This document shows positions 1 to 64,000 of a DNA stretch of 64,000 nt, piece after piece. How positions within the stretch are numbered: position 1 is the first letter of the stretch; each line of letters starts with the position of its first letter. The notes beneath the pieces were generated by a model that had not been told where the DNA came from, did no database searches, and worked only from the letters and a program-made list of their open reading frames with translations. Source of the stretch: Ulota crispa (lineage: Eukaryota; Streptophyta; Bryopsida; Orthotrichales; Orthotrichaceae); the NCBI GenBank assembly GCA_963920765.1, contig OY987252.1, forward strand, positions 4,883,966-4,947,965, given 5' to 3'. Position numbers and translations under genes: made by a program.

Positions 1-114
1 TTAGCTTAAATTTGTACGGTTACAATTGAAAAATCCTTGATGGAATTTATGAAGAGGTTGATTGATTGTTTAGTTTCATAGAAAGTCCAAGAAGCTCAAA
101 GAGAGCTTAGGCAT

Positions 115-3100
115 TTAGGGGTTAAAGGCATTTATAAAATAAGTGCCTTCTTCACAAAAATTCAGAAGCACTTGAATGGTTTGTAGGATATTTTGAACAT
201 CAAGAATCATGTAAGGATCATAAATTCCTTTATCATGCTTGGCCTTAAATATAAAGACTTGAAGACTCATAGTTTGCCAAGTGAGATGAGGGCATAGAAC
301 CAACCTACTAAGGTGAGTAGCTGGAACCTTGTGATACATTTGTAGAAATGCTAAATCTTTTACAACAAGATTTTGTTCTTCATCTTTCAAAGACACTTTA
401 AAAATCAACCGCAATTGTCCATAGAAGGTCAATTCAAGCTCACCAGCTGCCTCCATCTGTATGGCAACACTAAAATACCATGGTGAACCATAAAAGTTGC
501 TTGTGGCCCGTGTATATTGTGGCATATTACCAAAGCGCTCACCAAGACCTATTGGAATGGCTAAAGATGTAAAGACATGAAGTACCTATTCAAATCAAGG
601 AATTGATTATCAACTTTTATGCATTGACTTTCTTATTGCTTCCAAATAGAATACAAGTAGTATACACTAATTGCAATTCAAGCAACCATGCTCAAATTGA
701 TTGCCAACTGTACCAAAGTTGCAGTATGAAATTTGAGCTTGTGAAAACCATACCTCTCCACTTGTGAAATTATTCTTAGCTTTGTAAATGTTCAAAGTTT
801 TGTGGAAGAAGGTTTGTAGCTCTGGTTGCTGAGAAATGAGGGTTTGAGTGCTCTTAGATACAAAAAGCTATGTAGAGTCAAATGTGAAGCCACATGCAGG
901 ATCCAATCATGAGCTTTGCAAATTGACTTTGGCTCCCTATAGAATATTAAGACCTGTTTCCACAGCCTTCATACAAACATCACACCAAATAACTAAAAGT
1001 TAGATCTACTATGTCTTTGTATTCAATTAAAGCCATTTTGGCATTTTTGGTTATAGCTTTGTGACAACAAAATTTAGACAAAAATTTTCACACAACCCAA
1101 AAAATAATCTTATCACAGTAACTAGATAATCTAGTTTGAATACTTATTTGGTCTAGAGCAGTGTACTTTTCTTTTTGCCTCATGTCAAAACCCTGCATAG
1201 TGTCTTGCAACTTGCGTAAGGCACCTAGCCATTGATTGTGCCTAGCAATTTGAGGAGTAGCTTGCCTCTTATTGCTAGCTCTATATCTAGCCTTCATCAA
1301 GGTTATGTGCATTTGTTCGTACATGTTGGTACTATATTCCCAAGGAAGTCCTAATCGACAAATACAATTACTAAAATATGACATGGCATGTATTTTCATC
1401 ATATTAAATCTTGACTTTTGCCATTCAGACATAGCCCACTTCAAAGCCTATACAGATCTAATTATCCAAAAATTATGTTAGAATAAAATATTCATTCATT
1501 TGTAAGACAACAGTAATACATGAACGTACACTTTTGAAAAACTTAAATTAGTAATTGAAGTAGATTAAAATTTGAATTGACAACTTACCTTATCATTACG
1601 TTATCCATTTCAACCAATGAATCTCTTGTGTGTTTTGGACTACAAGTAGCAACCTTATAGCATTTCAAAAATAACACAAAGGCCTTGACGACGTCATCTT
1701 TATAGATCCCAATGAGACACAAAACAATCACTTGAAAATAACACACAATTTCTAATAAAACTTTTGCACTTCATTATAGAAAGTTATTAGTAAGATCACT
1801 ATTCTATGGTAAAATAAGAATAAAAAACCATTGTCACAATAACTGAAAGAAATCAACATACAAAATTGTCCTTCTAAAATGAGATTGAAAGAACCTGCAT
1901 GACTACTCGTTATTCAAAACCTGCAAAGTTTGCATTGGATTCAAAGTATCCTCCCTTATCAATTCCTGGAATCTTGGCATCAATATCACAAAAAATGAAA
2001 TGTATTATGAGAAGCCATATCATTGTAATTGACAACAAATGATCACACTATTTAAAAACCATATCATTGAAATTGAGAACAATTCATTGTAAGTCTAGAA
2101 ATAAATACCTATTATGTGCATAACATGCTTCTTTTTTGATGACAAAAAGGCGTTGATCAAGCTCTTTCATGTCATTTGCCATAGATCTCAATATTCCAAC
2201 AAGCAACTTAAATATACCAATATTTGTTTGATGAAGAACACCAACTTGAATTGCCAAATAAGGATTTCCAAATTCAATGTTTCTTCCATTAAAACCCCAA
2301 AGTGCACACTGCAACAAAATGAACAAACATGTAAGAGAACTAATTTTCTATGCAATCTTCAATTTTTGAAACATGTCTTTATAATAAAAAAATATTTCTT
2401 GAAAGTGATATACCAAGACTAAGCCACACAAAACAACTGAAAGCAATTAACAACTTCAAAAAAAAAAAAAAAAGTAAAAAGTTTATTCTTATAGGGATAG
2501 GATGCTAAGACCACTATTTGGAGAGTGCAACTACATCTTTTTTGTTCTTGGCTTCCATCATGGTTTGATACACCTTCTGCATATCCTTCTCCGTCCGTAT
2601 TAGAGATTTTTTATGGACATCATGTACAAAATCCTTTTTACACAAGAAGATGTTGCAAGGAAATTGACACTTGTTGGTATTGTATGTGCAAGTTACTTGA
2701 CAAAAGTCCTCAATTTAATAATGGTTATTTCAATAAATGCAATAAAATTTGAGTACAAGACTGCTTGATAACTTAATAATTGAATAAATCACTTATATAA
2801 GAAGAGAAAAACTTACTTTACAACCTTCAGGATGGTCACAGATGTATGAATAAAGAAGTGGGTAAACCCATTGTGGTACGCCATGTGGATCTACAAGTCA
2901 AAGTTCACTAAAAATTCACACCATGATTTATAGCTCTTTATTAAAAAGCATTGTTTAGTCTTCACTTAAACTTCAACATGAGTAAGTTTATAAAAAAACA
3001 CCAAATCACATACAATAGAGTTGTCATTCATACTTGAAATTTGCTTTCTTTAAAGGCTCCATGATGCAAGTCAAACATTCTTGTAAGACTTCTAGCTTCC

Positions 3101-4515
3101 AAGTAAAAATATTTGCCTATGATTTTAAAGTGCCTGTTTCATTTTTTTGTGATGAGTCGATCTATTTATAAAATACATGAACTTCTTCAAACATTATTAA
3201 ATTACCAAATACAATGTTCAAACTTCAATAAAGACATGAGTTTACCAAAAGATGGTAAAGCAGGCAATATTGTAAGGAGAGTATGGCCTTGTAGAAGGGG
3301 TCGGTTTTTGCAAGCCACATTTCCCAAAGACATCATTAATGGATAACCTTGGAATCTTTTGTTGTTGGATAATGTGGTCACTATAGAAAATGAGAGGTGC
3401 AATAACCACTCCTTGACAATTGACATGATCTTGATAATGCACAAGTTTCAAATTGGTCAAAAGGTTTGATAAAAATACTAGTGCCAAAATTATAATATTT
3501 AGTAGGTCAAAATTTAAAAGTAAAGTTTGTCTTGTACCTCCATAGATTTCCACCACAGGCCGGTATCAAAAGTAGTTATTGTCTCAAATGTGCAAGAATG
3601 CGATTTAAAATTATTGGCATTAGTTGGGTTGGAAAAAAGCTCTATGAGAGCCTCTATAGGATCCTTGTAGTACATCACCACTTCATGAAGGTCATCTATA
3701 GGAGGCAGTTTGTACTCCAACCAACTCTGGCACCATACATAGCTCAATGTTTAGAATATCAATGATGTAATTTGAATAATTTATATACAATAAACCCTAA
3801 ATAATCAACAAAACATCTAACAAAGCAATTCAGTTATAGTAACACATATGATTCAAAGAAGTACCTGCTCATCTCTGCATAATGTATCTTCAAAGTGCTC
3901 AACATCTCGTGCACTCTGCACAGAGACTATATTCAAGTCTAAAGAAGGACGGAAAAGGGTTTGAAACAACAAATCAATATCATTTTGTGGCAAACCCAAA
4001 TTGTCTCAACGCGTTCTAATGAAACAAACAAGATGTGTTCTAGAGTGGTATACTTTCTTTTGTTGGTTGTCTAATCTTTGTGGTGATTCCAACCCAAGCT
4101 CCAACAGCAAACTTGTACTAGACGGTTCCACTCCAATGGTCCCGATAGCATGAACAAGGTTTGTCAAACAAGCTTTGGCTGAAGATTGAGCTTTGGCTGA
4201 CAATCGCTAAATAGGTGCAAGATGATTTGGAAGGATGCTAGTTTGTGTAACACCATCCAAAATCACCTGTTCATACTACAAAAAAAATAAAGTTAATCGA
4301 ATGCAATATTGAAAAATAATTGAAAATTTGCATATTGGGGCACAAAGATGGGTATGAATTTATTTGTATTAACTTATTTGCAAAGGCTATTTTGTAGCTG
4401 TTGCTGTAGCAATTCCACATTTTAGTGAGCCTTGATGAAGTTGAAGAGCCCTTTCACTTGAAAATTTCTATGCTCCACATGCAAAACAAGCGAGATCCAA
4501 CTTTTGCTTTGACAT
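115..4515 (-). pseudogene. Plavaka/KDZ-like DNA transposase gene, intron-rich, decayed
   Basis: About twelve minus-strand coding blocks lie in collinear order, separated by AT-rich gaps. The first begins at 4515 with MSKQKLDLACFACGA, a C2-type finger followed by FSSERALQLHQ. Next are a block at about 4285-3865 ending in a GT donor; 3755-3538 with YYKDPIEALIELF and GLWWKSME, again ending in GT; 3445-3246 with GVVIAPLIFYSD then GYPLMMSLGNVACKNRPL; 3140-3035; 2900-2818 with PLLYSYICDHPEGCK; 2700-2525 (C..C CNIFLC, MEAKNKKD); 2330-2110 with LHQTNIGIFKLLVGIL and KELDQRL; 1985-1893 with SNANFAGFE and VVMQV; 1740-1590; 1450-1120 with KIHAMSYFSNCICRLG and YRASNKR; and 535-115. The order (finger, DP.E, WW..Q, PLI..SD, GN, LHQ..GIFK, FE.R.VMQV, C-terminal SNKR) is that of Plavaka/KDZ transposases as I remember them. 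It is broken: stops follow FACGA and LAPI, and the frame shifts after YSD. I found no terminal repeats. The family name is less certain than its being a transposase. Confidence 0.6.
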
Positions 4516-4855
4516 CTGTGAAACAATAAATTCCATATATCCTTTAGCATTACTAGTGTTTTTCTGATCCCATTGTTTTGGAGTTAAACTCAATTTAGGT
4601 ACAACTTCTCACAACCCAGAACTTCGAATAAAATTCCCTCATTTTTCAATGAGAGTGTGTCTTGACCAAGAGTAAATTTTGCACATTTATGGAAAGCAAA
4701 GATGACTTACAGTTGAGTCAGGTTCTTGAGGCTGGTAAGTTGTATAGGGATAGGACCTATTGTTGACTTTTCTGCACAAGTACATCACCAAGCAACAAGT
4801 TCAGTCATGCGCTTTCACAATCTTTGCAACAAATTTGCAAATGAATCATCAAAGA

Positions 4856-5167
4856 TCATCCACTTCTACTCCGCCTTAATATGATAAAAGACCTCTTGGA
4901 TGCAGGACAACAAACACATATGAGGCAAGAATGTACACATTGTGGTTTAATTTTTAGACATAGGAAACTGATAGAAGAAAGAAATTTACTAGCGGTAACT
5001 AGATTGAAAATGTCATTGATCTTCTTAACTGCCACCTTTTCCCCTGTTAACGTGTCCACTGCAGAACAGACTACCCCGTAGCTTCCTTTTCCAATGACCT
5101 CCAAAACGCAGTAGTGATTGGCTTTCTTGTACTTGGTAAAAAACTCAGCGTCAGCCATATTCTGCAA
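4856..5167 (-). pseudogene. TDY-type MAP kinase N-terminal fragment
   Basis: The protein starts MQNMADAEFFTKYKKANHY and runs into VIGKGSYGVVCSAVDT, GEKVAVKKINDIF. This is the start of the plant D-group (TDY) MAP kinase domain, with the glycine loop GKGSYG and the ATP-anchoring lysine in VAVKK both present. After about residue 52 similarity drops sharply. ASKFLSSISFLCL still aligns in register with the family's ATRILREIKLLRL, and CPASKRSF with LPPSKREF, but the frame ends soon after. No catalytic loop (HRDLKP) or TDY activation loop is visible downstream. It lies next to the transposase pseudogene, same strand, with no shared reading frame. I read it as a truncated gene copy. The alternative is a real first exon whose remaining exons are not recognisable. 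Confidence 0.8.
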
Positions 5168-5587
5168 ATGCTAGAAACTCAATCAGCATCCTTGTACACT
5201 ATACACATCCACAAACTACGCCACAGACAAATTACACATGAAGGCAATAACATGCACGCAAGAAGCCAAATCCTAAACATAAAGGCATTATGTGCAATCG
5301 GTACATCCAAAGAGGAAAGACCAAACCAAATGATCCACTTGTGATGATACCCTTCTATGACAACTTGCCACAAACCCTAGCGACCGGAGCAAGAAACGGC
5401 AAATCTTACCAACAAGTGCAATTATTCTCCATTAAAGAAGGCATGAAATTTGGAGCTTGGCCGCGTAGGTTTCCTCTTGCTTGTCCATGGAAGAGGGCGC
5501 TTCCTAGGTCCGCTGGCATTGTCTACCATGTTAAACCTAGCCTATACGATAAACAAATAGCGTACATTGATCAAGAAAGTGCCTAAC

Positions 5588-5696
5588 CTGGATGGATGAT
5601 TTTTTTCTCCAACATTGCATTTGGTCATTCGTCCATGCATGGATGAATTTTTTCTCCAATGCTGCGTTTGTTCATTCGTCCATGGATGGATGAATA
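5588..5696. repeat. Two-copy direct repeat, about 53 bp
   Basis: Two adjacent copies contain TTTTTTCTCCAA, then a variable GC dinucleotide stretch, then CATTCGTCCATG. Each copy ends in a short GGATGGATGA-type palindromic motif. It lies just upstream of the starch synthase fragment and has no coding content. Confidence 0.6.
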
Positions 5697-5761
5697 TTTA
5701 CACCCCGCCTTAACATTTTGAAAACTCCCAACACCGCCTATTCTTGTATTTGCAAATGTAG

Positions 5762-5926
5762 GCTCAAGGACACCGCTTTATGACCGTCTTGCCTCGTTAC
5801 GACTAGTACAAGGATGCTTGGGACATTAACACTCCTGTCCAAGTTGGCAGTTTTGAAAAACTCTCTCGCCTTGTTGTGCATTCTAGGTTTCATCACCGAT
5901 GGTTTATTCCCTTTTCATTTTGAAAG
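5762..5926 (+). pseudogene. Granule-bound starch synthase exon fragment
   Basis: After an intact acceptor (TGTAG at 5757-5761) the frame reads AQGHRFMTVLPRYD, a stop, then YKDAWDINTPVQVG. Plant granule-bound starch synthases (GT5 family, ADP-glucose to amylose, in plastids) have A(N/R)GHRVM...PRYDQYKDAWDT at this point, and in them an exon also starts at the alanine. The stop replaces the conserved glutamine (CAG to TAG). The rest, FEKLSRLVVHSRFHHRW, is only loosely like the family and ends in a stop. No KVGGLGDV upstream exon or glucan-binding C-terminus is seen. It is a single-exon remnant carrying genomic splice signals, so a duplicated or captured gene piece rather than a retrocopy. Confidence 0.75.
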
Positions 5927-8180
5927 AATTTGAATTTTGCAATTAGTGATTCTACATGAGTAGCTCAAAACTTTTGTTGAAAAAAAAACATCTTGTGTTT
6001 ATTTTGGTAATGAATTGCAGCATTTTTGAGAAAGATTTGGATGTAATTCTCGAAACTCTTGTATAACCTAGTTTGAGCTTGTTTTCTTTGGTTTTTTATT
6101 GCAGATCAGTATTGGTGGAAGGACAAAGACAGTCCACTTAGTTCGGTGATGTTTTACAAGTTTTGAGCTGAGGGATTTGGTGTCAATTCTTTTGAAGGGT
6201 CTTGAGGCTGACCGCGCAGTTCTTGTTAAATCTTATTGAAGCTACGCGCAACCAGTTGTCTTCAGTTGTGCTTCTTCTTTGTAAGTTGGCCATCAAAAGT
6301 GCTGTTCTTTCTTTTCCATTTGTGTTCTCTTCTATTCATAGTCTCAGTGACAAATTTGCTTTATTGAGAAAATAACTCTAAACCTCAAGCTTCTGCTATT
6401 ATTCTGCAAACAAAAACTAGGAGCTTTATTATTCTGTTATTCATTCTTTTTTCACAATTTCACGCAACTCCATTGATTATCACAATGTTTCAAAACCACT
6501 TAAATGTCCTAGAGCATTACATTAACGTTATGTCTGCCATGGCAGCTTCAACAAATGGTTCCTCCTTTGAAAATTACAAGGAGGCAGGAAGGTTAGACAA
6601 AGTTGCTGCTCAAGATTGCACACCATCAGAAATTGGTTCAATCCTTGATTTCCAAACTTGAACAGGAATCAAGGTTAGTACACAATTTGATTCTTTAAAT
6701 TGTTACGTGATTCAGCACATTTCCTCTGTCATGGAAACAAATGGAACTAGCCTCTGCTGCAAAGCTTCTATGTTCCACTTGGAAACTAGGAGTTTATCTA
6801 TCTTCAATCAAGAGGTTTTCTCTAGATGCACTAAGTATTCAATGCAAGCTAAATATTGAGCAAACGATTGATCCTTGCTTACCTGTATTCATGCAGGTTT
6901 GCACCTTTAAATTGGATTAAAAAAATGTTGCATCATTGTTGCCCAAGAATGACCCTGTCAAGCTGCACACAGATGCTACTATGAATGATCTGATAAAGTC
7001 AGCCCTTTTCCTTTGCCTTTTTCTCTGAATTTTGTCCGCTTCTTGTTTTCATATGATTTTCTTTGAAGGCCTAAAAATTTTTTTAGGCTTTTCACGCGAT
7101 CCTGAGTTTGTTTTTTTGGTGCCGGTCCTTTGTTGCCGTTGATGCACTTCTTACAAGTGGCGGAGCTAGTGCTGCCACACAAAGGTATTATTCAATTCTA
7201 TATTTCATAATAGTACAAAAAGCTGTGTTAAATAATTGATGTGTCTTAGAGTAATTAAATAAAATTTTTAAAATGAATTGTGAATTCAATGTTACAATGC
7301 GCTGCTATATTTGGACGCCACAAATTGGCTTTTAACGCTTTATTTCTACAAAATTTCAAAGGAGGACAGGGCAATTGGAGTGCTAGAAAATTACAAGGAA
7401 GGGGAATCTTACAAGATGCATGGTCTTTGATTGTTTATATTAAAGCATGAGCCATAGATTATGACTGGTGTCAACAGCTACTTTTCAAATGCCAATTGAA
7501 GGTAATGTTTTTATACATGCGCAATTGTGTGATCAGCATTTAGAAGTGTCATTCTTTTGTGTTTTCAAGGATATGGTTGGAAAGTTGAGGTGATCCTAAG
7601 TTTTTTGTCATCAAATCTAAAATATTCTCATGACTGCTAGCATAAAAAGTCCTCAATGCTATGTTTACTAATAAATTAGGTTTTTTGAGGTACTTTTTTC
7701 ATTAAACCTCGTTATGTTTGCTACAAGAATAATGTGAGCATCTATTTTTTCTGTCTACAACATCTAACCTCTGATTTTGTATATACAAACTCCTCTATTT
7801 TCTTGACTCTTGATGTAGTTGCGTAAGGATTTCCTTAGGACTATGGTTGTCCCTTTGATCTCCTATAGTTTTACTTTAAACATTTTAAATGTAAATATTC
7901 AAATTGGAAACAATTGGGATAATATGCAAGTGCTTACAGTGATCCAACATACATCCTATCAGAGCTACCTTCAAGAATGCAAAGGAACAAAGAAATACTT
8001 GTATCCCTAGTCAAACTACAATACCCTCCACTCCACAAGATTCTACATGCATCCCAGAATCACTTGGTACATGTGTTTAAAAATATCATTTTAAATGTTG
8101 TGATTGTTGATGTAGCATCTAAAGATGAGATACTAGGACTTGAAATGAAAACCTCTAACTTGCAATGTTATGCTTATGTT
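5927..8180 (+). other. Unassigned stretch with weak exon-like pieces
   Basis: Mostly AT-rich sequence without long reading frames. Short coding-like pieces follow plausible acceptors. At about 6896-7000, after CATGCAG, the frame includes LLPKNDPVKLHTDATMNDLIK. At about 7125-7186, VDALLTSGGASAATQ is followed by GTATT. I cannot assign either to a family. They may be more exon remnants like the fragments on both sides, or chance. Confidence 0.3.
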
Positions 8181-8699
8181 GCAGATTGCAACATCTGTTT
8201 TGTTAGGGCAGCCTTCAAGAGTCCACAAGCTCATGGGACTAGGCGCATCCACAGCCAAAATGAGTCTTGCTCACAAGTGCTCCTCAATCAAAATACACCC
8301 TCTCAAGTTCCAACATCTCGTGTGGCAATACCATTGGGTATTATTCTAAATTCTTTTCAATTTATGCTTGCAACCTTTGGAATATTTTTATTGTTGTTAA
8401 TTTGATAGGTATTATCCTAAACTACTTTCAATTTATGCTTGCAACCTTTGGAATAGCTTTGCATTCAGTAATTTGATGGTCTTTTTGGTTGAAGTTATTG
8501 AGTGTAGATCTTGTGTGATGGCAACTCCATCAAATCAAGCATCACAAGGAGTTAATGAGCCTCAAAATTTGAGTCATCCAAGTTTAGTTGAGGTAAAGAA
8601 TAGCAACTTTATTTTTCATTATCTCAAATCTGCAAAAATTTTGTTTATAAATTGACTAATAAAATGTCATGACTGCAAAGGCTCTCTCCAACCAATAAT

Positions 8700-9900
8700 G
8701 ATGCAGTGAAGACCATGGACAATACAGAGACGGTAAATAGATTAGCATTTGAGAAGTTGCAAAGTGAGCAACTCAAAAAGCTCACTTGTGTTCAATCAAA
8801 GCAAATAGCTGTGCTTATGAATGCCCTTAAGCAATTTCAAGATAAAGAAGACATCCCAAAACATTGCCAAATTGTGCATGTGGAGGTATGTTTTTTTCCT
8901 ATGTTCTTTTCCTTCTTCTATTCTTCACAATCATCTATTGTAGTCTATTTAGAGATTATAATATGTCGCCAAAGTTATTCAATTAGGTTCAATTCAATTA
9001 CTAATATCTAAACATAAAAAAACACTAACATTGAACTGGTCTTCCATGACAAAAAATTATGACAAACGTGGCCACAAAGCTTTTATATGGAAGCCATTCT
9101 TTTTCCTGCTTGTACCGCTCTGAAGAGGTGGTGAAAGAGTGCATCCTTTCAACTTTTGATGTGAACGAGGATGATTTACTCATATGCACCAAGTTTGAGA
9201 AAGTATGGGGTCCATTGGATAAAGGAAAGCAAGGTAGCTTGCAGCATTTTGCCATTAAGAACATTCAAGACCGGCAAGGGCTTATGATAAGTGAGCTGCA
9301 AACTGAATTCTACAATGTACTAGGTCATCCAAGACCTAATGATGATGTAGACGGTTCAAAAACTGAAGCATGGAAGGAATACATGTGTGCTTAATATGGA
9401 GGTAAAGAAAGCCCTAAAGTGTAAAGTGATCTTAGTTTTCAATTGTATGCTAATGTGGTTGATTTTCATTGGTTTTCTTTTCTTGCAAAACAGGAAGCAT
9501 CTGGCAAAGTTGCATTCATGAAGATGGTGTAGTGGATCCCTATGGATCACAGGCTATTCATGGTGCAATTGGAAGGGTGTTACATGGAACTCATTATGAT
9601 TGCACTAAACCTGTCTACATCACACTAGAACAGTTTGGCTTCTTTATGCATGTGGTGAGTTTGGAAGATTCATTTCAAGTTTTTCTTTGATTTAAATAAT
9701 TAAATCATGAGTTTTAAATTAAATAGCTTCTTTGGATTTATAGCTGTAGCACCTACTAATAATATTTTAATTGAAACATTTTTTTATTGAGAGTGGTGCA
9801 TGTGTAGATGCAGCTTGCAGCCTTAGGGAGTGACATGAAGTCTGGCCTCCATCCATGCACTTTAGGTCATGAAGCAATTGGAAGAGTCAATTAAGGCCAA
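8700..9900 (+). pseudogene. Unrecognised multi-exon coding remnant
   Basis: Three or four blocks look coding and are bounded by plausible splice sites. Block 1, 8706-8885, encodes a lysine- and glutamine-rich helical segment (LAFEKLQSEQLKKL) and ends GTGGAG before GTATG. Block 2, 9059-9393, encodes 111 residues with LLYGSHSFSCLYRSEEVVKE, EKVWGPLDKGKQGSLQHF and FYNVLGHPRPND. Block 3, about 9493-9654, has AIHGAIGRVLHGTHYD and YITLEQFGFFMH before GTGAGT. A short piece, MQLAALGSDMKSG, follows an acceptor at about 9808. A frame change is needed inside block 3 and a stop follows block 2, so it is decayed. I do not recognise the family. It could be a second protein of a DNA transposon or a host gene. 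Confidence 0.45.
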
Positions 9901-10434
9901 ATTGATTGACATGCGCCAATTAATCATTGTAGAAAAGCAATGAGTTCATTGAGATTGAACACTTCTTACACATGTGGCCATGATTTGTTGTAATTCATTG
10001 TTAAATAAAAAAATTGTTGTCATGATGGCCCCTTCTTGTGCTTTTTACTTGATAACGAATTGTACCAAATGTTTGATTATCAGGTTGGTACTCCTCATTC
10101 TCTTTCTATATTTGCAACCCTCATTCTCTTTCTCTGTGCTTCCTAATTTTTGTATTTCCTTTGTTATCAAATTAAAGGTCCAAGTTGTTTGGATTTTGGT
10201 GTTTATTGCGTCATTGATCATCTTAGTTTGACAGGGCTAATGAGGTATGCAGCTAAGCATTTCTCTTGTGACATTTTTTAATCTTTGATCTCTGTTTTTT
10301 CTTTCTTTTCTTTAGAGGGGTATGGTTGCAACCAAAGCATTCTAGATCACAAGTAGGTTTATTTTCCTTCCCTACTTCAATGTTTGGCAAAAGGCATGAG
10401 ATCTAACTCATGGAGTGTACCATTTATGTTGCAG

Positions 10435-10795
10435 CCGGCCTATGTGGAACAATTTCCAAGGTTTTCCAACTCAAAGCAATTCCAGGCAATGAAGAGATTT
10501 GTGAAAAGCAATCTCTTTGAGAATATCATTGTTGGCATGCTTTTGGTAAACTTGGTGGCTGTCATTAATGAGAGTACAATAAGTTTATTCAAAACTAAGC
10601 CAATTTTACAAAAAAGTGAAGAATGTATACATAGAAAAGTCCATCTCCTAGACCAAACAATGTAACGTTTAATTTTCTCGTAACTTTTTATAATGTAATA
10701 TGTGTGGCTTGCAACTGGATATTGAAAACAATTCATGGAAGAGAACTTGGCAATATGTCAAATTTGCTCTAGGTAGACTAGGTGGCTTTCAAATG
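10435..10795 (+). pseudogene. TPC1: TPC1 two-pore cation channel, two-exon fragment
   Basis: Exon A (10435-10573) follows the acceptor GTTGCAG and reads RFSNSKQFQAMKRFVKS, then NIIVGMLLVNLVAVINE. Exon B (10715-10795) reads LDIENNSWKRTWQYVKFALG and ends FQM before GTACGT. In plant TPC1, the vacuolar Ca2+/K+ channel, the second Shaker-like domain begins with (L)KAFVRSPNFGYMI...INLIAVVVETT followed directly by LDIE(N)SSAQKAWQ..EF.FGWLYVLEM. The fragment thus covers the linker and segment S7 into S8, split by an intron of about 141 bp. The downstream acceptor AG appears lost (GCAA before CTGGAT). No other channel exons (EF hands, pore helices) are seen on either side, and no frame continues. It is a decayed genomic fragment, not a functional gene. 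Confidence 0.8.
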
Positions 10796-10954
10796 GTACG
10801 TCTTCAACGGAGTTTCTTATTTCCACTTATCTTCTATGCAGATTCTACATCATGTTTCTAGTTATGTGCCAAATACTCTCTTATTAATATCACCTTTCTT
10901 GAACAGACAGGTATGCCTCCTTGTTGATTGAGTTTAAATTGTATCAGCTTTTTG

Positions 10955-11160
10955 ACCCTTAAACAACCATAGGGCATAGTATGTATGCTGACGTATAATT
11001 GCCATTTGCTACCAATAGAAATTTTAATTTGGGATCTCAAGTAGCTCAATAGAATTGTATTGATCTATTCTCCAACTTATTTGTTGGTCTCAAATATAGT
11101 AGAGGTGTGGATCCATTCCAAATAGAAGGAAAACACCCCGTATTGTACTGGTCGCAAATA
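10955..11160 (+). repeat. Dispersed repeat, copy 1 (second copy at 36,965-37,180)
   Basis: About 205 bp, from the CCTTAAA..ACCAT.GGGCATA motif through TTGCTACCAATA and TATTCTCCAACT to GGAAAACACCCCGTATTGT. It matches 36,965-37,180 in the same orientation at roughly 75-80% by eye. No coding potential or obvious terminal repeats are seen in either copy. It follows the TPC1 fragment immediately. Confidence 0.6.
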
Positions 11161-11408
11161 AACTTTGATTTGAGAATATAAGTGTAATTTTTTCAACAAG
11201 TTTTAGTTGTATGAATTTTACTACTTTCAAAGTTTTAAATGCAAGTGTCTACAACTATATTCTGCCTCTCAAAAAGTTTATAGATATGATTGAGTTGTTA
11301 TTGAGTTTTATTGAAACTAGTTATTTTGGATATAATTGAACTAAGATTGGGTTTGTATTAAAAGTTTGTTTTTTTGGTTACAATTCAATTGATATTTAGT
11401 TTGTTTAA

Positions 11409-11875
11409 AAAATTTACCAAATTAAGTACATATCTAGTATTGTTACAAACTCCAATTTATAAAGTGTTTTTATTGTACTAAATCAATAGGTGATTGATCT
11501 AGTGTGGATTCAATTGTCAATTGAGTGCGATTTCAATGCTTTTTTGGATTTGATTAATTTGCTATTGATTTGACACTAAAAATTTACCAAATTAAGTGCA
11601 TATCTAGTATTATTTCAAACTCCAATTTATAGAGTGTTTTTATAGTACTAAGTCTATGGGTGATTGATCTGTGTTGATTCAATCATTGATTGAGTGCAGA
11701 TTCAATGCTTTCTTGGATTTGATTGAATTGCTATTGATTCAACACTAAAAATTTACCAAATTAAGTGCATATCTAGTATTATTTCAAACTCCAAGTTATA
11801 AAATGCTTTTATAGTACTAAGTCAATGGGTGATTGATTTAGTGCTGATTCAATCATCGATTGAGTTAATATTGAA
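11409..11875. repeat. 170-bp tandem repeat, about 2.7 units
   Basis: Units begin with AATTTACCAAATTAAGT at 11411, 11581 and 11750, a period of 169-170 bp. Each contains CAAACTCCAA.TTATA, a GGTGATTGAT motif and TTGATTGAGTGC. Copies differ by scattered substitutions. The unit length is in the usual range for plant satellite monomers, but the array is short. Confidence 0.75.
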
Positions 11876-11949
11876 AAAGCACACACCAATAATTGTTATG
11901 AAGTAGCACTAAAAATTTAGCTTTTTAGTATTGAACTTGAGACTTTGAG

Positions 11950-13710
11950 AGTTTGAGATGTTACCTTCTTGGTCCTCCTACATTTATTGATGCCGCTGCG
12001 TTGGGCTCATACACCCATCGGCCACGATGGATTTGGACCAACTTGCCTTCTTTGGAAATACTCACTTCTGCACTAGCTCAAGTGCAACAACCCACTCACC
12101 GTGAGGTCAATGACATTTTGGATGATCAACGTGTTTCCACAAAGGTCACCAAAATTAATGAGCTGCCATTAGCCTTAGTGAACCACGTAGGCTTTCATTG
12201 GGGGGCATGCCCACATTGATGTGTTACCCAACATCCTTTGCTTTTCAATCAGGTGGTCCAAACATGGTTTGGGATAGTACTATTGACATATATGACGAAC
12301 TATCATCAAACAAACGAGAGCAGGTAATGAACTTTTTGACTAGTACCACTGCCGTACTAGATCTTTCTGAAGGTCAGCGATGTTTCTTGTTGGGTCAAGT
12401 TATTGACCTCAACACCCTTGTTTGGATTTTTAGCCTCTTCTTTGCCATTTAGCGTCATCAGGGTGACCATCCATGTGTGTTGGAGGCAAACTTTGATGGT
12501 CAGTAGGCAACGCTGCCACATTCCTTTCAGGTTGAGGAGGCAGAGCTACTTTTTCATTTGGAGAGGCTTGCGGCAGAGGAGCTTTGAGCTCAGTATGTCT
12601 TTGCTACTTTTTCTGAAGATTTTAGACGAGAGGAAGCCTAAGACTTATTTTCACAATTCTATCATCACAATACGCGGTTTTCTATAAATCTCGTGAGTGA
12701 GGAGTCTAGGGGCATGATCGCCTTCTCATCTACTAAGTAGCAATCACCGGCCGTGCCGATATGCGGTGGTTCTCCGACGGTGGAGAAGGAGACCATAGAG
12801 TTTGATGATTGGGTTCCAGATTTAGGGCCACATTTTACCAAAGCCAAAGCTTAAAGGATACAAGCATTTATATATTTGTATTGTAGTTGTTTTGCCTTCA
12901 GCCTCCATAATTTGGAGGGCTATAAAGGCAAACCGATTCACATTTAGTTAGAAAATGACCACCTTATCTTACAACAACCGTACTAGCTCAGTCTTTTAGA
13001 AAAAGCTGGGGTTCAGATTCAATGTCAAGAGTTGTTGGCTACTAGCTTGATTGAGCTTTTCAATGGCAAGTATGCTTGTGCTACGATTATGCCTTCAAAA
13101 AACAATATCTTTGGCAATTGGATAGAAAAATGGATGTGTGGGGATTATTGAATGGTCAATTGCAAGACCAAATTAGACTGGTATCCCATGTCCACGCTGG
13201 AGGAGTTGTTTGATGCAGTGGAACATGCTAAAGTATTTAGTACTCTAGATTTATGGTATGCTTATTACCAGTTACCATTGATGATGGATGACCGGGTGAA
13301 GACGGCATTTTGGGGAGTTGATCAAGATGGGAGAGATCAACTTTATCATTGGAAGTTCCTCCCATCTGGACTAAAGAATGCTCTCGCCAAATTTCAAAGG
13401 GTGATAGACAAGGTGTTGATTAGTCTCCCATTTGCTTGTTGTTACATTGATGAGGTTATCATCTTTAGTAGCAGCCCTTAGGAGCATGTGAAGCATCTTT
13501 AGGCGATGCACAACAGATTACATTAGTGGGGATTGCGCTTGCATCATGGCAAGTGCAAGTTCTTCCACAGCCAGTTACCATATTTGAGGCACATGATTGT
13601 CCCAGGAGGTCTTGGTGTGCAGCAGGCCAAAGTGGATGCGCTGAAGAAGATTCCAACCCCAACCGACATGTGTGACTATCCAAACCTCCTCTTTGAGAAC
13701 TAAGCGCAAG
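11950..13710 (+). mobile_element. Ty3/gypsy LTR retrotransposon fossil (pol region)
   Basis: The clearest part is the reverse transcriptase at about 13,140-13,480: LDWYPMSTLEELFD, FSTLDLWYAYYQLP, TAFWG, and CCYIDEVIIFS, a variant of the YxDD active site. The sequence after it resembles the start of the RNase H-side connection (PGGLGVQQAKVDAL). Weak gag/protease-side coding traces extend upstream to about 11.95 kb. It is broken and clearly old; no flanking long terminal repeats could be paired within the window. Confidence 0.75.
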
Positions 13711-14470
13711 CACAATTGGGTTCTAACAAAGGTGAGGGAATAACAAGAGGTTGGTTGCGGTTGTAGATTTCCAACTAAAGATGTCTCCAAGCAATGGATC
13801 TTTTCCTAATAACTCTACAATATACAATGACAAGCAAAACAAGTAAAGGATCTAAAGAAACAAATGTCAAAATTATGCGACTTAATTGAAATAGAAAGCA
13901 ATAGTGGTCATACTTCATCGTGGGGTCTCACGTACCCTACAATTTGGTCGTTGATGGCCTCCATCTTCCTTCAAGCTTAAATGCAATTGATATTGAAGTA
14001 GCTGGTAAATGACTCTATTCTAGGGACAAATAATCACAACATGCCAAGGGGGGGTTTTCCCAACCTATACCCTTGGAGCGGTTTGCACCACGTGGTTGTG
14101 ATGAATAGTCACAACATCACCTAGATGCCAAAAAAAGGTTTTAAGAGTAGCCTTACTCTTGTTGATTGATCCTAAACTTGATAAGGATGGCGCCACGTGA
14201 CCCATTTGTCTCCCACTATGACACTTTGGTATCCTATGCACAAAATTATGACGCCACAAGAACTAACTAATGAAGAATTTAGTGGTTTTGCAAGCTTACT
14301 ATTCCATCTTAGTTTCTTAGTGTAGATAGTAGTTATGAAGGCAAAGAAAGAGTTGGTCGGGGGAAAACTAAGGTGGGAGCTTCATTTTTTATTGATAACG
14401 TCTCTTATCTCTTCTCTTGCCCTGGCTCAAGTTCCAAGGCTGGTTCGAGGTGCAAGGGGAGGGACTAGCA
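13711..14470. other. Non-coding stretch between gypsy fossil and minisatellites
   Basis: No reading frame or repeat of note is recognised. It contains two similar CACAACAT-bearing segments near 14,035 and 14,110, with the motif CACGTGGTTGTGATGAATAG between them. It may be retroelement untranslated or terminal-repeat sequence, but I cannot show that. Confidence 0.3.
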
Positions 14471-14474
14471 CTGC

Positions 14475-14640
14475 CATGTGACTGCCGGATAACGTCGGAT
14501 AACTGCTGGGTAACTACCGGGTAACGTTGGATAACTGCTGGGTAATTGCTGAGTAATGTCGGATAATTGCTGGGTAACTACCGAGTAGCTGCCGATTATC
14601 GATTGGCCGCCGGGTGTCTGCTGGATATGGCCGCGGGGAC
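14475..14640. repeat. GC-richer minisatellite, CTGGGTAACTACCGG type
   Basis: Short units alternate GCTGGGTAA(C/T), ACCGGGTAAC and GT(C/T)GGATAA(C/T)T, giving an approximate 30-bp higher period with several imperfect copies. Base composition is noticeably richer in G and C than the flanks. It adjoins the longer array that follows but shares no unit with it. Confidence 0.65.
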
Positions 14641-14654
14641 AGGGCGAGGGCGAC

Positions 14655-15785
14655 TGTTGATGCGAGCTTTCAAGGCTGAATGCAAGCTTTTAGATGTTGG
14701 ACGCGGGCTCTCTGGCTGAATGCAAGCTCTCAGGGCTGATGGAGATCAAATGCTAATTGGGTGCTCTTAGGAACGGGCTAACTGCCAAATGCAAACACTC
14801 AAGCAAGCTTGGCTTGTGAGGGCCAAGAATTGACTGATGGTTGACAAGGGTCAACTACTTGACTGAGTGTTCTCGAGGACAGGGTGACTACTAGCTGGGA
14901 GCTTTCAGAGCAAGCTTGGCTATGAGGGCCGAGAATTGACCAATGTTTGCTCTCGAAGACATGCAACTGGTGGCTATGAGCTCTTGGAGCAAGCTTTGCT
15001 GTGAGGAGGGAGAATTGACCGATGGCTGACAAGGATTGACTGCTAACTGGGCGTTTTTGGGAATAGGGTGGCTCCTAGGTGTGAGTTTGCAAGCACGATC
15101 AGCTAGTGAGGACCAAGAATTGGCCAATGTCTACTCTTGGGGACAGGGTGACTGTTGGCTGCAAGCTCAGCTCGTGAGGGCTAAGAATTGACTAATGGTT
15201 AACAAGGATTGACTGCTAACTGGGTGTTCTTGAGGACAGGTTGACTGTTGGATGTGAGCTCTCAAAGCAAGCTTCGTTGTGAGGGCCGAGAATTGAGTGA
15301 TGGTTGACGGGGATTGACTATTGAATAGGTGTTCTTGGAGATAGATGACTATTGGCTGGTGAGCTCTCAAAGCAAGCTATGCTGTGAGGGCTGAGAATTA
15401 GCTATTGGTTGACAAGGATTGACTATATGACCAATGTTTGCTCTTAGGGACAAGGTGACTGATGGCTTTGAGCTCTCAGAGCAAGCTCGGCTCGTGAAGG
15501 CCAAGAATTGACTGATGGTTGATAGGAATCAACTAGTTGACCAATGTTTGCTCTCAAGGATAAGGTGACTGATGGCTGTGAGCTCTCAGAGCAAGCTTTG
15601 TTTGTGAGGTCTGAGAATTGACCAAGGGTGCTGTCAAAGACAGGTGACTGCTGGCTGTGTGCTCTCGAGAACAGGGTAATTATCGACTGTGAGCTCTTGG
15701 GCAAGCTCAGCTTGTGAGGAAGTGAGAACTGTTGGTGTGAGCTTCTGGAGCAAGCTCAGCTTGTGAGAATAATGGAGTTTGTGGA
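14655..15785. repeat. Complex minisatellite array (GAGCTCTCAGAGCAAGCT family)
   Basis: Roughly 1.1 kb of variable units of about 70-130 bp are built from recurring blocks: GAGCTCTCAGAGCAAGCT, GGCT.GTGAGGGCCGAGAATT, GACTGATGGTTGAC, and TTGCTCTCAAGGACAGGGTG. Blocks are shuffled and deleted between units, so it is not a clean tandem satellite. Minus-strand reading frames across it (repeating SQ, LALRA, NSWPSQA) are by-products of the repeat. Confidence 0.8.
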
Positions 15786-16079
15786 GAAATGAAAGAATCA
15801 CATACAAATTCTTTATAAAAGACTAAGCTTTAAGAACCTCACTTGGTTTAAGATGCACGTTTGGTCTGAGCAAACCATCTTTCCCTAGTAGTATAAATAA
15901 AAAAAAGCAATTCAGTAAAAACTAATTTCAAAACACATTTTACCCAATGGTTTGCTTGATGAGGAAGGCATCTAAGTTGCTCCACCTAACTCAAACTTAT
16001 GCAATGTCGCTTCTCAATACAAAACCTCCCTCCGCTTATAGTCCAAAGCCAACCATATGAATTCTTTTATTTTCTTAAG

Positions 16080-17430
16080 AATATTTTTGATAGTATCTGA
16101 TGGCTAAAATTATGTTGATTGTTGAACTTCATCAATCAGTGAGTCTAGAAGGATACTCAAGATGCTTTCATACTTTATTTTTGGCTTTTTTTTGCTAATA
16201 TTTTGTAGTTGATGTTGTGTAGATTGATGATCTTGATTAATTAGTGAATCCATGAGGTTCATAAAGATGCATTCATTTTTTTTGTGGGTTTTGTCAATGG
16301 TATTTGATGGCTAATGTTGTGTAGATTGATGAACTTGATTAATTAGTGTGTGCTCAAGGTTACTTTGGATCCTTTTAGTCTTTGTTTTTGGTTTTATTGA
16401 TGGTATTTGTTGGTTGAAATAGTGTAGATTGATGGACTTGATGAGTTAATGAGTCCACAAGGTTCGTCTTTAGGATACTGTTTTTGCTTTTGGTTGTTTC
16501 TAATGGTATTTGATGGCTAAAGTAGTGTAGATTGACAAATTGAATTAATGAATGAGTCCAAGAGGTTCATCTTAAGGATTTCTTTGTTTTTGTTTTTGGC
16601 TTTTTCTAATGGTTTTTGATGATTGAAATAGTCTAGATTAATTGATGAACTTGACTAAATAGTGAGTCCCGGCAAGGTTTATTTGGATGCTTCATTAAAT
16701 TTTTTGTGGTGTTTTTGATGGTATTTGATGGATGATGTTGTATATTGATGTGCTTGATTAATTAGTGAGTCCTCAAGGTGAGTGGAGATGCTTTAATTCT
16801 TTTTTTTAAGATGTTTTTGATGGTATGTCATGCCTAAAATTGTGGAGATTGATATACTTGATTAATTAGTGAGTTGACGTGGTTTCTTTGGATCCTTTTA
16901 GTCCTTTTTTTGGGTTTAATAATGGTATGTGGTGGTTGAAATAGTCTAGAAAGATGTACTTCATTAATTAGTGAGTCATCAAGGTCACTAAGGATGCTTC
17001 ATTTCCTTTTTTTTGGTGGTTTTGGTGGTTTTTGATGGCTGAAATTGTGTAGAATGATGTACTTCATTAACTAGTGAGTCCTCTTGGTCACTAAAGATGT
17101 TTGTTTTATTTGTTTTTTTGGTTTTATTGATGGTATTTGGTGGCTGAAATAGTGTAGATTGCTGTTTTTGATCAATTAGTGAGTCTACTAGGTCCAATAG
17201 TATGTTTTTTTTGATGGTATGTGATGGTTGATATTGTAGAGATTGATATACTTGATCAATAAGTGAGTCCACAAGGTTCATCTAGATGCTTTGTGTGCTT
17301 CCTTTTTGATTTTTGTTTATGTTATTGGATTGCTGAAATTGTGGAGACTGATGTACTTGATTACTTTGTGAGTACATAACATTGTTACAAATGCTTTATT
17401 TCTCCTTCACTTTTTTGTCACTAAATTCAT
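16080..17430. repeat. Tandem array, unit about 103 bp, about 13 units
   Basis: Units begin near GATGGTATTTGATGGCT (for example 16,089; 16,300; 16,398; 16,503; 16,611; 16,719; 16,817; 16,920; 17,024; 17,130; 17,214). Each contains GTGTAGATTGATG.ACTTGATT, then AATTAGTGAGTCC..AAGGT and a T-rich stretch. Copies differ by roughly 15-25%. It lies directly upstream of the CACTA coding region and could be part of that element's 5' side, which is inference. Confidence 0.8.
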
Positions 17431-18045
17431 TTTTGTTTTGTTGGATGTGTAATCTCTGATGTGCTATTTTACTCACACTAGTTGCAAAAAAAAACTATTT
17501 AAATTGTTTGAAACAAGTTGGTTCAAGGGACCTCTTTGATTGTGGTATTTTTGAAGGATAGGGAATGGAAGGGTTCTTAATGTTTTTATCTCTTTTGTTG
17601 AGTGTGTAATGAAAGTGGATTAATATTGATTGAAATTGGGGCCTTGCAAGGGTATTGTTCATTGAGTTAGATGTTTATCTTGTGGTTTTTTCCTCAGTTT
17701 TTGTTTGTTTGGTAGGTGTATTGGCCAAGGGGCTAGCACCAACCTCTAGTTGTTGAATCGCTGCTATAAGATGCTTTACCTCTTATGTAACAAAGTAAGG
17801 AAGTGGTAGTTTTAATTATGGTTTCTTGTATATTATTTTAGTGATTACTAAGGACGGGCAATGCAAGGTTATCTATGTATTATCTCATTTGATTACATTG
17901 TGATAAATGTGGGTTACAATTGGTGGAGTTTGAGCAAGGGGTGGTTTTAAGAAGCCTCTTTTTTTCCATCATGGATTTTTGTGAGATATTCAAAATTGCA
18001 ACAAGTGTCCATCTGTATTTGATGTAAGTGACTTGATTTTGTGGA

Positions 18046-18800
18046 ATGTTCTTGGTGGATGTAGGAACATCGCTGGCAATGGTGGACTCTAGCATTGGTA
18101 ATGTGGGTGGAGGGCAAGTCGATAGGGGCAAGGTGGCACAAGATAGTGTGGAAGAGACAGCAATAGTTTTTGATGGATACTTGAAGTTCTTGACTAGACA
18201 ATCAAAGAAAATCCAAGGAGCTTTGCTACAAACACTTGGTTCTTCTTTAGGAGTGGCGTTGAAGGATGTCTCACATTGGTCCAAGTGTAAGAACAAAAGC
18301 AAGGAATATGATGACAAAGCATTTGGGCAAATGGAAGCTAGGATCAAGGGGCATCAAATCTACTTTGTTGTAGGTGGTTTAATTGACAAGCAGTCCTTCC
18401 CGGCAAGAATGCATGGGATGCAGCAATTAGGAATTCAATTTGCCACTACTTGGACTTGAGCTGCCTTGAACATTTTGGCCAGAGCACAAAGGCACTAAAT
18501 CTAGTCAAGATGGAGTTCGACAAGGATTTTGAGTATGTTGGGAGCACATTGGGCTTGTCCACCTTGGAAAAATTTATCAAGGATTTCATAAGAACAGAGC
18601 ATTACGCCTTGAAGACAAAGTGGCTTGGTGGCCAAGAGAAGTGTCCCGTTTACATTCAACCAAAGTAGTGGGAGTCTCTCATGGAGTATTGGGAATCCAA
18701 AGAATAGCAAAAGATGAGGGAGAAGATGACCAATGCTCAAAAGCATGTGAAGGAGCCTTCTAGATCGAGTCACATGGGCAAGCCTATAAGTTATTTGTAT
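18046..18800 (+). pseudogene. Transposase_24-like (Ptta/En/Spm) domain, TNPA-type
   Basis: Two overlapping frames together read a region with a coiled N-terminal part (FDGYLKFLTRQSKKIQGALL), then LSTLEKFIKDFIRTEHYALK and KCPVYIQPK. After a stop, the same frame continues WESLMEYWESKE, QKMREKMTNAQKHVKEP and SSHMGKP. Plant En/Spm TNPA-like proteins (Pfam Transposase_24) carry the pattern W..L..YW.S.E.QK.S..N..NR.....H..GSKSF here, binding element ends. There is a frame change near 18,450 and stops at 18,668 and within ESKE-QKM, so it is broken. The gap to the next coding piece (20.2 kb) holds ATTAGTCACTAGTGAG-type repeats and looks intronic. Confidence 0.65.
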
Positions 18801-19189
18801 TACTAATGCTATGCAAGATATTTGCAAGTTCCATTGTTCTCAAATCTAGTATTTTTTGCTAATTGGCTAATAGGCAAGGCTAGAGACATGACAAGTCTAG
18901 AGGAATTGGAGGGAAAAGACAGTGGGTGAGGGATAAGTGTGCATGTGTTTGTGGATGTTGTTTAACTTGGAAGTTTGTCTATTTTCTATGAGAATCAAGT
19001 GTTCATGTGATTGGTAATTTTTGTTACTTGCTTCGTTAACCAAAATTCCTAATCAAAGTTAAGTTAATCTTTGAATCCACATGTAGAGGTATCATAGAGA
19101 TCATGGTTCTTGTAATATTGACTTTGACAACCATAATCCAAGTTGATTCATGTCTTATTTGCTTTGCAATCATATCCACGCATATTGGT

Positions 19190-19560
19190 AATAATTATAT
19201 TATTGGTCAATAGTGAGTGTTCAGTCATTTATTAGTTGCTTTGTAGTTGTATTATTAGTGACTATTGAGTATTTAGTCTTTTCTCACTAGTTTCATAGTT
19301 GTATTATTAGTCACTAGTGAGTGTTTAGTCATTTTTGAGTTGTTATGTAGTTATATTGTTAGTCATTTCTCAATGGTCTTATAGTTGTATTATTAATCAC
19401 TAGTTAATATTTAGTCATTTCTTAGTGGTTATGTAGTTGTATCTTGGATATTGGTGTTTATACCAATCTCTTATTAGTCACTAGTAAGTGCTTCATTAAT
19501 AAGTGTTTGTTCAATTGTAATAGTCTTTTATTAGTCTTTAGCACCCCATATTATGTTACT
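19190..19560. repeat. TAGTCACTAGTGAG tandem motifs
   Basis: About six imperfect units of roughly 60 bp contain TTAGTCACTAGTGAGTGTT, AGTCATTT and GTTGTATTATT. It lies in the likely intron between the Transposase_24-like piece and the next coding block. Its AGTCA/TAGTC motif recurs in the arrays at 20.86-21.06 kb and 23.4-23.7 kb, suggesting one subterminal motif spread through the element. Confidence 0.7.
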
Positions 19561-20189
19561 TACATTTGGTGTTGGCCAAGATGGTGAGGTTGCTAGAGAT
19601 GCCACGCTCTCAGTGTGTGATTAAACCATAATCCAAACCATGTGTTATTACCTTAATTGACTAGAATCAGTGGTGCCTTGATTCCCTTAAGTGGACAACA
19701 AAAGTTGCATTGTTTTTCATGTTTTTTGGTAGAGATGAGGACTTGATGTGAGGAGCAAGGGAGTGAGGACTATTTTGTGCAAAGAGAAGTCCTTAAATTC
19801 TCTATTTTATATTTTATATTTATATATTTTTTGTTTTTCTTGTTCTTTTTTGTTGAATTCTAGTGGCTTTGTAGTTTTGTTGTGAAGGAGCGGGATAGTT
19901 TGGGTTGTTTTGTGTGATGACAAGTCTTGTAAGTTTCAATTTTTGTGTTTTCATTTTTTTTTTTTTTTTTTGGGTGAATTTTGGTACATAGCTGAGTGGA
20001 TTTGTTGTGAATGGGTAGGGGAGGCAAGTTGTTTCATGCAAAGTCAATTAGTCAATTAGTTTAAGTCTTAAATGTTGTTGCCATTTTTTTAAATTTTTTT
20101 CATGCTCCTGGGTGAATTGTGGTAGCTTTGTGGATTGATTGGAAATAGTATGGTAGTAGTATCTTATATGTAGTACTGACGTCATTCTT

Positions 20190-20719
20190 ATTACTACATG
20201 TAAAATATAGCAGAGGAAGGCAAAACATCCGCCTTTGAGACTGGACAAAGGGTCCTTGAGACTGGGCAAAGGGAACTTCAAAAGGAGGTTTCAGAGATAG
20301 TTGAGAGCTCAAAAGCTACTAACTTTGCCCTATTGGATATAAAATCTATGTTGGACACCTATCTTGCGGGTACCAAAGCTTTGGGTGGCAGCTCGGCAAA
20401 GCTAGAGGGAGGCATTATGAGCGGAGCACAAGTAGACACACAACCAGTGGGAGTTGAAGTTTTACATACCAAAGTGAGGGGGAAAATCGGTGGGGTGAAA
20501 GAGGTGTTAAAGGAGAAAGGCAAGGCTGATGAGGTTATATGTCCATATGCCATGGATGTGGAAGATGACATAATTCTAGAGCAACCCTTCCCTTTAAAGA
20601 CACCCATTGTTGTCCTACCTAGAACTGAATCCAAGGTGATTGATATCATCACTCTTCCAGAAGAGGTACTCATTATCCAATGTTGCAAATTGTTTGGATG
20701 TGGTGTTGACCTCATGTAG
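20190..20719 (+). pseudogene. TNPA middle region with coiled-coil-like heptads
   Basis: The frame reads FETGQRVLETGQRELQKEV, then SSKATNFALLDIKSMLDTYLAG, and continues to VDLM with a stop at 20,717. The repeated ETGQR and alternating leucines suggest a coiled coil. Plant En/Spm TNPA-like proteins commonly have a coiled or low-complexity region after Transposase_24. No catalytic motif is seen. The open frame is 128 residues from the first methionine at 20,333 and extends further upstream without one. Confidence 0.45.
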
Positions 20720-20859
20720 TTTTATTGCAAATGGCGCAAGTAATGGTAGAAATCTAGTGTTGGGATAAAATAGTAGTTATGAGTTATTAGTGTTAAAGTA
20801 CCGTTTACAAGTTGTATTATTTATCCATAGTAGGCATTTAGTCATTTACTAGTTGTTTT

Positions 20860-21065
20860 GCAGTCAAGTTGTACTATAAGGTAGTGGACATGTAGTCACA
20901 TACTATTTTTTTTGCAGTCATGCAGTAATATATTAGTTGTCTTATAGTCATTTAGTCATACACTAGTTGTTTGGGAGTCATGTAGTCATATATTAGTTGT
21001 TCTGCAGTCTTGTAGTCATATACTAGTTGTTTTGCAGTCATGTAGTCCTAGTCATCTAGTCATAC
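20860..21065. repeat. TAGTCATATACTAGTTGTTTTG tandem array, about 30 bp
   Basis: About six units of TAGTCATATACTAGTTG, TTTTGCAGTCATG; the third base block varies (ATGTAGTC, CTTGTAGTC). It lies between two coding blocks of the CACTA element. Confidence 0.75.
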
Positions 21066-21386
21066 GGACCTATCAATCTGATATTTTACCACTTGTCAAA
21101 TAGTATTGGAGTGTTTTAATTTGTACTTACTCAAAGATTGGTTAGTACAAGTTGATGGTAGCTTGGACTAATGGGTGATGTTAAATTGGATTACCAAATT
21201 TTGAAAGAGGCAAGGGCAAAGTCTCCAGGGAGGATTACTTTAAATTGATCAGGGTGCAGTCCCTCTAGCAGTGGTCCCTCCAGCAGTGGTTCCTCTAGTA
21301 GTCGTCCCTCTTGCACCACTTCCGCCACCACTACCTCATGTTGTAATAGAAGAAGTAACAATGACAAACCAGGTGAGACCTAATTC

Positions 21387-22080
21387 ATGTCACCACGTTT
21401 GAATGGCAAACAAAAGAAGCTGGTTATATTTGGGTTGTTTATGACCTTGATCGACTTTGACCAAGACCTACACCCTGATTATAAGATTCTCAAGCCTACA
21501 TTCCAAATATGTTCACAAGGGATTTTGTGTTGTCCTTGGTTATTGGAGTTCCTTCAAATGTGTTTCCTAAAATTCACAGTTGCATTCTAGTGTTCCCTCA
21601 CTGCACAGTTTGTGGCGGATGTAGTTGGTGCTTTGATGCTAATGTTGAAAGGAATACAGAGCACCCCGGCCTTTAGTTGGAGTAATGATGACATAGAAAC
21701 AGTGACATCTTTGGGGGACAAGCCACTAAAGGAGAAGGCACTATACAAAGTTTTTAGTACATGGCCACAGTGGAATACAAACAATACCATAATTGTAGAC
21801 GCAGATTGGACAAAACTTAATTCAATTGTCCAACTAACGTCATAGTGGCCCCAGCCTTTTTTGCAAAGGAATCGACTCATCTAGTGGACGATAATTTGTA
21901 TTTGAAAATCTCTTTGTGGCCTCAATTGCAAGGATTTCTGCATTGTAGTACCATCATTGAATTTTCCACAAAATATTCCCAATATTGGATCACAGCAAAT
22001 GGCTACCCTAGTGACCATGTGCATGCGCAAAACCACAAGGGCAAAAATTTGGCAATTAATCCATTGGTGGGGCCAGGCTG
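21387..22080 (+). pseudogene. FCP1/NIF-like HAD phosphatase domain in the CACTA element
   Basis: Collinear pieces match the plant HAD phosphatases of the FCP1/NLI-interacting-factor type. KKLVIFGLFMTLIDF corresponds to KKLLVLD.NG.LVD; LLEFLQMCFLKFTVAF.CS to YLDFLKFCFE.FEVGIWSS; VADVVGALML then FSWSNDD to VD.VVDFL and FCWDQS. KPLKEKALYKVFSTWPQWN and NNTIIVDADWTKLN correspond to the KPL..K.L..VW..FP..NASNT.LLDDSPYKALLN block. The end, DDNLYLKISLWPQLQGF, matches the D.SL...L..YL..L tail. The catalytic DxDxT is degraded here to G-L-F-M-T, so activity is not expected even before counting the stops at 21,588 and 21,843. It sits between the TNPA-like blocks and a basic linker. Confidence 0.65.
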
Positions 22081-22149
22081 AAATTTGAGTTTGTAGTTTT
22101 AGAGTTGACATTGCAGTTCCAATCTATTTGACACATTACCTCTCTTGAT

Positions 22150-22585
22150 TGAAGCAAAAGAAGCAAGATAAGAAGAAGCCTAAACCGGTTGCAAAGAAAG
22201 GACAGGAGCATAAAGGGCAGAAGGTGAAATTCTAACATTATAAGTGGAGGCTAAGTATTGAAATTGAAATTTGCATATATTAAATTACTGTGTCTAATTT
22301 GTTGTTTTGTTGATGCAGTTCACAATGGGGTAGAAGGTGTGCCTCCTAAACCCAAAAAGTGGAAGGCAGAAGGTGGTGGCCGTAGGATCTATTAGTGGTT
22401 TTGGAGGAGATACTATCCACTTTGATGTGATCCTTCAAGGGTGGTGCAAAGTAGACGTCATTCAAGCCCTACGTGCGAACATGTCTTTGATGAAGACAAA
22501 TCCTAAAGGTGATCAACTGACTGTGGAAGATATTGTAGGTGGAAACATTGTTTGGGAGGAAAAGAATGTAAAACCCTCCACTTGA
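22150..22585 (+). pseudogene. Basic linker and En/Spm C-terminal domain (DUF8039-like)
   Basis: A lysine-rich stretch (KKQDKKKPKPVAKKGQEHKG) precedes an intron-like gap ending in GATGCAG at 22,318. It is followed by KVVAVGSISGFGGDTIHFD, FDVILQGWCKV and LTVEDIVGGNIVWEEKNV. The pattern V(A/V).G.V.S......H......V.V......A.L....G....T..D..G..I.WP resembles the C-terminal domain in many plant En/Spm-type transposon proteins. The resemblance is moderate and by eye only. The frame ends in a stop at 22,583. Confidence 0.4.
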
Positions 22586-22839
22586 AATTGTTGGATCTTG
22601 TTTTATGTTTGTTCACTGTTAGGCAGCGGAGTGGTACAGTCCCACTGTACAATCCATGGTTGTAGTTACAAATAGATTTTGGAACTTTATAGCTTGGAGG
22701 TGGACTCTCATTACTTTGGCTACTACATTGTAACTAACTTTGAGATTTTGCTTTCATTGTCTATATGAAATTGCAAGCATATGCACATGATGTTGAGTGG
22801 GTGGGTATAAAGAATAGTATGTGATTGTTTGTGATTGCT

Positions 22840-23335
22840 AATTAAGTAGTAGATACATTATGAGATTTTGATTGACCATGTACCGCTAATTTGTAGTATA
22901 CATGGAGTATACATTGAATTGTGAATGAACAGCTACTGCAATTTGTGATAGTATCTTCACTATAATGTTTCTTCACAATGACTATAAAACGACTTAATTG
23001 TGTCTTTGGAGTGACTTCACAGTGACTGCAGAATGAACTAATTGTGACTTTGGAGTGACTTCAATTTAATCGCATGGTGAGACCATATTGTGACTTTAAT
23101 GTCTAAATGAGGTTTGCAAAATGGTGACTGATTTTGTGACTGGTGTGTAATTGATTTGTGACTTCTCTATGATTACATACTAAATTATTTGTGATTGTTT
23201 TGTGACTACAATTTGTATGATTCTGAAACTGGTTTGTTACTATGTTGTACCAAAATAGTTACTACATGGTGAAGCAAAAACTTGTTGTGACTGTTTGGTG
23301 ACTGTGTTGTCACTGCAATTTAGCTTCATCTCCTC
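22840..23335. repeat. Degenerate GTGACT-rich region
   Basis: Loose repetition of TTGTGACTTTGGAGTGACTTCA and TTGTGACTG motifs without a fixed period. It follows the last coding block of the CACTA element and precedes the clean 21-bp array, consistent with a 3' subterminal region. No coding content. Confidence 0.5.
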
Positions 23336-23439
23336 TCTCTTGTGACTAAAATATTATTGAAATAGACATCTTGCTTACAACTACATTAAGACTATTTGAT
23401 AACTAATATTGTCTTGAGCACTGTGGCACCTTGATTTAG

Positions 23440-23690
23440 AACTAAAAGACGGCTAGTATATGACTAAAAGACAACTAGTATATGACTAAAAGACTACTGA
23501 TATATGACTAAAAGACTACTAATATATGACTGAAAGATGACTAGCATATGACTAAAAGACTACTAATGTATGACTAAAAGACAACTAATACATGACTAAA
23601 AGACTACTAATATATGACTAAAAGACGACCAGTATATGACAAAAAGACCACTAGTATATGACTAAAAGATGACTAGTATATGACTGAATG
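23440..23690. repeat. 20-21 bp tandem array, TATGACTAAAAGACTACTAA
   Basis: About 12 units of ATATGACTAAAAGAC followed by GACTAGT, TACTAAT or AACTAAT. Spacing is 20-22 bp with few substitutions. In maize En/Spm, short repeated motifs in subterminal regions bind the TNPA protein. A similar role here is inference from position. Confidence 0.85.
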
Positions 23691-24111
23691 AGAATTTATG
23701 GGTTACTAATCTATTACTAAATGTGGACTAATGTTAAGATAACAAATGCGGACCATATAAAGCAGTTACAGAGATCAAGACATGTTGCACTAGGTAGTTG
23801 GTTTGATTTTGTCAGTAGAAATAAAATGGCACCCTTGGGAATTGGGAAAATTTAAATGCCAACAAGAAAGAAGGGGCAGCTAGGTTCAAGAAAGAGAGAA
23901 CATTTCTTTCTTCCAAATAAAGACAAAGTTCACATGACATAAAGGATGAGATACTATAATGTCCTAAATGACAAAGACTTCTAAACAACTGAAAAATGAC
24001 TAAATTGTGACCAAATGAGATCAGTCATGATATAGTCATTCAGAAACAAATGACTCACTTCTTAGTCATTTGTAGCAGTCATATAGGACGCTATTTTTTA
24101 CCTATGCAGTA

Positions 24112-25914
24112 ATTTCTTCCTCCCCTCCACCTCGGAGCACACCTTGCAATGCACTTGTGTTACACCCCCATTTGCACCTACGATACTCCCAGCCCATGGC
24201 AGCTTTGCTGCCCAAGCATCATGGAATTGGCGATTCAATTTGTAACCTTTTTTTCTTTTGCAAGCCAAACCCATTTGCAAAGACCTCTAGGCAGTGGTAG
24301 AGCACTCAACTTTCCCCTTTCCCTTCTCTGTGGCGGACATGACCCTCCCTTTTCTCTCGGCAACGGGAGACACAACCTTCCCTTTCCCCTTCTTTGTAGC
24401 GCTTACGATTGCAGGTTTTGCAATGACCTCCGCGGCAATAACCACAAAATCTTTTGCTGACACTGAATCCTCATTGTCAATGGCTATTATGACATAGTCC
24501 TCCTCCGCTGATCTCCTCGCACCACTTAAACTCCCCAAATTATGCAAATCAAACATTGGAATAGCACTGTCACCATTAGTAAACCCTAGAACCCTTCTAT
24601 CGTACAGGAACTTTTGTAGTGTGCATTGCATTTTCCTAGCTTTTGACATTGAACACCATATTCATTAAAATGAGAGATTGGAGACCTCTCAAAATAATCA
24701 TGTTGTTCTTGACTTAAATTAGCGATTTCCATTAAAATGAGAGTTTTGAACTAAATTCGCATAAAACCTTTCAGTTTTAGCTAAATTGACATAAATTTTT
24801 TTGTGGAGTTTTCTTTAAATTACCTCTCATTTCAATGGAAAACTTTCATATTAATGAATATGGTCTTATTGCAGCAAACAACCAAGAACAACAATGCAAA
24901 GAGAACAAAACACAATGACAAAGAAAACAAGAAATATAGGTTTTGCCACTCCTTGCCTCGTCAATTTCAATCCGAGCATTTGGAATTGTTCATTCTTACC
25001 TTCGCGGCGCTCCTTGCTTCTCTAGTTGGCGGCTCAAGGGAGTTGAAGCTCCATTACTTCATGAAATCTGCAATTTTCTGTAGCCAAATAAGCTGAACAG
25101 TCTGCCGTCATTCATAAACACAAAGCCAATGCCTTAGTGGCGCCAATTCTCCAAATCCAAGCAGAAATGACTTGTAATTTTAGAAGACAGAATACAAATA
25201 CATTCCAAAAGTGAAAACTAATCCTGTCCATAGCAACATAATTTGTGAAAGCTGAATGAAATATTGCGGGAGTGGGAGGGTAGCTTCGGAAATTTGCACA
25301 AAAAATTTGCCATGCAAGAGCTGCAGTGATGGAGCAAAGGCGAGAAGAGAACCGCGCCATTGCCTAGCAAGTAGGCGGAGAGGAAAGAGGAGATTGAAAA
25401 TGGCGAGGACTTTTGCGAGCAAAGTGCAGCGCTGGCAACAACGCAAAAGTACATAAGGGGGAACATGTGACAGGGCTAATGAAGAAAGCCTGCACCCACA
25501 CCAGCAATCAATCCTGCTGTCAGGTTGATTCTGGCGATGATGGCTAGGATCTCCAGGGCCGAGGTGGCCCACTCTCTACAATCATAGCAGCCAGCATGGC
25601 AATGCATGCTTGGGTGCATGTCTGGTTTGGGCAAATATGTTTACTAATGATACCCTGAATTGCTTTGTACCAATCGTTAGTGCAGTTTGCAAGTAAGTTT
25701 CTGGCGTATATTTGCCAAAGATTTAAACGTTGGCAGCTCCTTGCCGACCAAGATGGGCAAGGAACAACAAGGATACAACCGTCATTGTTGTGTTTCAAGA
25801 ATTGAACCTTGGAGATGATACCAAAAAGGGCATTCTTGACAATAATCACCAAGGTTGGAAGAAGTATAGCAACAAATCCATCCAAATATCAACCTTTTGT
25901 AGGTAAGACAATTA
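24112..25914. other. Unassigned stretch, partly GC-richer
   Basis: A minus-strand frame at 24,287-24,649 encodes 120 residues with two copies of SAT(K/E)KGKGKV and an acidic centre. I do not recognise it and the repetition suggests low complexity. At about 24,950-25,600 composition is richer in G and C and several overlapping frames occur on both strands, for example SALEILAIIARINLTAGLIAG on the minus strand. None matches a family I know. It may hold another host exon remnant. Confidence 0.3.
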
Positions 25915-26655
25915 GGGTGATTGCAAGAAACACTTGTAATATTTCTTGTCCCCATCACCTCCTGCGGGTGCTTTTTGGCTTGTAACTTTTGCATAGCAAG
26001 TTTTATTGAGCTGAAATTTTGGAGAAAGGTACATGTCATAGTTATAAACCTTCCATTATTTTTGAAATTTTTTTAAAATTATTTTACTATTTTTGAACAG
26101 CCCCCAAATAGGTGTCTACTTTGGCCATTTTGGGGGGTTTTTAGTACTATTTTGCGTCCAAAAAAGCAAATTTCATGCCACAAATCAAGGAAGTTGTTCA
26201 TCATAGAGCATTACATGGATGCCTAAAAGGGTTCCACAAAATTCTAAATTCCACGTTGTGCACACACCTTCAAAAATGGCATCCTTTCTCGAATGATTGG
26301 TGAAGTAAAAAAAACTTCCTACAAAAACCACTAGCATCAAGTGAAGCTACTCAAAGAGATAAAAAATGGCCATTTTTTGATTTATTTTTTTGAATGTTTT
26401 TACTAATTTCTAAAAAGCATAAAGGAAATTGTCCTTTTGTGGGTAATTTCAATCCTTCTATTTTTGTGCATAACTTTTAGAATAAATTTTTTCTAGGTCT
26501 AAATTTTCACGAATATATTATTTTAAGTGCTTTTCAAATTGTCCATATTTTATTTATTTTCTAAAATTTTATTTCAAAAGCTCATGGTACTACCTAGTAC
26601 TACAAGTTTTCAAGGTGTTTAAGACAAAATTGTGAAGTGTTTTTTGCAATCACCC
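25915..26655 (+). mobile_element. Non-autonomous TIR element, copy 1 (741 bp)
   Basis: It begins GGGTGATTGCAAGAAA and ends TTTTTGCAATCACCC, an inverted match of about 15 bp. The interior carries CACCTCCTGCGGGTGC, GGCTTGTAACTTTTGC, CCATTTTGGGGGG and GTACTACCTAGTACTAC. It shares its full length with copies at 27,812-28,544 (same orientation) and 58,129-58,850 (inverted). No coding frame. No convincing target duplication was found for this copy. Confidence 0.8.
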
Positions 26656-26957
26656 ATCACTAGCTATTTGCTGTTAGACAAATCAATGGTATATAGAGGA
26701 ACCAAAAGTTGTTCTAAGTCTCAAAAGCACTTAGCTTAGGAAAGATTGCTCAAAACCGTTTATATTAACATATGTCACACAACTTTACTGGCATCTTGTT
26801 GCAAGAATGAATCTAGAGGAAGTACATTATACTCTGAATCCTCACAATTCATTCATATTGTATCCAAATGATGCATTCTCTAATGTTTCATAATTCTCCT
26901 TAGTTCACAAACAAGAAATATAAAAAAATTTGAACATTCAAACAACAGAGACAATGT

Positions 26958-27170
26958 TTGGTGCAAAAGGTGTCGAAGCTACCTACCTCACAACATCTCA
27001 CCATCACCCTAACCAAACTTGGATTATGCAATGACAAAGGATACTACAAATGTAGCATGAAGGACTACCGGGCCAAAAAGATGGTGCAACCAACCGACAC
27101 AAACACTAACATCATTGAAGTCACATACCTCGGAAACCACACCTACTCCAACACGTTATTAAGGTAGATC
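26958..27170 (+). pseudogene. WRKY domain remnant
   Basis: The frame reads TKLGLCNDKGYYKCS, then KDYRAKKMVQPTD, and NIIEVTYLGNHTY. WRKY group III domains read W(R)KYGQK...P(R)GYY(R/K)C..K..QGC.A.K.VQ..(D)...(I/F)EVTY.G.HTC. Here WRKYGQ is reduced to TKLGL with about six residues missing before GYYKC; the second zinc cysteine is a tyrosine and the final cysteine or histidine is also a tyrosine. DNA binding would be lost. A neighbouring frame (27,219-27,512) may be the same gene further on, but I cannot confirm it. The fragment lies between two direct copies of the 740-bp element. Confidence 0.6.
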
Positions 27171-27811
27171 CGATCTTGAACGTCCAACTTTGGCGTTTTG
27201 CAAGCCGAGCACTAGCTCTTGACCACAAGTATTGATGAAGGAGTAGCAGACGTTCCTGTATCTGAAGATGTTCTCGTGCAAACCAAAATTACAAGACTCC
27301 TGAAACATCATACAAGCAATGGTTTGATCACCAAATTGGACAAATCCATTGGTGATAACAACTATGACTCTAGTTTGAAACCCCAATGTATAAAGGTTAG
27401 AACCGCACACATGAAATGGCGACACGGAGTAGTGATTAGCAAAGGACACAAAATCAGAGCCCTAGCGCAAGTGTACTCAGAGGCTTGGTGTGCCGCCCCT
27501 TGCCGACTATGATGGATGATGAGCAAAGCACTAAACCACCCTATAGTTAGCCTCTTTAATTTATGTTTTTTCATAAATTAACAAATTAGCATAATTTATG
27601 CACATCATGAAAGTTAGTTTGTGTATTGTCATAAATTAGCAAACTTATTTTTTATATTTGCATACTTGATATCATATTAAATGTGACAAAACATGAAATT
27701 GCTTGCACTTCAACACCCTCTCAAGTGAGAGGTTAGTCAACAATCTATAATGCTCATCATTTGAGAATTTACAAATAGAGAAGTTGGATTCAACTTTGGC
27801 CATGCTAAGGA

Positions 27812-28544
27812 GGGTGATTGCAAGAAACACTTGTATTGCTTTTTGTCCCCTTCACCTCTTGCTGGTGCTTCTTGGCTTGTAACTTTTGCTCAAAAAGTCC
27901 TTTTGAGATGAAATTTCAAAAGATGCATAGTTGTAAACCTTTTATAATTTTTGCAATTTTTTTAAAATTATTTTACTATTTTTAAAGAGCCCCCAAAAAG
28001 ATGTCTATCTTGGCCATTTTGGAGGTTTTAAGTACTATTTTGGGTTCAAAAAAGCAATTCACATATCACAAATTAGGGAAGTCATTCATCATAAAGCATT
28101 ACATGGATATATAGAAGGGTTTTAGGAAATTGTGAATTCTTTGCCTTCCACATGCTCTCAAAGTGGGCATCCTTTGGTCAATGATTGGAGAAAGAAAACA
28201 AACTTCCCCAAAAAAGCAATTCCATCAATACAAGTGTCTTAAATAGAGCAAAAATGGCCATTTTTTGATTTATTTTTTTGAATGTTTTACCTAATTTCTA
28301 AAAAGCAAAATGGAAATTGTCCTTTTGTGGGTAATTTCAATCCCTCTATTTTTGTGCATAACTTTTAGAATAAATTTTTTCTAGGTTTGAATTTTCATGA
28401 GTATGCTATTTTAAGTGGTTTATAAATTATCTATATTTTATTTTATTTAAAAAATATGTATTTCAAAAGCTCATAGTACTACCTAGTACTACTAGTTTTA
28501 TGGGTGTTTGAGACAAAACTATAAAATGTTTCTTGCAACTATCC
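27812..28544 (+). mobile_element. Non-autonomous TIR element, copy 2 (733 bp)
   Basis: Same family and orientation as 25,915-26,655, beginning GGGTGATTGCAAGAAACACT and ending TTTCTTGCAACTATCC. Identity to copy 1 is roughly 80% by eye along the full length. The end is slightly degraded (CTATCC instead of TCACCC). No coding frame. Confidence 0.8.
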
Positions 28545-29634
28545 AAGAACATGGTGGCCTTGCCACCACAGAAGTTGCACAATGACTGCCATGTGGCATA
28601 TGTCAAGTGCAACCTTTTTTTATAAAGAACCAATGGGCTTAATTAGTGCACATTGTCAAGAGTTAATTTGTTGATTTGTGCATTCTTTTTTAGAAAATGT
28701 AAATTAAAGAGGCCTGGGATGAATACTACAAGTTTTCAATTTAGAAGGTATAGCCGGTGTGACACGTAAGAGTTAACCAACAGTTTAAAAGCTTGATGAA
28801 TTTGTCGATGATTGCTACATTGTCCATCTTAGGCCATTGTGCAATAGGCTTATGTCAACTTATCAAGGACATGGCTTCATGTCTAATTAGGTCAGAAACG
28901 GCTTTCTTCTCTTGCGTGGGTTAATGTACCATTGCACCTCTTCTACTTGAAAAATGCAAGGGCAGAAAGATAATATTATACACAAATATAAATATATGGT
29001 TTGCAAAGACATACTTCAAGTGTGTTTGCACACTTTGCTTCTTTAATGTATTTTGTTGGTTTCTAAACTATCCGCCTACCTAGTAGCAGCGTTCTCAAAA
29101 CTGGCTAAATTTCAGCTAGGCTTCTACATAAATTCAAATAAGCATCACAAGTAAGTAGGAAAAAAATCAAGAAAATGCAAACTTGAGCACAAAATCATAC
29201 ATGGTAAACATCAAATCTTAACTTGCTATTTCCTCTAGCTTCGTAACTAGCATCCATTGCTGCCGCCGGCTTTGAGGATGTCACTTCTAAACTATTCCAA
29301 GCGTACACCTATTGCTGCAGCGACAACATTATAATTGTTCAAACTGCAACCCCCAACTCTCTCCTGCGTTGAAATATGAAGTTGAGGTTAGCAGAGGGGT
29401 TGATTGAATTGTTACTGTCTAGGTTTAAAAATTTACCCGTCAAGGCATTGATTGTCAATGAAAACTTGCCGCAACACAACACCACTTGCGTACTTGTTGT
29501 TGTGCATTGAATCGTTTGGCCCAATGCTCAATTCCATGCCGTTATGCAGTTTAGGTTCAATTGTGCAGAATGCCAACCCGTGCCATTGAGTTGCAACAAA
29601 AGATAAATTGTTCTGCAATCCTAAACCCTAACCC
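28545..29634. other. Unassigned AT-rich spacer
   Basis: No reading frame of note or repeat was recognised until a telomere-like string, CTAAACCCTAACCC, at 29,621-29,634, which abuts the left TTAA of the piggyBac element. Confidence 0.4.
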
Positions 29635-29886
29635 TTAACCCTAGACCACCCAAGTGGTCACTTTCTGTCCACTAGGAATTGATGAAGGGCTGGGCCCATT
29701 TCAGATTGGGGTGATTTGATGAGATGAAACATGGGTTTAATTGAATGCATTTCAAAGGACAATAAAGGTGTAAATGCGGTTTAGGATTTACGGGTAAATC
29801 ATGTCAGGGCAATCATAGCAAATCTGAAGAGAAACATGGGACACGGCAGTTAGGACAAATGTCTGAAAAGTGACCGAGAGTAGCCA

Positions 29887-30534
29887 GTGCAATGCCGTTG
29901 GGCTTTGGATTCGATTGCCGTGGCAGGGACGATGCCGTGGGGTTTGCCAGGCGCAGTCGACAATGCGCCACAAAGCTTATCGAAGTGCAGCATTCATCCC
30001 TTTGCGCCGGCGCACCACTTCCACTTACCGTTGCCAAGTATCAACAGGTCGGATCCATTCTTGATCTTGTGCACGATGACAACGGCGCTTTGGGCGGGCC
30101 AGGCTACAAAGAAAGAGGTCCTTGAAGTGCAGCGCAAATTGTTCCTCTGGGCACAAGAGAGTGGGGTAAGCAAGAGCACAGCGCAAAAAGTGGAGAATTG
30201 CCTCAAGGAGGACTTCCTGTTGTCATTGCCGCAGCCACGGCGAAAGCATCGGTGGGGTGATAATCCGGGTCCAAGTAGTTGGCGCTACCTCTGCCGTCGT
30301 CAAATCAGCAGGTTGCTAGGGTGGTCGGAACAATATCCTGAGGAAGACAAACGTGGGATTCCCGAGTTCCTGAACTTCTTGCTTCGAACCAAACAGTGGC
30401 CGAATACGGGGGACGATGAAGCGCCAGGCAAGAACGAAGGCAGCAACGGATTTGGAAGCCAAGCCGGCTCAGCAGCGAGGCCAAATCCAAAGGGCCTTGT
30501 CATTGGCTTGAAGGACTTGTCCGAGCCAGAGTAG
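29887..30534 (+). CDS. Unrecognised 215-residue frame upstream of the piggyBac transposase
   Basis: An open frame of 215 codons lies within the GC-rich part of the piggyBac element. A likelier start is the methionine at 30,079 (MTTALWAG), which gives about 151 residues. It includes ATKKEVLEVQRKLFLWAQ, VSKSTAQKVENCLKED, RRQISRLLGWSEQYPEED, and a glycine- and asparagine-rich tail. The VSKSTAQKV and RRQISRLLG segments suggest helical DNA-binding or coiled parts, but I recognise no domain. The next frame (30,545-30,916, glycine-rich, starting MTFQTNGGRGVSNLGG) may continue it after a frame change. It could be an accessory protein of the element or captured sequence. Confidence 0.5.
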   Translation: MQCRWALDSIAVAGTMPWGLPGAVDNAPQSLSKCSIHPFAPAHHFHLPLPSINRSDPFLILCTMTTALWAGQATKKEVLEVQRKLFLWAQESGVSKSTAQKVENCLKEDFLLSLPQPRRKHRWGDNPGPSSWRYLCRRQISRLLGWSEQYPEEDKRGIPEFLNFLLRTKQWPNTGDDEAPGKNEGSNGFGSQAGSAARPNPKGLVIGLKDLSEPE

Positions 30535-31591
30535 CCAACCTGTTTTGACGTTCCAGACAAATGGGGGAAGAGGAGTCTCTAACCTCGGCGGCTCTGGAAA
30601 TGGGCATTCCAAAGTGACGAGCGGAGAGCAGGGTCTGCACACACAAGGGGCAGAGACTGGGATTGTTCTCGATTCTATCGGAGCTGGGAATGACCTAGGA
30701 TTGTTGAGTTCCCTCCCCCACAATTTGGCGGTTTCTTATGTGCAAGGGGAGTGTGTAGGTGTCCAGAGCATGGGAGCTGGGAGAATCAATGGAAAATTGG
30801 GTGCAGTTGCTCATAATTTAGGAATTTATGTGACCAAAGTGGGGGAATCCAGCGTGCCTGTAAGGTCAGGTCAAGCTCAAGCTGTGAATGATGGGGGGAA
30901 TGCGGTTCAAGGATAAGGCAAGCGACTCAGAAATCGTCAAAAGGCCAGAGGGTGGGTACTGCATGCCATTGTTCGAAGCAACAAGTCGCCGCCGGTCCTT
31001 AGATCCAGAATGCTTTGCCAGGAAACCGATTTGGATTAGAGGCAGCGAATGTCTCCATCGGTTTCACCTTCCTCAATTGGCGGTCGCGTTGCTCATCGAC
31101 CAAGGCGTGCATACTCTTCGAGCGTTGGGCCGACCTAACCTGTGATCAGAAACTCGCCAGGCAGTGCCACGAATTTAGCTCCATCAGAGCAAACACAAGC
31201 AGTTTCTCCACGACAGAGGATGGGGGTTGTACATTCACCTCTTTGAGCGGTAAACTTGGCAGCTGCCTTTGATACTATTACCCGCATAGTGGACTGGGTG
31301 AATTTGGTGACTGATTTGTCCACTTCCAATTCTCCTCGAGTCTCATTTCATCAGGACCATGTACTGATTGGTGGGCATGCAGACCGTGCGTTGCCAGCGA
31401 TAGGTCAAGCCCCCATAACTGGCGCGGAGGACGGCGGAACGGCAAGTGACAACTCTGAAGGAGAAACCATTGGTCCCTTCTAGAACCAAGGCGACCAGGT
31501 AGGTGCCACCAAATTCACGGAGATCCTATCAACAGGAGGAAGAAGCGGTGGCAACCTGACGCCACCTCGACGTGCCGCACCTGCATTAGAG

Positions 31592-33540
31592 GTGGACGGG
31601 GTGAACAGCGCCAAAGGCTGGACAACAGAATCTTGCGATACTGATTGGACGCCGGACTACGCTGACTTTGCAGGTAATATTTCCTTCGACGATAACAACT
31701 CTGATTGGCTGTTGAGTGACGACGATGTAACAGACCTAGAGGAACATGCAATTGATGTTGATGAGTATCGGGAGTATATGTTCATAGACCCTGTGCAAAG
31801 CACTGCTTTGGAGAGAATTCGCCATCTTTATAGAGATTCAGAGTGGGATACTAGTTGACCAACTTTGCTAGGCATCTGAGCAACCTTCACAGGGGCATAC
31901 CCGGGATCCAGTTAGCGTTTTTGGCAAAACAAACCAAGTGCCCGCTCATTCTTCGATCGTTGGTTTGATGATACCACGGTGGACCAAATCATTTGTTACA
32001 CAAACCTTTATGCTTCACAAAATACGAGTAACCTGGCCAATCCTAGGCAGAGGGGGAGTCCAGCCGGATCAAGCGGAGGAAGCCGTTGGACTCCAACAAA
32101 TCGTGTAGAGCTGCGTGCATTTTTGGGGGTCACTGTTCTAATGGGACTGAAGGATTCACCTTCAGTTCATGATTACTGGAGGGAGGACGTGTTCTGACGT
32201 TGTGGTGTAATCCCCCAAGTTTTTTCAAGAGATCGATTTGAGATGTTGCTGCGCTATGTGCATTGCATCAACAACGCCACATCTTGCCGAGATAAAACAG
32301 ACCCTGTGTATGACAAGCTTTACAAGATCCACTGGTTACTTGAGCATTTTGTTGCGGTCTCAAAGACGTCATACTACCTGGAGAAGTGGTTGACGTGCGA
32401 TGAGGTGATGGTTGCCTATCGAGGCTTCCACAATCCATGCCGGCAAAACCTACGCAATACATATTCAAACTCTGGGCGGCCGTTTGTGTAGAGTCTGGTT
32501 ACATATGGAATGTAATACCATACTTGAGGAAGGTTGGAGGCCAGTCCAAGGTGGGCTTAGGCGAGTGCGTGGTTCATCAACTGACGGCCAGGCTCCAGCA
32601 TCGGGGACACTGAATATGCGTAGATAATTACTTCACCTGCCCATCTCTTTTTGATATTCTTTTACGACGGGGAATCTTTGCCATAGGGTTAGTGAAAGGG
32701 AATCGAGTAGGCTTTCCTTCCATGCTTTCTAGATACAAAATAGGGGAGCACCCTAGGTCTACTCTCTTCTGGTTTACACACTCCAGTGGTCAAATGGCTG
32801 CGTCCGTGTGGTACGACAGCAAGCTAGTTGCTTTCCTAAGCACTTCAGTCGACCCTACTGGCCCAGCACTAGCTCGACGTTAGTTGAAGGGGAAACGTGA
32901 GGAGATTCCGACCACGCCGCAGCAAGTTGAGCAACATGCGCAGAGTGGATCTGGTAGACCAGATGCGGAGGAATTATACGACACAGTTTCACAGCATGAA
33001 GTGGTAGCATAAATATCTAAATGTTTGTCGTGGATTCTGTTTTGCACAATGGTTGGGTATAATACCAGCATGATAGGAGGGCTCGTGGTGAGAAGAAGGT
33101 CTGCCGCGTGAACTTCATTTACAACGTGCCGTTTGGTCTCATACTATTGAAGTTGCCAAGCCCTCGTACCTGCACAACTTGGAATTCTCGGCCATTGGCC
33201 CTCCACTACGTACAGACTGACCCGTTGATCCGACGCAGGTGTTGCGTTTGTAAACAAAAGCAAGCCGATTATTGCCAAGCCTGCGGCTTTGTGTTCATGT
33301 GCATAGCTAATTGTTTCCCAAAGGTTCATTTGTCCAAGGCATGGGCACTCAGAGCTCGAGATTTTGCTATGCATCATCACCAAATTGACGTGGTTTGTTT
33401 TTGGGTTTGGCTGCCAGCTGTGTGGATGGTGGCGAGCAGTCCCCTAAGAGAGCCCAGGTCTATCAACTTCATTGGACGTTGCTCCCGTGTGACGCCACCG
33501 CATTTTGAGCTGCGATACGACTCAAAGTTGTAGGTAGGGT
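31592..33540 (+). pseudogene. piggyBac transposase (DDE_Tnp_1_7), decayed
   Basis: Order of parts: an acidic N-terminus (NNSDWLLSDDDVTDLEEH); an entry region with FFDRWFDDTTVDQIICYTN; ELRAFLGVTVLMGLKDSPSV and HDYWREDVF; FSRDRFEMLLRYVH; DPVYDKLYKIHWLLEHF; KWLTCDEVMVAYRG (first catalytic Asp); SGYIWNVIPYL; VDNYFTCPSLFD (second Asp); LVKGNRVGFPSMLSR; a degraded GYNTSMIGG where the third Asp block is expected; and a C-terminal zinc ribbon RRRCCVCKQ, CQACGFVFMC, CFPKVH. Each matches the piggyBac transposase order. Several stops (for example just after EWDTS and after WREDVF) and frame changes (about 32,480) break it, so it is inactive. The length implied, about 620 residues, fits the family. Confidence 0.9.
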
Positions 33541-33910
33541 CTCCACCTAGAAGCCCAACTCCAGAGTGAAACCGCCCTCCTCGACATAGATCCGGCCAGG
33601 CCACCGCTGTTCATTTTCTGCATTCAGTTTGTAGGATTCTGAGAGCACTTGGTGCTGAATTCAGGAGAGTTGTTTGTAGGCAATAGGAACTCTAGGTGCC
33701 AAGAGGCCTGTTTCAATGTACCCACACCTTATTTTTCTTTAGAACAAGGCAATTCTGGGATTTTCCAGCAGAAATTGTGTCTCTTTGCTTTGTGGGTTGG
33801 TAGCTTCTGTAAATTGTGAAGAATATTGAACGACTATGTTGTGTTGCAAGATTATGCTAGATTATGTTTCACTGGACAGTTGCATGGTTTAAATTCGTCG
33901 TGTTTGTGAG

Positions 33911-34880
33911 CAGTAAAATTATCTTGAAGTGGCCTTAGCTTTTTTTCTAACCAATACATGATTGAGTAGCAAGAATGGCTACATTTTATTGAAAGATATA
34001 TAGTTGGATGGTTTCAATCTTTCATCAAAGCTAAATCTCATGATGGTTATTAAAAAATATAGAATATTACACCAGTAGAATGAGGCGGCATGAAGTGGAA
34101 CCCTGAAAATCATACTCCTACTCCCAAACATGTGTTTAAAAGTTGGCTAAATATTTTCCATTTAAAAAAAAATAACTATAGAACAATTTGTTACACCAAA
34201 TTTGGTGTAGCAAAAAGCAATAATTAGCATAGAATGTTTTCACTAACCCTAACCAGTGAAAATCTACCTCAACCCTACTTCTATACAAATTTTTATTATT
34301 TTATTGTGGTGAGGTGGCTTGAGCTCTGCCCCAACCCTACCTCTACACAAGGATTTTTTTTTGTTGTGTTGTGGGTTGAACTCTATCTCAACTCTATGTC
34401 AACACAAGGATTTTTTTTTTTTTTTTTTTTGTGTTGATGTGGGTTGAGCTCTACCTCAACCCTACCTCAACATAAGGTTTTTTGCTTATTTTTGTTTTTT
34501 TGTTGAGGTGGGGTTGAGCTCTATCTCAAGGAGTGGAATTATTTTGGTCTAAGTTGGCTTGGTTTTTTTTCAAATCAATAAATGGTTGAGTAGGAAGAAT
34601 GGCTACATTTTTTTTACAGGTTAAAAGTTGGATGCTCTAAACCTTTTATTAAGGCTAAATTTCATGATAGTTTTATGAGAAATTAGAATATTACACTAGT
34701 AAGGTGAGACAACATCTAATAGAACCTTGAAAATTGGGCTCCTACTCCCAAACTTGTGTATAAAAGTTGGCTACATACTTTACATTTTTTTCAAAAAATA
34801 CCATAGAAAAATCAACCACACCAATTTTGCACCAATTTTGGTGTAGCAAAAAAGCAATGATTAGCATCAAACATTTTTAC
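33911..34880. mobile_element. AT-rich insertion inside the piggyBac element, bounded by direct repeats
   Basis: TGTTTGTGAG occurs at 33,901-33,910 and again at 34,881-34,890, a 10-bp flanking duplication. Between them is a 970-bp AT-rich block inside otherwise GC-rich sequence. It consists of two direct repeats, 33,911-34,243 and 34,531-34,880 (roughly 75-80% alike), around a minisatellite core. The duplication length suits a MULE-like insertion, but the end-to-end direct repeats are LTR-like; the class is unresolved. No coding content. Confidence 0.65.
34244..34530. repeat. Hairpin-forming minisatellite, about 65 bp unit
   Basis: About four units carry GGGTTGAGCTCTACCTCAACCC-type palindromes (GGGTTGAG pairing with CTCAACCC), each followed by TACCTCAACACAAGG and a long T run. 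The palindrome is in every unit, so single strands would form serial hairpins. Confidence 0.75.
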
Positions 34881-35389
34881 TGTTTGTGAGTACCGTTTGC
34901 AGGATGGTGGGGTCTCTCAGAACCACCTGCATTATCCCGCTTACCAGCCAGTCCTTCCCGATCAGCGCCGGTCAACACCAACCACGCCTGCACAACCAAG
35001 TCGGCATCTTTTGTTTCGGATTTTGCTGTTTTCAATTGAAAGTTAGAATTTTTTTTCCTATGTCAGTGCAATTGGGATCTTCGTCAGCCACTCGTAGGCT
35101 TTGTGGATTGGGTCCTATCTGATTGGCAAATGAGGAACCCATTCGGCCAGACCACCCCAAAAAAAAGGCCCGTGCTCACAGTTTGTTCGGCATTGACTCC
35201 TATAATCTTTCGACCAAACCGATAGATGACACATCTTCATTGTCATGTAGCATTGGCTTTGAGGTGAGCGTGGAATTCAACATTGAAGTTTTTTGAAACC
35301 GACCGGATTGCTTGGAGGTGACAATTTTATCTCGATGGCCTCAAGGTGCATGTCTTTGACGCAAACACGGCTGGGTGTTCTAGGGTTAA

Positions 35390-36960
35390 CCCCTAGATGC
35401 CCAAGGTCTTTTTGAGCTTCTAGGAATTTGCTCTAAACTGAACAAAAAGCCAACATTTTGATAAGTTGTATCAAATTTTTTTAAACTATAACCATACAAA
35501 TTCAAACTAGATATGTTAAAACATCACATAGGAAAAGAAAACACAACAATATCACTTATGGATTGAAAAATTATAATGTTTGATCAAAAGGGTGCTAAAA
35601 CTACAAAGATGACTTAAAGTCTTTCAATCCTCTTTTCACATGTCAAATCTAAAATGCTGATTACCAAAAAAATACAAGGGTAAAGGACATAACATACATA
35701 CCTCCAATCCATTTACAGCTTTTCAAAACCTCTTTTACAATTTTCTAAAATGAATATCTAGTGTGAATTTTCCTCCAGGATCTAGTGTATTTGAGGCTCA
35801 TTTTTGTGAGCTCTCAACACTAAAAAAGTCAAGATTGCAATGAGCACCCTTGCACAAAATCTTGAATAGAAAATTTGCAATTAATAATTTTCAAAATTGG
35901 GTTTTTGATGCTAAAACTAGACTTCAAAAAAAACAATTTTAAAATACTAAATACTAAAAATAGCAGCTTTGGTAGATTATATTGAACTTCAAAATATTGT
36001 TGGTACCAAAATGTGGTGCCTTGGGCATTTAGGGGTCAACAACAATAACCTCTACTGTTAAAAAGGATTTGGACCCAAGGAAGGGCCTCTTCCCCCCAAA
36101 ACCGTGGAAACTTTGGAAACACTTTCACATAGGTAGTTAGTAGCAACGCAACATGGCATTGAGGCGACCATGTCAAATAATATTGTTTAATTAATTTTTG
36201 ATCTTACAAATAAAAATAAAAATAAAAAACTCAAAACTTACTTCTTTTTATTTTGGGACTTTATTACTTTCTTTTCTTTTTTTGCTAGTTCATTGGCACC
36301 AATTGGTTCCCAACATTGGACCTAGCCCTGATTGCTACGTAGACACCTTCTATAGTCTTGCCTATAGTCCAACCTATCAAATTGAGATCATTATAACCTT
36401 GAAATGCAAAATGTAATCAAAACAATATTTTAGCGCACACTTGCATCTATGAAAGTTGCTGACACACAACATATATGTCTCATTTGTGACATGGTCTAGA
36501 GCTAAAATTATAAATGAAGAGATCTCTACAAGAGAACATGTGTTGAAAGGACAATTGGTGGACAATAAAATGTCCACACCAAGTACACTAAATATTGCAT
36601 TTAGGTTGCCTTACCTCAAAAAGTTACCTTGTGATGGTTTAGTCAATTGTAAATGCATGCAACTTTCTAAACTTTTGGATTTCACATGTTTTATGACGTG
36701 GATAGCCGCTAATTTGATTTTCACCATATCTTTTTTGTTGCCAAAACCTTTAAAGAATAATTATTGCAATAATTATTGATGAAAATTATTGTAGTGATGG
36801 TAATTATTAATATAATGTAAATTTTCAAGAAATTAGTGTAGAGCAACCCGGATGCAATATTTAGTGAACAACATGGAATTAAATTTCCGTGGGTGCAACA
36901 GGCTCATTTGAAATTTCTACACATGTACTCTTTTTGACACCCAAGAATGAACAATGGACT
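35390..36960. other. Unassigned AT-rich stretch
   Basis: No host coding frame was recognised. A block at about 36,050-36,176 (GGAAGGGCCTCTTCCCCCC, CCGTGGAAACTTTGGAAACA) recurs inverted at about 43,570-43,690, so it belongs to a dispersed repeat. The 107-codon frame near 36,456-36,779 shows no family features. Confidence 0.4.
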
Positions 36961-36964
36961 TTTG

Positions 36965-37180
36965 AAGTATTAACCCTTAAATGACCATGGGGCATAATAT
37001 TTACGCTACCATATGATTGGCATTTGCTACCAATAACAAGTTTTCATTTGGAATTTCAAGTAGCTCACTAGAATCGTTCCAATCTATTCTCCAACTCCTT
37101 TGTCAATTTTACATGTGGTAAAGGTATGAATCTATTCCCAATAAATGAAAAACACCTTGTATTGTGCCAGCCGCGGCAGC
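36965..37180 (+). repeat. Dispersed repeat, copy 2 (first copy at 10,955-11,160)
   Basis: Matches 10,955-11,160 through GGGCATA, TTGGCATTTGCTACCAATA, TATTCTCCAACT and AAAACACCTTGTATTGTGCC. Same orientation, non-coding. Confidence 0.6.
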
Positions 37181-37607
37181 ATGCTCGGATGTTTAGGAAT
37201 TAAATATTGCTTACTTGACCATCAATTGTCACACCCTAAACCCTAAAGGGTTGAGTTTTTGTAGAATCCTTCTTTTTGCAAGAGTGTCGTCCGTTGCTCT
37301 AGCCTAAGGTGGGGTCAACATCCATGAGGAATTGGTGGCTAGTTTGAAGCTAGTTGGTAAAAATGAGGAAAATTTGTTTTCAATTTATGAATAGCAATTG
37401 AAAAATTGGTTATATTTTTGTTTGATTTCATTATTTACAAAATGAAGCGGAACAATAAGTAGAATATACCCTCCGGTTTAGTAAGAAATTGAAGGAAATC
37501 AATCTGGCAAACTCAAATAAATTCCCAAATAATGGGTGGGGTTCAACGTTAATCATTGCAAGTCTCCTATTGCGCTTATTTGCTAAATTAGTTATTCCCA
37601 TGCTATT

Positions 37608-37727
37608 CACTATGGGAAAACGGGCATTTTATGACTCTAGTTTATGACTGTCATGAGTCATTTAGAATCATGAATGACTCACAACAATCATAAACCATAG
37701 TCATAAAATACCTGTTTTCTTGTAGTG
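37608..37727. mobile_element. CACTA-type MITE, 120 bp, ATT target duplication
   Basis: The left end is CACTATGGGAAAACGGGCAT. The right end on the opposite strand is CACTACAAGAAAACAGGTAT, and pairing continues through TTTATGACT..(A/G)GTTTATGA for about 43 bp. ATT flanks both sides (37,605-37,607; 37,728-37,730), the 3-bp duplication of CACTA elements. The whole unit can fold as a hairpin. Confidence 0.9.
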
Positions 37728-40700
37728 ATTGGATTCTTGCTCATTTTGTATTGAATTAGATCCTTGTGAGCTTGTTTCTTGGTTGCAATTGGTCACGCAT
37801 CCATACCTAGCCTTTGTTGATTTCTGAAATTGCCCCGCAAGATTAATTTATGATGCTTAACCCCTAAAAGACCATTGTCCCTTTGGAGGACAGGTTGGAC
37901 TTCAGGCATGTACCTATGGCTACACTACTTTGCGTGATTTTTTGAAACTTTTAGTGCCTATTCCAAACAAGCCTACAATAATGTTAGTTGAGTGAGGATA
38001 CACCATGTGTCAATAGCTCATATTGCGTGTTATAGCCTTTACAAAGAGAGGAAGGACAAAGCACAAAAAATCTGCTACATCAAGCAACCATAAAAAACAG
38101 AATCTGTGAGGAGTTTGTTTGTGAAGAAGCCATAAAAAATTGTGTTGTTTTCCTCAAAGCGGCTCCAATACTTTCCTCCGTATGTGCCTAGTGAAATACA
38201 TGACTTATTGCTATGAATACCCTCTAACTCTATGGCTAGAGAGAGGTCTGTAAGAGACTAAGAATTGCAACTAAATTGCCTAAGTGAAACCAGTAACTAG
38301 TTAGCTTTAGTCCCGCAATTAAACAACTTGTTTGGGGACAGTGAACTAGGAGAGACAATCGGTAGTTCATCTCCCATCCTTAACTCCTACTTGATCTTAA
38401 TTAAGTAAAAGCCAGGCAATCTAATACTCTAAGCAGTAGGTATCTACAAACATGGATATTGCTAATTACCCTTCTAGAAGTTTTTATTAAAACACACCAA
38501 GTGTTATTGTGTTCAAAAGGGTAGTTTGTAAAAAGAGCCTCTGTTTCCAAAAAAAATAGAAAAGTTTGAAGTAAATCCACTTACTAGTGAATACTAGTAT
38601 TTCAGATAAGCAAGTGAATAGGACCAAAATCATTGATTTTTGAAAAGCTAAAGAGCTCTAAATCTTTGAAAACATCCAAAACTATAATTTCAATTTACAG
38701 GAAAAAAATACCACTACAAATGCAAGAAAGTTTTATCAATATTTCTTTGTACTAAGGTAAGAAAAGAAAGAAACATAGCTTTGCCCACTTGAGGGTAGAG
38801 TAAATTCTATGGCTATTGTATGTCACTTTAAACACTTGGTGGTTGATATAGTATGAAAACTATGTCAACATTCACATATAAAGCTAAATAAAGCATTCTA
38901 GGAGAATCTAACAAGTACTTAGGAGTTTCTAGAAAATGGACAGAATAGTGCTTAGAGCTTCTTCCTCTTGTATAAATGTGTTTTATATAGCTTCAAATTA
39001 TACATATAAGTACATATATTTAAAGAAGCTTATAGAAGCTTGAAAATAGAATAGTTTCTTATAAATTAGAATTCTTATAACCTAATCATTATAGACAATT
39101 AGTCTGGTGACTAATACTTGTATATAAATCTTGAAAAAAAAAATGAGAAAAAAAATAACGTGTTTTTGGTACATCTCAGGAATTTGAGCACTTGTCTGTT
39201 CTTTTATGCATTCTAAAACTAGGTTAATATCAAGTCATAGCAAGATCAGAAAATAAGAATGTCTTGCGCATGTTCCAATCTACGTAAATACAGCAGCTGT
39301 ATCATGTTTTTGTATATATGTACAAGCCTCATCTTGTATAAATTTGCACTAGGCCAATGTGATTGTGTAGTATTCTTGTGTAGCATCCTATGTATTGAGT
39401 GAGCTGAGCCTCAAAGTCAAAGCAACATTTTTTGAGTCAGCCCATCCCAAGTAACCAGCAACCGAATGGCAGCTTGTTTTTTGGAAAAAAATAAAATCAC
39501 TCAAAACAAGCCAAGTAGTATCGACAGTGTGTTCAGAACGATATTTCTATACAGGGAGAATATAACTCTATGTGAAGGTTCAGTCTAGGCTGGAGGAGTA
39601 TATTTTCAAGCCATATCAATCACTAGTCATTGTACGTGTTGTAACATGCTATAGTGTATGTTGGTTATACAGCTAGATATTTGGTAGTATGTAGGCCGAG
39701 TAGTTCACAGTGAATTTGGAAAAAGCAAAATTTCCTAGATTGGCCAAAGTGGCTCAGTAAGAAAAAGAAAAAACTGATGTAAAGGTCTCTATGGTAAGAA
39801 AGGACGTGATCAATAAAGGCTGATCACAGTTTGAAAGAGACTTAGTACGTAAACATCAGCATTTTTCTTGAGATCCAAAGCCAAACAAAAGCGTACAGAG
39901 ATTCATTGTTCTCTAGTATGGAATCCGAGTCCACTAGTAGAACATTGAAAATGTCTAAAAAACGTGACCAATCAAAGCAAGATTGCAAGGCGTGATCAGT
40001 TCTTATTCTTAGACCAAACTTCATTCAGAATACCAAGTTCTAAGCTTTCACCCACAAGATTCAGAATTAATCATTCTAAAGCAACCTTTCAGAAGATATG
40101 ACTAAAAACAAGGAAGGGTATGAGGAAGGAATTTGGCGTGTTTGGCATTTTCTCCAAGAAGACATGGGCCTCACCTGTGCCCATCCCAAGAACAAAACAA
40201 GCCAATGTTTTAGTTAGTAAAGATGCACAAGGTGTCCTCAGCCCATAGACGCTTGTTATTGCTTTCATACGGAAATTATGCAACAAAAAACAAAAAACTT
40301 CCCCTATATCCTTAAAAAACAAACAATTTTTCACAAGTAAGCAAAATATGTGTGCCGTTTGTCTGTGTAGTATCCATGATAAACCGGTGAGACTCCAGCT
40401 ACAACTAGCTTAGCAATCACTTTCAAAGCAGTATTTGCAAGAAAAGCAAAACAAGCGCTAAGGCAATGGAATCTGAAGGAAAATACTACATAATCAATTT
40501 TTTGGGTTCCTTGTATGGTGTATCCGTAAAGGCTGTGCTATGCGGCTAAATGTGTAAGCCTTGGCTAGGAGCAGCGGTGAGGCTGAGGCCCTACACTTTT
40601 TTTTGAAAAAACTGAGCACTCGTCACGGGTAGTTTAGCGTTCATTAAACCCATAATATGGAAGGCGCTGTAATGCCGGATACAAGCGTATCTTTTGTACA

Positions 40701-43700
40701 AAGGTTACTAATCAAATAGCATTGTATCCTTGTAAATCCGTAAGTATGAAAATCTAGGCTATTCAAGAGAGATCCTCATCTAGAAAACATCTGTCATGCG
40801 ACAATGAGTGTCAAAGTACTTAAGAGTACCAATAGAAAAAAATGAGAACTTGTGATCACTGGGAACCTATAATTTGTCCCATTATCAAGTTTTCTAAGTT
40901 CAAACGTACCTCAATGTATGAGCACGCATATATCCAATATATGTTGTACATAAAGTAAATTGAAGTTAGGTCACAAGTCATAATCATGATTTTTAAGCTT
41001 AGTATAATAACCAAGGTTCCATGATATGGCTATACCATTTTTTATGCTAAACAAGTGGTATAAGACCCACTATGTCTGTTAAGCGCTTCTTTTTGATCTT
41101 TTTTAGGAGTAGCTAGTATAGAGTCAAGAAGTAGACCTCTATAAGGAAGTTATCATGGAGCATTACATTATCACATGTCTTTTTTACAAGAAAAAAAGCA
41201 TGTCAAGGAGGTATATGATATAGATACCATTGCTATTCTTGTAGCCTAGTCTTTCATAGGTCTACTTATCTAGCCTTGATGCTCACAAAGAAAGCTAGAA
41301 AAAAGGCTTTTCTGGTACCTCCCAATCTAATTTGGGCACTTTTTTGTCCTTTTAAAGGCTCAAAAGAATAGTATTGGAGCTTGTTCTAGCATTCTTATTA
41401 GGTCAAAGTATGAATTTAGTATACCTCTTTGCATTTAGAGGTTTAGATATAAGTCAAAACTAGTCTTTTTCTATCAAGTTGGGAATATGACACTATAGTG
41501 TTGTATAGTGTAAACTAGAGTCTATATAGAGAATTGAAAAAGTCAAGTAGACAATCCTTTCTTTTTTATATAAAAAGAGCTCAAATTAGCCTATCTCATA
41601 CAAATATGTATTGTTGTATGTAATTATGGTAGCTTAGTACCTATGCAACTTGTATTTTATACAAAATGAGAAGACATGCCATCTAGTAAGAAACTTATTT
41701 TTGTGTAGTGTTTCCTAAAGCAAATTTGTTCACTTGTCCCAAAGAGGACTCAAGTGACTTTTTTCCGCTATTTGAGTACCCTGCATAGGTCACGTTATGG
41801 TATTTTGGCAAATTCAAAGACTAAGCGTTGAGTAAATGAATTGAAACAAGGAAACGCGATTGTTTTTTTTACAAATCAAGATACTATCTTGATTTATTTG
41901 CTTCAGTATGAAATTAGATTTAAACTGTCAATCTAAAAAAGGAGAACATAAGAGCTGGCCTAAGGACAGAATTTTATATATGTGTATTAAAAACCCCATT
42001 TCATATTTCAATGCATGTTGTAGTAAGACCAGCATGTATATCTACTCATGTGCTTTCAAAGCACAAACAGTTACTGATTTTACATAAGAAGAAAGATTTT
42101 TTTTGTATACTAGTCTAGTGACAAGACATCTCAATCAACCAGATAGAGCAAAGTTGAAAAAAAATTCCTTATGCTAGTCCAGTGACAAGACATTGCACAC
42201 AACAAGGATAGAGCAAAAGAAATCTTTGAAAACTAGGTAGGTTTTATCAAAAAAAAAAGGTGTCTAGTGTAATTTAGATGCTCATTAAGCCCCCAATATT
42301 TCTCGTATCACCACATCACACTGATTGATTGCAATATCACTCAATTAATCAAGTTGAAAATATGTGGGTTTTGGGGACTATATTTTTGGAAACCACTAAA
42401 TACATAGGTTTAGAAATCACAAAAAAGAGATGTGTAGTATGAAGTTTGATTTTGCCAATTTCATCGAGAGGTTATGGGCCTCACCTGTGCCCATCCAAAG
42501 AACAAAACAAACCAATATTAAGTTAGTGAGGATGCACGAGGTGTTTTTAGCCCATAAATGCGTGTTATAGCCTTCACAAGGCAAAAGAAAGAGCACAAAG
42601 CAACAATACTACAAATAAATCATCTCATACAATTACAAAGTTAGGAAAACTTGAGTAGCATTAGTTTGTGTAGAGGCCATGTTGCAAAGCTTATCCTATA
42701 TTGTAGCATGTTTGCAGGTAGCAATATGCTCTACAAATTCCGGTCTTGCACATTGCTAGAGAGCTAGCGTACGCTGGCAGTACATGATGGGAACTAGATT
42801 GCAAAGAGCTCAAAAAAACAATCTCAATTTGAGTTAACAACAATGCATTCTTGCTGTTTAGGTTTGAGAGGGGTTTAGCCCGCTTTTTTTTTTTAAACCT
42901 GGCACTTTGGCTGTTTGAGATTAGCTCATAATCAACAAGGCTAAAATCTGGAAGTGGAGCAAGTCGTGATTTGTGACCTGTTCCTTTAATTGGATATTTA
43001 GATCAAGGCCAAATCTCAAATTTTATAGTTAACCAGTCAAACCAAGTTAAAGTACTAATTTAGTAATTTGTCTTGGTTATTTTTGCAAAAACAAACCCAA
43101 TTAGTCCATGGTGTATGCGTTGTAAGAAGGTCATAGTGAACTAGTTTGTTTTATTTGTTTGGATATAGTAGCTTCAAGAATCTTATAGCATGTACAAGCT
43201 TATAAAAAATCAATTAATGTAGCATGCTCTCATTATCTTGACTTATATTTTGGTATGTGAACCAAAATTAAAGTGCTAGTATACAATCAATATAGAGTCA
43301 TTAGTCACTCCCACCTAACTTCTTGCAAGAAGTCTAAGATCATCATTAAGGAATTTTGTCAAGAGTAAATGGTACATCTAATCATTATGTCATTTCTATT
43401 CAAACCAAGCTAAGGCATTGGAAAGTTTGAAATTGAAATGTGCTACTTTAACTATTTTGAATGCTAGCTCCACTAGAATAATTATCTAGTGATTGATACT
43501 TGAATAGAAATCTTGAAAAAATGAAATATAGAAAAATAAAAATAAAAAAATTATTTTTTATAATCATATCATTTGATGTGGTCAGACTTCAACCTAATTA
43601 GCCTGCCCATGTGGAAGTGTTTCCCAAAGTTCCCATGGTTTTAGGGAAGGAGCCTCTTCTTAGGCCCAAATCCCTTGTATTGGAGACTTCAAGCTATGAT

Positions 43701-44984
43701 ATACTAACATTGACAAATTCACTTGCACACTATAAAACTCCTCTTTGGAACCAAATAGGTCTCACATAAGCTACCATGTGAATTATCAATTGCTAAACAA
43801 CTAAATGTACATGCAAAATTTTAAATTTTTGACAGCTTCTTTTTATTCCAACGAGGCTACATGCTATGATAAACTCAGATTTACAAGTTTGTTGGCACAT
43901 GTAAAACCTTCTCTTTGGAACCAAAAAGGTATCAAAGGAGTTGCCATGAGATTTGTCAAAGACTAAAGTGCTAGATTAATGAACATAGATATGATACAAT
44001 AACAGCCTCCTCAAAATCCAAGGAGGCTTTAACCATAAAAAACTCATGCTTACATATTTGTTGGCACAAAAAGATCCCTCTTTTGAAATCTAACAAGTCA
44101 CAGAAAGACAAAATTGCAATTTGTAAAAGACAATAAAGCTAAACTAACAACTTCATGGACAATGCATATTAAGTCTTCTTAGGCTTGAGTCTATAAGATA
44201 AGTTTATTTTACTTAAAATATGGTCAACTAATTATGCCAAATGTGCTCTTGGTTTACCTTGACAAAAACAATAATACAGAGCAGTCTATAATTGTTGTTA
44301 TATATGCCATATCAAAAAAATAAAGAAATTCATACAACATTACTAAATTGCCGCTTTGGCTTTTTGCTATGAACTTTTTTGCTATTTTTGATGTTATAGT
44401 TGTGACTGTGCAGTCAAAGCTCCTTTGCTAGCTAAAATGAAAAAGCTAGTATAGTTTAAAAAAAATTGCCTTCTATTGCAATCTAATATAACTTAATACC
44501 ATTCAAAACTCTAAGTGAACTCTATATACAATTATGACCAATTAACCCAATAAACAACAGTCTTTAGCTGTCACTTGTTTGAGTTTCAAAAATTGTGGAT
44601 GTACAAGGACAATTTCACACCATTAAAACATGGTCTATTTAAAAAGCTCTCTAAAATGTTCTTGGCAATTATATATTAGCAATTTGAAATGTTTTGTTGG
44701 AATTTGAGCCTCCTAATTTAGGTGGCTTTTACAACTCTCTTCTCCAAAAAAAAAATGGTATACTAATACTCTTCTATATGTTAAATTAATTCCTAGTCTT
44801 GATAAGTTGATTTTTCACAAGCTCAAAAATTTGCATAAGAAAGGCAACTTGGAACTTGGACAAGGTTCTGATCATTGGCTCTTGATGTTATAAATTTCTA
44901 TAAAACTCTAAGTTAATCAATGTCCATCTAAATGTCTCCAAATTTAGTACATGTCAAAGAAGCTAAGCTTAACTTTGGTAGTGA

Positions 44985-45250
44985 ATATTGAAAGAGAATT
45001 TCATTTCAACAATTATTATTTTGACAATTAAATGTTACGATAGATTGTGTAGGATCTAAAATAACATTAGTTTTCATATGCTTTTGCAAAACAAAACATT
45101 TTTACATTGGGCGTGTTTGAAGCAATCTTTGTTGTTTTGCAAAAGTGAGTATTGGCCTTTAGGAACCAACTCAAAAATTACATGGAGTATATAGAGGTTC
45201 AACTAATTTGTGTTTTGAACAAAGTTCCATTTTTATTGGCTATAGATGAA
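44985..45250 (+). repeat. Inverted repeat arm, partner at 51,330-51,585
   Basis: AATTTCATTTCAACAATTAT, GATTGTGTAGGATC and GGGCGTGTTTGAAGCAATC occur here and, on the opposite strand, at 51,330-51,585. Past 45,250 the similarity continues with 50,210-50,360 inverted, so the right arm is split by the insertion at 50,369-51,322. Confidence 0.75.
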
Positions 45251-45303
45251 GAACTAAATTTTTGTTTTGTTTTATTTTTTCATTCAAGTTTTTTTTGTTT
45301 GCT

Positions 45304-46440
45304 TTTTACAAATTTGGATGTTGTGTTATAGGACACTACTTGAAATCCAAGAGCCCTATTTGTGCTTGTTTTAAGTTTAGTAAAGAGCCTTCTCACTAGA
45401 AGAAAAACAAGTATAAACAATTGCCACAAATTGCCACAACTAGGTCATATTAACTACCTTACAATTGCACAACAATTGCACAACTACAATCTAGTCGCGC
45501 AGTTGTTGTGCAGTTGTTTTTGCAGATGTAAGGCAATTAATGTGACCTAGTCGTGGCAATTTGTGGCAATTGTTTATGGCATGATTTTCTTCTAGTGTTA
45601 GATTTCAAGAGGGCTTTATAGAAAAGATTTTTTTTTGTTTTTTTTTTAATGGACTATCTTGTTATATTGCAAGACCCTATTAAGAACCCAAAAGCCATGT
45701 TTGTGCTTGTTTTAGGTTTTGTAAAGGGCTCCTTGGATTTCAAGGAGCCATCTTTATCATATATGTAATATTTCATTTTCATTTTTTGTTTGTTTTCTAT
45801 CACCCATTATTATTTTTTAGGTTTTACAAATTTGGTTTTTGTGAAAGAGGAGCCTATTTGGAACTTGGGAGCCCTATTTGTGCTTGTTATGGAATTTGTA
45901 AAGGGGTTAGAAAGAGCATTAAAATTGCAAATTATATAAGATCTTCACAATATATAGGATTTCAAATTAGAAATCCATAGTTTTTAGCATAACCAAATAG
46001 GTACTTTATTAAAAACCTTATATATTGTGAAGATCTTACATAATTTGCAATTTTAATGCTCTTTCTAACCCCTTTACAAATTCCATAACAAGCACAAGTA
46101 GGGCTCCCAAGTTCCAAATAGGCTCCTCTTTCACAAAAACCAAATTTGTAAAACCTAAAAAATAATAATGGGTGATAGAAAACAAACAAAAAATGAAAAT
46201 GAAATATTACATATATGATAAAGATGGCTCCTTGAAATCCAAGGAGCCCTTTACAAAACCTAAAACAAGCACAAACATGGCTTTTGGGTTCTTAATAGGG
46301 TCTTGCAATATAACAAGACAGTCCATTAAAAAAAAAACAAAAAAAAATCTTTTCTCTAAAACCCTCTTGAAATCTAAGATGGCTCTTTACTAAACTCATA
46401 ACAAGCACAAATAGGGCTCTTGGATTTTGAATAGGGTCTT
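45304..46440. repeat. Long near-perfect hairpin with a MITE in one arm
   Basis: Left arm 45,304-45,958 and right arm 46,014-46,440 are inverted copies around a spacer of about 55 bp. Near the centre the arms are about 95% alike; AAGATCTTCACAATATATA pairs with its complement and mirror-image frames of about 64 residues appear on the two strands. The left arm is longer only because a 204-bp MITE sits in it. The arm sequence is a diverged unit of a family also seen at 46,440-46,830 and 50,205-50,360 (CACAAATAGGGCTCTTGG). Confidence 0.9.
45394..45597. mobile_element. Fold-back MITE with CACTAGAAGAAAA ends
   Basis: The left end is CACTAGAAGAAAAACAAGTA, continuing ACAATTGCCACAAATTGCC. The right end is the inverse, ending TTTTCTTCTAGTG. 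Inverted pairing extends about 60 bp with ACTAGGTCA..TTAA inside. The opposite hairpin arm lacks it (about 46,376-46,380), giving an empty site. A clear 3-bp target duplication is not visible (TCT versus TTA). Confidence 0.85.
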
Positions 46441-46830
46441 ACAATACAACAACCAAATTTGCTAAAAAAATAATTTAAAAGTTAAAGCGTAAAAAAAAAA
46501 AAAAATTTAATTCTTATTTTAATTTTACTAAAGAGCCCTTTCAAAACCCAATAGGGTACTTTACAAAACTCAAAACAAGCACAAATAGGGCTCTGTACAA
46601 AACTTAAAACAAATACAAAAATGGCTATTGGATTTTGAATAGGGTCCTACAACATAACCACCAAGGCTATTTAAAAAAAAAAACAAAAGATTTTTTTTTT
46701 CTAGAAAATCCTCTCCAAATCCAAGAGAGCTCTTTGCAAAACTTGGAACAAGTACAAATAGGACTTTTAGGTTTTGAATATGGTCCTTCAACACAATAAC
46801 CAATTTTTGTTTTTTTATTTTTATTTTTAT
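46441..46830. repeat. Tandem units of the CACAAATAGGGCTCTTGG family
   Basis: Two to three diverged units, each with CAAAACAAGCACAAATAGGG, TTTTGAATAGGGTC and ACAACAACC, then an A- or T-rich tract. Same family as the hairpin arms. No coding content; the 106-codon minus-strand frame here follows from poly-A and lysine codons. Confidence 0.65.
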
Positions 46831-49315
46831 TTTTAAAAAACTCAAGGGAAAAAAAGGGCTTTTCAAGTACATCCTAATCTTCTTTGGCACTTATTTGTCA
46901 TTTTAAAGGCTCAAAAAGAATAATTTTGGGTCTCATAGTAATACCCAAATTAGCTCTAGCATTGCATGTTTGTGAAAAACTATATACTTTTCTTTTTGGA
47001 TCCTTTGTGTACTATACTAGAGCACATCAAAACTCCAAGTTTTCTAGATCATCCAAGGTCTTCTATTTTTAAAGGTCAAATGAGTAATTCTATTAGTTTA
47101 GGTTTATATGAGCTTGATCAAATATAGTAATGTTTACCAAGTAGGACAGGGGTTCTAAGAATTTAACTAGAACCCAAGAGGAACGAGAGAAGTCAAAAAA
47201 AGGGGAATCTTCTCAATCTGTAGTTAAGATTGTATAAAGAAGCACTAGTTTTGAGTTGTATACTAAACACGTGATTAAGATCTTGTGCCATATCAATAAG
47301 GCCTCAAGGCCAAAACCAAGCTTTGTGTGTCTTGGTTAAAATACTATATCTAAAAAATATATCAAAAATCGTATAAAGAACTTTTTTCAAGGGATTGACA
47401 ATAGAGTTTCAAGTCTTTCTAGCAACCTAGAGCTGCGCTATTATAGCAAAGTTTCAAAAATCAGCAAGGAAAGCAACAAACTTCCTATATTTCAAGTTTA
47501 GACATTCCCTCTTCATTGGCAAAATTGTGTACTTCCTATGATTGTTGTAATTCAATCTAAGAATACATGGTTTTTAGAATAAATCACAAGAGAGAGGACA
47601 AAAAGAAGAGATGTGTAGTATGAAGCTTGAGTTTGCCACTTTTACCAAGAGGTTTTGGACTTTTGGGCCTCACCTACGCCCATTCCAAGAACAAAACAAA
47701 CCAATGTTAAGTTAGTGAGATTGCACAAGATGTCTTTAGCCCAAAAACGCATGTTGTAGCTTTCTTAAGGCAAAAAATAGGAAAACAAAGCAACCATACT
47801 ATTTAATATAATATCTCATAAAATTACAAGAAGAACCTCTGTAGCGTTCTATATGGAGGCCATGTTTGTAAACTTGTCCGACAGCCTTTGAAAAGTTTTG
47901 ACTTGGCAATTGTGTTCCAAAAATTCTTATCTAGCCAGAGTTTTCAAAGCTGTGCTAGTGAGTGCAGACTAGACTTGCTACAAAAAAATGGATGCTGCAA
48001 CTTGCTAGCTTAGAGGCAAGTTAGTGATCAGTCATGTTCCGTGATGGATATTGTTGGAAGTGACAGTCACAGGTTGAACCTCTAGTTTTTTTTTAAAACC
48101 GCCCTAATTGGAGTAATTAGTGATAATTTTATCTCAAGATCCTCAAGTCCAATGTTGGCTAAGTAGTTGGTAGATTTTGAGCTCTAAAAAAGGTATTTTA
48201 CCCCAAAAAACTTGGGTGAATTAGATCACGGCCAAATCAAGCTCTTTGATATGACTTGTCATCTTGACGTTCTTTTGATATTGTGCTTTTGAGTACCCCA
48301 TATGACTCAAAGTCTTAAAAATTACTTTTATTGCCTAGGAGCTATAAGAAACTCATGTGGTCAATATTAGCAAATATATCTAAACACTTGTAGTTCTAAG
48401 TCTATATAAAGCTTGAGGTCAAACATATTATCTTAGGTACTTAGACTTAAACCAAGAGCCACTTTTTTTGATATGAGTACCAAACTAATGAACTTGGCAT
48501 ATCTCCCATGTGTGACAACTATAAGAGATCTCATTTTTTACTATATTGCAAAAAGTCAACGTCAAAGTATATGGAATAGTTCTAGAGTATAAGGCACATT
48601 TAATTATTATAGTATTTTTATTATTACTTTCTTATCAAGCTAAGGATTTGGAAAGATTGAAATCAAAATAAGCTACAAAGTTAGTCATGTTTCTTACACC
48701 TTTTGTCCCATTATAAAGCTCCAAATTAAAAAACTTCTCCATGAGGGATTAAATGAATTTTTAGTCATTATGCTAGTTACAAATGCATTCTAGAATCTAA
48801 ATGTCACCTGCCAAATATCTGCAAAATCTAAAGTTTTTATGTTGCCTTTTAAACACCCAAATTTCATGCAAAAAGTACCATATTTGTGCATAGTTTGTAA
48901 AGGCTATCGGCTCCTCATTATTTTAGTCTTTGTACTAATGACACGTGCGTTCTAGAATCAACGTAACACCTACCAAATATGTGCATAATCTCTAGCTTTG
49001 ATGTTGCCATTTGGGCAGAAAAATTCCATGCAAAAAGTACCATATTTGTACATGTTGCTAGCTCCTCATTATTGATGATTTTAAAATTAGTACCAACAAT
49101 TATACCTCATATGGGCAAGACCAAGCTTGTTAGGAGAGGAATGCTTTATTTGCTTAACTTGCGCCCATGAGATCATTGGACATGACAAACGCTTTTTCAA
49201 CAATAGAAATTAACAAAAAGAAGCTTTTTAATGAGACAAGAACTATGCCTAACTTGGAGCTTTATATTGGGACAGAAGGAGTATTTCCTATATAACAAGT
49301 ATCATGAAGCAACTA

Positions 49316-49715
49316 TACTAGAAGAAAACTTGCAATAAACAACTAGTCCACGGACGACGCTATTTGGTGAGCATAAGATGGTGAGCCGTGAGCAGGGAAT
49401 CAAGATTCTGTGAGTGGAATGGAGTTTCAATTCAAAATCAATGTAATAATTAAAAATACAACAAGTTTTACAAGAGATAGTAGTTAAAATGCACAATAAT
49501 AGTGTCCTACATATGCATTTGTAGGTAAAATTTTATTATTTTGACAAAAAATCCTTGCTCAAGGCTCACAGATCCCCGCTCATGAAATAGCATTTTCCAC
49601 TGGTCCACAACAACAACAATTGTCCTAAACCATTGTAATTGAGTCACGGTCTAGTTGTTTAGGACATTTGCAGTCATTGTGCACAAGTTGTTTAGGACAC
49701 TTATTTCTTCTAGTG
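49316..49715. mobile_element. CACTA-type MITE, CTA target duplication, carrying a nested MITE
   Basis: Ends are TACTAGAAGAAAACTT (left, first C changed to T) and, inverted, CACTAGAAGAAATAAGTG. Both continue into AAACAACT.GT. CTA flanks both sides (49,313-49,315; 49,716-49,718). The sibling units of the 2.2-kb repeat at 39,110 and 43,495 lack it at the same point, an independent empty site. A different element (49,359-49,591) is nested inside. Confidence 0.85.
49359..49591. mobile_element. MITE with GCTATTT.GTGAGC ends, copy 1
   Basis: Left end GCTATTTGGTGAGCATAAGA. The right end, inverted, reads GCTATTTCATGAGCGGGGAT. It is related to 60,520-60,760 (same end motif, GTGAGCC repeats, TAAAATTT core). 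No target duplication recognised. It is nested in a CACTA-type MITE. Confidence 0.75.
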
Positions 49716-49738
49716 CTACTTGTATAAAAATCTTGATA

Positions 49739-49766
49739 AATATATATATATATATATATGTATATA
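49739..49766. repeat. (TA)n microsatellite
   Basis: An AT dinucleotide run of about 11 repeats with one G interruption, immediately left of the 408-bp MITE. A shorter TA run follows that element's right end, consistent with insertion into a TA tract. Confidence 0.85.
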
Positions 49767-50174
49767 GGGAATTGCTAAAGCCACACCCAAAATTGCTAAC
49801 ACCACACCCCTATGAGCATGTAGTTTGAAAATTTAATGTTAGTTTTTTTTATTCTAGTGATCCATCATTCACTCAATCACAACATTACCACCTCCTTAAA
49901 AGAAAGAAGAACAAATATTTTTTTTTTGTCAAACTTCTATTGCACCACTGCTATTTCTTTTGTATATTTTTGCTTTAAGTAAATCAAAAGTCCTATAATT
50001 TTAGTATTGAATTCAAGCATCTCCAATTTTTTTTAATGCAATTTTAGAATGACAGAGGTGAAACATATCTTTTGATCTAAATCAAAAAATCAACTTGAAA
50101 TTCTCACTTTTTGTGCTCAAAGCACACCTTGGGGTGTGGCATTAGCAATTTTGGGTGTGGCTTTAGCAATTCCC
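49767..50174. mobile_element. MITE with 44-bp TIRs and TA target site
   Basis: Both ends read GGGAATTGCTAAAGCCACAC inward from the termini and stay inverted-identical for 44 bp with two differences. The TIR itself holds two copies of AATTGCTAA..CCACACCC. TA flanks both ends inside a (TA)n tract, suggesting a Tc1/mariner-like target choice. The interior is AT-rich and non-coding. Confidence 0.88.
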
Positions 50175-50368
50175 TATATATATATCTTACTAAATAGCCT
50201 TCTTAGATTCTCAAAGGGCTCTTTACAAAACCCAAAACAAGCACAAATAGGGCTCTTGGGTTCCAAATAGAGAGTCCTATAACACAACAACCAAATTTGT
50301 AAAATGTAAGAAAAAGAACTTGAATGAAAAAATAAAACAAAATAAAAAACAGTTGTTCATCTACAGCC

Positions 50369-51322
50369 TTATTGAGATCACTTTCAAAAAAAGCAGAAAC
50401 TACATGCAATAAAATATAGGGTCCATTATATTAATTTTGGGTAAAATTTGTAAAAATATTACATATAATATAGGGTGGTCTAGTAATGGAAAACATGATA
50501 CAAGAAATGATAGAATTATGTAAGCCATAGATGTAAAATAGCATAGAGAAAAAAGGTTAGTAGTGACTAGTGAGTACTTAGGGTATAGGGTGTAGGGTAT
50601 AGGGTTTGGGATCATGGGCTTTAGGGTTCATCCAACAAGAACAAGTACATTTTACTCTCCAAAATTTGTAGATGGATGGTTGTCACCAACTGCTTTGTCA
50701 TCATTGGAGGAGTGGGTATCCAATGATTTTAGTAGTACTTTATGGACCTGCCTTCATTGTAGTGGAGACGCTAATGGAAGTCTAAGTTGTTTAAAAAAAA
50801 ATTCCCACCTAGGTGCCTATGTATTGCATACTCCTAGGCAAACTTTTAATAACACATTTAGAGGGCACATGTTCCCATCCCTCACTGTGATTTTCAATAC
50901 AAATTATACTCTTCTACTGTTTCTTATGTTTCCATATGTATTACCAAGGCCTCTTCTAGCTCTTCTTTGCTTTTGGTTTCTTACGTTGAAATTATGTATA
51001 CGTCATTGCACAATGGCTCATAGTACTAGACATTTTCAAGATAGTACTAAACTTAGGAAACAAAATGCATATAACAAATAGAATGATTTACAAGGAAAAA
51101 TTGAGGTAGAAGGAAAATAAACGATTGTAAGTAATATAGGGTAGTTTAAATGAGCCCTTGGCAAAATTATAAGTATTGATACAGTGCACTTAATCACTAA
51201 AATTTACCTTTATTTTAAAAAATATCATGTCTTATAAATTTTTTGACAAGGTAAATAGCCCCCATTTAAATAGGTCATTATTGCAGGTGTATGCAAAATA
51301 TAAGAGGGAGTGATCTCCCCAA
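50369..51322. mobile_element. 954-bp insertion with 10-bp target duplication (MULE-like)
   Basis: ATCTACAGCC (50,359-50,368) and ATCTATAGCC (51,323-51,332) flank the block. It interrupts the inverted repeat whose uninterrupted version is at 45,235-45,260, which confirms the site. The ends share GAGATCACT in inverted orientation five bases in. A 9-10 bp duplication points to Mutator-like elements. It carries a 155-codon frame and a string of telomere-like GGGTATAGGG motifs. Confidence 0.75.
50614..51081 (+). CDS. Unrecognised 155-residue frame within the MULE-like insertion
   Basis: The frame starts MGFRVHPTRTSTFYSPKF, continues SPTALSSLEEWVSNDFSSTL, then a hydrophobic part (TLLLFLMFPYVLPRPLLALL) and a basic tail. 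Its length in AT-rich sequence is unusual. I recognise no domain and see no transposase motif, so it may be captured host sequence or chance. Upstream of the start lies the telomere-like motif string (50,575-50,635). Confidence 0.35.
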   Translation: MGFRVHPTRTSTFYSPKFVDGWLSPTALSSLEEWVSNDFSSTLWTCLHCSGDANGSLSCLKKNSHLGAYVLHTPRQTFNNTFRGHMFPSLTVIFNTNYTLLLFLMFPYVLPRPLLALLCFWFLTLKLCIRHCTMAHSTRHFQDSTKLRKQNAYNK

Positions 51323-51585
51323 ATCTATAGCCAATGAAAATGGGACTTTCAATTCTTCAAATTAAGATTTAGTTGAACCTCCATATACTCCATCTAGATT
51401 TTGAGTTGGTCCCTAAAAGCCACTACTCAATTATGCAAAACAACAAGATTGCTTCAAACACGTCCAATGTAAAAAAAAATTGTGTTGCAAAAGCATATGA
51501 AAACCAATGTTATTTAAGATTCTACACAATCTATCTTAGCATTTAATTGTCAAAATAATAATTGTTGAAATGAATTCCCTTTGAA

Positions 51586-52980
51586 TAATTACTACAAAAG
51601 TTATTAATAAAACATGGAGAAGCTCTTGCACCAATTGATATCATTTTTTTGATTGCAGTGTAATAGGTCATCTATTGTAGGAAACATGGTTTATGCTTAA
51701 AAATTTCATATCATTTTGAATTGAGAAACACATTCTAAATATCTAGAATGAAAGGCTAGCTTTTAAGCAATTTCTCACATAGAGCCATTATTTCTCTAGT
51801 TTTTATCTTGTACATATAAATAATCATTCAAAATGTGAATGATGGAGGTTTAGCTTTTAGCTAGCTTTAGAAGAGGAAAAAAGAAAAGGGAAAAATCATT
51901 TGGTCAAAAATTGTGGTTTTGAAAATTTTGATTAACATGAGGCCATTTTTAATAAAATTGAAGTAAAGGGTGGTAAGCAATAGTTCAGTGGCAGTATTTG
52001 TCATAGCATCATGAATTTCTCAAGATGTTTGGTTTTCAACTTTAATTCATTCTTCACTTAATCATACTATGGCCATGCCAAATGCCCTTTCTAGTTTTTA
52101 AAATGCCTCAAAATGTCTCCAAAGTTTTAAAAAGTTAGCTTTATATTTATAATTTTTTTGGTATTTTTTAGTTTTTATAATCATTCTTGATCAAAAATAG
52201 TTTAGGAAACTTTGCATTCTTCTTATTTAATAAAGACTAAGAAGATATCTTAGCAAATTCAATGTGGTAAATTAACATAAAAATGGAATCATAGTCAATT
52301 TAATGTTTTGAATGATTTTGCAAGTTTTTTTGGATTTGAAGCTTTTCACCAAAAAAAGTTTCTTAATTATATATTTGTTCAAAAATTGTTTGAGAGTATT
52401 TTTAATATGGTGAAGGAAATATTATATCAACATTCAAAAGTATCAAAGAGGTGATTAAAAGTGTACCTCCATTGTGAAATTTGAGATATAGATTCAAATC
52501 TCAATTTATTGGAATTATAACAGTTACTTCACCGCTATTATCATAAACTTGTATCTACAAAATTTAAATGTGTTCAAAATTAGAAATTAAAAATGAAAGA
52601 TTTTGGATTCATTTGAATTGAGAATACAACAAAAATACATTAATGGTACATGAAGGTTCATTATAAATCTATACTTGATTTTATTTTTTTGAAGTTGTTG
52701 ATGATGCAAGAAATCTTGTACTAGATTTCTTTTTTCTTTGTAAAGATAGGTTTGCATGTAATTTTGTATTATCTCGTTTTGGACCCTATACTTTGATTTT
52801 TTTTTGTAAAGCACCTTTCTATATGTGATTGCATCATATTTGTTGTCATCTTTTTGTCTATATATATCCATTTCATTTTTCATTCATCCAATATAATTTT
52901 CCATTCATTAATATCAATGGATGAATTTTAAACATTATCCAAAATTTCTATTCATGTACTGATTATTTATGCATATTTAC
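51586..52980. other. AT-rich stretch, nothing recognised
   Basis: Very AT-rich with only low-complexity lysine, asparagine and tyrosine frames. No repeat partner in the window was noticed and no terminal repeat was found. Confidence 0.5.
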
Positions 52981-52984
52981 AAAC

Positions 52985-55900
52985 GTGTACAATTCTCTAA
53001 AATATCATTTCCCATTTCCAAATTTTCATGAAAAATTTGCTCGTTGCTCAACTCTCATTGCTATTTGCTCACACTTTAGCAACCTTGTGCAAAGCTGCTC
53101 TTGTTCTCGCAATAACTTGAAATTTTTGGACTTCAAAAAATTATGTGTTGAATATGTGCAACATGTTCTACAATCCTTCAATGGAGATGTCTTGTTTGAG
53201 TTACCACTGACATCAGCTGTGCCTTCACTTTCTATTGGATTCATGAAATCCACTTCCTTTGGGTCAAGGGGATATTTATTAGAAGGCTTTGACCAAAGGT
53301 ACAATGCTCACAATTGGATCCATCTACATATAACAAACATAGCAAATGATTATGGTCTTAAGTTTTGTTTTGCAATGTGCGTAGGTCATCTTTTAAGTGA
53401 GAATGAACAACACTTTCAAATTTGGCAATTTTAGACATTCAATGAAATAAAGTGCGAAGGGTCATCACCATACGTTTCATTATTGGTTACAAATCCCCAC
53501 TCAAGTTAAACATTGTTTGTCAAATTTGCAAAGTACCTCCATCTTGCAAGTACAAATGTCTTTGTAGATTTTATAAAAGGTTGACTATAACTGGTTCAAC
53601 TAATGCTTATATTCATGTGGTTGTTTACAAATATCCTTTGAATATAGGTATTAGTTAAGAAGTTGTGAACAAACTATGGATCTAATAGGACAGCAAGTTT
53701 ACGGACGTCATACGGCTAAGAACTTAGTCATCAACCTAGGTGCTACTAAGGATTTCTTTGCAAATAGGTTACTATATCTAGAGAGATACAAGGATGAATG
53801 GATGTCACTGCAAGGAGCCGCTTTAGAGTCAGCCATGAATGAGTTCTGCATTTTTAGCTTACTAAGTACTTGGAATAAAATATCTATTTATTGCATTGAC
53901 ACCAATGGTGGACCCATTGACAACATCATGTCATTAAAACTAAGAAGCATGTACTTGTATATACAAGATAGTATCTTCTTTAGTCTATGAAAAAAGAAAG
54001 TTTCTTTGTTTAAAATGTCTGAAGACAAACTTGGGAGTGGGATTGACTTAGTGAAGCAAATGCCCTCTATTGGGGATCTAGAGAACTCTTGGTGCATGTT
54101 TGATCATGTGAAGAGAGTGAAAAAGTAGACGTCTATGGTGGATTAGTGGCCCATGTGTGTGATGCAAAGTATTGTTGTATTATGATAATATGCATTTGTG
54201 ATATGATGAGTGAGGATGCCAAAGTTTAGGAGCAAATGTGGAGGTTGCTTATTGCTGTAATGGCTTGCAACAAACTTCCTTCAACAAATTTAAATAATTT
54301 TATGACAGATAATGCAATAGCAAATTGGCATGATGTTTGAGTTGTATATGGAAGCAATGACAAACTAGAACCTATGCAAGTCCAATAGTGATCTTGTCTA
54401 TTTCACTAGACAATATCACTAAATAGGCACACAAAGAAACTTATTTGCTCAGAGTTTGCATAGAACGTGTTATTCATTAAATCGGAAAAAAGCACTATCC
54501 CAATATCTATTTTGGGAATACTAAATCTTGCATTTGTGAGAAATTTTTTGGTGATTTGAAGTGAGTTTTTATATATTTCATGTAAGGTATTTCTTTATTG
54601 ATGTAAAGTCTTGAAGAAATCATCCTATTATTCACTCCAAGTCACTTTTAAACTTTCAAAAATGAAAGTTTCAAAAGTCCCAATAATTAAGCTCTTTTCC
54701 AGTTTAATGCATAACGCATTATAGACTCATAAAAAATTGTGCAAGTAGTACAAGGATTAGAAGTCCATGATTGAAGCAAAGGAGCAATCACTACAAGAAA
54801 AAGGGCCATTTTTGACTAAGGATTTTGACTACAAAAAAGACTAAGTTGACTAAACTTTTGTGACTAGTATTTGTGACCACATGTAGTCATAAATAATTAT
54901 TTTATGATTGAATAATTTCATTTCATCACAAATAATTGAATTTATGACCACGTGTAGTCATAAATTAAATTATTTATGACTACATGTGGTCATAAATACT
55001 AGTCACAAAAGTGTAGTTGTCTTAGTGTTTTGGTAGTCAAAATCCTTAGTCAAAAATGGCCCTATTTCTTGTAGTGGATACATTGGTATCAAAAGATGGT
55101 GGTTGTCATCACACAGTGCATTTAAGGAATCTTTAAGAGAGTTGGATGATTGGCAGGGCTTCTAACACTTTTGCTATTGTCAATGGAGAGGATTTCTTAA
55201 ACTGGTATGTACAATCTTCACTATCTGCTTATTCTTTAAGAAACTATAAATTATAGGGTTTCAAACTAATAACGCATTTATTATTATTTTTCAAAAACTT
55301 AATTATTGGATTTCAAATGATTATGCTCATAAATAAAATGCTAGAGCAAACTTTGAACTTTAAAATAAAATTGCTCTTAAGGCATTTAAAATCCAAAGTC
55401 CCTAAATTCATGATATGTTAGGATTTTCTAACAAACAGGGTATATTCTCAATTCATGAAACTAGAGATTTTGTATCCAAAATCCCTAAAATCATGATATG
55501 ATGGGGTCTTTTGAAAAGCAAAGTATATTGTCAATTCTTGTATTTAAAGATATTGGATCTAAAATCCCTCACACAACAATATGATTTGGTCATTTTTTAA
55601 TTTGACCAGTTGTGTCATTTATTGATTTAGAAATTTTTGATTGAAAATCCCTCTTGTGTAGTAGAATAGTAGAATGTTATATCAACTCGGATTGCCGCAT
55701 CATTTATTGAGATTAAGAGATCTGCACTCATAAAACCTATACAACTAAATTGCAAGGACATGTACAACTTTTATATGCTACCAAAGTGTCTTTAGTACAT
55801 CACTAAATTAACTTTGAAATTGTTTAAATAGCTATATGTTAAATTAAACTAACCTCTTTAATGGCATTAAGTATATGACTATACATATCAATAATTTCAT

Positions 55901-57545
55901 TAACCATATTTAAGCATCTTGGATCCAAAATGCCTAGATGATTAACTTTTAATATACTTATTTTTTTGAGAAGCCATAAAATGGCATATTTCATAGGAAA
56001 TGATAAATTTCTTGAGGTTGCAGTGACATATTTGTCTTGTAATATACTGCAAGAAATAAATGATGAGGAGCTTGCTGAAATTCCCACTTGCAACTTGGCA
56101 AGAGACAATCCATAATAAATGGCAACAGATGTTTGGAAAGCAAAAAATCTGCTTTTTTGTCAATGCAACAACAAATGATATGATGTGGTCTATGTAACAA
56201 TCCACAAACTATTGAGGCGTATCTAAAAGGTTGTGCTTCTAGAAAATGACTAAATATGAACAAGCTACAATTGCGTGCAACAAAGAGAACAAAAAATCAT
56301 GCAAAATTTGCTGCAGCACTTGGAAAACAATCAAATGCACAGTAATTTGATACACAAATCCCTCACTTGGAAGGTTAAGAGGTTTTGGCTTTTCAAAACA
56401 AAAACGTAATATGCCATCAGGCTCAAATGGCATCTTCCACCATTATGATTCAGAGAACTATTGGCTTCTACAAGTGAAATTTTTATTTATTAAGGCACAC
56501 ATAGTTTGTGATACATCAATGCCAACTGTAGTGGAAGAAGGTCAACCAAGTTCCATACTTCTCTATGCTATAAAAATACACAAATCATTTTGCAATTCAA
56601 AGCAGTGGCATATTGCAAAATGTTTTCAAATAGGAAAAACATGTCATAGAGTTTAAAGAGGATAGAAGAAGAAGTGTGGCGCAAAAGTTAATAAAATGAA
56701 TAAGACCAAAACTCTAGCACCAACTTATAATGGGCACATAATTGAATGGAGAACCAAGGCAATCATTAACTTTGACTTCTGATTTTGTTTGGACAATTTT
56801 ATATGGTGTGTAGGTGGATCTAAAGTGAAGTGGATTCTTGATAATCCTTTTATGCCTACTATATGGCCCATTGTTGTTGGAGCACTTCTCACAAAGTTAG
56901 AGTTTTTTACTTTGGAAGATAGAAGATTTCAACTAGAGACTAGACTTGAAGAACCACCATTGAAGCAATTGTTTTGTGATAGCATTAATCCTGAACCTGC
57001 AAGTAATCATGACCAAGTTCTTATGGGTCAAAATTGTGCATTTCCAAGTGGCAATATTTACTCCACCAAAAAACTTGGACAAATTATTAAACGTAATCCC
57101 TTAATGGGGCACCAAAACAAATGGGAAACAACTCAAAACCTGAATGCAAATGTTGAATCTGTCATGATTATCCCTTACCTTGGTTATAGTAGGATAATTT
57201 TATTACAAACAGGTATTGTTCTGTCTTAGAAACCATACCAAATCACAATTTCAGATTTTTCAGCATGTACATGCAAAGATTTCATTAGTATGAATTCTTT
57301 TTCTTTAGTGAAAAGAAAATCCTTGGTGAATTGCAAGCACTTGTATTATGTTTTTAGATATATTTGCAATTCAAAGCTTGAAGATAAAAAATTCATACAT
57401 GCATCAAGCTTTAGTTTCAATAAGGTGAAGCATCTTTTTGACAACACCAATATGTAGGCAACAAATGTAATTTGCTATAAGCAATTGAACATACATACGT
57501 TGTTTGGTTAGGTGTGCAGTATATTATGCATATATATTATGCCAC
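52985..57545 (+). pseudogene. MULE transposase with C-terminal SWIM finger, copy 1
   Basis: Plus-strand pieces in order: an N-terminal block (52,985-53,434); a zinc-finger-like block at about 53,452-53,655 (CQICKVPPSCKYKC, then IHVVVYKYPLNIG, the MULE N-terminal GVHNHP-like motif); 53,676-53,990; VYGGLVAHVCDAK to MTDNAIANWHDV at about 54,135-54,340, where the central DDE Asp is expected; and 56,789-57,480. The last part has FQLETRLEEPPLKQL, MIIPYLGYSRIIL, then the SWIM pattern CTCKDF ... NCKHLYYVFRYIC (CxC...CxH). Many stops and frame changes break it, and a CACTA-type MITE at 54,789-55,076 lies inside. I have seen this architecture in SWIM-containing transposase-like proteins of mosses and other non-flowering plants. 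Confidence 0.7.
54789..55076. mobile_element. CACTA-type MITE, 288 bp, inside MULE copy 1
   Basis: Left end CACTACAAGAAAAAGGGCCA, then TTTTTGACTAAGGATTTTGA. The right end is the inverse, ending TTTCTTGTAGTG. Inverted pairing covers over 100 bp, and the centre is a second palindrome built on TTATGAC.ACATGTGGTCATAA. Flanks AAT and GAT are only partly alike. CACTACAAGAAAA is the classic plant CACTA terminus. Confidence 0.9.
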
Positions 57546-58128
57546 ATTTTCAATAGGATGTGTTAGCATTTAACACTTGCACTGCAAGTTTCATTTAAGT
57601 TTTGGGTTATTAGTTAATAGCCAAAGTGTAAAATCTTAAACATTGAAATAAATACCTATGAAAATCAAGTTATGGTTTATGCCAAAATAGTTTGTTTTGT
57701 ATATGCTTGTCAAATATTGACATGTGATACTAATCATGTATCCTTTATCATGTGCTACTTAACATCAATCATGAGGTTTGTTTGTTTTATTTTTAATGAC
57801 ACATATTTAAAGTGAGGGGAGTTGTTATCAAAACAAGTAAACCACATACTATTTTGTATGGATTTGATTACATAGAATCACTAACCCTAAACCCAAAAGA
57901 AAACCTCTACCAAGTTTTTGTACAATGAGCTAAAAGAATATTCTAAATTATAGTATTATAAAATGAAGGTGATAGCTTTTAAAATCCTATTAGTAATAGA
58001 AACACAAATGAGGACTCTTATATTTGTTTTTCAGCATGCATTACACTTTCTACACACCTAAACCCTCCTAAACTACCTTAAAAGCTCCTCTCTGCCATGA
58101 GTTGCTTCACTATGTGATTTCTATTAAT
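57546..58128. other. AT-rich spacer
   Basis: No frame or repeat was recognised in this stretch. The sequence GTTTAAG/TGCTAACATTT context near 57,560-57,680 recurs inverted at 62,640-62,740, so the MULE copies share flanking or 3'-terminal sequence to about 57,700. Confidence 0.45.
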
Positions 58129-58850
58129 GGGTAGTTGCAAGAATGACCTGCCAATTTTGTCTCAAACAACCATAGTATTGGTAGTACTGTGAGCTTTTGA
58201 AATAATTTTTTAAAAATAAAATAAAATATGGACAATTTGTAAAGCTTTTAAAATAGCATACTTGTGAAAATTCAAACCTAGAAAAAAAAATTCTAAAAGT
58301 TATGCACAAATATAGAGGGACAAAACTTACCAAGAAAAAGGACAATTTGCTTTTTGCTTTTTAGAAAATAGTAAAAAACTCAAAAAAATAAAATTAAAAA
58401 TGACCATATTTGATCTCTCTCATTGGCTTGAATTGATGCAAGTGTTTTTTGGAGGAAGGTTTTTGTATTTCACCAATTGAGGGAGAAAGGATGCTCACTT
58501 TGAGACAATGTGCAGGGCATAGTTTTTTGAGTTTAGCAAAATAGGTCAATAGATCTGTGTAATGATGCCTCCTAAACCACTTCCCTAATTTGTGGCTTTG
58601 GATTTGCTTTTTTGGACCCAAAATAGTACTGAAAACCACCAAAACCATGATGATAGACATGCAATTGGATTCCACTTAAAAATAGTAATTTTTTTTTTAA
58701 TGAAAAAAAATCATGGAATGTCAATAGCTTTCATGTACATCTTACTTTGAAATTTCAAGTCAAAATGACTAATACCGCAAAAGATAGGATCCAAAAACCA
58801 CCTGCAGGAGGTGAAGGGGACAGAAAGGACATGTCATTCTTGCAATCACC
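58129..58850 (-). mobile_element. Non-autonomous TIR element, copy 3 (722 bp)
   Basis: Inverted copy of the family at 25,915 and 27,812: it ends CTTGCAATCACC and starts GGGTAGTTGCAAGAATG. TTAAT occurs directly on both sides (58,124-58,128 and 58,851-58,855), a possible 5-bp target duplication not seen at the other copies. It is the most diverged of the three by eye. Confidence 0.78.
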
Positions 58851-60370
58851 TTAATCAACTTTAAAGTGTGCTCAGAACCGTCATATTATATGACCTTGCA
58901 TTGGACTCAAGTTAGTAAAGATTGTATCCTATTTGGCTACTATGTATTTACAAACTTCTATACCTACTTCATGGATAACTTTACACGATCATACACTCAA
59001 TCTTTAAAGAATTAATGGATGGATGAAATAAGCTATAATGGATGAATGGTATTTCAAGAAGAGAATTTTTATTCATTTAGTTAAAACATTGCGCAATTTT
59101 TTAGAAATAGAAATCTAGTAGTGGCTTTTTAATCTCATATTAAAAACTATTTACAATTTTTTAAAATTGTACTTTATTTTAGTTAATTAATTAAATAATA
59201 AATTCTTAAATTTAATACTATCTATTAATAAACTACCTAATATAAACATTCAATCATATATTTCTATTTTTGGTAATATTTTATGTATTGGTTACTCAAT
59301 TAAAAACGCCCATTGCCCAAACACTTGTTACTTGTTGCTCACCTCTTATGAACTAGTGTTATTGGTCATATAACTAGAGCATTTGATTGACGCTTTGGCC
59401 ACTTGAAGCCCATTTGACTACAGAGTCAAATGGCCCTAGTCAAAAAGCTTCATTTTCATGTAGTGTAATCATGTCTAGATAAACTCCTCCACATACTAGA
59501 TTTGTGATATTTGCGCCATATGTTTTTGACGTAGTGTGAGTAGGTGGAATCTAGTTAACTATTGAAGGTATTGGAAAGTTTTGCACCTCAAGGAAAGGAT
59601 TTACTTTAGCAATCACCTCACCTAAAGCAACAATTCCACATAGTAGTCGAGTTGGCTTAGCAATATAGAACAAACATGTTAGATAAAGAATATAACAACA
59701 TGTAAACCAAATTGGCATTTTAAGACTTTTGATACTTATTTAAAACAATGAAAGACAAAAAAAATTGAATATAGGGAACTTGCACTTTCTCAAGATGCAT
59801 TCACAGTAAGACGATAAAACTTTTATAATATTCAACTAATCATGTAAATATATTTGTTTGCTTGAAAAGTTGACTTAACAAGTGCTAGCACATTCTAGAA
59901 CTTCAATTAAACTCCTTACATACTTTATTCTTATAAATAATCAAAAAGCAAAAACACCAAAACAATTGATTGAGCATGGAGTGGATGTGCCCACCCCAAG
60001 AGCTTAGTTGTGCACACCTTATCTTGTTGGACAGATTTTGAGGTCTAGTTGTTGTGTTGCTTGTCTAATGTCCAATGTGGTGCATGACAAGTGTCAAGTA
60101 CGCGTGACATTCTTGTCTAATAAGGTCATGTTTAATAGTTGAGATAATTTGAAAATCTACTTTGAATATGACCCAAAATTTAGAATGTAATATACGTTTA
60201 TTAAAATGAGATATTTCAATAAAATGAAATGTAAAAATGTCAAGATTGGAAATAGAGAGTGCTTAATTTAAATGTCAACTTTGAAATTGACTTTACTAGA
60301 TGGACGGAGGGGCTCTTCTCTATCTGTGACTTTGTGTTTATCGAGTTGTTGCCATGTTGGAGAAGACAAC
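58851..60370. other. AT-rich spacer with a partial CACTA-MITE end
   Basis: No coding frame was recognised. Near 59,410-59,465 the sequence CAAATGGCCCTAGTCAAAAAG ends in ATGTAGTG and resembles the right end of the 54,789 MITE, but a left partner was not found. Confidence 0.4.
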
Positions 60371-60374
60371 ACTA

Positions 60375-61140
60375 GTTTTGCACAAGTAAGCTTCTAGGGG
60401 TTGGCGTAACCACTTCCTTTTTATCCAAAGCAACTTTGAACATTGAAAAAAACCTAGAGGCATTTGCATATTGTAGGTGGCAATGCTAACCTCCAAAAGC
60501 TTAGTTGTGCACAGGGAATGCTAAATTGTGAGCAGGGATTCATGAGCCATGAGCCATGAGCATAACTGTTTTGTCAAAATATTAAATTTTACCTATAAAT
60601 GTGTACATAGGACCTTACAATTGCAAATAATAAACATTCATCTCTTGAGAAATTGTTGTTTTTTAAGTTTTTCTATTAATTTTAAGCTCAAAATTGATTT
60701 ATGCTCACAAAATCTTGGCTCACCGCTCACAGGCTCACCATTCTATGCTCACAAAATAGCTTACTTTAGTTGCGCACAACTAACATTCCAAATATTGGCG
60801 CAACCATTTCCTTCACTCAAATGTAAATCTGCATATTGAAATAAAAATCATAGCAAATGTGTGTTGGAGGTGGCTGCGCCAACCTTTAGAAAGTTAGTTA
60901 TGCATAGCTAAGCTTCTAGGGGTTGACGCAACCACCTTTTTTCATTCCAAATTATGCTTGAACATTAAAGAAAATCTAGAGACATTTGTGTATTGAAGAT
61001 GGTTGCGCCAATCCTTGGAAGCTTAATTGTTTGCAACTAAGCTTCCAAGGATTGGCATAACCACCTTTTTTCACTCAAACACAAGTCTATAGATTGAAAC
61101 AAAAGTATTGGCATATGTATATTGAAGTTGGCGCAATTAC
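60375..61140. repeat. Tandem array, unit about 125-130 bp, with internal palindromes
   Basis: About five units carry GCACAACTAAGCTTCTAGG, GTTGGCGCAACCACC, then ACATTGAA.AAAA..CTAGAG and TATTGAAG.TGG. Adjacent unit ends form long inverted pairs, e.g. CCAATCCTTGGAAGCTTA against TAAGCTTCCAAGGATTGG at about 61,010-61,055. One unit is split by a MITE (60,520-60,760). Confidence 0.75.
60520..60760. mobile_element. MITE with GCTATTT.GTGAGC ends, copy 2
   Basis: Ends are GCTAAATTGTGAGCAGGG and, inverted, GCTATTTTGTGAGCATAG. Several GTGAGCC/CATGAGCC blocks lie beside each end. It interrupts one unit of the 125-bp tandem array and is related to 49,359-49,591. Confidence 0.72.
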
Positions 61141-61415
61141 CCTTGCTCAACACTAAGGACGCCTATTAACTTATTGTAATCTCGTATATTCATGCATACA
61201 AAAGATGGCTGGACTAATTTTAATAAGCAAATTAACATACTAAACTTGAAACAAAAGTTTGAAATTGTGAGCTCAATGCAAATTACTGTGCTCATTTCAT
61301 TGATCACATTAACATATTGAACATACAAAAGTAGTTTAAAACATTGAACTCTTAGGGGTGGGGGCATCCATCTGTAGATCCTTTACATTGGTGCACAAGT
61401 GTATCAATTGGAATC

Positions 61416-61607
61416 CAAAGTAGAGCAAATGGGTGAAAAGAAAACATACATGAGCCTCGTCAATTACCGTTTCTCCATATATGGTTTGCTTTGCGAGTGC
61501 AACTCTATTGACAAGTACTTGGCTTCTCAAGCTTTGCAATAGCGTCATTTGGTCCTCCTCTTTGAAACTATGGAATGATGGAAATTCCAACAAACACGTA
61601 AGTGACT
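61416..61607 (-). pseudogene. Exon-like coding piece, unrecognised
   Basis: After the acceptor TTTTTAG (about 61,608) the frame reads CLLEFPSFHSFKEEDQMTLL, then QSLRSQVLVNRVALAKQTIY and GETVIDEAH, followed by GTATGT, a textbook donor. Both splice sites and a clean frame of about 60 residues suggest a real exon or recent remnant. I do not recognise the protein. Neighbouring exons were not found within 1 kb. Confidence 0.4.
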
Positions 61608-61619
61608 AAAAATTACAAT

Positions 61620-62640
61620 CAATGTAAATCACGACTACTCTAGTTTGCGAGCGTCAAATACAAGCATCAAGCGTTTGGGCGTTTTTATTTGGGTGGCCAT
61701 TACATAGAATATCACCATAAATAGAAATTTTTGATTAAAAATATTCATTACTCACTCTATTAATAGACATTCATAAAATTATGAATTTTTATTTATCAAC
61801 AAAAAAATCACAAATTATTTAAAAAAAATTGAATTTTCTTTGTTTGAGTTCAAAAATTAATTACTAGATTTTTTCTCTCAGGATTTACAAAAATCATTTT
61901 ATTGTATGGATGGAATTCATATGTCCAAAATATCATTCATCTATTATTTTTTATTTTAATCATCCAATAACTCATTAAATAAAGAGTGTATGACCATATA
62001 AAATAAATTATGAAGTACGTAAACAAGTTTCTAAGTAACATAGCATCCAAGCAAGGTACAATTATGACTAACCTAACTCTAATGCTAAGTCATATAATTT
62101 GACAATTCCTAGCACATTTTACTCACCTAAAAAGTCTTTATAGAAAGCATGTTAGGAAGCAACTCATGACAGAATATATCTACTATGCCAATCTATGAGG
62201 GTTTAGGTGTGTAGAACGTCTACTAAATGCATAGTAATAAACGTAAGCGTTTTCATTTGTATTTATATTGTTGGTAGGATCTTAGGAGCTTTGACCTGCT
62301 TTTAAAAATAACACATTCTAGAATATTTTATTTACAAAAATCTCATTGTACAAAAACTAGTTGGAAGTTTTATCTTCAAATTTGGTTTAAGGTTTTATGT
62401 GAACATAGCTCTTCCCCAAATCCATACACAACACGGTGTGGGTATAATTGCTTCATTAACAACAATTGCCTTTCATTAAATTAGATCTCATTAAAATAGT
62501 TGAAGCCAAACCTCATGATTGTTGTTGAATTGCACATGAAAGGATAAATGAACAATGTAACACAACAATAAACAACTTACATTTACAAAACAAACTGTAT
62601 TGGTATAACCCATAAACTATTCTTCATATGTATTTATTTC
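61620..62640. other. AT-rich spacer, nothing recognised
   Basis: No reading frame above background and no repeat partner noticed. Confidence 0.45.
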
Positions 62641-62739
62641 CATGTTTAAAATTTTACACATTGGTAATAAAATAATAACCCAAAATTTAAACATAACTTG
62701 TAGTGCAAGTGTAAAATGCTAACATTTCCTATGGAAAAC

Positions 62740-64000
62740 GCGGCATAAATTATATGCATGATATAGTGCTAAGTATAGTGCATACATAACCAAACAAAAT
62801 ATGTATGTATATTTCCTTATGACAAATTAAAGTTGTTGCCCAAATATTGGCATTTGGAAGAAACTGCTTCACTTCATCAAAACTAAGATTTGCTACATGT
62901 ATGAATTTGTCATCTTCAAACTTTGCGTTGCAAATATACCTATAAACATAATACAAGTGCTTGCAATTCACCCAAGGTTTTCTTTTTCTCAAGAATAAAG
63001 AACTCGTTGTAATGAAATTCTTGCAGGGACATGTTGGAAAATCGGAAAATATGACTCGGTATGTCTTTTGAGATAGAATAATACTTGATTGTAATGAAAT
63101 AATCCTTCCATAACCAAGGTAAAGGATAACCATGACAGATTCAACATTTGTATTTAGGTTTTGAGTTGTTTCCCATTTGTTCTAGTGATCCACTAAAGGG
63201 GCATTTGGATAACGCCTAATAGTTTGCCCAAGTCTTTTTGTGGGGTGAAGATTGCCACCAGATAGTGCGTGATTCTGGCCTATTAGAATTTTATCAGGGT
63301 TATTTCCATGTTCAAGGTTAATGCTTTTAAAAAACAACTACCTTAATGTTGGCTCTTCAATTCTAGTTTCTAGTTGAAATCCTGCATCTTCCAAAGACAA
63401 AACCCATGGACCTCTACATATGCTCTTGACCTTTTGCATCCTCAATGAACATATTACAAACGCATAGTGTCATGACATAACAATATTTTGCATCATACAC
63501 ATGAACCGCCATATATTTCCAGATTTTTACTTTTTTCACATGATCAAACTTGCACCTAGAGTTCTCCAAATTCCTATTAGGTTGCATTCATTTCACAACA
63601 TCAACCCCACTTCTGGATTTGTCTTTGGACATTTTAAACAAATACACCTTCTCATTCTTCTGACTTGGAAAGACACTATCTTTTATATACATGTATATGC
63701 TCTTTAGTTTTAGTGACATAATGTTGTCAATGGGTCCACTCACTCTATTGTTGGTATTATTGCTAAAACTTGAGATTTAATCCCAAATACATGGTAAACT
63801 AAAAATACGGAACTCATCTATGATAGACTCTAGAGTAGCTTCTTGTAAAAGCATCTGTTCACCTTTGTATCCTTTTGGACACATGGATTTATTTGCAAGG
63901 AAATCTTTACAAACACCAAGACAGATGACTGAGTTCTTAGCCGTGGAGGTTTTTGTAAGTCTATTGTCCTATTAGATCAATACTATACTCAATAGACTCC
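62740..64000 (-). pseudogene. MULE with SWIM finger, copy 2, internally deleted, runs off the window
   Basis: Minus-strand counterpart of 53.68-57.5 kb. Near 63,840-63,975 the reverse strand reads GATCTAATAGGACA as copy 1 does at 53,678. 63,380-63,330 matches the LETR.EEP block. 63,133-62,760 reads PYLGYGRIISLQSS and the SWIM pattern CPCKNF ... NCKHLYYVYRYIC. In this copy the two conserved parts are only about 0.3 kb apart instead of 2.9 kb, so the central catalytic region is missing. Its SWIM part is better preserved, a 127-codon open frame, than in copy 1. Nucleotide identity is roughly 75-80% by eye. Confidence 0.7.

Follow-up and report, generated by a model that had tools for sequence, protein, structure and literature searches.

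The piggyBac superfamily is well known from insects and bats. The bases CCC usually open the ends of these elements, and piggyBac has also been identified in plants, according to the available excerpt of one source (PMC10140906). In the accessible portions of further papers, PiggyBac is counted among the superfamilies present in all studied groups, land plants included (PMC4438587), among the plant class II superfamilies (PMC10794571), and among the MITE superfamilies of angiosperms (PMC10004981), and the repeat tables contained in these portions give small PiggyBac amounts for C-fern (1230 copies, 122,417 bp), Stipa (one copy, 75 bp), and Arctostaphylos (121 copies, 6007 bp) (PMC6890710, PMC8319324, PMC9113465). 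The accessible text of a 2008 grapevine paper, by contrast, states that just five other superfamilies had been reported from plants, and that of PMC10954464 makes no statement on plant piggyBac. A search of titles and abstract starts in the open-licence literature returned no bounded plant piggyBac among the matches listed. A preliminary description of the locus presented here had stated that piggyBac is generally reported as absent from flowering plants, a view that agrees with the excerpt of the grapevine paper and is too strong in light of those of PMC4438587, PMC10794571, and PMC10004981 and of the repeat tables. As far as these excerpts go, plant piggyBac is thinly documented but not unheard of, figuring as entries in tables or as a single word in an enumeration.

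The window, by which we mean the whole stretch of 64,000 nucleotides that was analyzed, contains an element that we regard with high confidence as an autonomous DNA transposon of the piggyBac superfamily, now dead, that lies in the nuclear genome of a plant. The features of the element and of the repeat adjoining it are as follows.

29635–29638, no strand: left TTAA target-site copy
29639–29652, plus strand: left terminal inverted repeat, CCCTAGACCACCCA
29884–30531, plus strand: 216-codon open frame in the GC-rich 5' part of the element, with no family match
31592–33533 (both limits approximate), plus strand: broken piggyBac transposase gene, in pieces across three frames
31916–32491, plus strand: transposase piece 1, with the LTCDE motif (first Asp)
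32443–32880, plus strand: transposase piece 2, with the VDNYFT motif (second Asp)
32894–33070, plus strand: transposase piece 3, with VDLVDQM, likely the third catalytic Asp (motif identified by eye)
33102–33530, plus strand: putative C-terminal transposase piece with a Cys-rich run at 33231–33317
33903–33910, no strand: left copy of the 8-bp duplication TTTGTGAG of a nested insert
33911–34882, no strand: nested hAT-like non-autonomous insert with ends CAGTAAAA and inverted CAGTAAAA
34883–34890, no strand: right copy of TTTGTGAG
35372–35385, minus strand: right terminal inverted repeat
35386–35389, no strand: right TTAA target-site copy, common to the element and the adjoining repeat
35390–36035, no strand: repeat of 646 bp whose inverted ends read CCCCTA[G/A]ATGCCCAAGG, with TTAA on the left and TCAA on the right, a candidate piggyBac-type MITE

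The borders of the element are exact, with TTAA-CCCTAGACCACCCA running from 29635 and inverted TTAA-CCCTAGAACACCCA running up to 35389. The inverted ends start with CCC and agree at 13 of 14 positions, TTAA is present on either side, and repeat finding gave 18-nt arms that are 94% complementary. Together with a transposase that matches DDE_Tnp_1_7, these ends uphold the bounded piggyBac of the preliminary description. To judge how often such a pair arises by chance among the 421 TTAA sites of the window, pairs bordered by TTAA and differing at no more than one of 14 nt were counted in 40 block-wise Markov simulations, which gave a mean of 0.025 pairs per window and a largest count of 1; a GC-rich pair (at least 7 G/C) appeared in none of the 40. 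The real window has six such pairs. One is that of the piggyBac element; of the remaining five, three belong to a palindrome at 45.6–46.3 kb and two to an inverted duplication at 57.6/62.6 kb. In the palindrome (45646–46329), stretches of ~110 nt from both sides are closely alike, and a nearly identical open frame is found from both sides (45684–45977 on the plus strand and 45965–46291 on the minus strand). The inverted duplication (53675–59312/61676–63982) comprises three blocks with 70–74% identity and a ~735-bp repeat between two of them; this repeat has three copies (25911–26663, 27811–28545, and 58121–58855) with GGTGATTGCAA-like inverted ends. Between its TTAAs the piggyBac element measures 4767 bp when the nested insert and one copy of its duplication are subtracted. 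No subterminal repeat common to both of its ends was found: the best alignment scored 18, and 22 was the 95% point of the shuffles.

The transposase region was searched against Pfam in the three forward frames, with stops read as X. One frame matched DDE_Tnp_1_7 with an E-value of 1.6e-25 (90.6 bits, profile positions 2–150 of 349) and a second frame matched it with an E-value of 3.7e-21 (76.3 bits, positions 145–316 of 349), against a cut-off of 22.4 bits. DDE_Tnp_1_7 was the single Pfam family in each of these frames and the matched pieces adjoin, while the third forward frame gave no Pfam match. These two strong matches bear out the earlier assignment of the transposase, and the motifs quoted for it are present, with TCDEVMVAYRG at 32393 and VDNYFTCPSLFD at 32620. 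In PDB sequence searches piece 1 matched piggyBat (7.3e-8) and Trichoplusia ni piggyBac (6.4e-5), and piece 2 matched T. ni piggyBac (7.4e-4) with no piggyBat match; weaker unrelated matches accompanied both pieces. The LTCDE and VDNYFT motifs align with Asp motifs that are conserved in the solved PDB structures, and we take their Asp residues to be the first and second catalytic Asp. VDLVDQM, which we assume to be the motif of the third catalytic Asp, probably carries that residue in piece 3, as identified by eye; piece 3 alone has no piggyBac Pfam match. The Cys-rich run, CCVCKQKQADYCQACGF, exists, but its designation as a C-terminal zinc ribbon was not confirmed, with Pfam giving just a B-box zinc-binding family for its open frame (E 0.4, below the cut-off) and a PDB search with the same frame matching no chain. 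This unconfirmed ribbon, the third Asp being a motif found by eye, and the two ends having no common subterminal repeat are the points that weigh against the reading as a dead autonomous copy.

The gene is badly decayed. In-frame stops, leaving out those that terminate the pieces, number four in 31484–32488, one in 32443–32880, one in 32894–33070, and none in 33063–33530. Of the four in 31484–32488, those at 31856, 31877, and 31913 precede the start of the Pfam match at ~31940. The stretch matched by Pfam is interrupted by a single frame change and by three stops (32195, 32611, and 32881). From the positions of VDLVDQM and the Cys-rich run we infer two more frame changes. The gene as read can yield no complete transposase, and these interruptions of the region matched by Pfam, three or more stops plus one frame change, uphold the earlier statement that the element has decayed in place. 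For the open frame of 216 codons in the 5' part, Pfam gave no match up to E 10 and a single-sequence fold was uninformative (pLDDT 45); it may be another ORF belonging to the element or have arisen by chance in GC-rich DNA.

Near the right end of the piggyBac element lies the nested insert of 972 bp, which is absent from the preliminary description and which explains the AT-rich right part of the element. It has short inverted ends and is bracketed by a target duplication of 8 bp, and an 8-bp duplication with CAGT-type ends is what we take to be the hAT signature. The end pattern CAGTRAAA occurs five times in the window against 10.6 expected by chance, making it rarer than expected, so the evidence for a hAT-like insert is the exact placement of the 8-bp duplication at the paired ends. 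The interior contains two copies of a repeat of ~340–355 bp with 75% identity and tandem units of 57/68 bp. With hAT-type MITEs the insert shares the duplication of 8 bp and short inverted ends of the CAGT type; it differs from them in its internal tandem repeats, and no transposase was seen in it.

For the surroundings, all 113 open frames of at least 68 codons starting outside 29600–35400 were scanned against Pfam. Five families were found, each in one frame: RVT_1 (1.6e-11), WRKY (2.9e-8), Pkinase (6.2e-5), PK_Tyr_Ser-Thr (0.002), and Sec66 (0.0072). The RVT_1 match we take to be the frame 13152–13478, as assigned by reading. The WRKY match (~27033–27143, 27.5 bits against a cut-off of 21) belongs to a frame at 26934–27164 that holds the C-terminal half of a WRKY domain and seems to represent a gene that is truncated or decayed, or a single exon of it; its PDB matches are WRKY domains, led by RRS1 (1.3e-4), with all others no better than 0.006. 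WRKY genes are, to our knowledge, almost confined to plants, and this half domain at a distance of 2.5 kb from the element agrees with the plant neighborhood described previously. The kinase match (~5015–5107) scored 17.9 bits, below its cut-off of 31.7, and the exon matched MAP kinases in the PDB, with MAPK7 best, a match that by itself is no sign of a plant. Judged by these sequence features, a plant host is very probable, and the features of the window do not distinguish between angiosperm, gymnosperm, and fern. Scans of the window with Rfam (gathering scores) and for tRNAs gave no matches, and neither did Pfam for two plus-strand frames of 45000–60000.

A composition sharply unlike that of the flanks could also be read as an assembly chimera, in which a contaminant from an insect, fungus, or alga is joined to plant sequence. 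However, both junctions of the element fall exactly on TTAA, and several repeats occur on opposite sides of it (25911–26663 and 27811–28545 against 58121–58855, 73–74% identity; 10952 against 36970, 78%; 2–125 against 35386–35509, 77%), which makes a chimera very unlikely and agrees with the earlier view that there is no contaminant join. As the copy is in addition decayed and carries a nested AT-rich insert, the contaminant reading was rejected. Equally rejected was the reading of the locus as a domesticated piggyBac-derived host gene and not a transposon. The two aligned Asp motifs that are still present would suit such a gene, but the region matched by Pfam is broken by three or more stops and a change of frame, and the element still has its inverted ends and TTAA, which leaves this reading with a negligible probability.

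The repeats next to the dead transposon bear on where it came from. The 646-bp repeat (35386–36039 with flanks) abuts the element and uses its right TTAA as a start. Its inverted ends have 22-nt arms (91%), with 17-nt ends CCCCTA[G/A]ATGCCCAAGG that are similar but not identical to the piggyBac ends, and it has TTAA on the left but TCAA on the right; it folds better than 20 of 20 shuffles (z -5.7). A partial relative at 2–125 (minus strand) starts at the same TTAACCCC. A second repeat family (10952–11146 and 36970–37165) aligns over 196 bp from exactly TT[G/A]ACCCTTAAA, and a lone similar end, TTAACCCCTAAAAGACCA, is located at 37857. An inverted partner was sought within 4 kb of four starts. 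A good one exists for 35386 alone, with no convincing partner within that distance for 10952, 36970, or 37857. The end pattern, with up to three mismatches, has nine matches, one of them the right end of piggyBac, against a mean of 2.9, and none of 100 shuffles reached nine; TTRACCCYTARANGNCCA, with up to one mismatch, fits six ends, located at five loci, and 60 simulations gave a mean of 0.03 and a largest count of 1. Both counts are post hoc and no independent test, because the pattern was derived from the matches themselves. Elsewhere in the window, tandem arrays extend over 14481–23731, and six bins in 15001–21000 have a GC skew of 0.25–0.36.

The composition of the element was compared with that of the window. 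CpG observed/expected is 0.69–0.79 in the three 1-kb bins of 30001–33000, the top three of 64, with a mean of 0.27 for the 57 bins outside 29001–36000. Within the element the ratio is 0.74 and 0.73 for two central stretches and 0.74 for the last 499 bp, and 0.38 and 0.42 for two short non-coding stretches; it is 0.24–0.34 for four flanking stretches, 0.04 for the nested insert, and 0.00 for the adjoining 646-bp repeat. The bin at 5001, which has the MAP-kinase exon, reaches 0.64. The GC content of the central part of the element is 0.485–0.535, well above the flanks. Four other 1-kb bins reach 0.44–0.48 and the bins at 12–16 kb reach 0.41–0.48, so the GC argument for arrival from elsewhere, as made in the preliminary description, is weak; CpG retention is the better support for it, but comes with no tree. 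The retention of CpG fits either a copy younger than its surroundings or a CpG-rich donor but does not date the copy, and the high CpG may in part be due simply to coding origin.

The neighboring repeats that start with TT[A/G]ACCC hint at a resident piggyBac-type population, and there is perhaps an even chance that the plant lineage has long carried such a population with non-autonomous relatives, the element being a late, dead autonomous copy. Repeats found by self-BLAST begin exactly with TT[A/G]ACCC in two independent pairs (2–125/35386–35509 and 10952/36970), the repeat at 35386–36039 has inverted ends and TTAA/TCAA, and the six ends from five loci that fit TTRACCCYTARANGNCCA far exceed the simulated mean. 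Weighing against long residence are the derivation of that pattern from its own matches, repeat ends that resemble those of the element but do not equal them, TTGA at two of the six ends, three of four starts with no convincing inverted partner within 4 kb, and the fact that no transposase ties the repeats to the element. Horizontal transfer, bringing in the element after the surrounding repeats were already old, is also conceivable, if somewhat doubtful. The CpG ratio of the bins in 30001–33000 and the central GC content favor such a transfer, but coding DNA can start out richer in CpG, as in the bin of the MAP-kinase exon, the two short non-coding stretches of the element have less CpG, and the gene is already badly broken. 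A search for transposase relatives in IMG/VR viral contigs and GTDB prokaryote genomes gave pattern matches, none of which was confirmed by tblastn, and hence no donor relative in these collections. Returning to long residence, we tentatively propose a resident piggyBac ecosystem, in which a CpG-rich, fairly young autonomous lineage may coexist with miniature families that are older and AT-rich, target TTAA, and have CCC[C/T]TARA ends. If so, piggyBac would have invaded a land-plant lineage and diversified there, beyond stray fragments.

Cut-and-paste transposition is the general mechanism of the piggyBac family. By this mechanism, a DDD transposase would once have cut the element at its CCC ends and pasted it into a TTAA, giving TTAA on each side. 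The copy would then have been out of selection, accumulating stops and frame changes, and a hAT-like element would have inserted in it afterward, leaving the 8-bp duplication. We infer cut-and-paste in the present host, the order of these events, and past activity of the family here. A piggyBac lineage resident in or newly arrived in land plants is a larger claim than a bounded dead copy.

The best PDB match of piece 1 is the transposase of piggyBat (PDB ID 9c0f), which we take to be a bat element, with 30% identity; in contrast to piggyBat, the present element is broken and, with 4.77 kb net, long, and its second transposase piece has no piggyBat match. The chain named "Transposase" in PDB ID 6x67 and 6x68 is presumably piggyBac IFP2 of T. 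ni, and with it LTCDE/LTIDE and VDNYFT/CDNWFT are aligned at 28% and 30% identity. As given in the available excerpt, IFP2 shares with the element the TTAA target and 14-bp ends, but it measures 2472 bp and has 19-bp subterminal inverted repeats (PMC10140906), whereas no such 19-bp repeat of the IFP2 group is found in the element, the ends of which have no subterminal repeat in common. The plant entries for C-fern, Stipa, and Arctostaphylos in the available tables carry the same superfamily label and are mostly short pieces on average. Unlike these, the element here has both ends, TTAA target sites, and a recognizable transposase, and such a copy provides a query for testing the history of piggyBac in plants, including horizontal arrival.
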